A stretch of 64,000 bases of DNA from Rhodobacteraceae bacterium Water-Bin34 (GTDB lineage: Bacteria; Pseudomonadota; Alphaproteobacteria; Rhodobacterales; Rhodobacteraceae). Made by a program: the position numbers and the translations under genes. Below the pieces are notes generated by a model that had not been told where the DNA came from, did not search any database, and saw only the letters and a list, made by a program, of their open reading frames with translations. Positions within the stretch are counted from its first letter, which is position 1, and the number at the start of each line of letters is the position of its first letter. The stretch lies in assembly GCA_900197625.1 (NCBI GenBank), contig FZLS01000003.1:32992-96991 (forward strand), given 5' to 3'. This document shows, piece by piece, positions 1 to 64,000 of the stretch.

Positions 1-864
1 TGCCATAGCAGCACCAACCAAAAGTAACACAACTGAAGATGTTATGCCTGCTCTTGTTATAACACCTGAAAGATCACTTATCTTAAGAGTTCTCAAAACA
101 AATAAGCCAATGAATAATGCATATGCTACTGCAACAGCAGCCGCTTCAGTAGGTGTAAATATACCCCCAAGTATACCACCTAATATGATAACAGGCGTTA
201 ATAGCGGAAAAAAGGCTTTTATACTTGCTTGACCTCGTTCAGGCCATGAATATTTATTTGTAGCAACAGGAAAATCATATTTATTTGCCATAAATTTAAC
301 CATTAGCATTAAGCCTATACCAACCATAGCTCCGGGTATCACGCCTGCTAAGAATAATGCTGCAACACTTTCTCCCATAACATATGCATATATAATCATT
401 ATCCCAGAAGGTGGAATGATTGGCCCAATAACAGAACTTGCTGCGGTGATCGCAGCTGCAAATTTTCTCGTATATCCTTGTTTTTCCATAGCAGGAATTA
501 ACATCGACCCTAACGCAGATGTGTCAGCAACCGCTGATCCTGATAAACCTGCAAAAAGCATAGAAGACAATACATTTACATGTGCTAGCCCTCCCCTCAG
601 ATGACCCATGAATGCTTGTGAAAATTCCACAAGTCTCATTGTTATTCCACCTCTATTCATTAGTTCGCCAGCTAACATGAAGAATGGAATGGCCATTAAC
701 GGAAAGCTATCAATCCCATTATATACGTTTCTATATAATAAGGTGATATCTCGTTCTTGGCCGTTTAAATACAGAAGTAGACCCGGTGCAGCCAATAAGC
801 CAAAAAATACTGGTAAGCCTATGATTAGAAAAAATAAAAATACTGGTAAAAACCAAATTAACAT
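1..864 (-). CDS. dctM: TRAP transporter large permease DctM, partial (C-terminal end outside the window)
   Basis: The frame is open from the ATG at 864 to the left edge, giving 288 codons; whole DctM proteins have about 425 residues, so roughly the last third is missing. The visible part is a chain of hydrophobic helices. It holds the family's conserved stretches: an N-terminal WFLPVFLFFLIIGLPV segment, a GLSGSAVADTSALGS loop, and an IIPPSG motif typical of the ion transporter superfamily. DctM is the inner-membrane channel subunit that works with DctQ and a periplasmic binding protein (DctP) to import organic acids or sugar acids with sodium. Its start overlaps the end of dctQ by 7 bases, so the two are translationally coupled. 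No dctP is visible; it may lie beyond the edge. The substrate is inferred from the neighbouring monooxygenase genes. Confidence 0.93.
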   Translation of the reverse strand, partial: MLIWFLPVFLFFLIIGLPVFFGLLAAPGLLLYLNGQERDITLLYRNVYNGIDSFPLMAIPFFMLAGELMNRGGITMRLVEFSQAFMGHLRGGLAHVNVLSSMLFAGLSGSAVADTSALGSMLIPAMEKQGYTRKFAAAITAASSVIGPIIPPSGIMIIYAYVMGESVAALFLAGVIPGAMVGIGLMLMVKFMANKYDFPVATNKYSWPERGQASIKAFFPLLTPVIILGGILGGIFTPTEAAAVAVAYALFIGLFVLRTLKISDLSGVITRAGITSSVVLLLVGAAMA

Positions 865-1454
865 TTAGAAGTCTCCATGCTTGTATCATCATGGATCTTC
901 GGTAACAAATTACCTTTACCTAGTTTTAATAATATACTTCTTCCTATTAATTCTAAGTTTACTGATATCAATAATATGCAGCCAACAAATAAAGACATCA
1001 TCATCCATGATCTTGGAATTCTATACCAATTTTGAAAATCTATAGTGATTGGAATATATAAGGATGCTGTTGCAAACCTTCCACCAAAGCCCGTAACTTC
1101 TGCATACCCAATTCGAACAGCTGATATAAGCACTAATAATGATAATAATAAAAGTAGCATTGATAATATAAAATTAATAATATTTGGAATGAATTGAGTT
1201 ATGAAATCAATTGCAACAAACCCACCTCTTCTAAAGGCAGTTGGTGCCATTAACCCAGTCATCCATAACATGCAGAATCTTGCAGCTTCATCTGGCCAGG
1301 GAAGTGCATTATTCAAAATATATCGGAAAAATACTTGTATTAGAATTGCAATAACCATCAGTATAACAGTTAAAACCCCAAGTCCTCTGCATAATTTTAA
1401 AACAAAATTATTAATTCGGCTTAAGATTTGCGTTATAACTATTAAGAAAGTCAT
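858..1454 (-). CDS. dctQ: TRAP transporter small permease DctQ
   Basis: This is a 198-residue protein with four predicted membrane helices, a size and topology typical of DctQ. The segment with WPDEAARFCMLWMTGLMAP followed by RRGGF matches the conserved DctQ core (W-x-EE/DE-AR in helix 2). I chose the ATG at 1454; a TTG five codons upstream is possible but has no better ribosome site. It follows the flavin reductase gene by about 37 bases and overlaps dctM, so it belongs to the monooxygenase operon read leftward from 4063. Together with DctM it should carry the substrate of that operon across the inner membrane. Confidence 0.92.
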   Translation of the reverse strand: MTFLIVITQILSRINNFVLKLCRGLGVLTVILMVIAILIQVFFRYILNNALPWPDEAARFCMLWMTGLMAPTAFRRGGFVAIDFITQFIPNIINFILSMLLLLLSLLVLISAVRIGYAEVTGFGGRFATASLYIPITIDFQNWYRIPRSWMMMSLFVGCILLISVNLELIGRSILLKLGKGNLLPKIHDDTSMETSKC

Positions 1455-1491
1455 ATTTTGCAATTCCAACCTGCACTAAATGTAAGCATTT

Positions 1492-2019
1492 TCATTTATT
1501 TATCCCTTTGGGTTTAATTTCTCCAAATTCACCGGAGAAAAAAGATAGTGCATTACCCGTACTTTCAAGAGCGCTTTCTACTTTTCCAATTATAATTTTA
1601 TGATCGCCTGCATCATGCATATCATATTTGACACAATGGAATCTTGCTAAACAATTATCAATTATTGGAACGCCTTTACTCGATATACTGTGTGAAAATG
1701 TATCAAATGCTTTCTTGTTTTTAACAAACTCATTACACAAAGCCTGCTGATCAAAATTAAGTACATGAATTGCAAAATAATGTGCTTTTTCAAAATATTT
1801 AAATCTTGAAGATCTCTTATCAGGGGCCCACATGATTAAAGCAGGATTTAGAGATATAGATGAAAAACTGTTTACTGTCATGCCAATATGGCCATCTATG
1901 CTGTCGCATGAGACTATTGTAACACCTGTTGCAAATCGGCTAAAAGCTTTACGAAGCATTTTTGTATTATCAGAATTAGGCGTGAATTCTGTAAACATAT
2001 CTATGCCTCCATCAGCCAT
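1492..2019 (-). CDS. smoA: Flavin reductase (RutF/HpaC-like), SmoA-type partner of the monooxygenase
   Basis: A 175-residue single-domain flavin reductase. The N-terminal part has FRKAFSRFATGVTIVS-like family features (here AFSRFATGVTIVSCDS, residues 26-41), then GMTVNSFSSISLNPALI, the FMN-binding signature of the flavin reductase-like domain. It should use NAD(P)H to make reduced FMN for the SsuD-like monooxygenase two genes upstream. Its ATG overlaps the stop of the aldo/keto reductase (TAATG), so it is co-translated. The order monooxygenase, aldo/keto reductase, flavin reductase matches smoC, smoB, smoA of the sulfoquinovose monooxygenase pathway. The family call is firm; the smoA name rests on that context. 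Confidence 0.8.
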   Translation of the reverse strand: MADGGIDMFTEFTPNSDNTKMLRKAFSRFATGVTIVSCDSIDGHIGMTVNSFSSISLNPALIMWAPDKRSSRFKYFEKAHYFAIHVLNFDQQALCNEFVKNKKAFDTFSHSISSKGVPIIDNCLARFHCVKYDMHDAGDHKIIIGKVESALESTGNALSFFSGEFGEIKPKGINK

Positions 2020-2909
2020 TATGCTACTTCTCTTCCTAATGCAGCAGTGTATAGTTCAAACCATGTAATTCGATCCATTTTAACTTTAAATGCATCACTA
2101 ATTTTGGATATTCTATTAATATTATTAGTTCCCATAATTGGAATTATATTAGCTGGGTGTGTCAGTAAAAATGAAATTGCTACAGCTGATCTGTCTACGT
2201 TATAATTTGAAGCAATTTCGTCCATTTTATTGGTTAGCTCATTTTTATTTGTCATCAGCTTACCTCCACCCAAAGGTGACCAGGCCATAATTGGTGAAGC
2301 ATTTTTTTGGTGAAATACTACATCTCCATTAGTAAAAGATTCTATAGATTGTAATGATAATTCTATTTGGTTTGTATGAAGTTGGTTACTCATAGAAGAT
2401 TGTAATAATTCCCAGTCGTAAGGCCTGTAATTTGATACACCTACTGATCTCACCTTGCCAGATTTGACTAATTCATCAAGAGCATGACCAGTTTCGTAGT
2501 GATCCATAAATGGATCAGGTCTATGAATTAAGAGCATGTCTATATGGTCAACATTCATGTTTTTTAATGATGCGTTTACAGATGCATTAATATGTTTTTT
2601 TGAGGTATCATAATACTTAACTGGAACATCTGAATATTTTCCACATGGTGCAACAATTCCACATTTTGTGACAATTTCAATCTTATTTCTTAGTGCTTTG
2701 TTTTCTTTTAATACTCTACCGAATAGTGCTTCAGCAGAATAATCACCATATATATCAGCTTGATCAAATGTTGTTATACCTTGTTCGAGGCATAAGTTAA
2801 TTTTATTTAATACAGATTTGTTATCACTTTTTTCGCCATCAGCAAGGCGCCACATGCCATAAATGATTTGACTGAAATCTAAAGTTTCATTTATTTTAAT
2901 CCGTTCCAT
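2019..2909 (-). CDS. smoB: Aldo/keto reductase, SmoB-like (YdhF group)
   Basis: A 296-residue aldo/keto reductase. The catalytic tetrad is visible as Asp49 and Tyr54 (FDQADIYG), Lys82 (VTKCG) and His129 (LLIHRPDP). The C-terminal part keeps the cofactor-binding pattern (PIMGTNN followed by an arginine). It resembles the E. coli YdhF group. In the sulfo-SMO pathway SmoB reduces 6-oxo-glucose, made by desulfonation of sulfoquinovose, to glucose with NADPH. Here it sits between the monooxygenase and the flavin reductase with 1-base stop/start overlaps on both sides, the same three-gene set. The family is certain; the 6-oxo-glucose substrate is inferred from context. Confidence 0.8.
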   Translation of the reverse strand: MERIKINETLDFSQIIYGMWRLADGEKSDNKSVLNKINLCLEQGITTFDQADIYGDYSAEALFGRVLKENKALRNKIEIVTKCGIVAPCGKYSDVPVKYYDTSKKHINASVNASLKNMNVDHIDMLLIHRPDPFMDHYETGHALDELVKSGKVRSVGVSNYRPYDWELLQSSMSNQLHTNQIELSLQSIESFTNGDVVFHQKNASPIMAWSPLGGGKLMTNKNELTNKMDEIASNYNVDRSAVAISFLLTHPANIIPIMGTNNINRISKISDAFKVKMDRITWFELYTAALGREVA

Positions 2910-4063
2910 TACTTTCTAATTCCTGTGCCTAAAGGTGTTGAAGGAGTTTTATTTGGAACACGTCCATAAACACTTGGTAATGAACATGTATTTAATTTTG
3001 GTAGAACTTTTGATCCAAAATGTTTTGCTTCATCAATATGCGGGTAACCTGAGAAAATAAAAGCTCTTATTCCCATCTTTTCATATTCATTTATTTTGGA
3101 TAATACTTGATCTGCTGATCCTACTAATGCTGCGCCACAGCCAGAGCGGGCTCGTCCTACACCTGTCCAAAGGTTTTGCTCAATATAGCCATATTTATCA
3201 GCTAATTCCCTATTTTTAGATTGATGAGATACACCTAAAGATGTTGAGTCTAATGCTCTATCTCGTATCATCTTGCCATACTCATCATCTAATTTTGAAG
3301 TGATATATTCCGCATATTCCTTTGCCTCTATTTCAGTATCACGTACTATAACATGTACCCTGAGGCCATAATCTAAAGTTCTATTATATTTCTGTGCAAC
3401 ATCATTAACCGCTCTCATTCGATCAGCTAGATCTTCTTTTTTTTCCGGCCACATTAAATATACATCACAATGTTCTCCGCATAGCTCCAAGGCAGATGGT
3501 GAGTAACCTCCAAAATACAGTAATGGACCATTAGTTTGGTAAGGCACTACTGGTGAAGTATCTATATTTTTAAAATTATATATTTTACCTTCGTGGTTAA
3601 TGTGATTTTTTGTCCAAGCTTGTTTTAAAATTTCAACAACTTCTCTAGACCTTTGGTACCGATATGTACTCTCTTCTGTTTGACCAGGGAAATCAGAACT
3701 AATTATGTTTACTGTTAACCTACCTTTAAGCATGTGATCTAATGTAGCAATTGTTCTAGCGAGCATTATTGGTTGCATTTCGCCGCATCTAACAGCTGCT
3801 AGTAAATTGATATCAGATGTTATAGGTGCACATCCCGCAACAAAAGATAAAGTATCTTGGCCGACTTGGTATGATGAAGGGCAAAGAATATTATTAAATC
3901 CTTGCTCTTCTGATACCGTAACAATTTTAGAACAATGCTCCCAGCTTGATCTTAATTTTCCATCTGGCACACCAAGAAATTGATAATCATCTGAGCAGAG
4001 TGCTGAAAACCACGAAACTTCACTTGCATTTAAATTTGATGATTTAATAGGTACGACCGTCAT
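2909..4063 (-). CDS. smoC: LLM-class flavin-dependent monooxygenase, SsuD/SmoC-like (candidate sulfoquinovose monooxygenase)
   Basis: A 384-residue enzyme of the bacterial luciferase-like fold, related to alkanesulfonate monooxygenase SsuD. Family marks are AAVRCGEMQPIMLARTIATLDH, the GRLTVNIIS strand, the LLYFGGYSPSALEL loop and a C-terminal LWTGVGRARSGCGAALVGS segment with an ISGYPH-like end (here FSGYPHIDEA). It would use reduced FMN and O2 to cleave a C-S bond, releasing sulfite and an aldehyde. I took the ATG at 4063, preceded by a GAAAG ribosome site; a TTG 13 codons upstream is less likely. It leads the operon smoC-smoB-smoA-dctQ-dctM. A general alkanesulfonate or sulfone substrate cannot be excluded, but SsuD operons do not normally carry an aldo/keto reductase. 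Confidence 0.75.
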   Translation of the reverse strand: MTVVPIKSSNLNASEVSWFSALCSDDYQFLGVPDGKLRSSWEHCSKIVTVSEEQGFNNILCPSSYQVGQDTLSFVAGCAPITSDINLLAAVRCGEMQPIMLARTIATLDHMLKGRLTVNIISSDFPGQTEESTYRYQRSREVVEILKQAWTKNHINHEGKIYNFKNIDTSPVVPYQTNGPLLYFGGYSPSALELCGEHCDVYLMWPEKKEDLADRMRAVNDVAQKYNRTLDYGLRVHVIVRDTEIEAKEYAEYITSKLDDEYGKMIRDRALDSTSLGVSHQSKNRELADKYGYIEQNLWTGVGRARSGCGAALVGSADQVLSKINEYEKMGIRAFIFSGYPHIDEAKHFGSKVLPKLNTCSLPSVYGRVPNKTPSTPLGTGIRK

Positions 4064-4091
4064 TAATTTATCTTTCAATGAATTATAAGTA

Positions 4092-4134
4092 TTGATTAAC
4101 AAATCAATTTATGTAAATCAATGGTGTATCAATT
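4092..4134. promoter_or_regulatory. Candidate operator region between smoC-like gene and gntR
   Basis: The short divergent region holds an inverted repeat TTGATT-AACA-AATCAA (4092-4107) and three direct copies of ATCAAT (4103, 4117, 4128), spaced 14 and 11 bases apart. Repeats between divergent genes are where a GntR/UTRA regulator usually binds. No site of known consensus was recognised, so the assignment is positional. Confidence 0.35.
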
Positions 4135-4140
4135 TATTCT

Positions 4141-4863
4141 TTGAGATTACAAGTGAACACTTCAAACCAAAATTTTCATAATTTACCAAAATACATACAG
4201 ATATCAGAATTATTAATCCGTGATATCGGTTCTGGAAGATTAATTGATGGTGAAAGATTACCTCCAGAAAGAGTGCTAGCAAAAACACTTAATGTCACTG
4301 TAACTACATTGCGTAAATCACTGAAAGTACTTGTAGAAAAAGGAATGCTTAATCAAGTTCATGGATCTGGAAATTATGTATGTCATGGTGCCAAAGATGA
4401 CAGTGTATACGCAATGTTCAGACTTGAGTTATTGAAAGGCGGTGGGCTTCCAAGTGCAAAATTTATTGATATAAAACAGATGGAAAAGCCAGCAAATTTA
4501 CCAATATTTGGGACATCTAATATAGCAACTAGAATGCGTAGAATTAGATATCTTAATAAAACAATTATAGGGCTTGAGGAAATTTGGTTGGATTTGGATG
4601 AAGGTAAAGTAAAAAAAAATCAAGTTTCGGATTCGCTTTATCATTATTATCGTACTCGTCTCGGATTCTGGATAACGCATGCAGAAGATAGGGTAAGTAT
4701 AAATGCCCTGCCCGATTGGACTCCAAATGATTTTTCTTTGCCTGTTGGAACTATTACTGGATTTATAGAACGTTTTAGTTGGTCAGAGAAATCAAAACCT
4801 ATTGAATATTCAAAAACATGGTTTGATACAAATGCTGCACAGTATGTGCAAAGATTAAAATAG
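4141..4863 (+). CDS. GntR-family regulator with UTRA ligand domain
   Basis: A 240-residue repressor-type protein. The N-terminal winged helix (residues 12-80) has the GntR signature: YIQISELLIRDIGSGRL, then ERLPPERVLAKTLNVTVTTLRKSLKVLVEKG and HGSGNYV. The rest is a UTRA-type effector domain with the RRIRYLN and EEIWLD elements. The start is a TTG at 4141; a GTG at 4153 with a GAGA site seven bases before it is an equally good choice. It is divergent from the monooxygenase operon and 8 bases upstream of the Gfo/Idh/MocA gene, so it most likely senses the same substrate (a sugar or sulfosugar) and represses both units. Confidence 0.88.
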   Translation: MRLQVNTSNQNFHNLPKYIQISELLIRDIGSGRLIDGERLPPERVLAKTLNVTVTTLRKSLKVLVEKGMLNQVHGSGNYVCHGAKDDSVYAMFRLELLKGGGLPSAKFIDIKQMEKPANLPIFGTSNIATRMRRIRYLNKTIIGLEEIWLDLDEGKVKKNQVSDSLYHYYRTRLGFWITHAEDRVSINALPDWTPNDFSLPVGTITGFIERFSWSEKSKPIEYSKTWFDTNAAQYVQRLK

Positions 4864-4871
4864 GGAATAAT

Positions 4872-5990
4872 ATGACAAAATTAACACATTATGGAATTAT
4901 TGGTTGTGGTATGATGGGGCAAGAACATCTCAAAAATATTGCATTGCTTGAAAATACGGTGATAGAGGCAATATATGAACCTGATGCGGAAATGGCAAAA
5001 AAAGCATCTAAGTTTGCTCCAAAAGCAATTTTTACAAATAGTGTAGATGAGTTATTAGATATTAACGATATTGATTGTCTCGTAATCGTAAGCCCAAATT
5101 TTTGTCACATTGATCAATTGATGCAGATATTAGATAAAAGACATATTCCAATTTTAGTTGAAAAACCACTCTTTACGAATGAAAATGATATACCAAAATT
5201 AAAGAAATTTAGAGATAAATACAAATCTCATGTTTGGGTTGCTATGGAGTATCGATATATGCCTCCAATTGAAGCGCTTAGTGAAAAAATTATACAATCG
5301 ACTGGAGAGATCAATATGCTCACAATCAAAGAGCATCGATTTCCCTTTTTAGAAAAAGTAAATGATTGGAATAGATTCAATGAATTTTCAGGTGGAACAT
5401 TAGTAGAAAAATGCTGTCATTTTTTTGACTTAATGAGGCTACTAATAAAGTCTGAACCAATACGAATAATGGCTAGTGCAGGGCAATCAGTTAATCATTT
5501 AGATGAAACATATGACGGCAAGACTCCAGATATAATCGATAATGCTTATGTTATAGTTGATTTTAAAAATAATGTTAGAGCTATGCTTGAGTTATGTATG
5601 TTTGCAGAAGGGTCAAGGTATCAAGAAGAAATTTCTGCTGTTGGGCCAATCGGTAAAATAGAAGCATTGGTGCCAGGGCCAGGGAGATTTTGGCCTAAGC
5701 ATCTAGGCCCTGCCCCAACACCAAAATTAATAATTAGCCCAAGAAATCCTCAAGGACCAATACATGAAGATATAATTGTAGATGAAAAATTATTAAGTGC
5801 CGGTGATCATAATGGATCCACCTTTTATCAACATCAAAAGTTTCTTAAATTAGTTAGAGGAGACTTAAAGCTACCTGAAGTTTCACTTCTTGATGGATGG
5901 AAAGCTGTTGCAATGGGATTAGCAGCACAAAAAAGTGCAAAAACTGGTTTAGCAATAGATTTACAAGATGAAACTAATTATCCAATTTAG
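4872..5990 (+). CDS. Gfo/Idh/MocA-family NAD-dependent protein (candidate sulfoquinovosidase of the GH188 type)
   Basis: A 372-residue protein with the family's two domains. The N-terminal Rossmann fold has GIIGCGMMG at 8-16, and the EKP motif is at 97-99. The C-terminal beta-sheet domain has GGTLVEKCCHFFD with a conserved His183. The start has a clear AGGGA site and follows gntR by 8 bases. In a plain reading it oxidises or reduces a sugar or inositol. From established knowledge, some Gfo/Idh/MocA relatives are NAD-dependent glycosidases, and a sulfoquinovosidase family (GH188) of this fold occurs beside sulfoquinovose genes. With smoABC next door and no GH31 sulfoquinovosidase in view, that role is attractive but unproven. 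Confidence 0.82.
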   Translation: MTKLTHYGIIGCGMMGQEHLKNIALLENTVIEAIYEPDAEMAKKASKFAPKAIFTNSVDELLDINDIDCLVIVSPNFCHIDQLMQILDKRHIPILVEKPLFTNENDIPKLKKFRDKYKSHVWVAMEYRYMPPIEALSEKIIQSTGEINMLTIKEHRFPFLEKVNDWNRFNEFSGGTLVEKCCHFFDLMRLLIKSEPIRIMASAGQSVNHLDETYDGKTPDIIDNAYVIVDFKNNVRAMLELCMFAEGSRYQEEISAVGPIGKIEALVPGPGRFWPKHLGPAPTPKLIISPRNPQGPIHEDIIVDEKLLSAGDHNGSTFYQHQKFLKLVRGDLKLPEVSLLDGWKAVAMGLAAQKSAKTGLAIDLQDETNYPI

Positions 5991-6058
5991 CAAAATTAAG
6001 TGAAAATGTAGATATAAAACTTTTTTGAGCCATATATTCATTTGAATACATTCAATAT

Positions 6059-6082
6059 CGGATGATTTCATCCGCTATTTTT
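6059..6082 (+). terminator. Rho-independent terminator after the gntR-gfo unit
   Basis: A 7-bp perfect stem CGGATGA/TCATCCG (6059-6065 with 6068-6074) and a two-base loop are followed by a run of five T at 6078-6082. It lies about 70 bases after the Gfo/Idh/MocA stop codon and before the photolyase start, which separates the two transcription units. Confidence 0.75.
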
Positions 6083-6110
6083 GATACAATTAGTATATAA
6101 GGTATGTGAA

Positions 6111-7646
6111 ATGATATTAAGGTTAATATTGGGTGATCAACTAAGTGAAAATATATCTAGTTTAAGAAACGCAAATAAAGCAGATGATCATATTTTAATC
6201 TGTGAAGTTAAATCTGAAGCAACATATGTTAGGCACCATAAGAAAAAAATAGCTTTTTTATTCTCAGCTATGAGACACTTTTCTAAATCTCTTGAAGATT
6301 TAAATTTTAATTTAACCTACATAAAATATGATGATGTAAATAATACTGGAAGCCTTTTTGGTGAAGTCAAAAAGAAGATAGATAACAATAATTTCAAAAA
6401 AATTGTAATAACTATGCCAAACGAATTTAGACTCTATTCAGAAATTATAGAATGGGAGAATAAATTAAATATTCCTGTTGAAATAAAGGAAGATGATAGG
6501 TTTCTTTGCACTACAGAAGATTTCAATACTTGGGCAAGTGAAAGGAAACAACTCCGAATGGAGTATTTCTATCGGAATATGAGACGAAAATATGATATCT
6601 TAATGGACGGCGATAATCCCATTGGCGGGCAATGGAATTTTGATAGTGAAAACAGAAAGCCACCTAAAGACGGCCTGAATGTACCAAAAAATTATGCTAT
6701 AAAGCCTGATAAGATTACAACTGATGTTTTAAATCTAGTTGAAAAAAACTTTAAGGATCATTTTGGAGATTTGAAGCCATTTTACTTTGCAGTAACCCGG
6801 CAACAAGCTTTGATAGTATTAGATGAGTTCATAGATAAAAGATTATCAATGTTTGGTGATTTTCAAGATGCTATGATTGAAGGTGAACCTTGGATGTTTC
6901 ATAGCCATATAAGCTTCTATTTGAATTGTGGCTTACTAACACCCTTAGAGTGCATAAAGGCTGCAGAGAATGCTTATTATGACAATAGAGCCCCCCTAAA
7001 TGCCGTTGAAGGCTTTGTAAGGCAAATTTTAGGCTGGAGGGAGTACATAAGGGGAGTATATTGGTACAAGATGCCAGATTATAAAGAAGAAAATTATTTG
7101 GAAGCATCAAGAAAGTTGCCTGAATTTTATTGGACAGGTCAAACAAATATGAATTGTTTAAAACAATGTATTAATGAAACAAAAGAAAATTCATATTCTC
7201 ATCACATACAAAGATTAATGGTGCTTGGTAATTTTGTATTATTGGCAGGTATAAATCCTGATGAAGTTCATAATTGGTATCTTGCGGTTTATTCAGATGC
7301 TTATGAGTGGGTTGAATTGCCAAATGTTACTGGGATGATTTTATATGCAGATGGTGGCATCTTGGCATCAAAGCCCTATGCTGCGAGTGGTGCATATATA
7401 AATAGAATGTCAAACTATTGTAAAAATTGTCATTACAAAGTGAATTTAAAAGATGGAAAAGATGCCTGCCCATTTAATTATTTATACTGGGATTTTTTAA
7501 TAAGAAATGAGAATAAACTAAGAAATAATCCAAGAATGGGATTAATTTATAGAAATTTAGATAAAATGAATTCAGATAAGTATGAAACCATTAAATCTGA
7601 TAGTAATATTTTTCTTAAACATATTGAAAACAATGAAAAAGTCTAA
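6111..7646 (+). CDS. phrB: Iron-sulfur bacterial photolyase (PhrB/FeS-BCP type, (6-4) photolyase family)
   Basis: A 511-residue protein of the deoxyribodipyrimidine photolyase-related family, about the size of Agrobacterium PhrB. The start is [11 protein letters not shown], typical of this class. Four cysteines sit where the [4Fe-4S] ligands are expected: C349 in MNCLKQC, C437 and C440 in NYCKNCHY, and C453 in [11 protein letters not shown]. The FAD-domain motif [15 protein letters not shown] is present. The ATG at 6111 is chosen; an upstream TTG falls inside the terminator T-run. It would repair UV lesions in DNA using blue light. Its end overlaps the DUF2256 gene by 14 bases, starting a three-gene overlapping cluster. 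Confidence 0.92.
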
Positions 7647-7767
7647 TTTACCTTCTAAAAATTGTGCAAAATGCGATCGTCCTTTTACCTGGCGTAAAAA
7701 ATGGAAAAATGTATGGAATGAAGTTAAATATTGCTCTGAGAGATGCAAACGTGAAAAGAACTCTTGA
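7633..7767 (+). CDS. DUF2256 small zinc-ribbon protein (44 aa)
   Basis: A 44-residue basic protein beginning [14 protein letters not shown]. It matches DUF2256: CAKC (C-x2-C), a central RPFTWRKKW segment, then YCSERCKR (C-x3-C), giving four cysteines likely to bind one zinc. The ATG at 7633 lies inside the end of the photolyase gene, and the 3' end overlaps the next gene by 17 bases. The function is unknown. Its position between two photolyase-family genes suggests a role in their activity or assembly, which is inference from neighbourhood only. Confidence 0.85.
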
Positions 7768-9310
7768 TAAAATTAATATTGTTTGGTTCAAACGTGACCT
7801 CAGGACGAATGATCACGCACCTTTGTTAAATGCGTCAAAACAAAAATTTCCTTTACTACCAATTTATATAGTAGAGCCAGAATACTGGAGAACTGAGTGC
7901 AGTTCACGTAAGCATTGGCATTTTATTCATGACTGTCTTGTTGATTTAGATAATGAAATGAATAATTTGGGTCAGCCATTAATTATACAAGTAGGTGATG
8001 TTGTAGATGTTTTTCGTAAAATCAATAAGAAATTTAATATAGAAAATATATATTCACACGAAGAAACTGGAAATAAATGGACATACGAACGCGATAAAAG
8101 AGTTCAAGTTTGGTGCATACAGAATGGAATAGTTCAGAAGGAATATCCAACAAATGGAGTAGTTCGAAAACTTTCGTCACGAAATGAATGGTCAAAAATT
8201 CGCAATAAACGAATGTCAGAAACTATTTACCCAAAACCAAAATATATCAATCCAATACAAAAAATAATTCATACAAAATTACCTAGTAAGGATGATGAGT
8301 TATTTGGTGCTCCCATTAATGGAAGGGTTCAAAAAGGTGGAAGAATAGAAGCACTAAATGATTTGAAGAGTTTTTTAAATGAAAGATCTCGCAATTATCT
8401 ATATCATATATCTGCACCTGGAAAATCAGAAAAATATTGTTCGCGATTATCAGCACATTTAACTTGGGGCACTTTATCAGTAAGGGAAATTGTTCAATCA
8501 GTCAAAAAGCGAAGATTACAATTGTCTGTTGATCATAAAAAAATTTATGGCAGAAATTTGTCAGCATTTAATTCAAGATTAGCTTGGCGTTGCCACTTCA
8601 TACAGAAACTTGAAATGCAACCAAGCATTGAAACACATTGTATGCATAAGGCTTTCGAAAATTTACGCATGATTGATGCTTCCGACGAAAAATTCATTGC
8701 ATGGTCTTCTGGGCAAACTGGTTATCCTTTTATTGATGCGTGTATGCGAAATTTAATATCTGAAGGATGGCTCACATTTAGAATGAGAGCAATGTTGGTT
8801 AGTTTTGCAAGTTACCAGCTTTGGATTGATTGGCGTTTATCCGGAAATCATTTGGCAAAGTTATTTACTGATTTTGAACCGGGCATTCATTATAGCCAAC
8901 TTCAGATGCAATCCGGCGTAACTGGCATTAATGCAATGAGAGTTTATAATCCAATAAAACAATCTTATGAGCATGATCCAAGTGGTATTTTCATAAAAAA
9001 ATGGGTTCCTGAGTTAAAACATCTCCCCGTACAATTTATACATGAGCCATGGAAGTATCAAAATAATTTGTTAGAAAACTCTAATATTTTAATTGGACGC
9101 GATTATCCATTCCCAATCGTAGATCATGAAATAGAAGCACGAAATGCTAAAAAGAAGATCTATGATGTGAGAAAAGCTAAAATGTTTAAAAGTGAATCAC
9201 TTATAGTTTTTGAAAAACATGGTAGTAGAAAATCCAAATCAACGCATAAATCTAGGAATAAGGTACAGTCCAAAACTAAGTTTCAAGATAAACAACTCAG
9301 GCTTTTTTGA
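7751..9310 (+). CDS. Atypical cryptochrome/photolyase-family protein
   Basis: A 519-residue protein with an N-terminal photolyase domain ([19 protein letters not shown] near residue 6) and a C-terminal FAD-binding domain ([49 protein letters not shown], then [15 protein letters not shown]). I chose the GTG at 7751 because GAGAGA lies at the right distance; two in-frame ATGs upstream are alternatives. The usual FAD/electron-transfer block DxDxAxNxGxWQW is changed to [13 protein letters not shown]. Thus the asparagine facing flavin N5 (N378 in E. coli) is His380, and the proximal tryptophan (W382) is Leu. It may be a photoreceptor or a divergent repair enzyme. Confidence 0.88.
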
Positions 9311-9330
9311 AACTATCAGATAAATGTATT

Positions 9331-9765
9331 TCATTCTTTAATAGCTTCCATAACGACATGTGTTGATGTGTTTGATACACAAGGTAAAGAAGAAATTTTT
9401 TCACCTAAGGTATGACGGTAATCCATTATATTTTTTGTTCGTACTTTTAAAAGATAATCAAATTTTCCAGCAATCATATGACATTGTTCAATCTCAGCAA
9501 TCCCTTGAACTGCTTTGTTGAATGATTTCAGTGCAGTGTCTCTTGTATCATTAAGTTTTACTTCAGTGAAAGCAATATGGTTTTGATCTAATTTACTGTT
9601 ATTTAGTACTGCTTTAAAACCCTTTATAACACCACTTTTAATCAAACTTTTTACCCTTAATTGGCAGGGAGTTTTTGAAAGTCCAACCCTTTCAGACAAA
9701 TCTGAATTTGTTATCCGTCCATCTTTTTCCATTATTCTTAATATCTTAAAATCTATTTTATCCAT
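9331..9765 (-). CDS. putR: Lrp/AsnC-family regulator, probable activator of putA
   Basis: A 144-residue Lrp-type protein. The N-terminal helix-turn-helix runs from DFKILRIMEKDGRITNSDLSERVGLSKTPCQLRVKSL (residues 5-41), and the C-terminal RAM domain has the GKFDYLLKV core. It is transcribed away from putA across a 140-base AT-rich spacer. In many alphaproteobacteria a divergent Lrp member activates putA in response to proline, so putR is the likely name. The PutA protein here lacks a DNA-binding domain, which fits an external regulator. Confidence 0.88.
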   Translation of the reverse strand: MDKIDFKILRIMEKDGRITNSDLSERVGLSKTPCQLRVKSLIKSGVIKGFKAVLNNSKLDQNHIAFTEVKLNDTRDTALKSFNKAVQGIAEIEQCHMIAGKFDYLLKVRTKNIMDYRHTLGEKISSLPCVSNTSTHVVMEAIKE

Positions 9766-9905
9766 TTGACTAAATTTCCATTTTTTTTAGGCATTATAAC
9801 TAAAAATACATCAAAAATAAAATCAATATTTAGATAAAATCAAAATATATAGGAAGTATATTTATTTAATCCATATTAGAATATGAGCAAATAAAGGTAG
9901 CTCAA

Positions 9906-12900
9906 ATGAATGCATTAGACAAAATTCGAAAAAAAATACGTCAATATCATTTAATTGATGAACGTTCACTAGTCCCTGAACTAATCAATTTAATTAATTT
10001 AAATAATAATGAAAAAAAAGAGATAATGATATGCGCATCTGAATTAGTTGATGCACTCAGACTTGATAAAAATCCAGGAATTATGGAAGTATTCTTAGCA
10101 GAATATGGATTATCAAACGATGAAGGTATTTCATTAATGTGTTTAGCTGAAGCACTTTTGAGAGTACCAGATACGACAACTATTGATAGTTTAATTAAAG
10201 ATAAGTTAACTAATCGAGGTTGGGTTGAACATATTGGAAATTCTGAGAGTACACTTGTAAACGCATCTACGTGGGCATTATTACTGACAGGCAAAGTTTT
10301 AAAGAATACAAAAGAGCCAAATGTATATAATAATATTCACTTATTAATTAAAAAGTTTGGGGAACCATTTATAAGAAAAGCAGTAAGAGCAGCCATGAAA
10401 GAAATGGGTAATCAATTTGTACTTGGTCAATCAATTGAGAAAGCTGTAAAAAGAGGAACATCATCACAGAAAAAGGGGTATACCTTCTCCTATGATATGT
10501 TAGGGGAAGCTGCCCTAACAAATAAAGATGCTACAATATATACAAATGCTTATGCTGAGACTATTTCTTATCTATCAAAATATTGTACGAGTGATGATAT
10601 TAGAGATAATCCTGGAATTTCGATAAAGTTATCTGCACTTTATCCACGATATGAGCTAGTTCATAAGAAAGCAGTTTTAGATATATTGGGAAATCGCTTG
10701 CTTGATCTTGCATTGAAGGCAAAAAAAGCAAATATGGGATTAAATATTGATGCAGAAGAAGCAGCAAGATTAGATTTATCTTTAGATATTATTGAGAAAG
10801 TATTTTCTAACCCACTACTATCAGGCTGGAATGGTTTTGGTGTTGTTGTTCAATCATACAGTAAAAGAACTTTATTTGTTATAGACTGGCTATATGCTCT
10901 ATCAAGTAAGTACGATCAAAAAATTATGGTACGGTTAGTTAAAGGAGCGTATTGGGATACAGAAATCAAAATTTCACAATCTGAAGGCATGTTAGATTTT
11001 CCAGTTTTTACCTCAAAAGCTGCTACTGATATTTCTTACTTAGCATGTGCAAGTAAGCTATTTGAAATGACAGATTATATCTTTCCACAATTTGCCACTC
11101 ATAATGCTCATACAATTTACTCAATACTCAAAATTGCCAAAAAAAATAAAAACTATGAATTTCAACGGTTACATGGAATGGGAGAGTCCTTATTTAGTCA
11201 ATTAATGCAAAATCATAAGATAAAATGCAGAATATATGCACCTGTTGGAGTGCATGATGATTTATTGGCATATTTGGTAAGGAGATTATTAGAAAATGGT
11301 GCAAATTCGTCTTTTGTAAACCAAATACTCGATAAAAAAATTCGATCCTCTGATGTTGTATTAGACCCAATATATAAATGGAAATCATCTTTTTATGAAT
11401 TAAACAAAGTAATAAAACCAAAGAAAATATACGATCCTTCTCGAATTAATTCATCTGGTTATGATTTAAATAATGTTACTGAGTTAGACCAAATAAATAT
11501 AAAACGTGAAAAATTTAAAGAGATAAAATGGATTCTATCCTCACAATTAAAATCTGAACCTTCGGGTTCGATTGTATCAATTGCTAATCCATTTAACAGT
11601 AATGATATAGTTGGTGAGGTTAAAACAGCAACAGTCTCGGATGTAAATAAATCTATTGAAAATGCAACGCTTTGGACAATACCGAATGAAGAAAAAACGA
11701 TTATTTTAAATAAAATTGCTGATTTATATGAAAAAAACTTTATTGAAATTTTTGCAATTTTAACACGCGAAGCAGGAAAAACTATAAGTGACGCAATATC
11801 AGAAATAAGGGAAGCAGTTGATTTTATTCGGTATTATTCATTTGAGTCCAGTAAATTAACTGACTCAAAACCACTTGGAAAAATTGTTTGTATTTCACCT
11901 TGGAATTTCCCATTAGCAATTTTTACAGGACAAATAATTGCAGCTTTGTCAGTAGGAAATGCAGTACTAGCTAAACCGGCAGATTACACTCCAATAATTG
12001 CCATTCGAGCTGTTGAATTAATGTACAAGGCAGGTGTGCCAAGAACTTCATTACAATTATTGATTGGAGACGGTCCTATTCTTGGTGATGCATTGGTGAC
12101 CAATAAATTTATAGATGGAATTTGTTTTACGGGGTCAACAAATATTGCAAAATTAATAAATAAAAATTCTGCATCTGAAGGAAATCCTTACGTATCTTTA
12201 GTTGCTGAGACTGGTGGCATTAATGCTATGATAGTTGATAGTACAGCTCTACCAGAACAAGCGGTAAAAGATATTTTAGCTAGTTCTTTTCAATCTGCTG
12301 GTCAACGATGTTCAGCTTTGCGAATGCTATATTTACAAGAAGACATAGCTCATAAGTTTTTAGAAATGCTGTACGGTGCTATGGATGAACTAATAGTCAA
12401 TGATCCGTGGCTTGCTAATACAGATATTGGACCAATCATTAGTATCAATGCTACCAAAGATATAGAAAAATACATTAATCTAGCTAATGATGAAAATAGA
12501 GTTCTACATCAAGTTAAAATTCCTGCACAAGGGTCATTTGTTAAACCTACAGTGATAAAAGTTGAGTCAATAAAACAATTAGAACGTGAAATATTTGGAC
12601 CAGTTTTACATGTAGCAACATTCAAATCTGCCGATATTCCAGGAATAGTAGACGATATTAATAATAAAGGTTATGGGTTAACATTTGGCGTACACTCCAG
12701 AATAGATTCAAGAATTCATTATATTTGTGAAAATTTAAATGTTGGTAATATCTATGTGAACCGTAATCAAATTGGTGCTGTAGTTGGCACTCAACCTTTT
12801 GGTGGAGAAGGCCTGTCAGGTACTGGACCAAAAGCTGGAGGGCCATCATATCTATATCAGTTTGTTAAAGGAAACGTTAATACAACTTATGAATACGCTG

Positions 12901-13355
12901 ATAAGAAAACCGAGATAGAAAATGCACAGAAAATAATTGATGAGTGTTATCAGGTTGAGAGAAAAGTATTAAATTGCACCTCCCTACCCGGCCCGACTGG
13001 AGAGTCGAATATTCTTACTACATATCCAAAAGGAATTATTTTATGTTTAGGCCCGACAGAAAAACAAGCGGAACTTCAAGCAAAAAGTGTTCGTGATATT
13101 GGTAGTACAGCCTGCATAGTTTTAGGATTAGATCTTAATAATTTAAGTAAATTAGAAAATTTTTCTGCGGTAATGCTTTTTGCAAAAATTGATATGGTAC
13201 GTGTTGCAAAAAAAGCATTAGCAGAGAAAAATGGAAGTATTATTCCACTAATAACTAATACTGAAACATTAAAAAATATGAAAATTGAAAGACATGTTTG
13301 TATCAATACAACAGCAGCCGGTGGCAATGTAGAGTTATTGATTAACTCGAATTGA
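9906..13355 (+). CDS. putA: Bifunctional proline dehydrogenase / L-glutamate gamma-semialdehyde dehydrogenase
   Basis: A 1149-residue enzyme that oxidises proline to glutamate in two steps. The FAD-dependent proline dehydrogenase barrel carries [14 protein letters not shown] and [12 protein letters not shown] (near residue 420). The NAD-dependent aldehyde dehydrogenase half has [15 protein letters not shown], the glutamate in VAETGG (about 767) and the catalytic cysteine in [10 protein letters not shown] (about 801). A further 150 or so residues follow the ALDH core, as in longer PutA forms. There is no N-terminal ribbon-helix-helix domain, so it should not repress its own gene as the E. coli protein does. 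The ribosome site is AAAGG, and the neighbour is a divergent Lrp regulator. Confidence 0.97.
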
Positions 13356-13387
13356 AACTAAATAAATGATTATAAAAAATTATGTTG

Positions 13388-14692
13388 TTATGATTTTTCA
13401 GGTAAAAGCCCTCTTGGACTAAACCTTAATACTAATAATAATATCAGCCCCATTGTCATCAAACGCATGTGTGCGGCTGAGTCTATTAAGTGTAACCTAA
13501 GGCTGCTATCTTCTGACATTCCAGAAGTTATAACGTTCATTAGTAATAAACCAAGTGGCTCAGCCTCGATCCAAAAAAACCAAATTACAAATCCACCAAG
13601 TATAGCTCCCCAATTATTACCAGATCCACCAACAATAACCATAATCCATATTAGGAATGTAAATCTTAACGGTTGATATGAAGTTGGGGTTAATTGGCCA
13701 TCTAATGTTGTAAGCATAGCACCTGCAAGTCCAACAACAATGGATCCTAATACAAATACCTGTAAATGTCTCTTTGTAACATTTTTGCCCATTGCATTAG
13801 CTGAAACTTCATTATCACGAATAGCACGCATCATCCGTCCCCATGGGGATTTTAATGCAGTTTCTGAAAGCCATAATACAATTAATAACATTGTTATAAA
13901 TAATCCGGCATAGCATATCTTGACAAATATACTTGAAAAGCCAACCGGATCAGCACCCAGCCAATTACAAAGTTCAAGAAACCAGGGTGTAGATTGCAAG
14001 TTAACTTCGTATGGTACCGGTCTTGGCATACCAATTACATTTTTCACTCCCCTAGTCATCCAGTCTTCGTGTTTTAAAACTGCTATTATAATTTCTGAAA
14101 TACCAAGTGTTGCAATAGCAAGGTAATCAGATCTTAGGCCTAATGTAATCTTGCCAATGACCCATGCTGCAATTCCCGCGAACAATCCACCAATCGGCCA
14201 AGAAATAACAATAGGTAACCCTAAGCCGCCTAAGTAACCTGATTTTGCTGGGTTGATGCTTTCTATTGCTTGAGTTGCAGGGCTAAATATTAATCTAGAT
14301 AAAAAGAAACCAATAATGCAAATGGCAACAATAGAAATTGTTCTATATCTTCCAGATTTCATATTTTTATAGGTAAATACAGCAAGTCCAATGGAAATAA
14401 CTGCAATTAACAATCCACCAAGAGCACCCCAGCCACCTTTATCCCAAGCCCCTTCTATGGGTGGCATTGCAACTAATACTGCAGCAAGGCCTCCTAAAGC
14501 AGCAAAACCCATAATACCAACATTGAAAAGGCCTGCATATCCCCACTGTATATTTACCCCTAAGGCCATGATTGCACTAATTAGGCATAGGTTAAGAATA
14601 GATAAAGACACATTCCAACTTTGGAAAAGTCCTACCCCTAATAAAAGTAATGCCATAATTGCAAAATATAATATGTTTTTATTAAGAGCCAT
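13388..14692 (-). CDS. livM: Branched-chain amino-acid ABC transporter permease LivM
   Basis: A 434-residue membrane protein with about ten helices. Family motifs include GYAGLFNVGIMGFAALGG near the N-terminus, LRSDYLAIATLGISEII and the cytoplasmic loop SPWGRMMRAIRDNEVSANAMGKNVTKRHLQVFVLGS, which contacts the ATPases. It is the second inner-membrane subunit of the Liv-type (HAAT) importer for hydrophobic or other amino acids. Its ATG overlaps the last base of livH. It is the last gene of the livK-G-F-H-M unit and converges on putA with a 32-base gap. Confidence 0.95.
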   Translation of the reverse strand: MALNKNILYFAIMALLLLGVGLFQSWNVSLSILNLCLISAIMALGVNIQWGYAGLFNVGIMGFAALGGLAAVLVAMPPIEGAWDKGGWGALGGLLIAVISIGLAVFTYKNMKSGRYRTISIVAICIIGFFLSRLIFSPATQAIESINPAKSGYLGGLGLPIVISWPIGGLFAGIAAWVIGKITLGLRSDYLAIATLGISEIIIAVLKHEDWMTRGVKNVIGMPRPVPYEVNLQSTPWFLELCNWLGADPVGFSSIFVKICYAGLFITMLLIVLWLSETALKSPWGRMMRAIRDNEVSANAMGKNVTKRHLQVFVLGSIVVGLAGAMLTTLDGQLTPTSYQPLRFTFLIWIMVIVGGSGNNWGAILGGFVIWFFWIEAEPLGLLLMNVITSGMSEDSSLRLHLIDSAAHMRLMTMGLILLLVLRFSPRGLLPEKS

Positions 14693-15705
14693 TAAACTGA
14701 TTTTCCTGCAAAAATTCCTGTTGGTTTAAAAAGTAATACCAAAACTAATATAATAAAGCTTACAGCAAATTTATAATCTGTTGCTAATAGTTGCACTAGT
14801 CCTTCTGGTTTCCAATCGCCTGGAACAATGTAAGCAACAAACTTTTTATACGGATATGTTATCATAATTTCTGAGAATGCTATTACAAATCCACCAGCAA
14901 TAGCTCCTAATGGATTACCTAAACCACCAACTATTGCAGAAGCAAAGATCGGGAGTAATAACATAAAATATGTAAATGGTTTAAATGATTTATCCAAACC
15001 GTATAAAGTCCCTGCTATTGTGGCCAATATTGCGACTAAGATCCATGTAACCGACACTACTTTGTCTGGGCTTATTCCGGATAATAACGCTAAATCTTCA
15101 TTATCTGAAAAGGCTCTCATTGATTTGCCAGTGCGGGTTTTATTTAGAAACCAGAATAATGCCACAACAACAATTACTGCCGTAACTACAGTTAATCCTT
15201 GAGAAACTTTAATAGAGACACCTTCAGCTGTGCCTAAGTATTGTTTCATAGCTTTAGCTTTAATAATAAACCTTTCACCGTCAGCAAAACGCTGATCGTC
15301 TGGCCCAATAATAAAACGTACTATACCATTGAGAACAAACATTATTCCAACAGACGCAATAAGATATGTTACTGGCACAGCCTTTTTTTCACGATAAAAT
15401 TTATATACAAATTTATCTGAACCAAGAAGGAAAATAGCTGTAGCTAATATTCCAAATGGTAATGCAATTAATGCTGTTGGCAATGGCCCTAAATTAATCC
15501 CATATGATTGGAATAACCAAGTAAATAGTATCACAATCATAGTACCAAATGCCATAATATCGCCATGTGCGAAATTAGAGAACCGTAATATACCATATAC
15601 TAAAGTGACACCTACTGCACCTAGGGCCAGCTGAGAACCATATGCTATTGCCGGTACAAAAACAAAATTAGACATCAAGAAAAAAGCATTGAGTAAATCT
15701 TCCAT
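14692..15705 (-). CDS. livH: Branched-chain amino-acid ABC transporter permease LivH
   Basis: A 337-residue permease of the LivH family. The motif AIAYGSQLALGAVGVTLVYGILRFSNFAHGDIMAFG (residues 19-54) and the loop RTGKSMRAFSDNEDLALLSGISPDKVVSVTW, which docks the ATP-binding subunits, are both present. It forms the transmembrane channel together with LivM. It starts 84 bases after livF in the same leftward operon and ends 1 base into livM. Confidence 0.95.
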   Translation of the reverse strand: MEDLLNAFFLMSNFVFVPAIAYGSQLALGAVGVTLVYGILRFSNFAHGDIMAFGTMIVILFTWLFQSYGINLGPLPTALIALPFGILATAIFLLGSDKFVYKFYREKKAVPVTYLIASVGIMFVLNGIVRFIIGPDDQRFADGERFIIKAKAMKQYLGTAEGVSIKVSQGLTVVTAVIVVVALFWFLNKTRTGKSMRAFSDNEDLALLSGISPDKVVSVTWILVAILATIAGTLYGLDKSFKPFTYFMLLLPIFASAIVGGLGNPLGAIAGGFVIAFSEIMITYPYKKFVAYIVPGDWKPEGLVQLLATDYKFAVSFIILVLVLLFKPTGIFAGKSV

Positions 15706-15789
15706 TACAGATCCTCGACAATATATACATTAAAAAGATTTCCTATCTCATTGTATTTTATTAGTTTTATATATAAATATACAATCATA

Positions 15790-16494
15790 TTATCCTCCAA
15801 GGAAACTTTTGCGCACTTCGGGATTGTTTAATAAAACTTCACCAGTATCTGTGAATTTATTTCTTCCTTGTACCATTACATAGCCTTTATCAGCAATATT
15901 TAAGGCTTGCCTAGCATTTTGCTCTACCATCAAGATTGTTATACCCGTTTTAGCTACTTCTATTATATTATCAAACAGCTCATCCATAACTATAGGTGAA
16001 ACTCCTGCAGTTGGTTCATCTAACATTAATACCTTTGGCTGTGTCATTAAGGCACGGCCAACAGCGACTTGTTGTCTTTGACCACCAGATAACTCACCAG
16101 CATTTTGATTCCTCTTGTCTTTAAGAATTGGAAAAAGATCAAACACTTCGCCCATTGTTTTACCAATATCATCGCGCCTTAAGAATGCACCCATTTCAAG
16201 GTTTTCTTCAACACTCATGCTTGGAAAAACATTTGCTGTTTGAGGAACAAACGCCATACCTTTTGCAACACGAGCTTGAGGTGATAAACTTGTAATATCT
16301 TCTCCATCTAAAATAATAGAACCAGTATGTATATTTAGCATTCCAAAAATTGCTTTCATAGCGGTTGATTTTCCAGCACCATTAGGGCCTACGATTACTG
16401 CTATTTCGCCTTTTTCTGCTATTATATTACATCCATGTAATATATCAGCAGCACCATATCCACCGGTCATATTTTCGCCTATAAGATAACTCAT
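15790..16494 (-). CDS. livF: Branched-chain amino-acid ABC transporter ATP-binding protein LivF
   Basis: A 234-residue ATPase. Walker A is GPNGAGKST (38-46), the signature is LSGGQRQQVAVGRALM, Walker B is VLMLDEPTAG and the H-loop glutamine variant is MVEQNA, as usual for LivF. It powers import together with LivG. The start overlaps the livG stop by four bases (ATGA-type coupling). Confidence 0.96.
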   Translation of the reverse strand: MSYLIGENMTGGYGAADILHGCNIIAEKGEIAVIVGPNGAGKSTAMKAIFGMLNIHTGSIILDGEDITSLSPQARVAKGMAFVPQTANVFPSMSVEENLEMGAFLRRDDIGKTMGEVFDLFPILKDKRNQNAGELSGGQRQQVAVGRALMTQPKVLMLDEPTAGVSPIVMDELFDNIIEVAKTGITILMVEQNARQALNIADKGYVMVQGRNKFTDTGEVLLNNPEVRKSFLGG

Positions 16495-17267
16495 GATGCA
16501 GCCTTATTTTTTAATCCAGTTCCAAGGTACGCTTCAATAACTTGTTCATTTGATTTAATTTCGTCTATTGTACCCTTTGCAAGTACACCACCCTCAGCCA
16601 TAACTATAACTGGGTCACATAGGCGACCAATAAACTCCATATCATGCTCAATAACGCAAAATGTATAGCCACGTTCTTTGTTAAGCCGTATAATTGCATC
16701 ACCGATTGTGTTCAAAAGTGTTCGGTTTACACCAGCCCCAACTTCATCAAGAAATACAATTTTAGCATCAACCATCATAGTTCGGCCTAATTCTAGTAAT
16801 TTCTTTTGACCCCCTGATAAATTTCCTGCTAATTCATTAGCTACATGAGAAATTTCCAAGAACTCAATAACTTCATCAGCCTTTTTTCGTAATAAACTTT
16901 CTTCTTCTCGAATTTTTGACGGTTTGAGCCAAACATCTAAAAGTTTTTCTCCCGATTGCTCACCTGGCACCATCATGAGGTTTTCTCTGACTGTCATAGT
17001 GCTGAATTCATGAGCTATTTGGAAAGTACGTAATAACCCTCTGTGAAATAATTGGTGAGGCTCTAATCCAGTTATATCTTTACCATCTAAGAAGACGGTT
17101 CCTTGTGATGGCTTATAAACACCTGCAATAACATTAAATAGTGTAGTCTTACCTGCACCATTGGGGCCAACTAGACCAGTAATAGATCCTTTTTCGATAG
17201 TTAAAGATGCATTATTTACAGCCGTGAAACCACCAAATTTTTTTGTAAGATTATTTATTGTTATCAT
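16491..17267 (-). CDS. livG: Branched-chain amino-acid ABC transporter ATP-binding protein LivG
   Basis: A 258-residue ATPase beginning MITINNLTKKFGGFTAV. Walker A is GPNGAGKTT, the signature is LSGGQKKLLELGRTMM, Walker B is IVFLDEVGAG and the H-loop is VIEHDMEFI. The ATG at 17267 is preferred over one at 17312, because the latter lies inside the hairpin that follows livK. An oddity is LDEVGAG where LivG proteins usually have LDEPxAG. It is the first gene after the livK hairpin. Confidence 0.94.
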   Translation of the reverse strand: MITINNLTKKFGGFTAVNNASLTIEKGSITGLVGPNGAGKTTLFNVIAGVYKPSQGTVFLDGKDITGLEPHQLFHRGLLRTFQIAHEFSTMTVRENLMMVPGEQSGEKLLDVWLKPSKIREEESLLRKKADEVIEFLEISHVANELAGNLSGGQKKLLELGRTMMVDAKIVFLDEVGAGVNRTLLNTIGDAIIRLNKERGYTFCVIEHDMEFIGRLCDPVIVMAEGGVLAKGTIDEIKSNEQVIEAYLGTGLKNKAAS

Positions 17268-17282
17268 AAAATCATTCCAGAC

Positions 17283-17312
17283 ATAAAAAAGAGGCCCCAT
17301 AAATGGGGCCAA
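17283..17312 (-). terminator. Hairpin with T-run between livK and livG (terminator or attenuator)
   Basis: On the minus strand an 8-bp GC-rich stem GGCCCCAT/ATGGGGCC (17293-17300 with 17303-17310) is followed by TCTTTTTT. This is a standard Rho-independent signal placed 20 bases after the livK stop. Since livGFHM have no other obvious promoter here, it probably works as a partial terminator that keeps binding protein mRNA more abundant than permease mRNA. Confidence 0.8.
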
Positions 17313-17333
17313 TTTTAATTTTAGTTAGTTTAA

Positions 17334-18515
17334 TTATCTATAACGATCAACTGAAATTTTTGCATCTTTGATGGTTATTTCACGATAATTACCAGCACTT
17401 TCACCAGCACCTATTAGTTCAACATTTGATGCACCAACATAATCGATTTCACCACCAGAAGCTAATATTTCCATACCTTTTGCTAGTTCACCTGGAAGTA
17501 TTTGTTCTCCTGGTGCGTTAGCAACATCAAATACTTTCCCCTTATAATCAGCTGGATTTTTTGAACCAGCTGCTTGCATGGCTAATAGTATAAGTGCAGC
17601 GGCATCATAGCTTTCAGCTGCGAATGGTGAAGTAGCATCGAATGAATCTCCAGCTATTGAAACCAGAGTAGCAGCGCCTTCACTATCAGTGCCAGGTGCT
17701 TGACCGAACGAACCGTCTAAATCTGTTCCAATTGCTTCTGGTAATGAATCACCTACCATACCATCTGGAAGTACGAAGGTATCAAATGCTCCTGTATCTA
17801 ATGATGCTTGAATAATACCTTTACCACCTTGATCTAGATATCCAGCAACAACTAAAATTTCACCACCAGCAGCAGCTAAAGCGCCAACTTCAGCAGAATA
17901 ATCTGCTTTTCCATCTTCATGTGATGCATTTATTGTAACCTCACCGCCTGCAGCTTCGAAAGCCGCAGCAAAAGCATCAGCTAAACCTTTACCATAATCA
18001 TTATTTGTATAAGTTAGAGCAACAGAATTATAGCCTCGTTCCATAATTATTTCACTCATAACAACACCCTGGCGAGCATCAGATGGCGCAGTACGGAAAA
18101 ATAACCCATTATCCTCAATTGTTGAAAGTGCTGGAGATGTTGCAGAAGGTGATATCATAACCATGCCGTTTGGCATTGCAACATTAGTTAAAGTAGCTGT
18201 TGTTACACCAGAACAATCTCCACCAACAATTCCTGAAACTTTATCTGAAGTTATTAAACGCTCTGCAGCTGCAGTCGCAGCACCAGCATCTACACAAGTT
18301 GTATCTGCACGAATAGCAGTTACAGTTGAGCCATTCATAAATGAACCAGAAGCAGATACTTCTGCTATGGCTGCTTCAGCACCTGGCCCCATCTGAGCTA
18401 CTAAGCTTTCAATTGGCCCAGTAAAACCAAGGAATACCCCAATTTTAACATCGTCAGCAGAAACTGCGGTTGCCATAGCCGCAGAAGCTACAGTCGCTAA
18501 AAGTAATTTTTTCAT
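17334..18515 (-). CDS. livK: Branched-chain amino-acid ABC transporter periplasmic binding protein LivK
   Basis: A 393-residue periplasmic binding protein. The first 20 or so residues (MKKLLLATVASAAMATAVSA) form a Sec signal peptide with cleavage near AVSA/DD. The mature start DVKIGVFLGFTGPIESL and the central SPSATSPALS and YTNNDYGKGLADAF segments are typical of the Leu/Ile/Val-binding family. A strong ribosome site GGGAGAAAG precedes the ATG. The ligand could be branched-chain amino acids or a broader set of amides and amino acids. A 285-base non-coding region lies upstream. Confidence 0.94.
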   Translation of the reverse strand: MKKLLLATVASAAMATAVSADDVKIGVFLGFTGPIESLVAQMGPGAEAAIAEVSASGSFMNGSTVTAIRADTTCVDAGAATAAAERLITSDKVSGIVGGDCSGVTTATLTNVAMPNGMVMISPSATSPALSTIEDNGLFFRTAPSDARQGVVMSEIIMERGYNSVALTYTNNDYGKGLADAFAAAFEAAGGEVTINASHEDGKADYSAEVGALAAAGGEILVVAGYLDQGGKGIIQASLDTGAFDTFVLPDGMVGDSLPEAIGTDLDGSFGQAPGTDSEGAATLVSIAGDSFDATSPFAAESYDAAALILLAMQAAGSKNPADYKGKVFDVANAPGEQILPGELAKGMEILASGGEIDYVGASNVELIGAGESAGNYREITIKDAKISVDRYR

Positions 18516-18800
18516 TTCTTTCTCCCAAAAAGATTTTTTGAACTTGATGTATATAAAAAATATATAACTTTAATTCTAAGTATACTAATGTTGATCAGAT
18601 TAAGCTGAGTGTCTAGTAGAATATTTAAAAACAACTAAAAAAATGCCTTTAACATATTTAAATTAAAACAAATAATAATGTTAAAAGTATCATTGTGAGA
18701 TCTTTAAAATAATAATATGATCTAAATATAGAATTTTAACATAAGGATGAATAAAAAATAGAATCAAATCTCAATTTTTTTTAATTAGAGAAGTAAATTT
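18516..18800. other. Non-coding spacer upstream of livK
   Basis: A 285-base AT-rich spacer between the livK start and the sauT stop, with no convincing reading frame. It should hold the livK promoter, but no -35/-10 pair stands out, and no terminator with a T-run was found after sauT. Confidence 0.5.
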
Positions 18801-20324
18801 CTAACTTGTAATCTCGATTAGTTTAATACGTTGTATTTTCCCTGAAGGCCCTTTTGGAAGCTCATCAAGAAAATATATTCGATCAGGGGCTTTAAATTTT
18901 CCAAGTTTGGAACGACATAGCTCAATGAATTCATCTTCAGAAGCAATACTATTCATAGATAGCCTTATTGCGGCCTCTATCCTTTGGCCATAAACATCGC
19001 AAGGAATAGCAAACGCAGCAGCTTCAATAACATCTTTGTGTGCGTATAACGCGTCGTCTATCTCTCTGGGGGATATATTCTCTCCACCTTTAATAATTAA
19101 TTCTTTTAATCTGCCTGAAACAAAAACATAACCGTCATCATCCATATATCCTAAATCACCAGTTAGTAACCATCCATCTTCATTGATTGTTGATTTTGTA
19201 GCTCCAACATTATCAAGGTACTCAATCATTATGTTGGGTCCCCTTACAGCTATTTCGCCAATAAGATTATCTATTTGTTCTGAACCATCATCTTTCAAAA
19301 TTTTAACATCATTACCAAATGCAACTCCCGGAGAACCTATTTTACGTTGTTTTGGCGGTAAAGGATTTGATAAAATTTGAGCAGCAGTCTCCGTCAATCC
19401 CATTGTTTCAATTATAGGTACACCAAACCTTTTTTCAAAATTTGATTGAGTATCAATAGCTAAAGGAGCTGATGCAGATCTTCCAAATCGAAGGTTGTTA
19501 CATACAGACACACTAGGATCATTTTTTCCGTGTAAAAGATGCGATATTATTGTTGGAACTACTGAAAACCATGTAATTGAATATTTTTCACAGTCCTGCC
19601 AAAATTTTGAACTTGAAAATCTTGGGCAAATAACACTTGAGCCTCCTGAAATTAATGGTGCTATGACAGTAACACAAAGGCCGTTAATATGATAAAGTGG
19701 TAGTACGCAAAGTGCTCTATCAGTTGATTTTAATTCATGGGCAATTGAAGTTGTCCAACCACCGGAGAGAAGACTAGAATGTGAATGAACGACACCTTTT
19801 GGAACTCCAGTGGTGCCAGAAGTATACATTAATAATGCATGATCTTCTGGTGTAATATCATGCAACAAAAGAGTTTCTTTTGTATCTTTAAATGTATCTT
19901 TTCTTACTTTAACAATTGTAGGATTTGCATTTGTTTCTTTGAGTGCATTTGACAAAACATCTGATTGCATTTCATCATAAAATATAAAATTGCAATTACT
20001 GTGCGATATAGCATGTCCAAGTGCTGCTGGACCAGCTGCAAGATTAAGTGGTGTGACACGAAAACCACCATAAATAATAGCATAAAAAATTTCTAGTGCG
20101 CTACTCCCATTCGACATACAAATAGCTATACTTTCACCTTTTCGTATATTTAATCGCAGAAGATGATTTGTAATTAACTTAACTCTGTTTAATAATTCTA
20201 ACCAAGTAAGTTCTGATCCATTATCTGAAAACTGGTAAGATACCTTATTTGGTGATGTTTTTGCGTGATAATTCAACCAGTCGCGGATCGTGCCTTCCGG
20301 TTTAGATGTGGGAGAATAAATCAT
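18801..20324 (-). CDS. sauT: AMP-forming acyl-CoA ligase, SauT-like (candidate sulfoacetate-CoA ligase)
   Basis: A 507-residue adenylate-forming enzyme. The phosphate-binding loop YTSGTTGVPKG is at 167-177, the hinge is GWLLTGDLGYMDDDGYVFVSGRLKELIIKGGENI, and the catalytic lysine lies in PSGKIQRIK near the end. It activates a carboxylic acid to its CoA thioester. The gene overlaps the acylating aldehyde dehydrogenase by 4 bases and ends the tctA-tctB-tctC-sauS-sauT operon. An adjacent CoA ligase and CoA-acylating dehydrogenase is the SauT/SauS arrangement of sulfoacetate degradation. The substrate is inferred; another short organic acid is possible. Confidence 0.72.
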   Translation of the reverse strand: MIYSPTSKPEGTIRDWLNYHAKTSPNKVSYQFSDNGSELTWLELLNRVKLITNHLLRLNIRKGESIAICMSNGSSALEIFYAIIYGGFRVTPLNLAAGPAALGHAISHSNCNFIFYDEMQSDVLSNALKETNANPTIVKVRKDTFKDTKETLLLHDITPEDHALLMYTSGTTGVPKGVVHSHSSLLSGGWTTSIAHELKSTDRALCVLPLYHINGLCVTVIAPLISGGSSVICPRFSSSKFWQDCEKYSITWFSVVPTIISHLLHGKNDPSVSVCNNLRFGRSASAPLAIDTQSNFEKRFGVPIIETMGLTETAAQILSNPLPPKQRKIGSPGVAFGNDVKILKDDGSEQIDNLIGEIAVRGPNIMIEYLDNVGATKSTINEDGWLLTGDLGYMDDDGYVFVSGRLKELIIKGGENISPREIDDALYAHKDVIEAAAFAIPCDVYGQRIEAAIRLSMNSIASEDEFIELCRSKLGKFKAPDRIYFLDELPKGPSGKIQRIKLIEITS

Positions 20325-21730
20325 TTTCCGGCTTTACTCCAGTATTTTTCAAAAATATCCTCAAGCAATGGTTCTTCATTTGGAATTTCATTAACTATTT
20401 TTGTAACATTTAAAAAATGCTTCCAATGCAAATTATCGTCGATAGAGTTGCCACCCCAGCTGCCACAACCCATTGATAATGAAAATGGCATTCCATTATT
20501 AAATGACCCGCCCGTAGCAAAACAGTGTGCTTGATTAACTATCACTCTACAAGTTGGCAAAGTCATAGCCAACTTATTTGCTCTAAGTTTATCATTGGTA
20601 TGAATGCCAATAGAATGCCCTGCACCATAGTGCATTAACATTTTTTTTGCTTTCAAAACAGAATCTGAAAAGTCTTTTGCTTTATAAATTGAAACAACAC
20701 GTGATAATTTTTCACCTGAAAGCGGATAACTGTCACCTATGCCATCTGTTTCGATACCAATAAATTTTGTACCTTTAGGAACATGATCATTCAAATCTAA
20801 AGCGTTTATAAGTATATCTGCGTCTTGTGCTATTGCTTCCCTATTTAATTGGCCTTTTTTCCATAAACGATCTGTAATAATATTTTCCATTGATCTTGGT
20901 AAGGTTGCACACCCAACTAATGATAGTTCATCAATAAAACTATTATAAACCTCATCAAGAATGATAATTGAGTTTTCAGATGAACAAGATGTCGCGTTGT
21001 CAAATGTTTTAGATGCAGCAATTTTTTCTGCAGCCTCTTTTAAATTTGCTGTTTCATCAATAATTACAGTTACATTTCCAGCACCAACTCCTATAGCTGG
21101 AGTTCCTGAGGTGTAAGCTCTTCGGACATTATTTTGTGATCCCGTTACTATTACTAAATCTGTTTCTTCCAACATTTGCTGTGTTTTAATTTTAGTTCCC
21201 GGTGCTGGTATCATTTGAACAAGATCTTTATTTATTCCGATTTTTTCAAATTCTAAATGGATATAATGGATTAAACGTTCACAGCCAGCTATACCTTTTG
21301 GTGACGGCGAAATTATGATTGCATTACCGCATTTTAATGAATTTATTATATTATTTGCTGGGGTGGCTATTGGGTTAGTTGATGGGACAACAGCACCAAT
21401 TACACCAATTGCTCTTGCAATTTTTGTTATTCCCTTATCAATATTTTCGTCAATAATTCCGTAAGTTTTTACATTAGAAATGTCGCGTAATAAGCCTAAT
21501 GTTTTACGGTAGTTTTTTGTTATTTTGTCATTAACATTTCCCAAACCAGTACTTGAAACTGCTAATTCAGCTAATTCTTTATTCCTTTTAGGCTCCATAA
21601 TTGCCCAGCCAACTGCTTGGGCCGCATTATCATATTTTTCTTGTGAACCATATTTTTCATATTCATTTTGAGCAATTCTTGCTCTTGCAATGATTTGGTT
21701 AACTTCTTGAATTTCAGATTGATCTGGCAT
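20321..21730 (-). CDS. sauS: CoA-acylating aldehyde dehydrogenase, SauS-like (candidate sulfoacetaldehyde dehydrogenase)
   Basis: A 469-residue member of the EutE/AdhE-N branch of aldehyde dehydrogenases. Marks of this branch are AIGVIGAVVPSTNPIATP (107-124), GNAIIISPSPK, PAIGVGAGNV and the catalytic Cys249 in NATSCSSENSII. In the SauS role it would reduce sulfoacetyl-CoA to sulfoacetaldehyde with NAD(P)H. It follows tctC after a hairpin-bearing 63-base spacer and is coupled to the CoA ligase. Xsc, which consumes sulfoacetaldehyde, is encoded at 53481-55259. Ordinary acetaldehyde dehydrogenase activity is the main alternative. Confidence 0.75.
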   Translation of the reverse strand: MPDQSEIQEVNQIIARARIAQNEYEKYGSQEKYDNAAQAVGWAIMEPKRNKELAELAVSSTGLGNVNDKITKNYRKTLGLLRDISNVKTYGIIDENIDKGITKIARAIGVIGAVVPSTNPIATPANNIINSLKCGNAIIISPSPKGIAGCERLIHYIHLEFEKIGINKDLVQMIPAPGTKIKTQQMLEETDLVIVTGSQNNVRRAYTSGTPAIGVGAGNVTVIIDETANLKEAAEKIAASKTFDNATSCSSENSIIILDEVYNSFIDELSLVGCATLPRSMENIITDRLWKKGQLNREAIAQDADILINALDLNDHVPKGTKFIGIETDGIGDSYPLSGEKLSRVVSIYKAKDFSDSVLKAKKMLMHYGAGHSIGIHTNDKLRANKLAMTLPTCRVIVNQAHCFATGGSFNNGMPFSLSMGCGSWGGNSIDDNLHWKHFLNVTKIVNEIPNEEPLLEDIFEKYWSKAGK

Positions 21731-21750
21731 GTATTACCTATTTGTTTAAC

Positions 21751-21776
21751 AGAGGCAAAAAATTAATTTTGCCTCT
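21751..21776 (-). terminator. Stable intercistronic hairpin after tctC
   Basis: A perfect 10-bp stem AGAGGCAAAA/TTTTGCCTCT around a six-base loop lies between the tctC stop and the sauS start. It has no T-run on the minus strand, so it is more likely an mRNA-stabilising or processing element after the binding-protein gene than a full terminator. Confidence 0.6.
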
Positions 21777-21793
21777 ATAATTATAATATTAAA

Positions 21794-22750
21794 TTATAAA
21801 CCTTTTAGAAGTTCTTCTAAAGTTGTTTGACGTTTAGCCCACATATCTAATACTTCAGCCCGGTTCATAATTTTCATTGGTGAACCACCAGCTTTCATTT
21901 TTTGCGCAACACGTTTGTGTTTGAACATTTCAGGTACAACAGATGCTAATTTATCAATAACAGCTTGAGGAGTTCCTTTTGGAACCATAACACCCCTAAA
22001 GTTAACTGATGTATTATCTACATCTAAACCTTGCTCCATCATAGTAGGCACATCAGGTAAAAATGCATTTCGTTCAAGGTCTGCTACTCCTAGGATCTTT
22101 ATAGAACCAGCTTTTTGAGCGCGGAAAGCATCTGACAAATTATTTACACCAGCAAGAACTTCACCACTAATTACTGCTTTCATCGCACCTGCACCACCAG
22201 ATTTATTTGGAATGTACAACATCTTAACACCAGCTGCTTTTTCAATTTGCAAAGCGGCAATATGATGTCCTACAAATAAACCAGCACCTGAAAATGTAAG
22301 TTTTCCTGGATTAGCTTTTGCAAAATCAACCACGTCAGACATAGAATTAAAATTACTATCTTTGCCAACTACAAAAACAGCAGGATCAGAACCCCAGTTT
22401 GCAATTGGTTCAAAACTATCTGTCGAGTAATCTACCCCACCTTTTATAGATTGAGCTATAAAGTGTGGAATATTATACCCACCCATTGTATAACCATCTT
22501 TTTCTGCTTCGTTAGCAAACCAATTCCAACCAACACGGCCACCTGCGCCTGGCTTATTAATAATTGCTACTGGCATACCAAGCATATCATCGTTACCAGC
22601 AGGAATTGTTGCAATTCTGGCTTGAAAGTCAGTTGCTCCACCTGCACCATACGGTATCATTAATAATACTGGCCTCTCAGGATATTCTGCTTTTGCAGCT
22701 CCTGATATTCCGATTAGCGTGACTGCTAATGCTGCTATAATCTTTTTCAT
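21794..22750 (-). CDS. tctC: Tripartite tricarboxylate transporter (TTT) periplasmic binding protein TctC
   Basis: A 318-residue Bug/TctC-family binding protein. Residues 1-21 are a signal peptide (AKA/EYP cleavage region). The mature start YPERPVLLMIPYGAGGATD is the classic TctC N-terminus, and INKPGAGGRVGWNW and LTFSGAG follow. A very strong ribosome site (GGGAGGAGAAG) precedes the ATG, suiting a highly made periplasmic protein. It captures the substrate for TctA/TctB. Given the two enzyme genes downstream, sulfoacetate or another small carboxylate is the expected cargo. Confidence 0.92.
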   Translation of the reverse strand: MKKIIAALAVTLIGISGAAKAEYPERPVLLMIPYGAGGATDFQARIATIPAGNDDMLGMPVAIINKPGAGGRVGWNWFANEAEKDGYTMGGYNIPHFIAQSIKGGVDYSTDSFEPIANWGSDPAVFVVGKDSNFNSMSDVVDFAKANPGKLTFSGAGLFVGHHIAALQIEKAAGVKMLYIPNKSGGAGAMKAVISGEVLAGVNNLSDAFRAQKAGSIKILGVADLERNAFLPDVPTMMEQGLDVDNTSVNFRGVMVPKGTPQAVIDKLASVVPEMFKHKRVAQKMKAGGSPMKIMNRAEVLDMWAKRQTTLEELLKGL

Positions 22751-22790
22751 ATTCTTCTCCTCCCTAGAGTTTTATGCTGTTTTAGTACAG

Positions 22791-23246
22791 CTAAATGAAC
22801 ATTCCTCGCGGAGTATAGACCACTAAGATCTTCGCAAAGAGTGTGTACATAATGGCAATAAAACATGCCGTTATAATTATTCTTTTTACCCATGAATTGA
22901 TGTTTGAATAAGATGCAGGATCATAAGCCGTTAATAGTAAAAAGAATGCGATTGTTGTTGCTGAATAAAATCCAAAGAATTTTGCAGCAAAGAATAGATA
23001 AACCGATGAGATTAATACACCTGGTAACATATTTTTAAACATATATGCAGAAAGTCCGTTGCCAACTTTTGATAATCCCATCAATGCTTTTACAAATGTC
23101 CATAATGCCAAGGTTAAGAAAAATACTGAAATTACACGTGGAAATAAATAAGCATCAGATGGCTGTCTTGTAAAACTGATATAGCAAACAATTATTGCTA
23201 TGCTTGCGACAAATCCTGAGGCTAATCTGTGTTGAAAAATATTCAT
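22791..23246 (-). CDS. tctB: TTT small membrane subunit TctB
   Basis: A 151-residue hydrophobic protein with four predicted helices. The helix-flanked motif SDAYLFPRVISVFFLTLALW near residues 30-50 is typical of TctB. Its start overlaps the tctA stop by four bases, and tctC follows after 40 bases. It is the small integral subunit of the tripartite transporter. Confidence 0.9.
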   Translation of the reverse strand: MNIFQHRLASGFVASIAIIVCYISFTRQPSDAYLFPRVISVFFLTLALWTFVKALMGLSKVGNGLSAYMFKNMLPGVLISSVYLFFAAKFFGFYSATTIAFFLLLTAYDPASYSNINSWVKRIIITACFIAIMYTLFAKILVVYTPRGMFI

Positions 23247-24736
23247 TGTGATTGCCTTTTAGAATTAAATTCTGACCAAATAGAAAACCCCACTGATAAT
23301 ATCACAATAGAAACGAGTAAGATATTAAGCCCACCTGTAAAGAAATAAACGAAGGGACCATTTTGTGCTGTAGAAATTAATGATCCGGTAACAAAGTTAC
23401 TTTCTGCAATAGGACCTAATATTAATCCCAACACCAATGGAGCCGCAGAAAAACCAAAACGCTCAAGAAAGTACATCATTGTACCCAAGACAACCATTAC
23501 ATAAACGTCACCCATAGATTGTTGAACCGCAAAGGATCCAAATGCAGCGAGACCTAAAACAATAGCTGCCATAACGAACTGTGGAACTTGCGCCACACGT
23601 GCTGCTAAAGAGGCTATATATATTCCAAATATACACATTAAAATTTGACCAATAAGCATTGAATTTATGAACGGCCAAATAACTTCTGGGTATTGTTGGA
23701 ATAATGTTGGACCTGGGAAAATTCCATGTATTATTAATCCACCCAATAATACTGCTGCTGTCGGACTTCCTGGTATCGAAAGTGTTAATAATGGAACTAA
23801 AGAAGGCCCCACCATTGCATTATTGGCAGATTCTGCAGCAATAACTCCTTCAGAATGCCCAGTGCCAAATTTTTGTTTTTCAGGAGATAGTTTTTTTGCC
23901 TGATCGTATGCTAGCAATCCCGCAATCTGCCCACCAACACCTGGTATTAATCCAATTAAAGAGCCAATACTTGTACCAATTAAAACTGCACGTTTACGTG
24001 AAAAAACTTCACGAAACGCTTTAGATATTGGATGTTTTTTTACTTTAATTTGTTCAACATTATTTTGGGAGCGACCTTTTGCAAACATCGATATTACCTG
24101 CGGTATTGCAAAGAGACCAATTAATGCTGGAATAATATTAACTCCACCTCCTAGGGCTGGATGAAATACAAATCTCTTTACACCTTGAATATCATCAAAA
24201 CCAATTGTTGCGAGCCACATTCCAATACATCCAGACAATAATCCCTTTACAACAGAGCCTGCTTCAAGTGAACCAATTACGGTTACACCTATAATTGCTA
24301 GCCAAAATGTATGAGAATATCCAAATGAATTAGCCATTTTTGCTAAAATTGGAGTTAAAAAAATTAACAAAAATACTCCGAATATACCACCTATTAAAGA
24401 TGCAATGAATGATAACTGTAATGCTTTTGCGCCTTCGCCTTTACGAGCCATTGCATTACCATCGAGTGTTGTAGCTATATTCGCAGGTGCACCTGGGATT
24501 TTTAGTAAAATTGCACTAACAGCTCCGCCAGCAACAGTTGATGTATAGGCAGCTCCCAATAATATTAAACCATGAACTGGTGTCATATTAAATGTGAATG
24601 GAATTAATAATGCAACAGTCATAGTCGGAGATAGTCCAGGTGTTGCACCCATTATCAATCCACCAATTGTGCCGCCAATTAGCAATAACATAGATGTTAA
24701 AGTAAAAACCTCACCAAAATAAAAAATGAAATCCAT
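23243..24736 (-). CDS. tctA: TTT large membrane subunit TctA
   Basis: A 497-residue membrane protein with many helices. The conserved LLIGGTIGGLIMGATPGLSPTMTVALLIP near the start and IGLIPGVGGQIAGLLAYDQAKKLS in the middle are the duplicated TctA signatures (GxxPGL and PGVGG). I used the ATG at 24736, which has a good AAGGGA site; an upstream in-frame start at 24790 would run through the LacI operator. It is the first gene of the tctABC-sauST operon. Confidence 0.93.
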   Translation of the reverse strand: MDFIFYFGEVFTLTSMLLLIGGTIGGLIMGATPGLSPTMTVALLIPFTFNMTPVHGLILLGAAYTSTVAGGAVSAILLKIPGAPANIATTLDGNAMARKGEGAKALQLSFIASLIGGIFGVFLLIFLTPILAKMANSFGYSHTFWLAIIGVTVIGSLEAGSVVKGLLSGCIGMWLATIGFDDIQGVKRFVFHPALGGGVNIIPALIGLFAIPQVISMFAKGRSQNNVEQIKVKKHPISKAFREVFSRKRAVLIGTSIGSLIGLIPGVGGQIAGLLAYDQAKKLSPEKQKFGTGHSEGVIAAESANNAMVGPSLVPLLTLSIPGSPTAAVLLGGLIIHGIFPGPTLFQQYPEVIWPFINSMLIGQILMCIFGIYIASLAARVAQVPQFVMAAIVLGLAAFGSFAVQQSMGDVYVMVVLGTMMYFLERFGFSAAPLVLGLILGPIAESNFVTGSLISTAQNGPFVYFFTGGLNILLVSIVILSVGFSIWSEFNSKRQSQ

Positions 24737-24785
24737 TAAACTATCCCTTAATAATGATTCTATATTTATCTGATGAAAATAGTTA

Positions 24786-24799
24786 TGCAAACGTTTTCA
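24786..24799. promoter_or_regulatory. LacI-type operator between tctA and lacI
   Basis: TGCAAACGTTTTCA fits the general LacI-family operator pattern TGNAANCGNTTNCA at every fixed position. It lies 50 bases before the tctA start and 20 bases before the divergent lacI start, so it can control both. A TATACT element at 24807-24812 could be the -10 box for lacI. Confidence 0.75.
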
Positions 24800-24818
24800 T
24801 TTCGTATATACTGAAACT

Positions 24819-25844
24819 ATGAAAAAAAATACTAATGTAGATATAATTGATGTGGCTATTAAAGCTGGCGTATCGCCTGCTACTGTTTCACGTTCATTTA
24901 ATCATCCAAATAAAGTATTAAAAAGCACTCAAAAACGTATTGAAAAAGCAATACTACAGACAGGGTATATTAGAAATAGAGCTGCGCAAGCGATACAAGG
25001 CAAACGGAGTGGCACTGTTGGATTAATTGTACCAACACTAGACAACGCAATATTTTCAAACTTAATTCAAGCGTTTTCAGTTGAAATAAGACAGCATGGT
25101 TTCACAATGTTAGTTGCTACCAATGGATATGATTTGGATGATGAATATACTTTATTAAGAAGTTTATTGGAACATAGGGTCGAAGGAGTTGCATTAATTG
25201 GGCATGATCATTCTAAAGAAACATATAATCTATTAAATATCAGAAATGTTCCTGTTGTATCAATGTGGAATTATAAAGAAGATTCTCTAATTTCATGCGT
25301 TGGGGGTGAAAATAAAGAAGCAGGAATAGAAATAGCAAAACATATTTCCAGCTTAGGACACACAAAAATTGCTATGGCCTTTCCTAACGTTGAAGATAAT
25401 GACAGGGCAAGGGATAGAAAAATAGGGGTTGTTGAGTACTTGAATTCGCAAGGCATTACCATACCAGAATACTGGGATATAAAAACAGAATATTCAGTTA
25501 GCGATGCTAGGTATTGCGCAGAAGAATTATTTAATAAATACCCACATCCGACAGCTATTATTGCAGGCAACGATGTTATAGCTAGAGGTATAATTTATGC
25601 TGCACAATCATATGGCATGAATGTTCCAAAAGACATTTCAATTACTGGCATTGGTGATTTTTCTAGTTCTGAATCTTCATTTCCAAGTATTACAACTATT
25701 AGAATGCGTCCAAACAAGGTTGGAAAAAAAGCGGCAAGTGTTCTTATTGATAGGATTAATGGTGATAGAGAGGCTGAGCCAACAAGAATAAAAGTGAGCG
25801 TCGAGATAAAGTCCCGTGAAAGTACAATGACATTAAAGAATTAA
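24819..25844 (+). CDS. LacI-family regulator of the tctABC-sauST operon
   Basis: A 341-residue LacI-type protein. The N-terminal helix-turn-helix is VDIIDVAIKAGVSPATVSRSFNHPNKVLKSTQKRI (6-40) with hinge AAQAIQGKRSGTVGLIVP. A periplasmic-binding-protein-like effector domain follows (SITGIGDFSSSE region). No ribosome site is visible and a TATACT box ends only 6 bases before the ATG, suggesting a leaderless mRNA. It is divergent from the operon and overlaps the permease gene stop at 25841-25844 tail to tail. The inducer is unknown, presumably the transported acid or an intermediate. Confidence 0.92.
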   Translation: MKKNTNVDIIDVAIKAGVSPATVSRSFNHPNKVLKSTQKRIEKAILQTGYIRNRAAQAIQGKRSGTVGLIVPTLDNAIFSNLIQAFSVEIRQHGFTMLVATNGYDLDDEYTLLRSLLEHRVEGVALIGHDHSKETYNLLNIRNVPVVSMWNYKEDSLISCVGGENKEAGIEIAKHISSLGHTKIAMAFPNVEDNDRARDRKIGVVEYLNSQGITIPEYWDIKTEYSVSDARYCAEELFNKYPHPTAIIAGNDVIARGIIYAAQSYGMNVPKDISITGIGDFSSSESSFPSITTIRMRPNKVGKKAASVLIDRINGDREAEPTRIKVSVEIKSRESTMTLKN

Positions 25845-26632
25845 AGGTGTTTATTTAAATTTTTATTAATTGAATTAAAAATATAAATTATAATTAAAGT
25901 AAATAAAATAAAATAAATTGCAATTATAGGATATGGTACAAATGGGTTGAATGTTTTATCGGCAAAATAACTTGCATAATACAATGAATCACCTTTTTGT
26001 TGCCATGCTGGAAAACTTGAAAAGAAGACGAGTGCAGTTGCATGAAATAAAAAAATTGCTTCATTAGTATAAGACGACCAGGCCAATCTTAGCATAGTTG
26101 GCAAAATAATTCGTTTGTTTATTTGCTTATTGGTCAAGCCAAGTGACTGAGCAGCTTCAATATCACCAATTGGAACTGATTGAATTGCTCCATAAAATAT
26201 TTGTGCACTGTACGCAGTGGTATTTAAGAATAAAACAATCAATGCTCCTAACCAAGCTCGCGTTAACCATCTTGTTTCAATTGTGATTTCAGCAATCAAT
26301 AAGTTTAAATCAATTCCAACCTTTGGTAACAATACAAATGTTTCATAAACAACAAAAAATTGAATAAATAATGGAGATCCCCTCAAAATAAATATGAATA
26401 TTGAAGATGGTATTCTAAACAACCCAATTGAGCTATTCTTGGCAAATGCAATTGTTGTTGCAGCAAAAAATCCAAGTAATAAAGCAATTGCCGCAAAATA
26501 AATATTCCAGATCATTCCTGAACCAATTAAGACAATTTGGTCACACAATGATATATCTGATTTTGGTAAACCTCTTACTCCAAGTCCTACCGATCTTAGC
26601 CCATAATCTGTAAATGTTTGAAAGCAGCTCAT
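25841..26632 (-). CDS. Polar amino-acid/opine ABC transporter permease (HisM/OccM-like)
   Basis: A 263-residue permease of the His/Glu/Gln/Arg/opine (HEQRO) type. The motif RGSPLFIQFFVVYE and the ATPase-contact loop AYSAQIFYGAIQSVPIGDIEAAQSLGLTNKQINKRIILP are diagnostic. It starts 4 bases inside the previous permease gene. It is the last gene of the leftward ATPase, binding protein, permease, permease operon and converges on lacI with overlapping stop codons. Confidence 0.92.
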   Translation of the reverse strand: MSCFQTFTDYGLRSVGLGVRGLPKSDISLCDQIVLIGSGMIWNIYFAAIALLLGFFAATTIAFAKNSSIGLFRIPSSIFIFILRGSPLFIQFFVVYETFVLLPKVGIDLNLLIAEITIETRWLTRAWLGALIVLFLNTTAYSAQIFYGAIQSVPIGDIEAAQSLGLTNKQINKRIILPTMLRLAWSSYTNEAIFLFHATALVFFSSFPAWQQKGDSLYYASYFADKTFNPFVPYPIIAIYFILFTLIIIYIFNSINKNLNKHL

Positions 26633-27519
26633 GATGATCTTTTTTCACTTCTATTATTGTTCATTCCGCTTAATGTCGCCTGCCCTCTTGTGACTCTTAA
26701 AGTTAATTTATTAAAAAATATTTCGCTTACCCAAGACAAAAATAAATAAAATACTAACAGTACAATGAAATAACCTAATCTCCAATCTTCATGAGGATAG
26801 GTAAACCTAGCGGTTTTAGTTCCGCCAAGTTCCCTTGCCCAATAAACAATATCTTGAACTCCTAACAAAAATAGTAACGGTGTAGCTTTAATCAGTATCA
26901 TCCAAAGATTTGATAGCCCAGGTAAGGCATATGCCCACATTTGTGGAAATTGAATACGTATAAATATTTGTTTATTTGTCATTCCATATGCAACTCCAGT
27001 TTCAATTTGAGTTGGAGGAATAGCGTTTATTGCACCATTTATTGTATTTGCCGCGAATGCTCCAAAAACTATCGAAAAAGCTAATGCAGCAAGAAAAAAA
27101 CCATATGTCTCATGTATCCATTGATCGGAAGATCCCACTGGCATTTTTGCTATTTGACATACAACGAAATCATTTCCTTGTCTAATTGGTTCGGTCCAAT
27201 CTGGACACTTTACCTTATGCCTTAGATATTCAATCCCTTGATCTAGGGCAATTGGAACAAATAAGAAAAATATAATATCAGGGACGCCACGAACAATAGA
27301 TGTATAAGTAATGCCAAATAGTCTTACAGGATATAATTTAGATTGCCGAGCAATTGCACCTATAAATCCAAAAAGTAGAATTAAAGGAACTGTTACAATG
27401 AGCAATGCAAAAACAACTAAAAAACTTTTATAAAAACTAATATGCTTTACTGTTGTAAGGTAACAAGACCACCAATAAAATCCATCAAGATTTTGTGGGT
27501 CTACACAATAATGAAACAT
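26629..27519 (-). CDS. Polar amino-acid/opine ABC transporter permease (HisQ/OccQ-like)
   Basis: A 296-residue permease. The N-terminal part is longer than usual, with a soluble loop rich in charged residues around positions 95-130, including two cysteines (KVKCPDWTEPIRQGNDFVVCQ). The core motifs SIVRGVPDIIFFLFVPIALDQG and ANTINGAINAIPPTQIETGVAYGMTNKQIFIRIQFPQ place it in the HEQRO family. It overlaps the next permease by 4 bases. A hairpin separates it from the binding-protein gene upstream. Confidence 0.9.
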   Translation of the reverse strand: MFHYCVDPQNLDGFYWWSCYLTTVKHISFYKSFLVVFALLIVTVPLILLFGFIGAIARQSKLYPVRLFGITYTSIVRGVPDIIFFLFVPIALDQGIEYLRHKVKCPDWTEPIRQGNDFVVCQIAKMPVGSSDQWIHETYGFFLAALAFSIVFGAFAANTINGAINAIPPTQIETGVAYGMTNKQIFIRIQFPQMWAYALPGLSNLWMILIKATPLLFLLGVQDIVYWARELGGTKTARFTYPHEDWRLGYFIVLLVFYLFLSWVSEIFFNKLTLRVTRGQATLSGMNNNRSEKRSS

Positions 27520-27536
27520 ATAATTACCTTAAATTA

Positions 27537-27565
27537 CCTTAAGGCACTTAATTAGCGCCTTAAGG
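27537..27565 (-). terminator. Intercistronic hairpin after the ABC binding-protein gene
   Basis: A 9-bp stem CCTTAAGGC/GCCTTAAGG (27537-27545 with 27557-27565) lies 17 bases after the binding-protein stop. On the coding (minus) strand no T-run follows, so it probably stabilises or tunes the upstream mRNA rather than ending it; the permease ribosome site AAGG comes just after it. Confidence 0.6.
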
Positions 27566-27581
27566 TCTTATTTTTGTAAAA

Positions 27582-28319
27582 TTAATACTCTACAGAGCGA
27601 CCATCAAACCACTTTGCAATTAATTTGGTAAGTGTTCCATCGGCTTTTATTGATGCTATTGCAGTATTCATTTTTTCTTTAAGTTCAGTATCGCTTTCTC
27701 TGATGCCCATTCCAATGCCACCACCAATCGCTACAGGTGAACCGACAAAAGCTAATTCTCCATTAGAAGCATTAACAATATCTGCCAAGTAAGCATCGTC
27801 TGCCAATACAGCGTCAGCTTCACCATTTCTAACTGCAGCTACAGTTTCTTCTGGTGTTGCAAATTCAACAACTGTTGCAGATGAGCTGGCAATATATGCA
27901 GCTTGAATTGTTGAAGTTTGAGCTGCAACAACTCCATTTACAACATCATCAGATGCACCCGCTAAAGCAACATATGTTGACGGATCTGGTGGAAAATATT
28001 CAGATGTAAAATCAATTACTTCGTCACGCTCAGAAGTAATAGACATTCCAGCTATGATTGTATCATAGTTACCAGATACTAGATTAGGAATAATTGAGTC
28101 CCAATCATTTATTACCCATGTACAGTCTAGATTTGCTCTTTTGCAAAGCTCATCTCCGACTTCTCGTTCAAAGCCATCTACTTCACCACTGTCATTTACA
28201 AAATTATATGGAGGGTAAGCTCCTTCTGTGCCCATTCTTATTGAGTGACCATCTGCAAATGCAGATGAAGCAAATGCAGCAATCAATGCTGCTCCCGTTA
28301 TTATTTTAGTATAAGTCAT
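27582..28319 (-). CDS. Polar amino-acid/opine ABC transporter periplasmic binding protein
   Basis: A 245-residue class 3 solute-binding protein. The signal peptide is MTYTKIITGAALIAAFASSAFA. The mature part has IRMGTEGAYPPYNFVNDSGEVDGFEREVGDELCKRANLDCTWV, and DFTSEYF in the middle, as in HisJ/ArtJ/OccT. A good AGGAG site precedes the ATG at 28319, which follows the ATPase stop by 20 bases; a longer in-frame start would overlap that gene. The ligand should be an amino acid or opine that feeds the oxidase encoded just upstream. Confidence 0.92.
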   Translation of the reverse strand: MTYTKIITGAALIAAFASSAFADGHSIRMGTEGAYPPYNFVNDSGEVDGFEREVGDELCKRANLDCTWVINDWDSIIPNLVSGNYDTIIAGMSITSERDEVIDFTSEYFPPDPSTYVALAGASDDVVNGVVAAQTSTIQAAYIASSSATVVEFATPEETVAAVRNGEADAVLADDAYLADIVNASNGELAFVGSPVAIGGGIGMGIRESDTELKEKMNTAIASIKADGTLTKLIAKWFDGRSVEY

Positions 28320-28339
28320 AATTTTTCTCCTTGTTTTGA

Positions 28340-29110
28340 CTATAATGAACTTGCCAAGAAATCCCGACATCGTTCAGAATTTGCATTTTCAAACACCTGG
28401 CTTGGTGTTCCCTCTTCTTCTACTTGACCTTGATGAATAAACATTATGCGATCACTAACTTCTTTTGCAAACCCCATCTCGTGAGTAACTACAATCATTG
28501 TTCTTCCTTCTTCAGCCAAATCTTTCATAACTCGTAATACTTCCCCTACAAGCTCTGGGTCTAATGCACTTGTTGGTTCATCGAATAGTAACGCTTTCGG
28601 TTCCATGGCCAAAGCACGCGCAATGGCAACACGTTGTTGTTGACCTCCAGATAGTTGGCTAGGGTAAAAACTTATTTTATCATCTATTCCAACTTTTTTT
28701 AAATATTTCATAGCTCTAAATTCTGCTTCTTCATGTGTTAAATTTAAAACTTGAATTGGTCCTTCCATGACATTTTGCAAGACAGACATATGGGACCAAA
28801 GGTTAAAGCCTTGAAAAACCATTCCTAATTGACTTCTAAGTCTTTGTATTTGTTTTGTATCTATAATGCGGCTACCTTTTTTATTCTTATCGACGATAAC
28901 CTCTTCTCCGTCCAAAATTACACGGCCATTATCAGGTGTTTCAAGGAAATTAATACAACGTAAAAATGTACTTTTACCAGATCCTGAACTTCCAATAATT
29001 GATACAACATCTCCTTTGCTCGCCTTCAGAGTTAATCCACGCAAAACCTTTAAATTACCGAAACTTTTATGTATATTTTCAGCAATAAGTGTATAATTAT
29101 TATCTGTCAC
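28340..29110 (-). CDS. Polar amino-acid/opine ABC transporter ATP-binding protein (HisP/GlnQ-like)
   Basis: A 256-residue ATPase. Walker A is GSSGSGKST, the Q-loop is [19 protein letters not shown], the signature is [40 protein letters not shown], and the H-loop is VTHEMGFA. The start is a GTG at 29110 with a strong AGGGA site before it. It heads the transporter operon and lies 103 bases downstream of the oxidase genes, on the same strand. Confidence 0.95.
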
Positions 29111-29213
29111 AATTTTCCCTTAAATAACTGAACAAGTAAGCGCTATATTTTACTTAAAGGTCAATACTTAGTTAAAAATTAATTGTTTATTTGGACAAAT
29201 ATTTTGCATTTTA

Positions 29214-30590
29214 TTAATCTTTTTTTATTTTAGACATCTCACCTAAAGTAATAGGTTTGATAGGAGATCTAGTTTTTGGAGCCAAAATAGTCGTATGCTC
29301 TTGAGAAGTATTATGAAGCATAATGTTCCTAACGATTGCATCACACATACGTCCTTGACAAAGCCCCATACCGCTACGAATGGAAGTTTTAAGTTGGCGA
29401 ACACCGCGGATACCTTCATTCAAACCAAGTTTGATTTGTCCAACAGTTATTTCTTCACATCGACAAACAGTTGTATCATCACTAGGAAACAGCACTTCTT
29501 CTGGTACAGCATACAATGTGTCTAAAAATAAACGTATGGAATTAATAAAAAAAAGATTTATCCTAATACTTAGAGATTGCATTTTATATACATAAAAATT
29601 AATTTTTTCTGTATTATATAAAATCTTTATTGCAGCTAATTTACCATATAAAGATGCAGAGGCTGATCCATTTATGCCTGCGCAATCGCCCGCAATATAT
29701 ATTCCATCTATATTTGTTTTACCCCACTTATCAATTATTGGTTGAAACGATAATTGTGAAGTGTTCCATGAATGATCTATTCCTACAGATCGGCTAATTT
29801 CTGTTGATGGAATAACACCTTGGTGTATCAATAATAATTTTGTTTTTAATGACTTTTTTATACCTTTATGTGAAAACAAAAATTCTATTAATCCCTTATT
29901 ATTTAACCTCGCTTCAAGACTTGAAACAGATTTATAGCGAGGAACACCCGCAGATTTAATTTTATGAATAAACATGAAACCTTTAATTAACGATTTCATG
30001 TTTAATAAAGCTAGTGGCAAATGAATTAAAGAATTCATCATCATTCTTAGTGTTTGTGTTTCTATTAAGGCTTTAGGTGGACAATTCGCATCAATCATCT
30101 GTGTAGCTACAAGATACAATAATGGACCAGAACCAACTAAAACAGCTTCTTTTGGGAATATTCCTGATGATTTCATCAAAATTTGAGCAGATCCTACAGT
30201 CATTACTCCAGGTAATGTCCAGCCAGGAAAAGGAAATGGACGCTCTTGTGCTCCAGTTGCTAGAACAATATTTGAAGCAGTTGATATTTTACTTTCACCA
30301 TTATGAGACCAAATGACCCGTTTATTTTTTTCTACACGCCAAACTGTTGCTCTAAAATATTTTGTAATTCTATTGCAATTAATAGCGTTAACCAAATGCA
30401 TACCAGAGGAATAATCACTCCCAAACCAATTTTGCTTAGAGTCATTTTGCTTTACATTGCGATATACTTTTCCACCAACATCAGGCTGCTCATCTAATAA
30501 CAACACATCTAGCCCAGCATATGCTGCAACTGAAGCGGCTGACATTCCTGCTGGACCAGCACCTATAATAATGATGTCATAATTAGTCAT
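29214..30590 (-). CDS. FAD/NAD(P)-dependent oxidoreductase, opine/D-hydroxyproline oxidase alpha-type subunit (OoxA/HcnB-like)
   Basis: A 458-residue flavoprotein. The FAD-binding loop GAGPAGMSAASVAAYAG is at 9-25, a second dinucleotide motif is LVGSGPLLYLVATQM, and GIYIAGDCAGINGSASA is the ATG-type FAD motif. The C-terminal part has a BFD-like 2Fe-2S site: VCRCEEITVGQIK followed by GLCQGRMC. This is the layout of OoxA, NoxA and HcnB, subunits of membrane-linked oxidases that split opines, oxidise D-hydroxyproline or convert glycine to cyanide. Its ATG (30590) overlaps the small 2Fe-2S gene by 8 bases. The substrate is not shown by the sequence. Confidence 0.87.
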   Translation of the reverse strand: MTNYDIIIIGAGPAGMSAASVAAYAGLDVLLLDEQPDVGGKVYRNVKQNDSKQNWFGSDYSSGMHLVNAINCNRITKYFRATVWRVEKNKRVIWSHNGESKISTASNIVLATGAQERPFPFPGWTLPGVMTVGSAQILMKSSGIFPKEAVLVGSGPLLYLVATQMIDANCPPKALIETQTLRMMMNSLIHLPLALLNMKSLIKGFMFIHKIKSAGVPRYKSVSSLEARLNNKGLIEFLFSHKGIKKSLKTKLLLIHQGVIPSTEISRSVGIDHSWNTSQLSFQPIIDKWGKTNIDGIYIAGDCAGINGSASASLYGKLAAIKILYNTEKINFYVYKMQSLSIRINLFFINSIRLFLDTLYAVPEEVLFPSDDTTVCRCEEITVGQIKLGLNEGIRGVRQLKTSIRSGMGLCQGRMCDAIVRNIMLHNTSQEHTTILAPKTRSPIKPITLGEMSKIKKD

Positions 30591-30900
30591 TTTCGCATAT
30601 TCCAATTTGACGTAAACCAACTTGGCGCTTAACAACCATTTTGTCTTCAACCAAAATCATACAAGACTGTGTGTTTGGATTACCATTAACTTCGACTAAG
30701 CATTCAAAGCAAACACCCATCATACAAAATGCTGAGCGCAATGCGCCAGTTTCAGTTTGTCGAAAAGCATCACCAGAATGGGAAAGTATAGCTGCTGCTA
30801 ATGTTGAACCTTTTGGTGCAGTTACCACCTCTCCAAATAATGTAAAATTTACATCTTTAGTACTTTTAACTAATGTATTAAATCTTGAATCTGGCTTCAT
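30583..30900 (-). CDS. Small (2Fe-2S) ferredoxin-like subunit of the oxidase (HcnA-like)
   Basis: A 105-residue protein with one plant-type ferredoxin fold (Fer2_4). The cluster ligands are visible as FCMMGVCFECLVEVNG (C-x4-C-x2-C) and a fourth cysteine in TQSCMILV. It overlaps the FAD/2Fe-2S subunit by 8 bases and the preceding DadA-like subunit by 23 bases. It should pass electrons between the two flavin subunits or to the quinone pool, as in three-part opine and hydroxyproline oxidases. Confidence 0.9.
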   Translation of the reverse strand: MKPDSRFNTLVKSTKDVNFTLFGEVVTAPKGSTLAAAILSHSGDAFRQTETGALRSAFCMMGVCFECLVEVNGNPNTQSCMILVEDKMVVKRQVGLRQIGICEND

Positions 30901-31990
30901 CGAATGCCTCTAAATTTGGTGTTTTTATATTATCATCAATCCAGTCAGAAAGAATGGAAGCATGCAGCGAAGCTAATGTTACTCCACTATGACAAGTAAT
31001 TAAATATGCGCCTGGGCATTCTTCTGATTGTGCATAAACAGGGTAACCATCTGGTGTCATTACACGCAATGCACCCCAAGCGCGAAGTACCCTTACGTTA
31101 GAAAGAGCTGGATATACATCTACTGCATGTCGAGCCAAGTCAACCATATCACTCAGTGTCTCACTGTCATTCATACCGACATCAGCATTTGTTCCACCAA
31201 TTTGTACGCCACCTTCGTCAACTTGCCTAATTGTACTTGATAAAAAAGGTAATTCACTACCAAGTTTTTCCGTAATTAATAATTCCCCTTTTTCAGGACG
31301 AATATTAGTTTTAAAAGCTAATTGGTTTGCTAATTGCATTGAACCTAACCCTGCGCAAAGTATAACTTTTTCAGTGCTAATTAATGTTCCATTTGCTAAA
31401 GTAAGGCTAAAACCACCATTTTTATTTGACTCAGTTTTTTTTACAATTGTATTTGATCTAATTTTTCCACCTAATGCCTGTACAGAACGTTGCAAAGCTC
31501 TCAAAAAACGTAATGGATTTACATGTCCATCAAGCTGAGAAAAAGTAGCACCTACAACTTTTGATCCAATCCCAGGTATTTGCTTTCGAAGCTCATCTCC
31601 GGAAAGGGTTTCATAACTAAATCTATTTCCTGAATGTCCCTTTTGAATTTCTAGCATTCCAATGAAACTTTTAAATTCTTCCGGATCAGTAAAAAATTCA
31701 AAACCTCCTTTTTGATCTAGTGAAACATCTAATCCTGATAACTCATTCAAATTGTCTGAAAAATTTTGCCACGCATCTATAGCATCAGCCGTTAATTTTG
31801 CATAAGGCGCAAAATCCCAACCTTTGCCCTGCCCCCAAACTAATCCGAAATTACCAAATGAAGCACGTGCATCGTTATCTTTACCATCCAATACAATTAC
31901 TTTGTGCCCAGATTGTAATAGCCCTACAGCAATAGATAATCCAACAACACCACCACCAACAATAGTTATTTCTGGTTGATTATCAGTCAT
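30878..31990 (-). CDS. DadA/OoxB-like FAD-dependent amino-acid or opine oxidase catalytic subunit
   Basis: A 370-residue DAO-family flavoprotein. The N-terminal EITIVGGGVVGLSIAVGLLQSGHKVIVLD binds FAD, and the C-terminal RAWGALRVMTPDGYPVYAQS is the usual end of the family. It is the first gene of the three-gene oxidase and would carry the substrate site, oxidising the C-N bond of an N-substituted or D-amino acid. The gene is divergent from the glycine riboswitch/gcv operon, so a product that includes glycine is conceivable. D-amino-acid dehydrogenase, sarcosine or opine oxidation are all possible. Confidence 0.87.
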   Translation of the reverse strand: MTDNQPEITIVGGGVVGLSIAVGLLQSGHKVIVLDGKDNDARASFGNFGLVWGQGKGWDFAPYAKLTADAIDAWQNFSDNLNELSGLDVSLDQKGGFEFFTDPEEFKSFIGMLEIQKGHSGNRFSYETLSGDELRKQIPGIGSKVVGATFSQLDGHVNPLRFLRALQRSVQALGGKIRSNTIVKKTESNKNGGFSLTLANGTLISTEKVILCAGLGSMQLANQLAFKTNIRPEKGELLITEKLGSELPFLSSTIRQVDEGGVQIGGTNADVGMNDSETLSDMVDLARHAVDVYPALSNVRVLRAWGALRVMTPDGYPVYAQSEECPGAYLITCHSGVTLASLHASILSDWIDDNIKTPNLEAFDEARFKI

Positions 31991-32140
31991 TAACTTAATA
32001 TTTTCGTTGTTAAAGTTTTTTAATAAAAAATATATTAATCATATTAACATATAATAAAACTTAAAGTTATGAAATTAATAACTGACATCATTTAAATATA
32101 AAGTTGATTTTACGGTAAAACAGTTTTAGAAAATAGAAAT
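31991..32140. other. Divergent non-coding region between the oxidase operon and the glycine riboswitch
   Basis: The whole gene-free stretch runs from 31991 to 32300. Its first 150 bases are very AT-rich and hold no reading frame of note; promoters for both directions must lie here. The rest is the riboswitch. Confidence 0.6.
32104..32132 (+). promoter_or_regulatory. Candidate promoter of the gcv operon
   Basis: TTGATT (32104-32109) and TAGAAA (32127-32132) are 17 bases apart, each matching four of six consensus bases. The predicted start point, about 32139, falls right at the first riboswitch helix. Confidence 0.45.
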
Positions 32141-32292
32141 CGAATCTGGGAGACACTGACTTTCAGGGCCGAAGGAGCAACCGCCTCGGAAACTCTCAGG
32201 CAAAAGGACCGAATTCGAAAAAAAACTCTGGAGAGTGACACATTAGTGTCCGCCGAAGGGATAGCGATCTCAGGCAACCACGACAGAGGAGG
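32141..32292 (+). ncRNA. Tandem glycine riboswitch upstream of gcvT
   Basis: Two glycine aptamers in a row. Aptamer I (about 32141-32216) has CTGGGAGA, GGGCCGAAGGAGCAA and CTCTCAGGCAAAAGGAC. Aptamer II (about 32226-32288) has CTCTGGAGAG, CCGCCGAAGGGATAGCG and CTCAGGCAACCACGAC, closed by P1 pairing CTCTG (32226-32230) with CAGAG (32284-32288). These are the conserved glycine-binding cores. The ribosome site GAGGAGG (32286-32292) shares three bases with the 3' strand of the second P1, so control is probably at translation. Known relatives turn on glycine cleavage genes when glycine is plentiful. Confidence 0.95.
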
Positions 32293-32300
32293 CACTATTG

Positions 32301-33491
32301 ATGAATTATGTTCATCTAAACAGTGCTGATATTTCAGCTAATTATGGAGTTAATATGGCTGAAACTAAAAAAACAACTTTATATGATTTACACCATTCTC
32401 TAGGAGCAAAAATGGTACCCTTTGCAGGTTATGAGATGCCTGTCCAGTACCAGACAGGTGTAATGAAAGAGCATATTCATACACGTAATAAAGCGGGTTT
32501 ATTTGATGTAAGCCATATGGGTCAAATAATTATAAGACCCAGAAACGGTAATATTTTAGACATATCTGCTTCTTTAGAAAAATTAATACCAATTGATATT
32601 ATCGATTTGCCCAAAAACACCCAAAGGTATGGTTTTTTTACTCATGAAAATGGTGGTATTATTGATGATTTAATGGTGTCAAATCAAGGTGATCATTTAT
32701 TTTTGGTAGTAAATGCAGGATGTAAAAATACTGATATTGAACATCTTAAAAATAATTTAGATAATAATTGTATAATAGAAGTAATAGAAAATCGTTCACT
32801 AATTGCTTTACAAGGACCAAAAGCTGAAAGTGCTCTTTCCATACTTTCTAACCAAATTTTAGATATGTGTTTTATGGATACATTAAAAATACAATTACTT
32901 GGTTTTGAAGCTTGGATATCAAGATCAGGCTATACTGGTGAGGATGGATTTGAGATATCAGTCCCAAATGATAATATTAATGAATTTGTTAAGTATTTAC
33001 TTAAAAACGAAGATGTAAAACCTATCGGTTTAGGTGCTAGAGATAGTTTACGCTTAGAAGCAGGGTTATGCTTATATGGCAATGATATTGATCAGAACAC
33101 TTCACCCACTGAAGCTGGTTTAAATTGGGCTATTTCAAAAAAACGTCGTGAAAATGGGCTGCGGAGTGGCAATTTTCTAGGTGCAAAAAGAATACTTGAT
33201 GAAATATTAAATAATACTGAAATAAAGCGTGTTGGAATTATTCCAACTGGCCGAGCACCTATGCGTGAAGGTGTAGAATTATTCAAAGATTTAAATGATA
33301 TGACGCCAATTGGAAAGATAACATCAGGAGGTTTTGGGCCTACTGTACAAAATGCTATATCAATGGGCTATGTTCAGACAGATTTTGCAACAGTTGGTAC
33401 AAAAATATTTGCAGATATCAGGGGCAAACGAATGGAAGCAAGAATAACAACCCTACCTTTTATTAATTTAAATTTTAAACGTTCAAATTGA
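32301..33491 (+). CDS. gcvT: Glycine cleavage system T protein (aminomethyltransferase)
   Basis: A 396-residue protein that moves the glycine methylene group from lipoyl-GcvH to tetrahydrofolate. Family motifs are [52 protein letters not shown] and [17 protein letters not shown]. The ATG at 32301 stands 8 bases after the GAGGAGG site of the riboswitch, which gives an 18-residue extension. The start usual for homologues would be the ATG at 32355 (MAETKKT...), which has its own GGAG site. Both are in frame. It is followed by gcvH after 10 bases. Confidence 0.95.
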
Positions 33492-33501
33492 GGAAACAAT
33501 T

Positions 33502-33861
33502 ATGAAATTTACAGAAGAACATGAATGGCTAGTAAAAGAAGAAAACCATGTGATAGTTGGTATAACTGAACACGCGGCAGAGGCATTGGGGGACCTAGTT
33601 TTTGTTGAGTTACCTGATGTTGGAACAACAGTTTCAAAAGGTGATGAGATTGTAGTAATAGAAAGTGTTAAAGCTGCTTCCGATATAACTGCACCTCTTG
33701 ATGGTGAAATTATTGAGGTTAACGAAGAGTTGACTGAAAAACCTGAATTGGTGAATGAAGATCCTCTTGGTGCAGCATGGTTTTTTAAAATGAAGCTAAC
33801 TGATCCATCAGAAATTGATAATTTAATGGATGAAGATGCATATAAAGAATTAATCGGCTAA
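33502..33861 (+). CDS. gcvH: Glycine cleavage system H protein
   Basis: A 119-residue lipoyl-domain protein. It starts [10 protein letters not shown], and the lipoylated lysine lies in [11 protein letters not shown] (about residue 57). It carries the aminomethyl arm between GcvP, GcvT and the L protein. A clear GAGGAAAC ribosome site precedes it. Confidence 0.97.
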
Positions 33862-33876
33862 AATGGAAGATATATC

Positions 33877-36720
33877 ATGAGCTATAATATCACTGACTAT
33901 AAACCATATGACTTTGCAAATAGACGACACATAGGTCCTTCTCCGTTGGAGACTACTGAAATGCTAAATGTAGTTGGAGCGAATGATCTTGATGATTTAA
34001 TAGAACAGACAATTCCTAAAGATATTCGTCAGAAAAAACCACTCGAATATACTCAAGGTTTATCTGAGGCAGAGCTTTTAAATTACATGCGCGATGTTAG
34101 TAAAATGAATCGCGTAGTTACGTCTCTGATTGGACAAGGCTATCATGATACATTTACCCCGCCTGCAATACAAAGAAATATTCTTGAAAACCCTGCTTGG
34201 TATACTGCATATACTCCATATCAACCAGAAATTTCTCAAGGTAGATTAGAAGCATTATTGAACTTTCAAACTATGATAATCGATTTAACTGGCTTAGAAG
34301 TTGCGAATGCATCACTACTTGATGAAGCGACGGCATGCGCGGAAGCTATGACAATGGCTCAACGTGTATCCAAATCTAAATCAATTAATTTTTTTGTTGA
34401 TGAAGCATGCCACCCTCAAAATATTGACTTAATAAAAACACGTGCCGAACCATTAGGCATTGAATTAATAATTGGGTCACCAGATGATCTTAAAGAGAAT
34501 GAATTTTTTGGTGCAATCTTTCAATATCCAGGCACTTATGGTCACGTCAGAGACTTTACATCTATAATAGAAAAACTTCACTCATCAAAAGCTATTGCAA
34601 TAATGGCTGCTGATCCTTTGTCACTTACATTACTTAAAGAGCCTGGTGCAATGGGAGCAGATATAGTGGTAGGAAATACACAAAGATTTGGTGTTCCATT
34701 AGGTAATGGAGGTCCACATGCAGCATATATGGCAACTAAAGACGCATTTAAAAGAAGTATGCCTGGAAGAATTGTTGGGGTTTCAATAGATAGCCATGGA
34801 AATAAAGCTTATCGTCTCGCACTTCAAACACGTGAGCAACACATTAGAAGGGAAAAAGCAACTTCAAATGTATGTACTGCTCAAGCTTTACTCGCTGTAA
34901 TGGCTTCAATGTACGGAGTATTCCATGGACCACTTGGTTTAAAAGCCATTGCACAAAGGATACATTTACAAACTACTAAACTTGCATCTGGTCTGGAAAA
35001 ACTTGGCTTTGAAATAGATCCGAGTACATATTTTGATACAATTACTGTTGATGTTGGCGGATTACAATCTGTCGTAATTAAATCAGCCTTAAATGAAGAT
35101 ATAAATTTGAGAGCAGTAGGGAAAACAAAAATTGGAATATCATTAAATGAGACGACAACTGACGCAACACTTGTTTCTGTATGGCGTGCTTTTGGACTTT
35201 CTCCAAACGATTATCCAATAGAATCTGATTATAATTTACCTGAAAATATGCAAAGAAAATCAGAGTATATGGAACATTCTATATTTCACATGAATCGTTC
35301 TGAAGCAGAAATGACACGTTATATGCGCCGCTTAGCAGATAGAGATCTAGCGCTTGATAGAACTATGATACCATTAGGGTCATGTACAATGAAGTTGAAT
35401 TCCACAGCGGAAATGATGCCAATCACTTGGGAGGGATTTTCAAAAATTCATCCATTTGCACCAAAAAATCAAATGGCTGGATATGACTTAATGATTAGAG
35501 ATCTTTCTAAAAAACTATGCGAAATAACAGGTTACGATGCAATATCAATGCAGCCTAATTCGGGTGCACAAGGTGAATATGCAGGATTAATGACAATAAG
35601 AGCTTATCATAAATCAAATGGAGAAGAAGAGCGTAACATATGTTTAATTCCCATGTCTGCTCACGGCACAAATCCAGCAAGTGCTCAAATGGTAGGCTAT
35701 AAGGTTATAACTGTTTCGACAGCAGAAAACGGTGACATTGATATTGACGATTTTCGATCAAAAGCAGAAGAACATAGCAATAAACTAGCAGCTGTAATGA
35801 TAACTTATCCATCAACTCATGGTGTATTTGAAGAAGGTGTTAGAGAGATATGCAAAATTACACATGATCATGGTGGTCAAGTTTATATGGATGGAGCAAA
35901 TATGAACGCAATGGTTGGCTTATCTCAACCAGGTGAGATTGGATCTGATGTATCTCATTTAAATTTACACAAAACATTTTGCATACCACATGGTGGGGGT
36001 GGACCCGGAATGGGCCCAATTGGCGTGAAATCTCATTTAACACCCTACTTGCCGGGTCATTCCAGTAAAAATACTCCTGGTGCGGTTTCTGCTGCACAAT
36101 ATGGTTCTCCAAGCTTATTACCAATATCTTGGGCATATTGCCTAATGATGGGATCAGAAGGTCTTGCTAATGCTACAAAATATGCAATTTTAAATGCAAA
36201 TTATATTGCAACAAGGTTAAAGGGCTCCTATGACGTGCTCTTTAAAGGTCCTTCTGGTCGTGTTGCACATGAATGTATAATTGACACTCGCCCTATGGCT
36301 GATGATGGTGTTAGTGTTGATGATATTGCAAAGCGACTTATAGATTGTGGCTTTCATGCTCCAACTATGTCTTTTCCAGTTTCAGGAACACTTATGATTG
36401 AGCCAACTGAGTCCGAACCAAAAGCTGAATTAGATAGGTTTTGTGATGCAATGTTAGGTATTAAAGAAGAAGCTGATGCAGTAAAAAATGGAAAATACCC
36501 TAAAGATAACAATCCATTATCAAACGCTCCTCATACCATGAGTGATCTAGTTAGTGAATGGGATAGGCCATATAGCCGTGAACAAGCGTGCTTCCCCCCC
36601 GGTTCATTTAAAATTGATAAGTATTGGGCACCAGTCAATAGAGTTGATAATGCCCATGGGGACAAAAATTTGATATGCGCCTGTCCTCCTATGGATGAGT
36701 ATTTAGAAGCTGCTGAATAA
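33877..36720 (+). CDS. gcvP: Glycine dehydrogenase (decarboxylating), P protein
   Basis: A 947-residue single-chain GcvP. The N-terminal half has [18 protein letters not shown] and [21 protein letters not shown]. The pyridoxal-phosphate lysine sits in [21 protein letters not shown], followed by a glycine-rich loop. It decarboxylates glycine and loads the methylamine group on GcvH. It closes the riboswitch-controlled gcvT-gcvH-gcvP operon; the L protein (lpd) is not in this window. Confidence 0.98.
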
Positions 36721-36729
36721 TATATTTTT

Positions 36730-36753
36730 AGTGCCCAATCAAATTTGGGCACT
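36730..36753. terminator. Bidirectional hairpin between gcvP and hemF
   Basis: A perfect 9-bp stem AGTGCCCAA/TTGGGCACT with a six-base loop lies between the convergent gcvP and hemF stops. A T-rich stretch follows on the plus strand but no long T-run on either strand, so it is a likely shared terminator of moderate strength. Confidence 0.65.
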
Positions 36754-36777
36754 ACTTATTATACAAATTTTTAATTC

Positions 36778-37662
36778 TTAAGGCCATTTTGCAACAGGAG
36801 GTAAACTCATTAAAACTGCACTTGGGTCATGACCTGATTGAAGTCCAAAGTGAGTACCACGGTCATAAACTAAATTAAATTCTGCATATCTGCCACGTTT
36901 TACCAGTTGCACTTCGCGTTCAGTATCTGTCCATGTATTAAATTGATTTTTTTTACATAGTGGGACGTAAGCCTCAAGAAATGCTTTTCCTACATCTTTT
37001 GTAAAACTAAAATCTTCGTTCCAGTTGCCAGTATTCAAGTCATCAAAGAATATCCCACCAACACCACGGGTCTCATTCCAATGCTTTATTAAAAAATAAT
37101 CATCAGCCCATTTTTTATATTTTGGATAATATTTGGAGTTATATTTATCACACGTCTTCTTAAGTATATCGTGAAAAAAATTTGTTTCTTCTGGTACTTC
37201 AATCATGGGATTAAGGTCAGTTCCTCCACCAAACCAGCTAGCAACTGGCGTCCAAAACATTCGTGTGTTCATATGTACAGCTGGCACTTTTGGACTGTTC
37301 ATGTGTGCGACTAGAGATATTCCAGAAGCCCAAAAAATTGGATTATCTTCTATTCCTGACATTTCTTTTCTTGATGCCATAGATTTTTGCATGAGAGGGT
37401 TTAAATTTCCATAAACTGTAGAAATATTAACACCAACCTTTTCAAAGACGCGCCCTCCTCTCATGACAGACATTAATCCCCCGCCACCATTTCCCTCATC
37501 TCGACTAGTATTAGTGAGTTCAAATCTTCCTGGTGGCAAATCACAAAATGGACCACTGGTTTGACTATTTTCAATATTTTCGAAAGATGTACAAATTTCA
37601 TTTCTCAAATTTGAAAACCATTTTTCTACTTCTTGTTTTTGTTTTTTAGATGCTAATGCCAT
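36778..37662 (-). CDS. hemF: Oxygen-dependent coproporphyrinogen III oxidase
   Basis: A 294-residue HemF. Conserved parts are GGGGLMSVMRGGRVFEKVGVN, VHMNTRMFW, WFGGGTDLNPMI and RGVGGIFFDDLNTGNWNEDF, and near the end KRGRYAEFNLVYDRGTHFGLQSGHDPSAVLMSLPP. It converts coproporphyrinogen III to protoporphyrinogen IX with O2 in haem synthesis, pointing to aerobic life. It is a single gene, divergent from idi. Confidence 0.97.
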   Translation of the reverse strand: MALASKKQKQEVEKWFSNLRNEICTSFENIENSQTSGPFCDLPPGRFELTNTSRDEGNGGGGLMSVMRGGRVFEKVGVNISTVYGNLNPLMQKSMASRKEMSGIEDNPIFWASGISLVAHMNSPKVPAVHMNTRMFWTPVASWFGGGTDLNPMIEVPEETNFFHDILKKTCDKYNSKYYPKYKKWADDYFLIKHWNETRGVGGIFFDDLNTGNWNEDFSFTKDVGKAFLEAYVPLCKKNQFNTWTDTEREVQLVKRGRYAEFNLVYDRGTHFGLQSGHDPSAVLMSLPPVAKWP

Positions 37663-37783
37663 TTAAAACCTTCCATATATTATGGTTTAGTATGACATTT
37701 ACTAAATGAAAAGGATGATTAGTGTAGACTCGCTATAAACATTATTGTTTTGTGTAAAAACATTCTTCATACGGCACTTTAAA

Positions 37784-38314
37784 ATGACAATACTAATTCC
37801 AGCTTACGAAAACGATGAATTAAAGCCTCTTGAAAAGATGTTGGTACATAGACAAGGCTTAAAGCATTTAGCTATTTCAATTTTCATATTAGCAGATGGT
37901 AAAATATTATTACAAAGAAGAGCTTTATCAAAATATCATACTCCAGGATTATGGACAAATACTTGTTGCACTCATCCTTTCTGGAACGAAAATACTAGTG
38001 TTTCAGCTCTAAGACGACTTGATGAGGAACTCGGTATGAAAGATATAATTTTAACAAAACGCAAAACAATTGAATATCGATCTGAAGTACCGCCAGATTT
38101 AATTGAACATGAAATTGTTGATATATTTGTTGGCAAATGTAAATCAAACCACCCAATCAAAATAAACCCAAATGAAGTTTTAGAAACAAAATGGTTATCT
38201 TTAAATCAACTACGAAATGACATCAAGAAATGTCCTGAAATGTATACTGCTTGGATTAAAATTTATATGAAATTGTATGCTAACGAGATATTTCAAGAAA
38301 CTGATTTTTTATAA
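37784..38314 (+). CDS. idi: Isopentenyl-diphosphate delta-isomerase, type I
   Basis: A 176-residue Nudix-fold isomerase. The active-site cysteine is C62 in NTCCTHP and the catalytic glutamate is E110 in LIEHEIVDIF; the Nudix-like helix is ALRRLDEELGM. I chose the ATG at 37784; the longer frame begins with TTG and has no ribosome site. It interconverts isopentenyl and dimethylallyl diphosphate. In bacteria that use the MEP route it is dispensable, and in marine alphaproteobacteria it often accompanies carotenoid or rhodopsin production, but no such genes are in this window. Confidence 0.94.
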   Translation: MTILIPAYENDELKPLEKMLVHRQGLKHLAISIFILADGKILLQRRALSKYHTPGLWTNTCCTHPFWNENTSVSALRRLDEELGMKDIILTKRKTIEYRSEVPPDLIEHEIVDIFVGKCKSNHPIKINPNEVLETKWLSLNQLRNDIKKCPEMYTAWIKIYMKLYANEIFQETDFL

Positions 38315-38436
38315 CTTTATTCATAGAATAAGAATTTATTTCAAATAAATTAACTTAATAATGCCATATACTTGTTCTTTATTACAATGCAGTTTAATAG
38401 GCGCTTTATAATGATAAAATTTTAAAAGGCAGTGCA

Positions 38437-39747
38437 ATGATCCCTCGCTATTCTCGCCCAGAAATGGTCTCAATTTGGTCTCCGGAAACAAAATTCAGAA
38501 TATGGTATGAAATTGAAGCACATGCTTGTGATGCCCAAGCTAAAATTGGCGTAATACCAAAAAAATCTGCACAAGCTGTTTGGAAAGCCAAAGATATTGA
38601 ATTTGACGTTGCAAGAATTGATGAAATTGAAGCAGTAACAAAGCATGATGTAATTGCTTTCTTAACTCATCTATCTGAGATAATTGGTAGTGAAGAAGCT
38701 CGATTTGTTCATCAAGGAATGACATCATCAGATGTCTTAGATACTTGTTTTAATGTTCAATTGGTTCGTGCTGCTGACAAGCTAATTGATGGCACTCATA
38801 ATCTACTAAAAGCACTTAAGAAACGTGCTTTTGAACACAAAAACACCATTCGGATTGGTCGCTCACATGGAATACACGCTGAGCCTACCACCATGGGATT
38901 AACTTTTGCTCGTTTTTATGCCGAAATGGACAGAAATCTAAATAGATTAAAAAAAGCAAGAATGGAAATAGCTACTGGAGCTATATCTGGTGCGGTTGGC
39001 ACATTTGCAAATATTGATCCATATATTGAAGAACATGTTTGTAAAGAGCTGGGTTTAGAAATTGAACCCATATCAACTCAAGTTATTCCAAGAGATAGGC
39101 ATGCTGCATTCTTTGCTGCATTAGGCGTTGTTGCATCTAGCATAGAAAATATTTCAATAGAGATTAGACATATGCAGCGCACAGAAGTTCTTGAGGCAGA
39201 AGAGTTTTTTTCAAAAGGCCAAAAAGGCTCCTCGGCAATGCCTCATAAAAGAAATCCAGTACTGACAGAAAACCTTACTGGATTATCTAGGCTGGTTAGA
39301 ATGTGTGTAGTTCCCGCAATGGAAAATGTAGCATTATGGCATGAACGTGATATTTCTCATAGTTCCGTTGAGCGCAATATTGGTCCAGATGCTACTATTA
39401 CTTTAGACTTTGCCCTAGCAAGGTTAACAATGGTTATTGATAAACTTGTAATATATCCAGAAAATATGATTGCAAATATGAATAAATTTAGAGGACTGGT
39501 ACACTCACAAAGAGTATTGTTAGCATTAACTCAAAAAGGTTGTTCAAGGGAAGATAGCTATAAAATGGTTCAAAGAAATGCCATGAGAGTTTGGGAAGAA
39601 GGTGCAGATTTTATGACAGAATTAAAAAATGATAAAGATGTAATGGCTGTCATGACTGAAGCAGATATAGAAGATAAGTTTGATCTACATTATCACACTA
39701 AGCATGTTGATACCATTTTCTCTAGAGTATTTAATTCTGATATTTAA
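38437..39747 (+). CDS. purB: Adenylosuccinate lyase
   Basis: A 436-residue fumarase-superfamily lyase. Visible marks are IPRYSRPEM at the start, the QGMTSSDVLDTCFNVQL helix, GRSHGIHAEPTTMG and the signature loop KGQKGSSAMPHKRNPV. It acts twice in purine synthesis (SAICAR to AICAR, adenylosuccinate to AMP). It stands upstream of purC, separated by 131 bases. Confidence 0.97.
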   Translation: MIPRYSRPEMVSIWSPETKFRIWYEIEAHACDAQAKIGVIPKKSAQAVWKAKDIEFDVARIDEIEAVTKHDVIAFLTHLSEIIGSEEARFVHQGMTSSDVLDTCFNVQLVRAADKLIDGTHNLLKALKKRAFEHKNTIRIGRSHGIHAEPTTMGLTFARFYAEMDRNLNRLKKARMEIATGAISGAVGTFANIDPYIEEHVCKELGLEIEPISTQVIPRDRHAAFFAALGVVASSIENISIEIRHMQRTEVLEAEEFFSKGQKGSSAMPHKRNPVLTENLTGLSRLVRMCVVPAMENVALWHERDISHSSVERNIGPDATITLDFALARLTMVIDKLVIYPENMIANMNKFRGLVHSQRVLLALTQKGCSREDSYKMVQRNAMRVWEEGADFMTELKNDKDVMAVMTEADIEDKFDLHYHTKHVDTIFSRVFNSDI

Positions 39748-39878
39748 TAATATTCATACATTCTAATTTTTAAGTTTTTATTTGAGAATTTTAAACAACA
39801 GTTCTTGTTCCGTTTAATTCGATTATTTATATAGAAACCAATAAAGTCATTAGATTCTCATAAGATCGGAGGCCATGA

Positions 39879-40637
39879 ATGGCACGCGGTAAAAAAATCT
39901 ACGAAGGCAAAGCTAAAACATTATATGAAGGACCAGAGCCTGGTACGATTATTCAATATTTTAAGGATGATGCAACAGCATTTAATGCAGTTAAAAAAGA
40001 TACCTTAGATGGAAAAGGTGCGTTAAATAATCTCTTATGTGAGCATTTCATGCTTGGCCTAAATACTATTGGTCTTCCTACTCATTTTATAAGACGATTA
40101 AATGTACGTGAACAATTAGTACATAAAGTAGAAATTGTTCCTTTAGAGATAATTGTTAGAAATGTTGCAGCAGGTTCATTTTCGAAAATGTTTAACATTG
40201 AAGAAGGTACCCCTCTTCCCCGTCCGATAGTTGAGTTTTGCTTGAAAGATGATAGCTTAGGAGACCCATTAGTTTCTGAAGAACATATTTTGGCCATGAA
40301 TTGGGCATCATCAAATGAAATTGATGATATGCGTGAAATAGCACTTCGTGTTAATGATTTTCTCGCAGGTCTAATGTATGGAATTGGAATTAAATTAGTT
40401 GATTTTAAAATTGAAGTTGGCAGACAGTTTGAAGATGATCTGCAACGCTTAATTTTAGCAGATGAAATTAGTCCAGATAGCTGTCGATTATGGGATGTGG
40501 AGACAAATCAGAAATTAGACAAAGATGTATTCCGCAGAGATCTAGGAAGTTTAACAGATGCATATTCCGAAGTAGCTAGAAGACTTGGAATTTTACCTAA
40601 AAATGGGGGCTCAACTGGTCCCAAATTAGTGGAGTGA
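39879..40637 (+). CDS. purC: Phosphoribosylaminoimidazole-succinocarboxamide synthase
   Basis: A 252-residue SAICAR synthase. It starts [34 protein letters not shown], and has [11 protein letters not shown] and [10 protein letters not shown] with [14 protein letters not shown] strong GGAGG site lies before the ATG. It is followed by purS after 4 bases, so purC-purS-purQ is one operon. Confidence 0.98.
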
Positions 40638-40641
40638 ATTA

Positions 40642-40881
40642 ATGAAAGTACGCGTAAATGTTACACTTAAGCCTGGCGTATTAGACCCGCAAGGTGCAGC
40701 AGTTCGTCATTCACTAGGTGCGCTAGGTTTCGATGGTGTTAATAAAGTAAGACAAGGTAAAGTTATAGAACTTGATCTTAATGAAAATGATCCAATAAAA
40801 GCAAAATCCCAGGTTGAACAAATGTGTGATAAATTATTGGCCAATACTGTAATTGAAAATTATTCGGTGGAAGTTTTATAA
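40642..40881 (+). CDS. purS: Phosphoribosylformylglycinamidine synthase subunit PurS
   Basis: A 79-residue PurS with the family start [20 protein letters not shown] and the [16 protein letters not shown] core. It bridges PurQ and PurL in the three-part FGAM synthase. Its TAA stop overlaps the purQ ATG by one base (TAATG). Confidence 0.96.
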
Positions 40882-41558
40882 TGCGCGCTGCAGTCATCCA
40901 ATTTCCAGGATCAAATTGTGACAGAGACATGGCAGTAGCTTTAGATAAGTTTTGCTCAGAAAAAGATCCAGTAAAAATGATATGGCATAAAGAAAGTGGC
41001 TTACCAAAAGGTTTAGATTTAATTGCAATACCAGGTGGTTTTTCTTTTGGTGACTACCTAAGATGTGGAGCAATTGCTGCAAGATCGCCTATAATGAATG
41101 CAGTAATTGATTTTGCAAAAAAAGGTGGCTACGTCCTTGGGGTATGCAATGGATTTCAAGTATTGACTGAAAGTGGATTGTTACCGGGAGCATTGATGCG
41201 TAACTCAAATTTAAAATTTATATGTAAAAATATTAAATTAAATGTAAAAACGACATCATGTGGATTTACATCTTGTTACTCAAAAGATGAGATTATTAGC
41301 ACACCGATTGCACACCATGATGGGAATTATAATGCAAACCAAAATACTCTGGACGAATTAAATGGTGAAGACCGTATTGCTTTTACGTATGTAAACAACC
41401 CTAATGGTTCTATGAATAACATTGCAGGAATTTTATCAAATAATCGCAGGGTTTTAGGTATGATGCCTCATCCTGAAAGGTTAAATGATCCATTACTTGG
41501 TGGTATGGATGGAAATAGATTATTTCAAGGTATATCCGAGACATTAGTGACGAGCTAG
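40881..41558 (+). CDS. purQ: Phosphoribosylformylglycinamidine synthase, glutaminase subunit PurQ
   Basis: A 225-residue class I amidotransferase. The oxyanion and nucleophile region is [13 protein letters not shown] (Cys at about residue 89), and the His/Glu pair is in MMPHPERL near the end. It supplies ammonia from glutamine to PurL. In contrast to many relatives, purL does not follow; a histidine kinase gene comes next. Confidence 0.97.
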
Positions 41559-41630
41559 ATTTAATTAGAATAATTAAAATTTGAACATAATTACTAGACC
41601 AATAGCATCTATCACTTTAGGTTTAAATTT

Positions 41631-43370
41631 ATGATATCTGAAAGATCAAATGAACCATCTCGCAGATGGCCTAATTTAATAGTTAGATTGGGTGTTATAC
41701 TGCTGATTATTTCTACGGTAACTATAATACTGTTATCTAACCTATATTTAACACAGAATTACAGTCAGGCAAAAAGATCTGAAGCAGAAAGAGAGCTTTC
41801 ACTATATTCAGGCAGATTAATTTCTGAACTTCAAAGGGTATCCGTAGTTCCACTCCTTTTATCAAGAGATACAGGTTTAATTTCAGATATAAATACACGA
41901 GATTATCAATTAACAAGCCAAAGATTAATAACTTTTTCAGATGAAATAAGAGTTAAGTCTATTACACTTTTGGAGAGATTTGGACGAATTGTTGCATCAT
42001 CAGACCGTTCTGATCTTGGCCAAAATCTTCGCAGCCAAAACTTCTTCTTCAACGCAATGAGACAATCCGGAACTGTATTTACAATTTCAGATAATGAAAA
42101 AGGAAGAAGAAGTTTTTTTTATTCAAGGAAACTAGAGTCTCAAGGTAAAGTCTTAGGAGTAATAGTTGTTGAGGTAGGTTTGGATAATCTTTTTACAACA
42201 TGGTCTGCAAATGACGCAACTATAATGGTTACAAATTCAGAAGGTATTGTTGTCTTGTCAACAGACCAAGATTTTTTAAATCAATCTCTAGAAACTGCTT
42301 TACTTGCTCAACCAACATTAACGGTTTTAGAAAGAGCAATAAGAGCTACAGGTGATTGGAATGGTACCGAAGTTGATGCATACATTGAAGATCAAGCCTT
42401 ATATAGGCTTGATACGGCAATTCCATTTCAAGGATGGAGGCTTACTTATCTTACTCCATTTCAATCAGTAAGAGAAAAGGTAAATGGTGTTTTGGCACTT
42501 GGAATTACAGCTTTAGCATTATTATTGGCCTTAGGGTTTTACTTTCTATCAAGACGAGCTGCCCGACAATCATTTCTTTTTAAAGCTGAAAGCGAAGAAT
42601 TAAGAGCACTTAATGATAGGCTTTCTACAGAAATAACACAGAGAGAGCGAGCAGAACGAAACCTCCAAGTAGCAGAAGCTTCACTTGAACAATCATCAAA
42701 ATTAGCTGCTCTTGGTGAAATGTCAGCCGCTGTTAGCCATGAGTTAAATCAACCATTAGCTGCAATGAGAACTTATTTAGCAGCTGCAAAACTATTGTTA
42801 AGCAGAAAAAGATCCGAGGAAGCTCTATCAAGTTTTCAACGGATAGACGACTTAATTGGTCGTATGGGAACAATTACACAACAATTAAAATCATATTCCC
42901 GTAAAGGTAGTGAGGACTTAATTCCTGTAGATTTTGTTTCTTCAATCAATACTTCAATTTCGATGATGGCTCCACAATTGGGCCAGCAAGCTGTTGAAAT
43001 AACAAAATCACTACCAGATACACCAGTGAGTGTGCTTGCAGATCCAGTTAGATTGGAACAAGTAATAGTAAACTTACTTAGAAATGCACTTGATGCTATG
43101 AAAGGACAAACTGAAAGGTATTTACAGATTTCTCTAACAGCTGGAGAAATGGCAACATTGACTATTCAGGATAATGGACCTGGCATTGAGAATCTTGATG
43201 AGATGTTTGAACCATTTTTTACAACAAAAAAGCCTGGTGAAGGTGTTGGTCTAGGGTTAGCAATTAGCTCATCTATTGCTCAAGATCTTGATGGGCGATT
43301 ATTCGCCAGAAATGTGTCCCCTCGAGGGGCTGTCTTTGAATTTCAATTGCCACAAATAGAAGATAAATAA
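41631..43370 (+). CDS. dctB: DctB-like sensor histidine kinase
   Basis: A 579-residue membrane kinase. Transmembrane helices lie at about 19-41 and 286-306, enclosing a 240-residue periplasmic double-PAS sensor. A coiled coil (about 315-350) leads to the H-box AALGEMSAAVSHELNQPLAAMR with phospho-acceptor His370. The ATPase domain has VIVNLLRNALDAM (N box), DNGPGIE, EPFFTTKKPGEGVGLGLAIS. This is the C4-dicarboxylate sensor layout. It is paired with the regulator 25 bases downstream. The transporter it controls is not identified here; the TRAP genes at the left edge are far away. Confidence 0.9.
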   Translation: MISERSNEPSRRWPNLIVRLGVILLIISTVTIILLSNLYLTQNYSQAKRSEAERELSLYSGRLISELQRVSVVPLLLSRDTGLISDINTRDYQLTSQRLITFSDEIRVKSITLLERFGRIVASSDRSDLGQNLRSQNFFFNAMRQSGTVFTISDNEKGRRSFFYSRKLESQGKVLGVIVVEVGLDNLFTTWSANDATIMVTNSEGIVVLSTDQDFLNQSLETALLAQPTLTVLERAIRATGDWNGTEVDAYIEDQALYRLDTAIPFQGWRLTYLTPFQSVREKVNGVLALGITALALLLALGFYFLSRRAARQSFLFKAESEELRALNDRLSTEITQRERAERNLQVAEASLEQSSKLAALGEMSAAVSHELNQPLAAMRTYLAAAKLLLSRKRSEEALSSFQRIDDLIGRMGTITQQLKSYSRKGSEDLIPVDFVSSINTSISMMAPQLGQQAVEITKSLPDTPVSVLADPVRLEQVIVNLLRNALDAMKGQTERYLQISLTAGEMATLTIQDNGPGIENLDEMFEPFFTTKKPGEGVGLGLAISSSIAQDLDGRLFARNVSPRGAVFEFQLPQIEDK

Positions 43371-43395
43371 AGATTATATTATTGGAGTAGCCAAT

Positions 43396-44739
43396 ATGGC
43401 AGAACAAATAATTATTACTATTGTGGATGATGAACAAGATATGCGTGAAAGTATATCTCAATGGCTAAGCTTATCTGGATACAAGACTGAAACATATGCG
43501 AGTGCTGACTTAGCATTAAAAGATATTGGTCCTGATTACCCTGGTATAATTATTTCAGATATTAAAATGCCAGGAACTGATGGAATTTCATTTTTGAAAA
43601 AATTACAAAAAATAGATAATGCATTACCAGTGATTTTAATAACCGGTCACGGTGATGTATCTATGGCTGTTGATGCCATGCGAATTGGAGCTTATGACTT
43701 TCTTGAAAAACCTTTCAATCCTGAAAGAATGGCAGAATTAGCAAAACGTGCAGTCCAAACACGTTATCTTACATTAGAAAATAGATCATTACGAAGAGAA
43801 TTATCTGATGGTTCTGTATTATTGAGAAAATTAATGGGCACATCTACAGTTATGGGTCGCTTAAGAGAAGATATACTCGATTTTGCACAAGCAGATGGGC
43901 ATGTATTAATAGGAGGTGAGACTGGCACAGGTAAAAGCCTTATCGCACACGCCCTTCATGCATGTGGCCCTCGGCAAGGAAAAAAATTCATAACAGTTAA
44001 TTGTGCTGCATATTCAGAAGATGAACTTTCAAGACGATTATTTGGGGAAAATTCAGATGAAGATTCATTCATTGATACATCTTTAGATGGTACACTTTGT
44101 TTAGAAGATATTGAAAGTATTCCAATTTCAATTCAAGCTAGACTCTTAGCTTTAATTACAAAGTTCGACCATGGGAATGAAGGATCAAGACTACGTATAA
44201 TTGCTATATCCAATGATACTGAAGAAACCCCTCAGTCACTTGAAAATACATTGCGTCAGGATTTATATTACAGATTAGCAGCAATGCAAATAACACCTCC
44301 ACCATTAAAATCTCGAGGTGAAGATATATTATTATTATTTAATCGCTACCTTGAAAATTTTGCAGATGAATATGGATGTGAAAAACCTGCTGTAGCGGCT
44401 GAAGATGCAGCCCAGCTGCTTCAAGCAAGTTGGGAAGGTAACATCAGACAGCTGATTAATCTTGCAGAAAGAACAGTATTACAAAGTCGACGTGGGAGCT
44501 ATTCAATTACTGAAATGTTACCTTCAAATGAAAATGATGACGAAAATAATGAAAAAGCAATAGCTAAGCCCCTTAAAGAGCACGTAGAAGCTTTTGAAAG
44601 GATGTTGATAGATAATACTATGAGAAGGCACAAAGGGTCTATACAATCTGTAATGGCTGAACTTTCACTTCCAAGAAGAACATTAAATGAAAAAATGGCA
44701 AAATATGGACTTACACGATCAAATTATGTTGGTTCTTAA
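43396..44739 (+). CDS. dctD: DctD/NtrC-family response regulator lacking the GAFTGA loop
   Basis: A 447-residue regulator. The receiver domain has the acidic pair near 11-12, phospho-acceptor Asp55 (IIISDIKMPG) and Lys105 (EKPF). The AAA+ domain has Walker A GETGTGKS (174-181), but the stretch after LFGE runs ENSDEDSFIDTSLDGTLCLEDIE, so the GAFTGA sigma-54 contact loop and about 15-20 residues are absent. Walker B is altered to CLEDIE. The R-finger region RQDLYYRL is kept. A Fis-type helix-turn-helix ends the protein. It probably activates or represses without sigma-54, as Rhodobacter NtrC does. Confidence 0.9.
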   Translation: MAEQIIITIVDDEQDMRESISQWLSLSGYKTETYASADLALKDIGPDYPGIIISDIKMPGTDGISFLKKLQKIDNALPVILITGHGDVSMAVDAMRIGAYDFLEKPFNPERMAELAKRAVQTRYLTLENRSLRRELSDGSVLLRKLMGTSTVMGRLREDILDFAQADGHVLIGGETGTGKSLIAHALHACGPRQGKKFITVNCAAYSEDELSRRLFGENSDEDSFIDTSLDGTLCLEDIESIPISIQARLLALITKFDHGNEGSRLRIIAISNDTEETPQSLENTLRQDLYYRLAAMQITPPPLKSRGEDILLLFNRYLENFADEYGCEKPAVAAEDAAQLLQASWEGNIRQLINLAERTVLQSRRGSYSITEMLPSNENDDENNEKAIAKPLKEHVEAFERMLIDNTMRRHKGSIQSVMAELSLPRRTLNEKMAKYGLTRSNYVGS

Positions 44740-44762
44740 TAAGATTAATTTAAAATAGTTTT

Positions 44763-45398
44763 TCACACATTTAAAAGTGCTATTTTTAAATCCCCATAAC
44801 CTGTAAATCGTTTCTCTAATGGCAAGTTCATTTTTTTTGATATTTCATATGCTTTTTGATCAAGTTTATTATTTTCTGTTTGAGCTTGATAAACCAATTT
44901 TGTATAATTTCCAAAATACATATCTATTAAATCTGGATGCTTATCCAAGCCCATCGGCTTCCATACAAATGCATCAAATTGGTTGACTAAAAAATCTGTT
45001 AAATAAAATGCTGTAATCTCATTTTCAGCATTTTGAGTAAATTTATCATTGCCTTCAAAAAACGAATAGCAATGAGGGCCTTTAATCATTTTTACCCCCA
45101 ATTCCTTGCATTTTTTCTCCAATAAACCACCAGTACCACAATCAGCATAAGCGATAAAAATGCTTTTGTAATTTGAACTATGTTTTTTAACTGCTAGTTC
45201 AACCGCCCCAGTAATTTTTTCAGGGTAAAGGTGATATTTAGCTGGCAAACATGTTAAATCCATATGTTGCCAATTATTAAGCTTTATTAAATCAATTATT
45301 TCTCTAGCCAAAGCACCACATGCTATGATCAAAACTTTGTCAATTTTTGGCATTGAATTAACTATGCCAACATCTGTTAAATAATCATCTGAATGCAT
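44763..45398 (-). CDS. DUF1638 protein linked to corrinoid methyl transfer
   Basis: A 211-residue soluble protein of the DUF1638 family. Typical segments are KVLIIACGALAREIIDLI, LTCLPAKYHLYPEKI, YADCGTGGLLEKKC and FYLTDFLVNQFDAFVWKPMGLDKHPDLIDMYFGNY. The ATG at 45398 is preferred over a TTG at 45413. It is the last of a three-gene set with the corrinoid protein and a homocysteine methyltransferase. To my recollection, fitness studies in a Phaeobacter strain tied such a DUF1638 protein to methionine synthesis. Its molecular role is unknown. Confidence 0.85.
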   Translation of the reverse strand: MHSDDYLTDVGIVNSMPKIDKVLIIACGALAREIIDLIKLNNWQHMDLTCLPAKYHLYPEKITGAVELAVKKHSSNYKSIFIAYADCGTGGLLEKKCKELGVKMIKGPHCYSFFEGNDKFTQNAENEITAFYLTDFLVNQFDAFVWKPMGLDKHPDLIDMYFGNYTKLVYQAQTENNKLDQKAYEISKKMNLPLEKRFTGYGDLKIALLNV

Positions 45399-45434
45399 AT
45401 ATTCATATTCCAAAGAAATTATTTCATTTTGTAA

Positions 45435-46133
45435 TTACATACTTAATTGATTATGTTTTTTGGCCATAAATTCTTTTGCGGTTTCAACAGCAACTGCAGC
45501 ATCACGACAATAAGCGTCTGCTCCAATAGCTTTACCAAATTCTTCATTTAATGGTGCACCACCTACTAAAACAACATAATCATCCCTCATGCCCTTTTCA
45601 ACCATAGTATCTATTACCACTTTCATATATGGCATTGTTGTTGTTAACAAAGCAGACATACCTAAGATGTCATATTCTCCATCTTCAAGCTCTTGTACAT
45701 AATTTTCTACAGGATTATTTATTCCAAGATCTTTTACTTCGAAACCTGCTCCTTCCATCATCATTGTAACAAGATTTTTACCAATATCATGAATATCACC
45801 CTTAACTGTACCAATAAGCATATTTCCAAGACGTGGTGCACCAGTTTCTGCAAGCAAAGGCTTTAATATAGCCATTCCACCCTTCATAGCGTTTGCAGCT
45901 AGCAAAACTTCCGGAACAAATAGAATGCCATCGCGGAAATCGATACCTACAATTCTCATTCCTTCAACTAACGCTTTTGTTAATACGTCATATGGCATCC
46001 AACCACGCCCAAGAAGAATGTTAACGCCCTCTTCTATTTCTTCTTTCATTCCATCATATAAGTCATCATGCATCTGAAGTGTTAATTCTTCATCGCTTAA
46101 ATCTGCTAAAATAATATCTTGTTCATCAGACAT
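45435..46133 (-). CDS. Cobalamin (corrinoid)-binding methyl carrier protein
   Basis: A 232-residue protein with the two modules of MtaC/MetH-type carriers. A helical cap precedes a B12-binding Rossmann domain carrying DIHDIGKN (113-120, His115 as lower cobalt ligand), then SALLTTTM and VLVGGAPLN. The ATG at 46133, preceded by GGAAG, is favoured over one five codons upstream. It would hold the methyl-cobalamin between a methyl donor and the homocysteine methyltransferase encoded just upstream. Confidence 0.92.
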   Translation of the reverse strand: MSDEQDIILADLSDEELTLQMHDDLYDGMKEEIEEGVNILLGRGWMPYDVLTKALVEGMRIVGIDFRDGILFVPEVLLAANAMKGGMAILKPLLAETGAPRLGNMLIGTVKGDIHDIGKNLVTMMMEGAGFEVKDLGINNPVENYVQELEDGEYDILGMSALLTTTMPYMKVVIDTMVEKGMRDDYVVLVGGAPLNEEFGKAIGADAYCRDAAVAVETAKEFMAKKHNQLSM

Positions 46134-46248
46134 GGTGTTCGCTTCCATAATTGTAATGCTATTGTTGTAAGTAATCTCATAATTTTCAGTTATTTATTCT
46201 CTACAGTTTGCGACAAAAGCAGTTCTTACACCGACCAAATCATAAAAA

Positions 46249-47256
46249 TTATCTACGTTGCCCACGACGTACCCGCACTGGTTTTGGCCCATCACCAGTA
46301 CCGTCTGTTTCTGATGAAAACGGTCCTAATACTTTTGATATTTGATCCAAAGTTGGTAATTCTATTTTTGTACTATTGTCCAATGCTTTTCTCATGGCCT
46401 TAAGGTGTATTGGCATTGTCCCACAACATCCGCCTATTATTGATGCGCCACAAGCTTTTGCCAAAATAGCATATTCTGCCATAATTTCCGGTGTACCGTC
46501 GTAATGAATATGCCCATCAACATATTTTGGTATTCCAGCATTACCTTTTGCTATCACTGGTCGATCAGCATTTTCAGATAACCCTAAAACAGTTCGTAAT
46601 AAATCTGATGCTCCAACACCACAATTTGCACCAAAACCTATTGGGCCATATTTCATACTTTTCACTAAATTAGTCATATCATGACTAGTTACACCCATCA
46701 TTGTTCTACCAGCTGTATCAAAGCTCATAGTTCCAACCCATTGTGCATTAATATTTTGAATTGCTTCAGAAGCTGCTATAAATTCTTCAGGACTAGAAAT
46801 AGTCTCAACCCAAAGCAGATCTGCCCCACCGTCTATTAATCCCTGTGCAGTTACTTGAAACATTTGCACAGCTTCATCGTGAGACAGCCAACCAGCATCA
46901 CCCATAATGTCACCAGTTGGTCCAATTGAACCAGCTACCAATATATCACGACCTGATTTATTGGCGACGTCTTTAGCAATCTTTGATGCCGCTAAAGACA
47001 ATTCATATGCTCGATCCTCAGAATCATGCAATTTAAGTCTTGATGCATTCCCTCCAAATGAATTTGTAAGAAATATATCACAACCAGCATCTACAGACCC
47101 TTGATATAATGATCTAATTTTATCTGGTTCGTTAATGTTCCAAAACTCAGGAGGATCACCAGATTCAAGCCCTAAATTAAAAAGATTTGTTCCTGTAGCA
47201 CCGTCCGCAAGTAAAAAACCTTTTTCAGCAATCATGTCATCAATAATATTTGTCAT
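46249..47256 (-). CDS. bmt: Homocysteine S-methyltransferase (betaine-homocysteine/MetH N-terminal type)
   Basis: A 335-residue zinc methyltransferase. The N-terminal LADGATGTNLFNLG motif, FLTNSFGGNASRL, a first zinc cysteine in GFGANCGVGAS and the CC pair in IIGGCCGTMPIHLKAM are the hallmarks. It transfers a methyl group to homocysteine to form methionine. With the corrinoid protein downstream it may act as one part of a split cobalamin-dependent methionine synthase, or use betaine directly. No S-adenosylmethionine riboswitch was recognised in the 96 bases upstream. Confidence 0.9.
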   Translation of the reverse strand: MTNIIDDMIAEKGFLLADGATGTNLFNLGLESGDPPEFWNINEPDKIRSLYQGSVDAGCDIFLTNSFGGNASRLKLHDSEDRAYELSLAASKIAKDVANKSGRDILVAGSIGPTGDIMGDAGWLSHDEAVQMFQVTAQGLIDGGADLLWVETISSPEEFIAASEAIQNINAQWVGTMSFDTAGRTMMGVTSHDMTNLVKSMKYGPIGFGANCGVGASDLLRTVLGLSENADRPVIAKGNAGIPKYVDGHIHYDGTPEIMAEYAILAKACGASIIGGCCGTMPIHLKAMRKALDNSTKIELPTLDQISKVLGPFSSETDGTGDGPKPVRVRRGQRR

Positions 47257-47352
47257 ACTTTTTCCATAATAGATTATAAATAATCATTTATGGAACATAT
47301 ACTAAAGTGATAAAAACAATAGATTAACTATTTGGAAAAATACACATAATGA

Positions 47353-47760
47353 TTATGAAGTAGACGCAAGATATGTTTGAATATTTTTTATCATTGAGCT
47401 TAAACCATTTGACCTTTGCGTTGATAAATTAGCGCCTAATCCTAGATTATCAAACTCATCCATTGCATTGATTTTTATCGCTTTATTAATTTCTTCACCA
47501 TTATAAAGTGCAGAAAGTATTGATACTAATCCACTAACAATTATTGCATCAGATGCACCTTCAAAATAAAATTTTCCATCTTTCATTTTAGGTAATAACC
47601 AAACTTGAGAAGCGCAGCCATCAATTTTGAGCGTATCAGTTCTGAGTGTTTCATCTAATGCGTCATAATTTCTTCCAAGTTCTATTATGTATCGGTATTT
47701 TTCTTCCCAATCATCCAATAACTCAAACGTTTCTGAAATTTCCTCAAAAGTAATAGTCAT
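47353..47760 (-). CDS. sufE: SufE-family cysteine-desulfurase partner
   Basis: A 135-residue SufE. The sulfur-accepting cysteine lies in KIDGCASQVWL (about residue 49), and the C-terminal part ends in the usual NGLSSMIKNI helix. It takes persulfide from SufS for iron-sulfur cluster assembly. It stands alone between rnd and bmt; no suf operon is here. Confidence 0.95.
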   Translation of the reverse strand: MTITFEEISETFELLDDWEEKYRYIIELGRNYDALDETLRTDTLKIDGCASQVWLLPKMKDGKFYFEGASDAIIVSGLVSILSALYNGEEINKAIKINAMDEFDNLGLGANLSTQRSNGLSSMIKNIQTYLASTS

Positions 47761-47812
47761 GACATTCCGATGTAAATATTAATTTCATTTATAAGATTGA
47801 TATATCTTTTTA

Positions 47813-48976
47813 CTAGATTTCGACAACAAGAACATTTTTTCCATTTGCTGACAATGCGACTTTTCCTTCTCTGAGTCTCAGTGCATCATGTCCAAATACT
47901 TCATTTCTCCACCCCGTGAAGACGTTAAGATCTTTTTCTCCACCAGCTATTAGATCCAAATCTGATGATGTCGCAATAAGTTTAGCAGCTACACCAAATT
48001 CTTCAGCTTTCGCTTTTAAAAGAACCCGTAACAACTCAGAAAGCCCTTCTTTACCTTGAGGTCTTTCTTTTTTGGGAACTTGGCGTTCAATGTCATTGGA
48101 AGTATATTTATCAGATTGCTTAATTGAATATAAAATCCCTTCAGCTATCTGTCCTTTTCTGGCATCGCGCAATAATAACCTAGATTTATTAAGGTCATCA
48201 TTATTTCTAGGTCTTGTAGCAGCTAGCTCCATCATACAATCATCTTTAAAAACTCTATTTCTTGGAATATTTTTTTCTTGAGCGTATTTTTCTCTAAACC
48301 TTGCTAATTCAGCAATGGCAGCTAACATTTTCCATGAACTAGTGCGAGTTTTTACCCTTCGATAAGCAAATTTTGGGTCTACGATATAAGTTTCAGGGTC
48401 CAATAGAATTTTTAATTCTTCTTCGACCCAAGCCTGTCTACCATTTTTTTTAATCTTATTTGATAGAAATTCATAAATTTCTCTCAGATATGTTACATCT
48501 CCAATTGCATAATGCATTTGTTTATTACTTAACGGACGAGCTGACCAATCAGTAAATCGAGAGGATTTATCTAAACCTTCATTACAAATGGAACGAACTA
48601 ATTTTTCATACCCTACTTGCTCACCAAAACCACATACCATAGCTGCAACCTGTGTATCAAAGAACGGAAATGGGATTATTTTTTTATCGGTGAAAAAAAT
48701 TTCTAAATCTTGCCTAGCAGCATGAAATACTTTTACAACACTAGGATTTTTGAAAAGTTCGTACAAAGGTTCTAGAGATAATTCAGTTGAAAGTGGATCA
48801 ATTAAAACAGCTGAGTCTTCAGTATTTCCCGGGTGTGCCATTTGAACTAGGCATAGTTTTGAATAATACGTTCTTTCTCTCAAAAATTCTGTATCTAAAG
48901 TTACATATTCATATGATGCACATTTTTTGCAAAATTCAATTAAATCTTGTGTTTTTTTAATTATAATCATCTCCAT
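47813..48976 (-). CDS. rnd: Ribonuclease D
   Basis: A 387-residue DEDD exoribonuclease. The acidic motifs are VTLDTEFLRE (ExoI), FHAARQDLEIFF (ExoII) and HYAIGDVTYLREIY (ExoIII with DxxxY), followed by HRDC-type helices. It trims the 3' ends of tRNA precursors. The start is uncertain: ATGs at 48976 and 48970 have poor ribosome sites, and a longer frame begins with TTG at 49006. Confidence 0.95.
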   Translation of the reverse strand: MEMIIIKKTQDLIEFCKKCASYEYVTLDTEFLRERTYYSKLCLVQMAHPGNTEDSAVLIDPLSTELSLEPLYELFKNPSVVKVFHAARQDLEIFFTDKKIIPFPFFDTQVAAMVCGFGEQVGYEKLVRSICNEGLDKSSRFTDWSARPLSNKQMHYAIGDVTYLREIYEFLSNKIKKNGRQAWVEEELKILLDPETYIVDPKFAYRRVKTRTSSWKMLAAIAELARFREKYAQEKNIPRNRVFKDDCMMELAATRPRNNDDLNKSRLLLRDARKGQIAEGILYSIKQSDKYTSNDIERQVPKKERPQGKEGLSELLRVLLKAKAEEFGVAAKLIATSSDLDLIAGGEKDLNVFTGWRNEVFGHDALRLREGKVALSANGKNVLVVEI

Positions 48977-49072
48977 ACTAATATGGATAATAAGAAAATT
49001 TAACAAGCCAATAGATTATAAATATTAATAATATCTATATTATTGATCATCCAATAACCTGTTGATATTATT

Positions 49073-49897
49073 ATGGATATGAAACATAGCTTACCTCTTG
49101 CTCCACAATTCTACGTAACGGCTCCACAGCCTTGCCCGTACTTAAATAATCGAATTGAACGTAAGCTCTTTACTGGTCTTAATGAAATAAATGGTGAGGC
49201 TTTAAATAATACATTATCATCTCAAGGCTTTCGACGATCTCAAAATGTTTTATATAGACCTGCATGTGTTGGATGTTCAGCATGTATATCTGCCAGAATA
49301 CGCGTTAACAACTTTAGATTGTCAAAATCCCAAAAAAGAATTTTAAATAAAAACTCAAATTTAATTAGAGGTTATCATTCAGCTTTAGCAACAGATGAGC
49401 AATATGATCTTTTTAATAAGTATCTAAATAAAAGGCATTCAGACGGTGGAATGTCAGAAATGACCATATTTGAGTATTCTTCAATGTTAGAAGAAACGCC
49501 TATTAATACAAAAATTGTTGAATACCACTCCAAGACGAAAAATGGCAGGCATAAACTTAACTGTGTGAGTTTAACAGATGTTTTAGATGATGGATTATCA
49601 ATGGTTTATTCTTTTTTTAATCCAGAATTAACTAAATTAAGTTTAGGAAAATTTATGATATTGGATCATATAAATATCGCACAGGAGATGAATCTAAAAT
49701 ATTTATATCTAGGATATTGGGTCCCCGGAAGTAAGAAAATGGATTATAAATCAAAATTCTCAGCATTAGAATTATATATTGAAGGTGAGTGGAAATTTGC
49801 TAGCGATATTTCTAAAATTGATGCAAATGAGTTTAAAGGTTCTGAATATTCAATTTTAGAGCAAGTTTCACAACTTCCACTACCCCCAAAATATTAG
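49073..49897 (+). CDS. bpt: Aspartate/glutamate leucyltransferase (N-end rule)
   Basis: A 274-residue Bpt/ATE-family transferase. The N-terminal PCPYLNNRIERKLFTGL and the cysteine pair CVGCSACISARIRV are typical, as is YLGYWVPGSKKMDYKSKFSALELY near the end. It adds leucine to the N-terminus of proteins starting with Asp or Glu, marking them for ClpS/ClpAP. It is divergent from rnd. Confidence 0.95.
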   Translation: MDMKHSLPLAPQFYVTAPQPCPYLNNRIERKLFTGLNEINGEALNNTLSSQGFRRSQNVLYRPACVGCSACISARIRVNNFRLSKSQKRILNKNSNLIRGYHSALATDEQYDLFNKYLNKRHSDGGMSEMTIFEYSSMLEETPINTKIVEYHSKTKNGRHKLNCVSLTDVLDDGLSMVYSFFNPELTKLSLGKFMILDHINIAQEMNLKYLYLGYWVPGSKKMDYKSKFSALELYIEGEWKFASDISKIDANEFKGSEYSILEQVSQLPLPPKY

Positions 49898-49958
49898 AAT
49901 TGATGTAATATAAGTACTTTTAAATATCTAATAACGAATTATTATTACGTTTTTGTGA

Positions 49959-49981
49959 TATAATTGTAATTTTATTACAAT
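49959..49981. repeat. Inverted repeat with TATAAT box in the bpt-ilvB spacer
   Basis: ATTGTAAT and ATTACAAT (49963-49970 and 49974-49981) form an 8-bp palindrome with a three-base centre, overlapping a TATAAT sequence at 49959-49964. It may be a weak bpt terminator or an operator/promoter for ilvB. Nothing else distinct is seen in the 239-base spacer. Confidence 0.4.
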
Positions 49982-50136
49982 AAATGCCTTTTATTATGTT
50001 TTTTCTCTTGACCATATTTTACATACTAATAATGTGCAAATTTGATTATGTATAATTATATGAAAAAAAATAAATAATATGTTCAGATTAAATCTCATTA
50101 TGGGAAATTTTCGTCTAATACGGAGTACTTTAAAAA

Positions 50137-51894
50137 ATGACTAAAACTATGACTGGTGCACAAATGGTTATACAAGCACTCAAAGATCAAGGTGTGGACA
50201 CAATTTTTGGATATCCAGGCGGAGCTGTATTACCAATTTACGACGAAATTTTTCAACAAAGTGATATCAAACACATTTTAGTAAGGCATGAACAAGGAGC
50301 TACTCACGCAGCTGAAGGTTATGCTCGCTCTACTGGCAAACCAGGTGTTGTTTTAGTAACTTCAGGTCCTGGCGCAACAAATGCTGTAACAGGCATGACA
50401 GACGCGCTGATGGACTCAATTCCATTAGTAGTATTAACAGGCCAAGTTCCAACGTTCATGATTGGATCAGATGCTTTTCAGGAAGCCGATACAGTAGGAA
50501 TTACTAGACCTTGCACAAAGCATAATTGGTTAGTTAAGGATACGAACAAGCTATCAGAGACTATCCATCAAGCATTTCACATAGCTACTGCAGGTCGACC
50601 AGGTCCTGTTTTAATCGATATCCCAAAAGATGTACAATTCGCTACAGGTATTTATACAGAAAAATCTAAATCAAAAATAGATCATTATAACCCTCAAAAA
50701 AAGGGAGATTTAGATTCTATTACTGAATTAGTAGAATTAATTGAAAAGGCAGAAAAACCAATATTTTATACTGGTGGTGGTGTTATTAATTCTGGCAATA
50801 AGGCAAGTCAGTTACTTAGAGAACTTGTAAAGGAAACTAATTTTCCAATCACATCTACCCTTATGGGGCTTGGATCTTATCCTGCTTCAGGAAAAAATTG
50901 GTTAGGTATGCTTGGAATGCACGGTACATACGAAGCAAACCTTTCTATGCATGGGTGTGACTTACTCATTAATATAGGTGCACGATTTGATGATCGTATT
51001 ACTGGAATTTTAGATAAATTTAGCCCCAACTCTAAAAAAGCACACATTGATATAGATGCTTCATCAATCAATAAAGTTATATCTGTTGATATACCAATAT
51101 TAGGAGATGTTGCATGTGTTTTAGAAGATTTATTAAAGATATGGAAATCTCGAGGTAACAAAACAAACGCTTCGAAAATTTCAGAGTGGTGGTCACAAAT
51201 AAATGAGTGGCAATCACGAAATTGTCTATCTTACAAAAACTCTGATACTATAATTAAACCCCAATATGCATTGGAGCGGTTAGAGTTCCTTACTAAGGAT
51301 CATCCCAACCGTTTTATAACAACAGAGGTTGGTCAGCATCAAATGTGGGCAGCCCAATATTTAGGCTTCGAGGATCCTCATCGTTGGATGACTTCTGGGG
51401 GTTTGGGTACAATGGGATATGGCGTGCCAGCATCTGTAGGTGTTCAAGTTGCTCACAATGATGGTTTAGTAATTAACATTGCTGGCGAAGCTTCATGGTT
51501 AATGAACATGCAAGAAATGGGCACATGTACTCAATACAATTTACCAGCAAAGCAGTTCATATTAAATAATGAACGTTTAGGTATGGTTAGACAATGGCAA
51601 GAATTACTACATGGTGAAAGATATTCCAACTCTTGGTCAGAAAGTTTGCCAGATTTTGTAAAATTAGCCGAAGCATTTGGAGCAAAAGGTATTCAATGCT
51701 CTGATCCAAAAAAACTTGATGATGCAATAATTGAGATGCTTGATCATGATGGTCCCGTAATTTTCGATTGTTTAGTTGAGAAACACGAAAATTGTTTCCC
51801 CATGATCCCATCAGGAAAAGCTCATAATGAAATGTTAATGGGTGATGATAAAACTGAAGACGCAATAGACTCAACTGGTGCTGTTATGGTCTAA
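50137..51894 (+). CDS. ilvB: Acetolactate synthase large subunit
   Basis: A 585-residue thiamine-diphosphate enzyme. It begins MTGAQMVIQALKDQGVDTIFGYPGGAVLPIYD, with RHEQGATHAAEGYARS (catalytic Glu), GLGTMGYGVPASVGVQ, and a Mg/ThDP region at INIAGEASWLMNMQEMGT. The last motif has GEAS where most relatives have GDGS or GDAS. It makes acetolactate for valine, leucine and isoleucine. It is followed by ilvN. Confidence 0.96.
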   Translation: MTKTMTGAQMVIQALKDQGVDTIFGYPGGAVLPIYDEIFQQSDIKHILVRHEQGATHAAEGYARSTGKPGVVLVTSGPGATNAVTGMTDALMDSIPLVVLTGQVPTFMIGSDAFQEADTVGITRPCTKHNWLVKDTNKLSETIHQAFHIATAGRPGPVLIDIPKDVQFATGIYTEKSKSKIDHYNPQKKGDLDSITELVELIEKAEKPIFYTGGGVINSGNKASQLLRELVKETNFPITSTLMGLGSYPASGKNWLGMLGMHGTYEANLSMHGCDLLINIGARFDDRITGILDKFSPNSKKAHIDIDASSINKVISVDIPILGDVACVLEDLLKIWKSRGNKTNASKISEWWSQINEWQSRNCLSYKNSDTIIKPQYALERLEFLTKDHPNRFITTEVGQHQMWAAQYLGFEDPHRWMTSGGLGTMGYGVPASVGVQVAHNDGLVINIAGEASWLMNMQEMGTCTQYNLPAKQFILNNERLGMVRQWQELLHGERYSNSWSESLPDFVKLAEAFGAKGIQCSDPKKLDDAIIEMLDHDGPVIFDCLVEKHENCFPMIPSGKAHNEMLMGDDKTEDAIDSTGAVMV

Positions 51895-51957
51895 ATTAAA
51901 TTAAATTAAATTTAATATACAATATGAACTACAGAGATTTGTGTAAAAGGAAATAAT

Positions 51958-52518
51958 ATGAATGCTTTAACATTAAAAAAGGGCTCTTCTAAAAAAAGTG
52001 CATATAACCTTAAAAATACAACTAGTGATGTATTGGAGTCACATACACTTGCAGTTCTAGTTGACAACGAAGCTGGAGTATTAGCTAGAGTCATTGGGCT
52101 TTTTTCTGGACGTGGATATAATATAGAAAGTTTAACAGTAGCAGAAACAAATCATGTTGATAATTTATCAAGAATTACAATTGTTACTACTGGAACACCA
52201 TCAGTTATTATCCAAATTAAGGCTCAATTAGCTAGGATGGTAGCAGTACATGATGTTCACGATTTAACTGTCGAAGGTCCTTCAGTTGAACGTGAATTAG
52301 CAATGGTCAAAGTAGTTTCAAGCGGTGAAAGTAGAGTTGAAGCCCTACGTACTTCTGAAATATTCCGCGCATTAGTTGTAGACACGACATTAGAAAGTTT
52401 TGTTTTTGAACTAACTGGAACTCCAGAAAAAATTGATGCATTTGTTGAATTAATGACACCATTAGGATTGGTTGATGTAGCAAGAACTGGTGTTGCTGCT
52501 ATTTCTAGGGGCCTTTGA
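51958..52518 (+). CDS. ilvN: Acetolactate synthase small (regulatory) subunit
   Basis: A 186-residue subunit with an N-terminal ACT domain (HTLAVLVDNEAGVLARVIGLFSGRGYNIESLTVAET, about 28-62), then the C-terminal half with ERELAMVKV and VDTTLESFVFELTGTPEKIDAFVELM. It gives valine feedback inhibition. The first 25 residues are a basic tail not seen in short IlvH proteins but common in alphaproteobacteria. It is convergent with pta. Confidence 0.95.
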   Translation: MNALTLKKGSSKKSAYNLKNTTSDVLESHTLAVLVDNEAGVLARVIGLFSGRGYNIESLTVAETNHVDNLSRITIVTTGTPSVIIQIKAQLARMVAVHDVHDLTVEGPSVERELAMVKVVSSGESRVEALRTSEIFRALVVDTTLESFVFELTGTPEKIDAFVELMTPLGLVDVARTGVAAISRGL

Positions 52519-52539
52519 TATTTTAAAAAATATTATAAT

Positions 52540-53478
52540 TTAATTTGCATTTGACCAAATAGATGCAAGTGAGACAGATGATAATCTTGCTGCAGAACTA
52601 TCTGCCCTACTGGTGAGTAATATTGGAACTTTTCCACCAACAACTATGCCACCTGCACAAGCACCTGTCATATAGACCATTGATTTGAACAATGTGTTAC
52701 CAGATACTATTTCAGGTACTATTATTCCATCAGCAAACCCCGCCACAGGATCGTCACTTAGCCCTTTGATAACTTTAGATTTTTTAGATAATATTAAATC
52801 TAGCGCTAATGGGCCTGAAAAGTAAGCATCAGAAATATTTTGTTTAGCCCATTTAGATAGTTCTGCACCTTCAACTGAACTTAATACGGATGGTATTACT
52901 GACTCAGTAGCACTTAAAAATGCGATTTTTGGATGCTTTATTCCAAGCGCATTAAGTAGCTTGACTGCAGAAATGGTTGCATCTTTTCTAGTTTCTATAT
53001 CTGGGTTAACATTTACTGCTGCATCAGAAATCACAATAGGTGAACCACCATCAGGATGACTCATTGCAAATAGATGAACAAATTTAGATCCAATTCTTAA
53101 TCCAGCATCACGATTAAGTGCAGCCTTCATGAAAACATCAGTATGAAGTTGACCTTTCATAAGAACGTCAGCCTCACCTACCCCACAAAGATTAGCAGAA
53201 ATTGATGCAGCTTCTGCCTCGCCATTAGCATTAATGATTTTGTATTTAGAAATATCCCAAGATAACTTTGATGCTTCTAAATAAATATCTTCAGTTTCTC
53301 CTATAAAAATAGGTGTCATAATGCCTTCATTTGTTGCTTCATAAGCTGCCAGCATAGGTAATGATGCACCAGCTCTTGCTATTGCAACTTTAGGAACTTT
53401 ACCTAATCTAGCACGTGCTAAAAAATCAGCGGGACAGATTGGATCTGCCCCGCTGATAAATTTATTTTCGTTATTCAA
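52540..53478 (-). CDS. pta: Phosphate acetyltransferase
   Basis: A 312-residue short Pta made of the PTA_PTB domain alone. Visible parts are DVLMKGQLHTDVFMKAALNRDAGLRIGSK, HPDGGSPIVISDAAVNVNPDIETRKDAT and VAGFADGIIVPEIVSGNTLFKSMVY. It converts acetyl phosphate and CoA to acetyl-CoA. It follows xsc by 2 bases, the usual xsc-pta pair, in which it takes the acetyl phosphate formed from sulfoacetaldehyde. Confidence 0.94.
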   Translation of the reverse strand: MNNENKFISGADPICPADFLARARLGKVPKVAIARAGASLPMLAAYEATNEGIMTPIFIGETEDIYLEASKLSWDISKYKIINANGEAEAASISANLCGVGEADVLMKGQLHTDVFMKAALNRDAGLRIGSKFVHLFAMSHPDGGSPIVISDAAVNVNPDIETRKDATISAVKLLNALGIKHPKIAFLSATESVIPSVLSSVEGAELSKWAKQNISDAYFSGPLALDLILSKKSKVIKGLSDDPVAGFADGIIVPEIVSGNTLFKSMVYMTGACAGGIVVGGKVPILLTSRADSSAARLSSVSLASIWSNAN

Positions 53479-53480
53479 AA

Positions 53481-55259
53481 TTATGCACCTTTTTGAGGAA
53501 TCATATCACTTTTTGAGATACCAGCAACAGCTACAGGAGCTTTCATTGCATCTCTACGGAATGGTTCACCCAGCTCTTTATTCAATATAATTTCTATAAA
53601 TGTAGTTTTACCTTCATTCATTTGAGCTTTAATTGCCGCATCTAATTTATCAGTTAAATCATCCATTGATGCTGCCTGAACACCAACAAGTCCACATGCA
53701 TTTGCAATTGCTGCATATGAAACATCTTCGTCAAGTTCAGTGCCAACGAAATTATCATCAAACCATAGAGTAGTATTACGCTTTTCTGCACCCCATTGGT
53801 AATTTCTAAATATTACCATAGTAATTGCAGGCCACTCACCTCTTCCAACAGCTGTCATTTCATTCATAGAAATTCCGAATGCTCCATCACCAGCAAAGCC
53901 TATTACTGGTACATTTGGTTGAGCAATTTTTGCACCAGCTATTGCAGGAAAGCCATATCCACATGGGCCAAATAAACCAGGCGCTAAATACTTTCTTCCT
54001 TCTTCGAAAGATGGGTAAGCATTACCAATAGCGCAGTTATTACCTATGTCTGAGGATATTATAGCATTGTTTGGCATAGCAGCCTGTATCGCTCTCCAAG
54101 CCATTCTTGGAGACATGTGATCAGGCTTATCAGAACGAGCGCGCTCATTCCATGTTGTACCTGGATCATCGTCTTCATGATCCATTGATGTTAGTTCTTG
54201 CGCCCAAGCTGATTTTGTTTTCGCAATTGTTGCTTTGCGATCAGCTCTATTAGCCTCACCTGCATGATCAGATAAGCTTGATAATAATTCTTCAGCTACT
54301 TTTTTAGCATCACCAACTATGCCAACTGTTACATCTTTGGTTAATCCAATACGGTCTGCATTAATATCGACCTGAATAATTTTTGCATCTTTAGGCCAAT
54401 AATCAATACCATAGCCTGGTAATGTTGAAAAAGGATTTAATCTTGTACCTAAGGCTAAAACCACATCTGCCTTTGAAATTAACTCCATACCTGCCTTAGA
54501 TCCATTATAACCTAATGGACCAGCAAACAATGGATGGTTACCAGGGAATGCATCATTATGTTGATATCCGCAACATACAGGAGCATCTAATCTTTCAGCA
54601 AGTGCTGCAGAAGCTGGTATGCCACTTGAAAGCACAACACCCGCACCATTTAATATAACTGGGAATTTTGCATTTGATAGTAATTCTGCTGCTTGATTTA
54701 AAGCATCTGATCCACCAGAAGGACGCTCAAACTCGACTACTCTTGGCAATTCAATATCAATTACTTGAGTCCAGAAATCACGTGGTATATTAATTTGTGC
54801 TGGGCCTGAAGCTCTTTTAGCCTGTAAAATAACTCTATTAAGTGTCTCTGCAATACGAGAAGGATCTCGCACTTCTTCTTGGTAAGCAACACAATCAGCA
54901 AATAAGTTCATCTGCTCCATCTCTTGGAAGCCGCCCTGTCCTATAGTTTTATTTGCTGCTTGTGGAGTAACTAATAATAGAGGTGTATGGTTCCAATAAG
55001 CAGTTTTAACTGGTGTTACAAAGTTAGTGATGCCTGGACCATTCTGTGCAACCATCATAGACATTTTACCAGATGCTCTTGTGTATCCATCAGCCATCAT
55101 TCCGGCATTACACTCATGAGCTGCGTCCCAGAAGTTAATTCCCGCTGCTGGAAATAAATCTGAGATTGGCATCATAGCGGATCCAATAATCCCAAATGCA
55201 TGTTCAATTCCATGCATTTGTAATACTTTTACAAATGCTTCTTCAGTTGTCATTTTCAT
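53481..55259 (-). CDS. xsc: Sulfoacetaldehyde acetyltransferase
   Basis: A 592-residue thiamine-diphosphate enzyme. The start MTTEEAFVKVLQMHGIEHAFGIIGSAMMPISDLFPAAGI with HECNAGMMADGYTRASGKM and NGPGITNFVTPVKTAYWNHTPLLLVTP is diagnostic of Xsc rather than acetolactate synthase. The ThDP/Mg motif is FAGDGAFGISMNEMTAVGR, followed by FRNYQWGAEKRNTTLWFDDNFVGTEL. It cleaves sulfoacetaldehyde with phosphate to acetyl phosphate and sulfite. It has an AAAGGAAA ribosome site. Together with pta it forms the meeting point of taurine, isethionate and sulfoacetate degradation. Confidence 0.95.
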   Translation of the reverse strand: MKMTTEEAFVKVLQMHGIEHAFGIIGSAMMPISDLFPAAGINFWDAAHECNAGMMADGYTRASGKMSMMVAQNGPGITNFVTPVKTAYWNHTPLLLVTPQAANKTIGQGGFQEMEQMNLFADCVAYQEEVRDPSRIAETLNRVILQAKRASGPAQINIPRDFWTQVIDIELPRVVEFERPSGGSDALNQAAELLSNAKFPVILNGAGVVLSSGIPASAALAERLDAPVCCGYQHNDAFPGNHPLFAGPLGYNGSKAGMELISKADVVLALGTRLNPFSTLPGYGIDYWPKDAKIIQVDINADRIGLTKDVTVGIVGDAKKVAEELLSSLSDHAGEANRADRKATIAKTKSAWAQELTSMDHEDDDPGTTWNERARSDKPDHMSPRMAWRAIQAAMPNNAIISSDIGNNCAIGNAYPSFEEGRKYLAPGLFGPCGYGFPAIAGAKIAQPNVPVIGFAGDGAFGISMNEMTAVGRGEWPAITMVIFRNYQWGAEKRNTTLWFDDNFVGTELDEDVSYAAIANACGLVGVQAASMDDLTDKLDAAIKAQMNEGKTTFIEIILNKELGEPFRRDAMKAPVAVAGISKSDMIPQKGA

Positions 55260-55336
55260 ATTAAATTTCCTTTTAGAGCAGCACTGAGGCTATTTTGATA
55301 ATTCTGGTGCGCTTATATTATTTTTAACATTAAATT

Positions 55337-55350
55337 TGCAAACACTTTCA
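55337..55350. promoter_or_regulatory. LacI-like operator upstream of xsc
   Basis: TGCAAACACTTTCA matches the operator in front of tctA (TGCAAACGTTTTCA) at 12 of 14 positions, and the pattern TGNAANCGNTTNCA at all but one fixed base. It lies 78 bases before the xsc start. It may be a second site for the LacI regulator encoded at 24819-25844. Confidence 0.5.
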
Positions 55351-55365
55351 CCCAAAATTAAGTAC

Positions 55366-55386
55366 TTTTACGACAATGTCGCAAAA
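55366..55386. promoter_or_regulatory. Imperfect palindrome upstream of xsc-pta
   Basis: Arms CGACA and TGTCG around a single A (55371-55381), extended outward by TTTT and AAAA with one mismatch, make a 21-base palindrome about 110 bases before xsc. It looks like a regulator site; the protein is unknown. Confidence 0.4.
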
Positions 55387-55475
55387 CAACCCATAAAAGT
55401 AATGTAACTTTAGATTAATAGTATAGAAATCATGTAAAAGTGATTATGAATTACAAATATAATTTGAAATATATT

Positions 55476-57113
55476 TCATTTTCTTAATTCATAAATTTTC
55501 TTGAGCAATGGCTGCGTAGCAACATGCAAATTAGAAATTGATTCATTACCTTCTATAACATTACCAATTTCAACAGCTGCAACCTTGCCCAATTCAACTC
55601 CCCATTGATCAAATGAGTTAACTCCCCAGATAATTCCCTGTACAAATATTTTATGCTCATACATTGCAATAAGCCTACCTAATGAAAATGGTGACAACTC
55701 TTTATGTATAATGGATGTACTTGGTTTATTACCTTTAAAATATCTATGCGGGGTGAGGTTTTTTGCTTTTTCAGCATCAACATTATTCTTTAGCATTTCT
55801 TTAAGAACTTTATCTTTTGATTTCCCAAAGGCTAATGCTTCAGATTGCGCTAAAAAATTAGATATTAGTTTTTCATGATGTCCAGATAAATTATGTGAAG
55901 CCCTTGCAGCAATTATGAAATCTACAGGGACTATATTAGTTCCCTGATGTAATAATTGAAAAAATGAATGCTGAGCATTTGTTCCAGCTTCACCCCAAAC
56001 AATTGGAGCAGTTTCAATTGAAACATCAGATCCATCTTTTGAAACAGATTTACCGTTACTTTCCATATCCATTTGTTGGATATATGCAGGAAAACGGTCT
56101 AATCTCTGATCATATGGTATTATCGCTAAAGTTGGTAACTTCATAAAATTACGGCGCCAGATACCAATTAAACCCAATAAAACTGGTAAATTTTTATTTA
56201 ATGGAGCAGTTTTAAAATGAATATCCATATCTCTAAAACCTGCCAAAAGTTCGCGAAAATTTTTGGATCCTATTGATAGTGCTATTGGCAGTCCAATTGA
56301 AGCGCACATTGAATATCTGCCTCCAACCCAATCCCAGAATCCGAAAACATTTTCATTTTTTATTCCAAATTCCTTTGTGGCTTTAAGATTACTAGATAGT
56401 GCAACCATGTTGTTGCTAATTTCACTTTCTGTGAGTTTAGATAAAAGCCAATCTTTTGCTGTTTTAGCATTTGTCATTGTTTCAATTGTGGTAAACGTTT
56501 TTGAAGCCACAAGAATTAATGTTCTTTTTGGATCTAACCCAGATGTTGTATCCAAAAAATCATTACCATCAACATTCGAAATAAAATGTAAATTAGGGCC
56601 ACCATTCGAGAAGGCACTTAATGCATTTACACTCATTACTGGACCTAAGTCAGACCCGCCTATCCCAATGTTAATTACATCAGTAAATGATTGTCCATGG
56701 GCATTAGAAATCTTACCTGATCTAATCGAGTCTGCAAAATTCAAAAATTCATTTAATACATCATCCACCATATCTGATGTTGGAATTGCATCTACTTCAT
56801 AAGCATCGGTTGAATTTGCTCTAAGTGCAACATGCATTACCGCTCTGTTTTCTGTGCTATTTATATATTTGCCAGAAAACATTGCATCACGTTGTTGTTC
56901 TAAATTGCATTCTTTAGCAAGTTTTATCAAATTACGTAGCACACCTTCATCTATGCATTCTTTTGAAAAATCAATGTTAAGATCATCTTTGCTAAATGAA
57001 AATTGATCAAATCTTTTTGGATTATCTAAAAATAAATCGTTTAAATGAACATCTTTTAATCTATTCCAATCTTTTTGAAGATTATTCCAAGAAGCAACGT
57101 TTTGAATGCTCAT
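55476..57113 (-). CDS. pgi: Glucose-6-phosphate isomerase
   Basis: A 545-residue Pgi. Motifs include NIGIGGSDLGPVMS, LILVASKTFTTIETMTNA, FGFWDWVGGRYSMCASIGLPIALSIG and GEAGTNAQHSFFQLLHQGT. It interconverts glucose-6-P and fructose-6-P, letting fructose enter the oxidative route or supplying sugars for synthesis. Its ATG overlaps the eda stop by 4 bases, the end of the gap-zwf-edd-eda-pgi operon. Confidence 0.97.
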   Translation of the reverse strand: MSIQNVASWNNLQKDWNRLKDVHLNDLFLDNPKRFDQFSFSKDDLNIDFSKECIDEGVLRNLIKLAKECNLEQQRDAMFSGKYINSTENRAVMHVALRANSTDAYEVDAIPTSDMVDDVLNEFLNFADSIRSGKISNAHGQSFTDVINIGIGGSDLGPVMSVNALSAFSNGGPNLHFISNVDGNDFLDTTSGLDPKRTLILVASKTFTTIETMTNAKTAKDWLLSKLTESEISNNMVALSSNLKATKEFGIKNENVFGFWDWVGGRYSMCASIGLPIALSIGSKNFRELLAGFRDMDIHFKTAPLNKNLPVLLGLIGIWRRNFMKLPTLAIIPYDQRLDRFPAYIQQMDMESNGKSVSKDGSDVSIETAPIVWGEAGTNAQHSFFQLLHQGTNIVPVDFIIAARASHNLSGHHEKLISNFLAQSEALAFGKSKDKVLKEMLKNNVDAEKAKNLTPHRYFKGNKPSTSIIHKELSPFSLGRLIAMYEHKIFVQGIIWGVNSFDQWGVELGKVAAVEIGNVIEGNESISNLHVATQPLLKKIYELRK

Positions 57114-57760
57114 GATAACTCTCTAACTGCATCTTTTGCTAATTTTTCTATATATTGCCAATCTTTATTAGTGATAACATCTTTCGGAGCAACCCAAGAT
57201 CCGCCAACACATTCAACATTAGGTGAGTCTAAATAGTTCTTTGCATTTTCTTGTGAAACACCACCCGTAGGACAAAATGTGATGTTTGGTAAAGGAGAGG
57301 AAAGTGATTTTAAAAATTTTGCACCTCCAGCTGCTTCAGCTGGAAAGAATTTTTGAACACTATACCCTTTCTCTAAAAGTACCATTGCTTCACTTGCCGA
57401 ACTTGCTCCAGCAAGTAATGGCAAACCAGCTTCTTCACAGGCACTAATTAGATTATCCGTTGCACCTGGAGAAACGCCAAAGGTTGCCCCTGCTTCAACA
57501 GCATTGTTAACATCTGTATAAGTTAAAAGCGTTCCAGCCCCAACAATACCACCTTTAATTTTTGACATTTCACGAATTGCATCAAGTGCACATTCTGTTC
57601 TTAATGTGACTTCTAGTACTGGTAACCCACCTGCAACTAGTGCTTCACCAAGATCTCTTGCGGTAGATATATCATCGATTATGAGAACCGGTATAACTGG
57701 TGCAATTTTACATATTTCTAAATTTCTGATACTGGCATCTTTTGATGATATTTTTCTCAT
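57110..57760 (-). CDS. eda: KDPG aldolase (2-dehydro-3-deoxyphosphogluconate aldolase)
   Basis: A 216-residue class I aldolase. The catalytic Glu region is LEVTLRTECALDAI, the GAGTLLTYTDVNNAVEAGATFGVSPG segment follows, and the Schiff-base lysine lies in VQKFFPAEAAGG. It splits KDPG to pyruvate and glyceraldehyde-3-P in the Entner-Doudoroff route. It stands 12 bases after edd. Confidence 0.97.
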   Translation of the reverse strand: MRKISSKDASIRNLEICKIAPVIPVLIIDDISTARDLGEALVAGGLPVLEVTLRTECALDAIREMSKIKGGIVGAGTLLTYTDVNNAVEAGATFGVSPGATDNLISACEEAGLPLLAGASSASEAMVLLEKGYSVQKFFPAEAAGGAKFLKSLSSPLPNITFCPTGGVSQENAKNYLDSPNVECVGGSWVAPKDVITNKDWQYIEKLAKDAVRELS

Positions 57761-57772
57761 TAAAGTCTCTTT

Positions 57773-59581
57773 CTAAAAATTAAATACTGATGCACCTGAT
57801 TTTGCTGGACCAGCATTATTCCTAAATATGTCAAACAATTCCCTGCCAACACCAAAACTATTGTTCATTAAATCAGGATGATTAACTTTTCTATCGAAAA
57901 TTTTGTTGTTATCAACATCAATTGTACCATTAAGTGCATTGACAGTAACAATATCTCCGTCTTGAAGATATGCTATGGGACCTTCGTCTAATGCTTCTGG
58001 AGACATATGAATTGCAGCTGGAACTTTACCTGATGCTCCAGACATTCTTCCATCTGTAATTAAAGCTACATTTAGCCCTCTGGTTTGAAGAACAGACATA
58101 CAAGGAGTTAAGTTGTGTAATTCGGGCATTCCATTAGCCCGTGGTCCTTGATACCTTACAGCAATTATAACGTCATTAATGAATTCACCGTCACGAAAAG
58201 CCTTTAAAACAGATTCTTGATCATTAAAAACCCTCACAGGAGCTGTTATTTTTCGTCTGGAAATTTCTACTGCGGAAACCTTCATTACAGCACTACCCAA
58301 ATTTCCATTTAAATCTGCTAAACCACCAGTTTCTTGAAAAGGATCTAATGTTGTTGATATAATTTTAGAATTAAGACTAGAAGAAGCACCAGAGTGCCAA
58401 TCAAGTTCACCATCTATAATTTTTGGTTCTTTTGTATATGCTTCCAATCCATTTCCCATTATGGTTTGGGTGTCTGAATGCAATAAATTAGCTCCCAACA
58501 ATTCTGTAATTACTAGTCCTAGACCACCCGCGGCATGGAAATGGTTAACATCAGCCAATCCATTAGGGTAAACCTTAGCTAAAAGTGGTATTACTTTTGA
58601 TATTTCAGCAAAATCAGACCAATCAATTATAATGCCCGATGCTCGAGCCATAGCGATTAAATGAATCAATAAATTAGTAGAGCCACCAGTTGCCATTAAT
58701 CCGACTATTCCGTTTACATAAGCTTTTTCATCTAAAACTTTAGATACTGGAATATAATTTGAACTTAAATCTGATATGGAGAGAGCATGTTTTGCTCCAA
58801 AATCAGTCAATGCATCCCTCAGTGGTGTATTAGGATTTACAAAACTTGATCCAGGTAAGTGTAAACCCATAAACTCCATAAGCATTTGGTTTGTATTAGC
58901 TGTACCATAAAATGTGCATGTTCCAGGACCGTGATAACTTGCCATTTCTGATGCCATTAAATCAGAGCGGTTAGCCTTTCCCTCAGCAAAATCTTGTCTA
59001 ATTTTTGCTTTCTCATCATTACTTTGACCAGTGGTCATAGGGCCTGCTGGCAAAAATACTGCTGGTAAATGACCAAATGTTGCAGCAGATATGATCATAC
59101 CAGGTACAATTTTATCACAAACGCCCAGATAAACAGTTGTATCAAAAACATTATGCGATAGTCCAATCGCAGCTGACATAGCAATTGCATCACGGCTAAA
59201 AAGTGATAATTCCATGCCTGTCTGACCTTGTGTTATGCCATCACACATAGCAGGTACACCAGCAGCAACTTGAGCAGTACCACCAGCAAGCCTGGCAGCT
59301 TTTTTTATTATATCAGGATACTTTTCAAAAGGCTGATGAGCTGAAAGCATGTCATTATAAGCATTTATAATTCCAATGTTTCCACCTGCTCCATCAATTA
59401 ATCGTTTTTGATCTTCAGGAACTGGTGCATATGCGTGTGCTTGATTTCCACAAGACAAATGTGCTCTTTTGGGACCTTCTTTTCGTGCATCATTCATTTT
59501 ATTGAGATAAAGAGAACGTGTTGCTTCTGATCGTTTTGTAATTCTATCAGTTACTATTTTTATTGTTGGATTAATCATCAT
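57773..59581 (-). CDS. edd: 6-phosphogluconate dehydratase
   Basis: A 602-residue IlvD/Edd-family iron-sulfur dehydratase. Features are SCGNQAHAYAPV near residue 43, GIINAYNDMLSAHQPF, PAMCDGITQGQTGMELSL, YLGVCDKIVPGM and LITDGRMSGASGKVPAAIH. The cysteines in these segments fit the [4Fe-4S] ligands. It makes KDPG from 6-phosphogluconate. It lies between zwf and eda. Confidence 0.97.
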   Translation of the reverse strand: MMINPTIKIVTDRITKRSEATRSLYLNKMNDARKEGPKRAHLSCGNQAHAYAPVPEDQKRLIDGAGGNIGIINAYNDMLSAHQPFEKYPDIIKKAARLAGGTAQVAAGVPAMCDGITQGQTGMELSLFSRDAIAMSAAIGLSHNVFDTTVYLGVCDKIVPGMIISAATFGHLPAVFLPAGPMTTGQSNDEKAKIRQDFAEGKANRSDLMASEMASYHGPGTCTFYGTANTNQMLMEFMGLHLPGSSFVNPNTPLRDALTDFGAKHALSISDLSSNYIPVSKVLDEKAYVNGIVGLMATGGSTNLLIHLIAMARASGIIIDWSDFAEISKVIPLLAKVYPNGLADVNHFHAAGGLGLVITELLGANLLHSDTQTIMGNGLEAYTKEPKIIDGELDWHSGASSSLNSKIISTTLDPFQETGGLADLNGNLGSAVMKVSAVEISRRKITAPVRVFNDQESVLKAFRDGEFINDVIIAVRYQGPRANGMPELHNLTPCMSVLQTRGLNVALITDGRMSGASGKVPAAIHMSPEALDEGPIAYLQDGDIVTVNALNGTIDVDNNKIFDRKVNHPDLMNNSFGVGRELFDIFRNNAGPAKSGASVFNF

Positions 59582-59637
59582 TTAATTTCCTATTAAATTG
59601 ATTTTTATTACTGTCTGATAAAGTTTAAAGTTGATTA

Positions 59638-61074
59638 TTATTGCCAACTACGACCATCACGGGTCAATAATTCTGCTGCTTCTGCAGGCCCATTTGTTCC
59701 AATATTATAATCAATTGGAACATTGTTGGATTTATTCCAATCTGACATGATATTATCAATCCAACTCCATGCTGCTTCAAGTTCATCACCCCTCATGAAT
59801 AACGTTTGGTCACCTCTACAAGTATCCATTATTAGTCTTTCATAAGCTTCAATTGCTTCAACTTGTCCTGAAAGCTGTGCAAAAGTCATATCCAAAGGTG
59901 CATTGATTAATCTCATACCACCAGGGCCGGGTTCTTTTACTCCAATATGAAGTGTCATGCCTTCTTCTGGCTGGAGTCTTATCACAAGTTTATTTTGATA
60001 ATTTTCACCTAAATCAGGAAAGATTGAATGAGCTAGAGGCTTAAATTCAATAACAATTTCTGATACTTTTTTTGACATTCCTTTACCAGTTCGCAAATAA
60101 AATGGTACTCCAGCCCACCTCCAATTAGATATATGAGCTTTTAAGGCAACAAAACTTTCAGTTTTTGAGTTTATATTATTTACATGAGATTTAAATGAGT
60201 TGTCACCATCAACATATTGACCTCTGACCGTATCTTTCACGTCAACAGGCTGAATAGCTCTTATAACTTTAAGTTTTTCATTTCGAATATCATCTGCATC
60301 AAAATGCGCTGGGGGCTCCATTGCAATTAAGCAAAGTAATTGCATTAAATGGTTTTGAACCATGTCACGCATAGCCCCAACGTCTTCATAATATTCACCA
60401 CGTCCGTTAACATCACCTGTTTCAGCAACGGTTATTTGAACATGATCAATATAATTATTATTCCACAACGGCTCCAATAATACATTTGCAAACCTTAAGG
60501 CCATTAAATTTTGTACTGTTTCTTTACCTAAGTAATGGTCAATTCTGAAAATTTGCTTTTCATTAAAAACTCTACGCAATGTATCATTCAACATTTTAGC
60601 TGATGGGAGGTCAGTACCCAAAGGTTTTTCCACTACGACGCGTGTGTTAGCAGTTATTAATGCATAATCATTTAACTTTTTTGAACAACTATCAATCAAA
60701 GAAGGACTAATAGATAAATAAAATGTTCTTATTTGATTGGAGTTAGAATCAAAAAACTTTTCAAGCTCTTTCCAACCTTTGTCTGATTTTAAATCAACAC
60801 TTAGAAAGGTAATCATTTTACAAAATTTAACAACATCATTTTGATCATAAACATTTGCAGGGACGAATTCTTTTATAAAATCCACCACCATGACACTATA
60901 TTCTTTACTTGAAAGTTCTTGTCTAGAGATACCGAGTATTCGAGACACATCTGGAATTTGTCCAGCTATGAAACGTCTAAATAGCGCTGGAATGATTTTG
61001 CGTTTTGCCAGATCACCAGTAGCGCCAAATACAACCAAATCAAAGGGTTGTACCGGTATAGTCTTAGAAACCAT
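59638..61074 (-). CDS. zwf: Glucose-6-phosphate dehydrogenase
   Basis: A 478-residue enzyme. The NADP-binding VVFGATGDLAKRKIIPALF is at about 14-32, the catalytic/substrate site is FRIDHYLGKETVQNLMALRFAN, and WAGVPFYLRTGKGM follows. It forms 6-phosphogluconolactone. No phosphogluconolactonase gene (pgl) sits beside it, as the next gene is edd. It starts 12 bases after gap. Confidence 0.97.
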   Translation of the reverse strand: MVSKTIPVQPFDLVVFGATGDLAKRKIIPALFRRFIAGQIPDVSRILGISRQELSSKEYSVMVVDFIKEFVPANVYDQNDVVKFCKMITFLSVDLKSDKGWKELEKFFDSNSNQIRTFYLSISPSLIDSCSKKLNDYALITANTRVVVEKPLGTDLPSAKMLNDTLRRVFNEKQIFRIDHYLGKETVQNLMALRFANVLLEPLWNNNYIDHVQITVAETGDVNGRGEYYEDVGAMRDMVQNHLMQLLCLIAMEPPAHFDADDIRNEKLKVIRAIQPVDVKDTVRGQYVDGDNSFKSHVNNINSKTESFVALKAHISNWRWAGVPFYLRTGKGMSKKVSEIVIEFKPLAHSIFPDLGENYQNKLVIRLQPEEGMTLHIGVKEPGPGGMRLINAPLDMTFAQLSGQVEAIEAYERLIMDTCRGDQTLFMRGDELEAAWSWIDNIMSDWNKSNNVPIDYNIGTNGPAEAAELLTRDGRSWQ

Positions 61075-61086
61075 TTTAAAAACCTT

Positions 61087-62085
61087 TTATAAATTTGCCA
61101 TTACTTTAGCAGTATCAATCATTCTATTAGAAAAACCCCATTCATTATCATACCAGGAAACCACTCTGACCAAACCACCTTTAGTTACAGTTGTTTGTGG
61201 TTGTGCGTAATTACTAGAAGTAGTCGTATGATTATAATCTATAGAGACTTTTGGTTCATTTTCAAAGTTAAGAATACCATTCATTCTCCCCTCAGATGCT
61301 GATTTTAGTGCTGCATCAATTTCTTCTACGCTCACAGATCTATTAGGAATATAAGACAAATCAACCAATGATACGTTTGGTGTTGGCACTCGAATAGCAC
61401 TACCCTCTAATTTTCCAGTTAATTCTGGAAGCACTAATGAAATTGCACGTGCAGCACCAGTAGAAGTTGGTATCATAGATAGTGAGGCGGCCCGCGCACG
61501 GTATAAATCTTTATGATCACCGTCATGTAGAGCTTGGTCACCTGTATATGCATGAATAGTTGTCATATATCCAGATTTTATACCTGCTAGATCATTTAAT
61601 ACTTTTGCTATTGGCGCCAAACAATTTGTTGTACATGAACCATTTGAAACAATTAAATCTTTAGAACTTAATGTGTCCTCATTCACTCCATAAACAATTG
61701 TTTTATCTACGTCTGTTCCAGGCGCTGAAATTAAAACTTTATTAGCACCAGAAAGTAATAATTTTTCGGCATCATTTCTTTTTGTAAAAAATCCTGTGCA
61801 TTCCATTGCAATGTCAACATCATTCCAAGGTAATTTTTCAGGCTCTCTTATTGATGTTATCCTTATAAACTTATCATTTATTTTTATACCGCCAGCCGTA
61901 GCTTCAACAACTCCATCAAAACGTCCGTGAACTGAGTCATATCTTAATAAATGTATTATAGTATTGATCTCAGATAGATCGTTTATGGCAACAACATCTA
62001 TGTCATGATGATTATATTCAAAGACTGATCTTAATACTGATCTCCCTATTCGTCCAAAACCATTAATTGCTACCTTTAAAGTCAT
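61087..62085 (-). CDS. gap: Glyceraldehyde-3-phosphate dehydrogenase, type I
   Basis: A 332-residue GAPDH. It starts MTLKVAINGFGRIGRSVLRS with the catalytic cysteine in SNGSCTTNCLAPIAKVLND (most relatives have SNASCTTN) and RAASLSMIPTSTGAARAI, and ends WYDNEWGFSNRMIDTA. I chose the ATG at 62085, preceded by AGGGA; the longer frame would cross the LacI operator. It leads the Entner-Doudoroff operon and oxidises the triose phosphate made by Eda. Confidence 0.96.
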   Translation of the reverse strand: MTLKVAINGFGRIGRSVLRSVFEYNHHDIDVVAINDLSEINTIIHLLRYDSVHGRFDGVVEATAGGIKINDKFIRITSIREPEKLPWNDVDIAMECTGFFTKRNDAEKLLLSGANKVLISAPGTDVDKTIVYGVNEDTLSSKDLIVSNGSCTTNCLAPIAKVLNDLAGIKSGYMTTIHAYTGDQALHDGDHKDLYRARAASLSMIPTSTGAARAISLVLPELTGKLEGSAIRVPTPNVSLVDLSYIPNRSVSVEEIDAALKSASEGRMNGILNFENEPKVSIDYNHTTTSSNYAQPQTTVTKGGLVRVVSWYDNEWGFSNRMIDTAKVMANL

Positions 62086-62119
62086 ACTAATTTCCCTAAT
62101 AATATATAAATCCACATTA

Positions 62120-62135
62120 CCGTTAGCGCTAACGG
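62120..62135. promoter_or_regulatory. LacI-type operator controlling the Entner-Doudoroff operon
   Basis: CCGTTAGCGCTAACGG is a perfect 16-base palindrome with the GTTAGCGCTAAC core common among LacI-family sugar regulators. It lies 35 bases before the gap start and 76 bases before the divergent lacI start. Confidence 0.85.
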
Positions 62136-62210
62136 AAATACTAAAGTTAGTCAATATATTTTTCAAAATTCTTACGTGACATCTTCATTGTAAAGTATAA
62201 GAATATAACT

Positions 62211-63215
62211 ATGAATTCTAACTTAACCTTAAAAGATGTTGCGTTATTAGCCGGTGTAAGCGAAATGACTGCATCGCGCGCAATGCGCAATGCAAACGAT
62301 GTCTCAATTACAACACGAAAAAAAGTAATGGATGCAGCCGCATCAATAGGATACGTGCCAAATCGCATTGCAGGAAGCTTAGCCTCTAAAAAAGTAAACT
62401 TGGTTGGAGTAGTTATTCCATCTGTAAAAAGTTATGTTTTCTCAGAAGTGCTTGATGGAATATCAGCCTCGCTAAATCCATCAAAATTACGTCCAGTTTT
62501 TGGGCTTACTGATTATGATCTTGATACTGAGGCTGATGTTATAAGAGAAATGCTAGAATGGCGCCCTAGTGGCCTTATCGTTGCTGGATTGGAACACTCT
62601 GAAATAGCAAAAAAGATACTAAAGAACACCAATACACCATTAGTCGAGATAATGGATACAGACGGTGATCCAATTGACTCTTGCGTTGGTGTTTCTCATT
62701 ATTCAGCAGGATATAATATGGCATTAGCAATTATGGAAAAAGGTCATACAAAAATAGGTTTCTTAGGCACAAAAATGACATCTGACTTTAGGGCATCAAA
62801 ACGCTTTAATGGCTTTGTTGATGGGCTGCAATCGAAAGGCATTAAACTTATTGACCAAGAAAATTATTCATCCGGCTCAACAGTTGAAAAAGGTAAAGAT
62901 TCCACTCAACGAATGCTAAAAAGAAATCATAATCTGGATTGCATATACTGTTCAACCGATGTGATCGCAATGGGAGCAGTGATGCACTGTCTTGAAGCCA
63001 AAATATCTATACCAAATGAATTAGCAATTGCAGGTTTTAACAAATTAAGTATGGCATCAGGCTTACCTATAAAACTTGCAACTACAGACTCATTAAGGTT
63101 TGAAATAGGAAAATTGGCAGCTAATTTAATATTAGAGCGCAATGACCAGAAAATAACAAATACTGCAAAAACTATTGAATTAGAAACAATAGTAGATATT
63201 GGGACTAGTATTTAG
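62211..63215 (+). CDS. LacI-family regulator of the Entner-Doudoroff operon
   Basis: A 334-residue LacI-type protein. The helix-turn-helix is LTLKDVALLAGVSEMTASRAMRNANDVSITTRKKV (5-39), the hinge NRIAGSLASKKVNLVGVVIPS, and then a sugar-binding-like domain ending with the GFNKLSMASGLPIKLATTDS stretch. It has no clear ribosome site; a TATAAG box ends 9 bases before the ATG, so the mRNA may be nearly leaderless. It is divergent from gap and tail-to-tail with the kinase gene, overlapping by four bases. A gluconate- or KDPG-type effector is likely. Confidence 0.92.
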   Translation: MNSNLTLKDVALLAGVSEMTASRAMRNANDVSITTRKKVMDAAASIGYVPNRIAGSLASKKVNLVGVVIPSVKSYVFSEVLDGISASLNPSKLRPVFGLTDYDLDTEADVIREMLEWRPSGLIVAGLEHSEIAKKILKNTNTPLVEIMDTDGDPIDSCVGVSHYSAGYNMALAIMEKGHTKIGFLGTKMTSDFRASKRFNGFVDGLQSKGIKLIDQENYSSGSTVEKGKDSTQRMLKRNHNLDCIYCSTDVIAMGAVMHCLEAKISIPNELAIAGFNKLSMASGLPIKLATTDSLRFEIGKLAANLILERNDQKITNTAKTIELETIVDIGTSI

Positions 63216-64000
63216 ATTTCGCTTAATAAAGGTGGGTTTGCTCCCTTACGAGATACAGTTATTGAAGCTGCTTTAATTCCATATTCCAAAGCCATTGATA
63301 TGTGTTTTGATGATAGATTTTTTACATTGCTCTTTGATAATAATTTTAAATTACTTAACTTAGCTAAAAACCCAGCATTAAAAGTATCACCTGCACCGAC
63401 AGTATCAATCACATTAACTTTTTGAGCAGGTAGATTAATTACTTTTTTATTTTTTACATATGCGGCCACTCCTTCAGCGCCCTTTGTGACAATAATTAAT
63501 TTTGCTCCTAAATTATGTAATTTTTCTATTTTTTCATTAATGCTGCTACCTGAAGTAACTATCCAGTCCAAATCTTCATCCGAGACCTTTAGTATATCAC
63601 TAGAAGAAATCATCTTATTTAATCTTTTTCGATAAGAAATTTCATCACTAATAAAAGTGCTTCTAATATTTGGATCTAAAAATAAAACTTTATTTTTAAT
63701 TTCCTGAATAAACAATTTTTCATAAGCAGACGCGGCTGGTTCTGTACATAAACTTATTCCGCCAAAACATAGCGTGGTAGCAATCTTTGGAATATTAGGG
63801 AAATCTGAGTAATGAATGCTATTTCCTGCTGAATTTTCATCATAAAATGTATAATTTGCTTGTCCATCTTTTACATCAACAAACGCTAATGTAGTTGGTT
63901 TTTCATTTCTGATCAAAAGTTTAATATTAACGTTTGATTCAGTTAAATCTTTTTTTATTTTCTCACCAAATAAATCTGTTGAAACACCTGATATTAATCC
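63212..64000 (-). CDS. PfkB-family sugar kinase, partial (N-terminal part outside the window)
   Basis: The frame is open to the right edge, giving 262 residues; some 40-50 N-terminal residues are missing. Visible features are GLISGVSTDLFGEKIKKDL, RNEKPTTLAFVDVKDG, FGGISLCTEPAASAYEKL, ILDPNIRSTF-like DPNIRSTF, KVSDEDLDWI, and the C-terminal signature VNVIDTVGAGDTFNAGFLAKL with the catalytic Asp. This resembles fructokinases, with 2-keto-3-deoxygluconate kinase as an alternative. Either would feed the neighbouring Entner-Doudoroff/Pgi genes. Confidence 0.9.
   Translation of the reverse strand, partial: GLISGVSTDLFGEKIKKDLTESNVNIKLLIRNEKPTTLAFVDVKDGQANYTFYDENSAGNSIHYSDFPNIPKIATTLCFGGISLCTEPAASAYEKLFIQEIKNKVLFLDPNIRSTFISDEISYRKRLNKMISSSDILKVSDEDLDWIVTSGSSINEKIEKLHNLGAKLIIVTKGAEGVAAYVKNKKVINLPAQKVNVIDTVGAGDTFNAGFLAKLSNLKLLSKSNVKNLSSKHISMALEYGIKAASITVSRKGANPPLLSEI

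Follow-up and report, generated by a model that had tools for sequence, protein, structure and literature searches.

The stretch of DNA analysed here (the window, 64,000 nucleotides with a GC content of 34.8%) carries at its left end the genes smoC-smoB-smoA-dctQ-dctM on the minus strand; this series extends beyond the left edge of the window to dctP. Divergent from it, on the plus strand, lie gntR and sqgA (Table 1). Joined to the adjacent contig sequence, dctM is complete with 429 aa and ends at C130:32566, and in the longest reading of dctP the two genes overlap by 11 bases. The smoC/smoB and smoB/smoA joints have exactly one base in common each (CATTA on the plus strand, 2907-2911 and 2017-2021). 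Pfam E-values (Bac_luciferase 6e-49, Aldo_ket_red 5e-52, Flavin_Reduct 1e-33, DctQ 7e-19, DctM 1e-82), together with the order of six genes from smoC to dctP on one strand, which recurs in 52 of the best 80 loci from other genomes, argue for real gene families and against chance matches. The initial annotation had listed an SsuD-like monooxygenase, an aldo/keto reductase (AKR), a flavin reductase, dctQ-dctM and a divergent GntR regulator, with one-base stop/start overlaps; Pfam recovered every one of these genes and both joints proved as described, but sqgA, which lies inside the same range, had been overlooked. Its suggestion to extend the contig to the left in search of dctP led to the gene given in Table 1. 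Judging from relatives such as HTCC2255 and others, which we take to be marine, the host is probably of marine origin.

Table 1. Predicted genes and elements of the locus, together with the glycolytic genes of the same window.
Feature	Position	Strand	Remarks
dctP	C130:31482-32576, outside window, after dctM	-	PF03480 E 1e-50
dctM, large TRAP permease subunit	1..864, cut by window edge	-	PF06808 E 1e-82; TIGR00786 over cut-off
dctQ, small TRAP permease subunit	858..1469	-	PF04290 E 7e-19
smoA-like flavin reductase	1492..2019	-	PF01613
smoB-like aldo/keto reductase, predicted 6-dehydroglucose reductase	2019..2909	-	PDB match 7bby/7bbz; Aldo_ket_red
smoC-like FMNH2-dependent sulfoquinovose monooxygenase (predicted)	2909..4063	-	384 aa from ATG 4063; alternative TTG start at 4102 possible
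Conserved element ATTGATACACCATTGATTTACA, predicted operator/promoter element	4112..4133	-	Between gntR and smoC
gntR, GntR/UTRA-family regulator, divergent from smoC	4141..4863	+	PF00392 + PF07702; start TTG 4141 or GTG 4153
sqgA, GH188 NAD+-dependent sulfoquinovosidase (predicted)	4872..5990	+	PDB matches 8qc2/8qc3, 8zn9
gap-zwf-edd-eda-pgi, glycolytic/Entner-Doudoroff genes	55476..62166	-	NCBIfam; not part of the locus

The monooxygenase matches PDB 7olf and 7oh2 (E 3e-201 and 3e-199; 73.9 and 73.4% identity), which we take to be SmoC structures, as we take 7bby to be a SmoB structure; the PDB names of 7olf, 7oh2 and 7bby are methanesulfonate sulfonatase, alkanesulfonate monooxygenase and aryl-alcohol dehydrogenase. 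In the monooxygenase tree, the window protein groups with 7olf/7oh2, and the SsuD-like rows stand apart at 98 (a starred branch), the SmoC side's own support being 83. An identity as SsuD alkanesulfonate monooxygenase was rejected on this separation and on a TIGR03565 score of 232.5 bits against a cut-off of 518.2, and likewise that of an SfnG dimethylsulfone monooxygenase (TIGR04021, 147.6 bits against 382.95). Tree and profile scores thus agree with the earlier proposal of a SmoC-type enzyme distinct from SsuD and the dimethylsulfone enzymes. SmoB matches 7bby/7bbz over its full length (E 3e-108), with the next structure 52 orders of magnitude behind (E 3e-56), and SmoA belongs to PF01613 (E 1e-33), its score with the FerA model NF052639 (177.5 bits) lying below the cut-off of 260. 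A sulfo-SMO call according to PMC13372026 requires SmoB and SmoC to be encoded within 10 ORFs; here the two genes are adjacent, with smoA alongside.

SqgA shows full-length homology to the SqgA structures 8qc2/8qc3 (E 1e-102), and the nearer solved protein, 8zn9 (E 7e-152), carries the PDB name oxidoreductase. Sulfoquinovose is contacted in SqgA by the sulfonate triad Arg166/Lys172/Leu170 and by Lys107, Tyr136, Glu189, His193 and His321 (PMC10755693). All eight contacts are kept in the window protein (R156, K162, L160, K98, Y127, E179, H183 and H313) and are invariant in 88 of 88 SqgA rows, window included, after exclusion of rows with less than 80% coverage, less than 44% identity or a stop. 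Inspection by eye revealed no signal peptide in SqgA. Because sqgA is present with its full set of contacts, sulfoquinovosyl glycerol, the natural glycoside, should be a substrate of the locus in addition to free sulfoquinovose; the gene thereby shifts the likely imported compound from the free sugar to its glycoside.

The TRAP system is complete, with DctQ, DctM and DctP encoded side by side (Pfam) and a DctP start that resembles a signal peptide by eye. The best PDB sequence match of DctP reaches E 2e-32, and its structure model is weak (pLDDT 68, 27 rows), so that the pocket is uninformative on the ligand. A fold search with this model returned the TRAP receptor fold only, led by the isethionate receptor IseP (8t9t), whose identity of about 23% is too low for specificity to be transferred. 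A recombinant or chimaeric operon was also considered, DctM and DctP sharing 98-99% protein identity with HTCC2255 and SmoB 83%, and was rejected: the DNA alignment runs in one piece (83% over 21,176 columns), with 74-94% identity in 250-base steps, the dctP stretch at the top (87-94%) and no lasting break. DctM and DctP hence seem to be just slower-evolving.

Regulation is probably exerted in both directions by GntR via the predicted element at 4112-4133. Among the best 80 of 579 relatives, a divergent GntR gene lies within 3 kb in 79 loci, and the exception (L033) ends at a contig edge. Counting that of the window, 81 upstream regions were compared; 76 of them match ATTGATACACCATTGATTTACA at no fewer than 17 of its 22 bases, a level reached by 0 of 1620 shuffles, and the element is the sole site in the genome with at most three mismatches to the searched pattern. 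A palindrome search returned no common inverted repeat.

Among the nearest relatives' sulfo-SMO loci, the TRAP system is the commoner form (52 of the best 80, which are not a random sample of the 579). Relatives sharing this locus include culturable Ruegeria and Roseibium strains. An orthologous TRAP is absent beside smoA in 23 of 75 assessable loci from this set, and eight of these 23 have a sugar-type ABC receptor and permease within 10 kb; the ABC receptors of other sulfo-SMO loci gave no close match among solved receptors. Moreover, we evaluated an even draw of 198 Rhodobacteraceae genomes with hand-chosen E cut-offs (SmoC 1e-150; DctP and SqgA 1e-100); these genomes are interrelated, and significance values on them ignore kinship. 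SmoC occurs in 88 of the 198 genomes, 54 of them with a window-type DctP and 34 with none. Where SmoC and DctP share a contig (50 of the 88 SmoC genomes), they are in all 50 cases within 6 kb of each other; in the other four genomes with both they are on separate contigs. Conversely, 70 of 73 DctP genomes contain SmoC or SqgA, and DctP is carried by 3 of the 93 genomes with neither. SqgA accompanies SmoC in 84 of 88 genomes, within 6 kb in 78 of the 84. This genomic link ties the TRAP to sulfoquinovose genes, and the co-location shows a shared role, in which the imported compound could be sulfoquinovose, its glyceryl glycoside or both. The earlier view of the TRAP-fed sulfo-SMO locus as a single odd arrangement is not supported: roseobacter sulfo-SMO has been described before (PMC13372026; PMC10755693), and the TRAP form recurs (52 of the best 80 loci; 50 of 88 genomes).

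The same importer is also found apart from SmoC. Gene families in these clusters were defined by BLAST clustering, with one representative each compared to Pfam or NCBIfam. Of 19 DctP-positive, SmoC-negative clusters, 13 carry an isomerase-like gene (sulfoquinovose isomerase family), accompanied by a PfkB kinase (13/13), GH188 (13/13) and a LacD/DeoC aldolase (12/13); the isomerase-like gene scores 253.7 bits against a model cut-off of 700, so that the label sulfo-EMP2 denotes likeness only. Three DctP-positive loci without smoC retain smoA-like and/or smoB genes (L149, L150, L156), and L158 has sqgA-gntR-TRAP without an adjoining degradation enzyme. The DctP tree mixes sulfo-SMO and sulfo-EMP2-like clusters, with four label changes, three of them forced by starred branches (six unclassified rows left out); the first tree, its six unclassified rows uncounted, had three. 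A single clade of the 13 sulfo-EMP2-like DctPs appeared in 0 of 200 bootstrap trees (bootstrap not settled) and was rejected with p-AU 0.007 in a test run after the first tree was seen. For these trees, rows with less than 80% coverage, less than 44% identity or a stop were excluded, whereby L081, one of the 52 TRAP loci, is missing. A sulfoquinovose glycoside is common to both cluster types, which points to it as the TRAP substrate.

Clusters of either type carry a MauG-like di-haem gene after the TRAP genes. It is present in 13 of the 19 SmoC-negative loci. In the genome counts, the hand-chosen limit for MauG kept the best 57 rows, down to E 7.6e-129, of a longer list that was capped in turn. 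In a broader reading, for which we see the chances as evenly balanced, roseobacters would own a dedicated TRAP importer for sulfoquinovose glycosides. This importer, of a transporter class that is not known to serve this sugar, would be an exchangeable front end, joined with GH188 more than once to a sulfo-SMO or sulfo-EMP2-like route, and a periplasmic MauG-like di-haem enzyme that may act in sulfolipid headgroup handling would come with it.

Taken as a whole, the eight-gene locus sqgA-gntR/smoC-smoB-smoA-dctQ-dctM-dctP is likely to encode a sulfo-SMO pathway that is fed with sulfoquinovosyl glycerol by a TRAP importer, with substrate, transport and regulation as predictions. Gene content, order, homology, SqgA residues and the linkage of TRAP and sulfoquinovose genes were computed directly; the pathway steps we infer from family membership. 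DctP would bind sulfoquinovosyl glycerol in the periplasm and DctQM would import the glycoside by means of an ion gradient, whereupon cytoplasmic SqgA, with NAD+ as catalytic cofactor, would release sulfoquinovose and glycerol. SmoC, provided with reduced flavin by SmoA, would use O2 to cut the C-S bond of sulfoquinovose, yielding sulfite and 6-dehydroglucose, which SmoB would reduce to glucose. Once phosphorylated, e.g., by the product of a glucokinase-family gene elsewhere in the genome (C204), glucose could be accepted by the zwf-edd-eda genes at 55-62 kb. This outlet had been named in the initial annotation, and gap, zwf, edd, eda and pgi were indeed found there, with NCBIfam equivalog hits over cut-off for GAPDH-I, zwf, edd and pgi and a subfamily hit over cut-off for eda. 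A PF03404 search detected one sulfite-oxidase-type gene in the genome; the family includes other enzymes, too.

Other readings of the locus have to be weighed against this pathway. As TRAP receptors often bind carboxylates, and the closest solved receptors of DctP include dicarboxylate, sialate and sugar-acid binders, the TRAP might be a mere neighbour importing another organic acid (a dicarboxylate, uronate or sialate-like compound), with the sulfosugar entering by another system. The strict proximity of SmoC and DctP (50/50), the presence of SmoC or SqgA in 70 of 73 DctP genomes and the same TRAP beside a different sulfoquinovose-type pathway render this improbable; moreover, the ABC solute-binding protein of another sulfo-SMO locus has no relative in the window's genome at E 1e-10, in a search without positive control. 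It is likewise unlikely that free sulfoquinovose alone is imported and SqgA is idle or acts on glycosides made in the cell: roseobacters were formerly thought restricted to the free sugar (PMC10755693), but SqgA and SmoC are neighbours within 6 kb in 78 of the 84 genomes having both, and the TRAP keeps its GH188 enzyme where the degradation enzymes differ.

Doubts about the sugar itself carry far less weight. The names under which 7olf and 7oh2 stand in the PDB, together with the SsuD fold family, would fit an alkane- or methanesulfonate monooxygenase degrading another sulfonate, which we hold to be very improbable, as the scores with the SsuD and SfnG models stay below half of the respective cut-offs and SmoC is accompanied by an AKR closest to 7bby/7bbz and by the GH188 sulfoquinovosidase (SqgA 84/88; 78/84 within 6 kb). 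A glycoside of another 6-sulfosugar, e.g., sulfofucose instead of the gluco sugar sulfoquinovose, has a similarly slight chance of being the substrate. Residue conservation separates epimers incompletely, and Paracoccus possesses a sulfofucose pathway; however, the sulfofucose clusters described in the accessible part of PMC12421959 use ABC importers and a dehydrogenase route, and the eight SqgA contacts kept here include the glutamate touching the C4 hydroxyl.

In terms of its relevance, a TRAP importer for sulfoquinovose would, if true, alter the cost and kinetics of uptake, since such importers run on an ion gradient instead of ATP. Sulfoquinovose production amounts to approximately 10 billion tons a year, as given in the accessible part of PMC10755693, and the uptake step of marine degraders is little described in the literature surveyed. 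DctP together with SmoC or SqgA would serve as a marker of glycoside uptake in ocean metagenomes, and one importer common to two pathways offers a direct test of the imported compound.

Compared with known systems, the locus shares the families SmoC, SmoB and SmoA with the sulfo-SMO (sulfo-ASMO) pathway of Agrobacterium tumefaciens, with 73% identity for SmoC and a SmoB close to the solved structures. The A. tumefaciens cluster has a GH31-type sulfoquinovosidase, as opposed to GH188 in the window. It further contains an ABC importer for sulfoquinovosyl glycerol, according to the accessible part of PMC9594981, where the window has dctQ-dctM-dctP instead. Roseobacter sulfo-SMO clusters with a GH188 SqgA (PMC10755693; sulfo-SMO predicted in PMC13372026) have the same enzymes and sulfoquinovosidase, and the window is one of them; what is already published is hence sulfo-SMO with GH188 in roseobacters, and the variant part is the TRAP importer, which is not unique to this genome and appears here as a tightly linked, recurrent component. 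In the accessible main texts, PMC10755693 has no word beginning with "transport" and PMC13372026 no "transporter", "TRAP" or "tripartite"; a description of TRAP uptake of sulfoquinovose was not found in the literature surveyed, which did not extend to the key roseobacter paper Liu 2023. From the GH188 enzymes 8QC2 and 8QC3, SqgA differs by sequence divergence alone. Sulfo-EMP2 (isomerase, kinase, aldolase), which splits a C-C and not a C-S bond, is not encoded in the window locus, and similar clusters in relatives have the same TRAP and GH188. TRAP transporters have been proposed for taurine and sulfolactate in Taurinivorans (PMC10507020) and for isethionate in Bilophila (PMC6386719); like IseP (8t9t), they represent the same transporter class acting on a sulfonate, theirs being C2-C3 compounds and not a sulfosugar or its glycoside.

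The sulfoquinovose monooxygenase (sulfo-SMO) locus proposed by the initial annotation is real and its pathway was well named: the genes are present and SmoC is nearest to PDB entries 7olf and 7oh2 (73.9 and 73.4% identity, compared to 32.5% for the sulfonate monooxygenase 7jv3). A quick tree built from 43 proteins placed SmoC with 7olf, 7oh2 and roseobacter rows (22 rows, support 83), adjoined by 11 rows at about 50% identity (support 97, starred), and SsuD-like proteins stood separately (10 rows, support 98, starred), with two flagged long branches among them. The aldo/keto reductase SmoB matched 7bby/7bbz at E 3e-108 (next structure E 3e-56), and the flavin reductase SmoA is a general member of its family. 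The PDB names of 7olf, 7oh2 and 7bby/7bbz do not say SmoC or SmoB; these entries are reportedly the structures that Sharma et al. 2022 solved for SmoC and SmoB. SmoB and SmoC are encoded within ten ORFs in the window, which is the rule for sulfo-SMO in PMC13372026, where the pathway is predicted in roseobacters. As a separate observation, the short loci L094-L105 from other genomes represent a second SmoC-like lineage (48–52% identity), which takes in three genomes of 1.7–1.8 Mb and has a SmoB-like gene (32–38%) alongside in 10 of 12 loci and a SqgA-like gene (35–52%) in 8.

What the initial gene list overlooked is sqgA. Its product is a Gfo/Idh/MocA protein matching the SqgA structures 8qc2 and 8qc3 (E 1e-102), with an even closer match to 8zn9 (E 7e-152), whose PDB name just reads oxidoreductase. 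According to PMC10755693, SqgA is an NAD+-dependent sulfoquinovosidase of family GH188, and the residues of ArSqgA touching sulfoquinovose are Lys107, Tyr136, Arg166, Leu170, Lys172, Glu189, His193 and His321. Mapped via the printed 8qc2 chain (FlSqgA, constant offset 13), all eight are kept in the window protein (K98, Y127, R156, L160, K162, E179, H183, H313) and in 88 of 88 filtered rows, window included. Glu163, placed in the same paper where GH109 has a tyrosine, is offset by one position from a conserved Glu (E154) in this mapping and was left out of the count. Since GH188 is described there as nearly universal in roseobacter sulfo-SMO clusters (PMC10755693), its combination with sulfo-SMO is already known. 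Directly right of sqgA lie two tandem photolyase-family genes.

Coordinates of the features discussed (plain numbers refer to the window, G000:C130:32992-96991; C130, contig carrying the window; L003, stretch of C130; other L numbers, loci from other genomes)
Feature	Position	Strand	Remark
smoC, smoB, smoA, dctQ, dctM	within 1-5990	-
gntR, sqgA	within 1-5990 (sqgA 4872-5990)	+	divergent from smoC
dctM, end	C130:32566		left of window edge
dctP	C130:31482-32576
Sel1-repeat gene	C130:30965-31435 = L003:16966-17436	+	between dctP and MauG-like gene
MauG-like di-haem gene	C130:29675-30985 = L003:15676-16986	-	0.5 kb left of dctP; PF03150 E 8e-33
Two photolyase-family genes	6081-9310	+	DPRP-type (PF04244), classical-type
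xsc, with pta-type gene	52540-55259	-	xsc 928 bits, cut-off 676
gap, zwf, edd, eda, pgi	55.5-62.2 kb
ABC receptor	L063:12617-13900
ABC receptor	L028:15700-17049
smoA, smoB, TRAP genes	L149:7374-9003		smoC absent beside them
smoA, smoB, TRAP genes	L156:5692-10396		smoC absent beside them
sqgA-gntR-dctQ-dctM-dctP	L158:6153-11413		minimal island

The joints smoC/smoB and smoB/smoA both show a one-base overlap. As the window starts within C130, the contig runs on leftward, and the extension called for in the initial annotation indeed located dctP there, which makes the TRAP system complete. Assembled as a draft of 274 contigs, the genome has an estimated contamination of 5.1%; an assembly artefact is, however, argued against by the alignment of the block in one piece to Rhodobacterales bacterium HTCC2255 (83% DNA identity over 21,176 columns). 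DctM and DctP are 98–99% identical to those of HTCC2255, compared to 83–90% for SmoC, SmoB and SmoA, and since no lasting break in DNA identity occurs along the block, the importer appears to be the slower-evolving part. The short gntR-smoC gap contains AATTGATACACcATTGATcTACAtcAa and, after it, another conserved stretch, TGcTAcGCAAg. At a threshold of at least 17 matches, the 22-base core was found in 76 of 81 regions (TRAP loci 49/53, non-TRAP 22/23, cut 5/5) and in none of 1620 shuffles, and the pattern has a single site in the window's genome. This element is likely a local operator for the GntR regulator.

Among the best 80 of 579 SmoC-relative loci, 52 carry smoB, smoA and a complete dctQ-dctM-dctP set behind smoC on the same strand, 23 have no orthologous TRAP set behind smoC, and five end at a contig end, two of these showing dctQ and dctM. 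In 76 of the 80, SqgA is encoded no more than 4 kb away, and two of the four exceptions end at a contig edge. An evenly drawn sample of 385 alphaproteobacterial genomes had SmoC of at least 72% identity in nine and a 48–52% protein in 12; further matches reached at most 36%. Across 198 Rhodobacteraceae genomes, SmoC was found in 88, SqgA in 101 and DctP in 73. SmoC and DctP co-occur in 54 (50 within 6 kb and four split across contigs, with no distant pair sharing a contig), and 34 of the 88 SmoC genomes are without window-type DctP; SqgA is present in 84 of the 88, within 6 kb of SmoC in 78 of these. A sugar-type ABC receptor and permease lie within 10 kb in 8 of the 23 loci without TRAP, on the opposite strand in L060 and L084. 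The receptors in L063 and L028 fall into two separate clusters, and no solved receptor matched them better than E 1e-10; ABC uptake may thus have been swapped among sulfo-SMO loci, too. Four TRAP-free loci (L054, L063, L064, L077) carry a gene for a PF03601 (Cons_hypoth698) membrane protein, possibly a sulfite exporter, within 7.5 kb of smoABC.

Past dctP follow a Sel1-repeat gene, with similar sequence in 59 of 99 searched loci, and the gene of a MauG-like di-haem protein. Of 52 TRAP-type sulfo-SMO loci, 42 have the latter behind dctP on the same strand at no more than 2.5 kb and 44 at up to 5 kb; eight lack it, one of which has a flank shorter than 1 kb. Of the 19 SmoC-negative TRAP loci, 11 show the close arrangement and 13 have the gene at any distance examined; in EMP2-like clusters it often sits between dctP and a kinase gene. 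It was absent from the DNA examined around 23 sulfo-SMO loci without TRAP and five cut loci. More distant paralogues are common; the close form (rows to E 7.6e-129) occurs in 52 of 73 DctP genomes (42 within 6.5 kb) vs. 4 of 125 others. The gene is tied to TRAP in both cluster types. MauG and CCP enzymes are active in the periplasm, and as a first guess the protein could act there on the glycoside or a partner protein. A literature search combining sulfoquinovose and MauG gave nothing related, judged by title.

The importer's substrate can be approached via all 19 DctP-positive, SmoC-negative genomes. Thirteen clusters hold a sulfoquinovose isomerase-family protein together with a PfkB kinase (13/13), GH188 (13/13), a LacD/DeoC aldolase (12/13), a DeoR regulator and a 2-hydroxyacid dehydrogenase (11/13 each), and an aldose epimerase and an aldehyde dehydrogenase (7/13 each). 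By this likeness they appear sulfo-EMP2-like, with a representative isomerase below the NF048012 cut-off (253.7 vs. 700 bits). Their DctP is 70–85% identical to that of the window, their GH188 only 45–51%. A DctP tree was built from 65 rows (52 sulfo-SMO, window included, and 13 EMP2-like); its bootstrap had not converged, and some of the EMP2-like rows sit on long branches. On it, at least four label changes were required, three forced by starred branches; a single EMP2-like clade appeared in 0 of 200 bootstrap trees and was rejected (p-AU 0.007). An earlier 71-row tree held a starred pair of sulfo-SMO row L032 and EMP2-like row L146. As labels are still clustered (shuffles average 12 changes), exchange between the two cluster types was occasional.

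Six SmoC-negative loci stand outside this group. L149 and L156 have either lost the key step or possess a replacement enzyme elsewhere; L150 retains only a flavin reductase and TRAP, and L147 has TRAP with SqgA on another contig. No sulfoquinovose-degrading enzyme was found next to the L158 island, which might harvest only glycerol, and the L159 DctP (46–48% identity) is probably not an orthologue. SmoC or SqgA accompanies DctP in 70 of 73 genomes, and among genomes with neither, DctP occurs in only 3 of 93, including L152 with an isomerase-type cluster and L150 with its SmoA-like gene. Two pathways without a common degradation step yet with a common importer and sulfoquinovosidase point to what both start from, either a glycoside of sulfoquinovose or the free sugar, as the substrate.

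Regarding product fate, the window carries gap, zwf, edd, eda and pgi, and further contigs of the genome a glucokinase-family gene (C204) and one PF03404 (sulfite-oxidase-type) gene (C84), the latter family match not being specific. Moreover, xsc (sulfoacetaldehyde acetyltransferase) with a pta-type gene is a predicted second organosulfonate outlet within the window.

None of the papers examined describes TRAP uptake of sulfoquinovose; Liu et al. 2023, on roseobacter sulfoquinovose, may already show it. The main text of the review PMC12890257 mentions neither TRAP nor tripartite, and in other sulfoquinovose literature, where checked, "trap" meant ion trap, column or trapping. TRAP systems of the sulfonate literature concern taurine and sulfolactate (PMC10507020) or isethionate (PMC6386719), and ABC transporters are implicated in sulfoquinovose uptake (PMC12421959). 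Sulfo-SMO degradation is already known in roseobacters. The TRAP importer is where the locus departs from the characterised Agrobacterium system, for which PMC9594981 mentions a sulfoquinovosyl glycerol ABC transporter; the TRAP set recurs often, keeps its tight linkage and also occurs with a second, sulfo-EMP2-like pathway.
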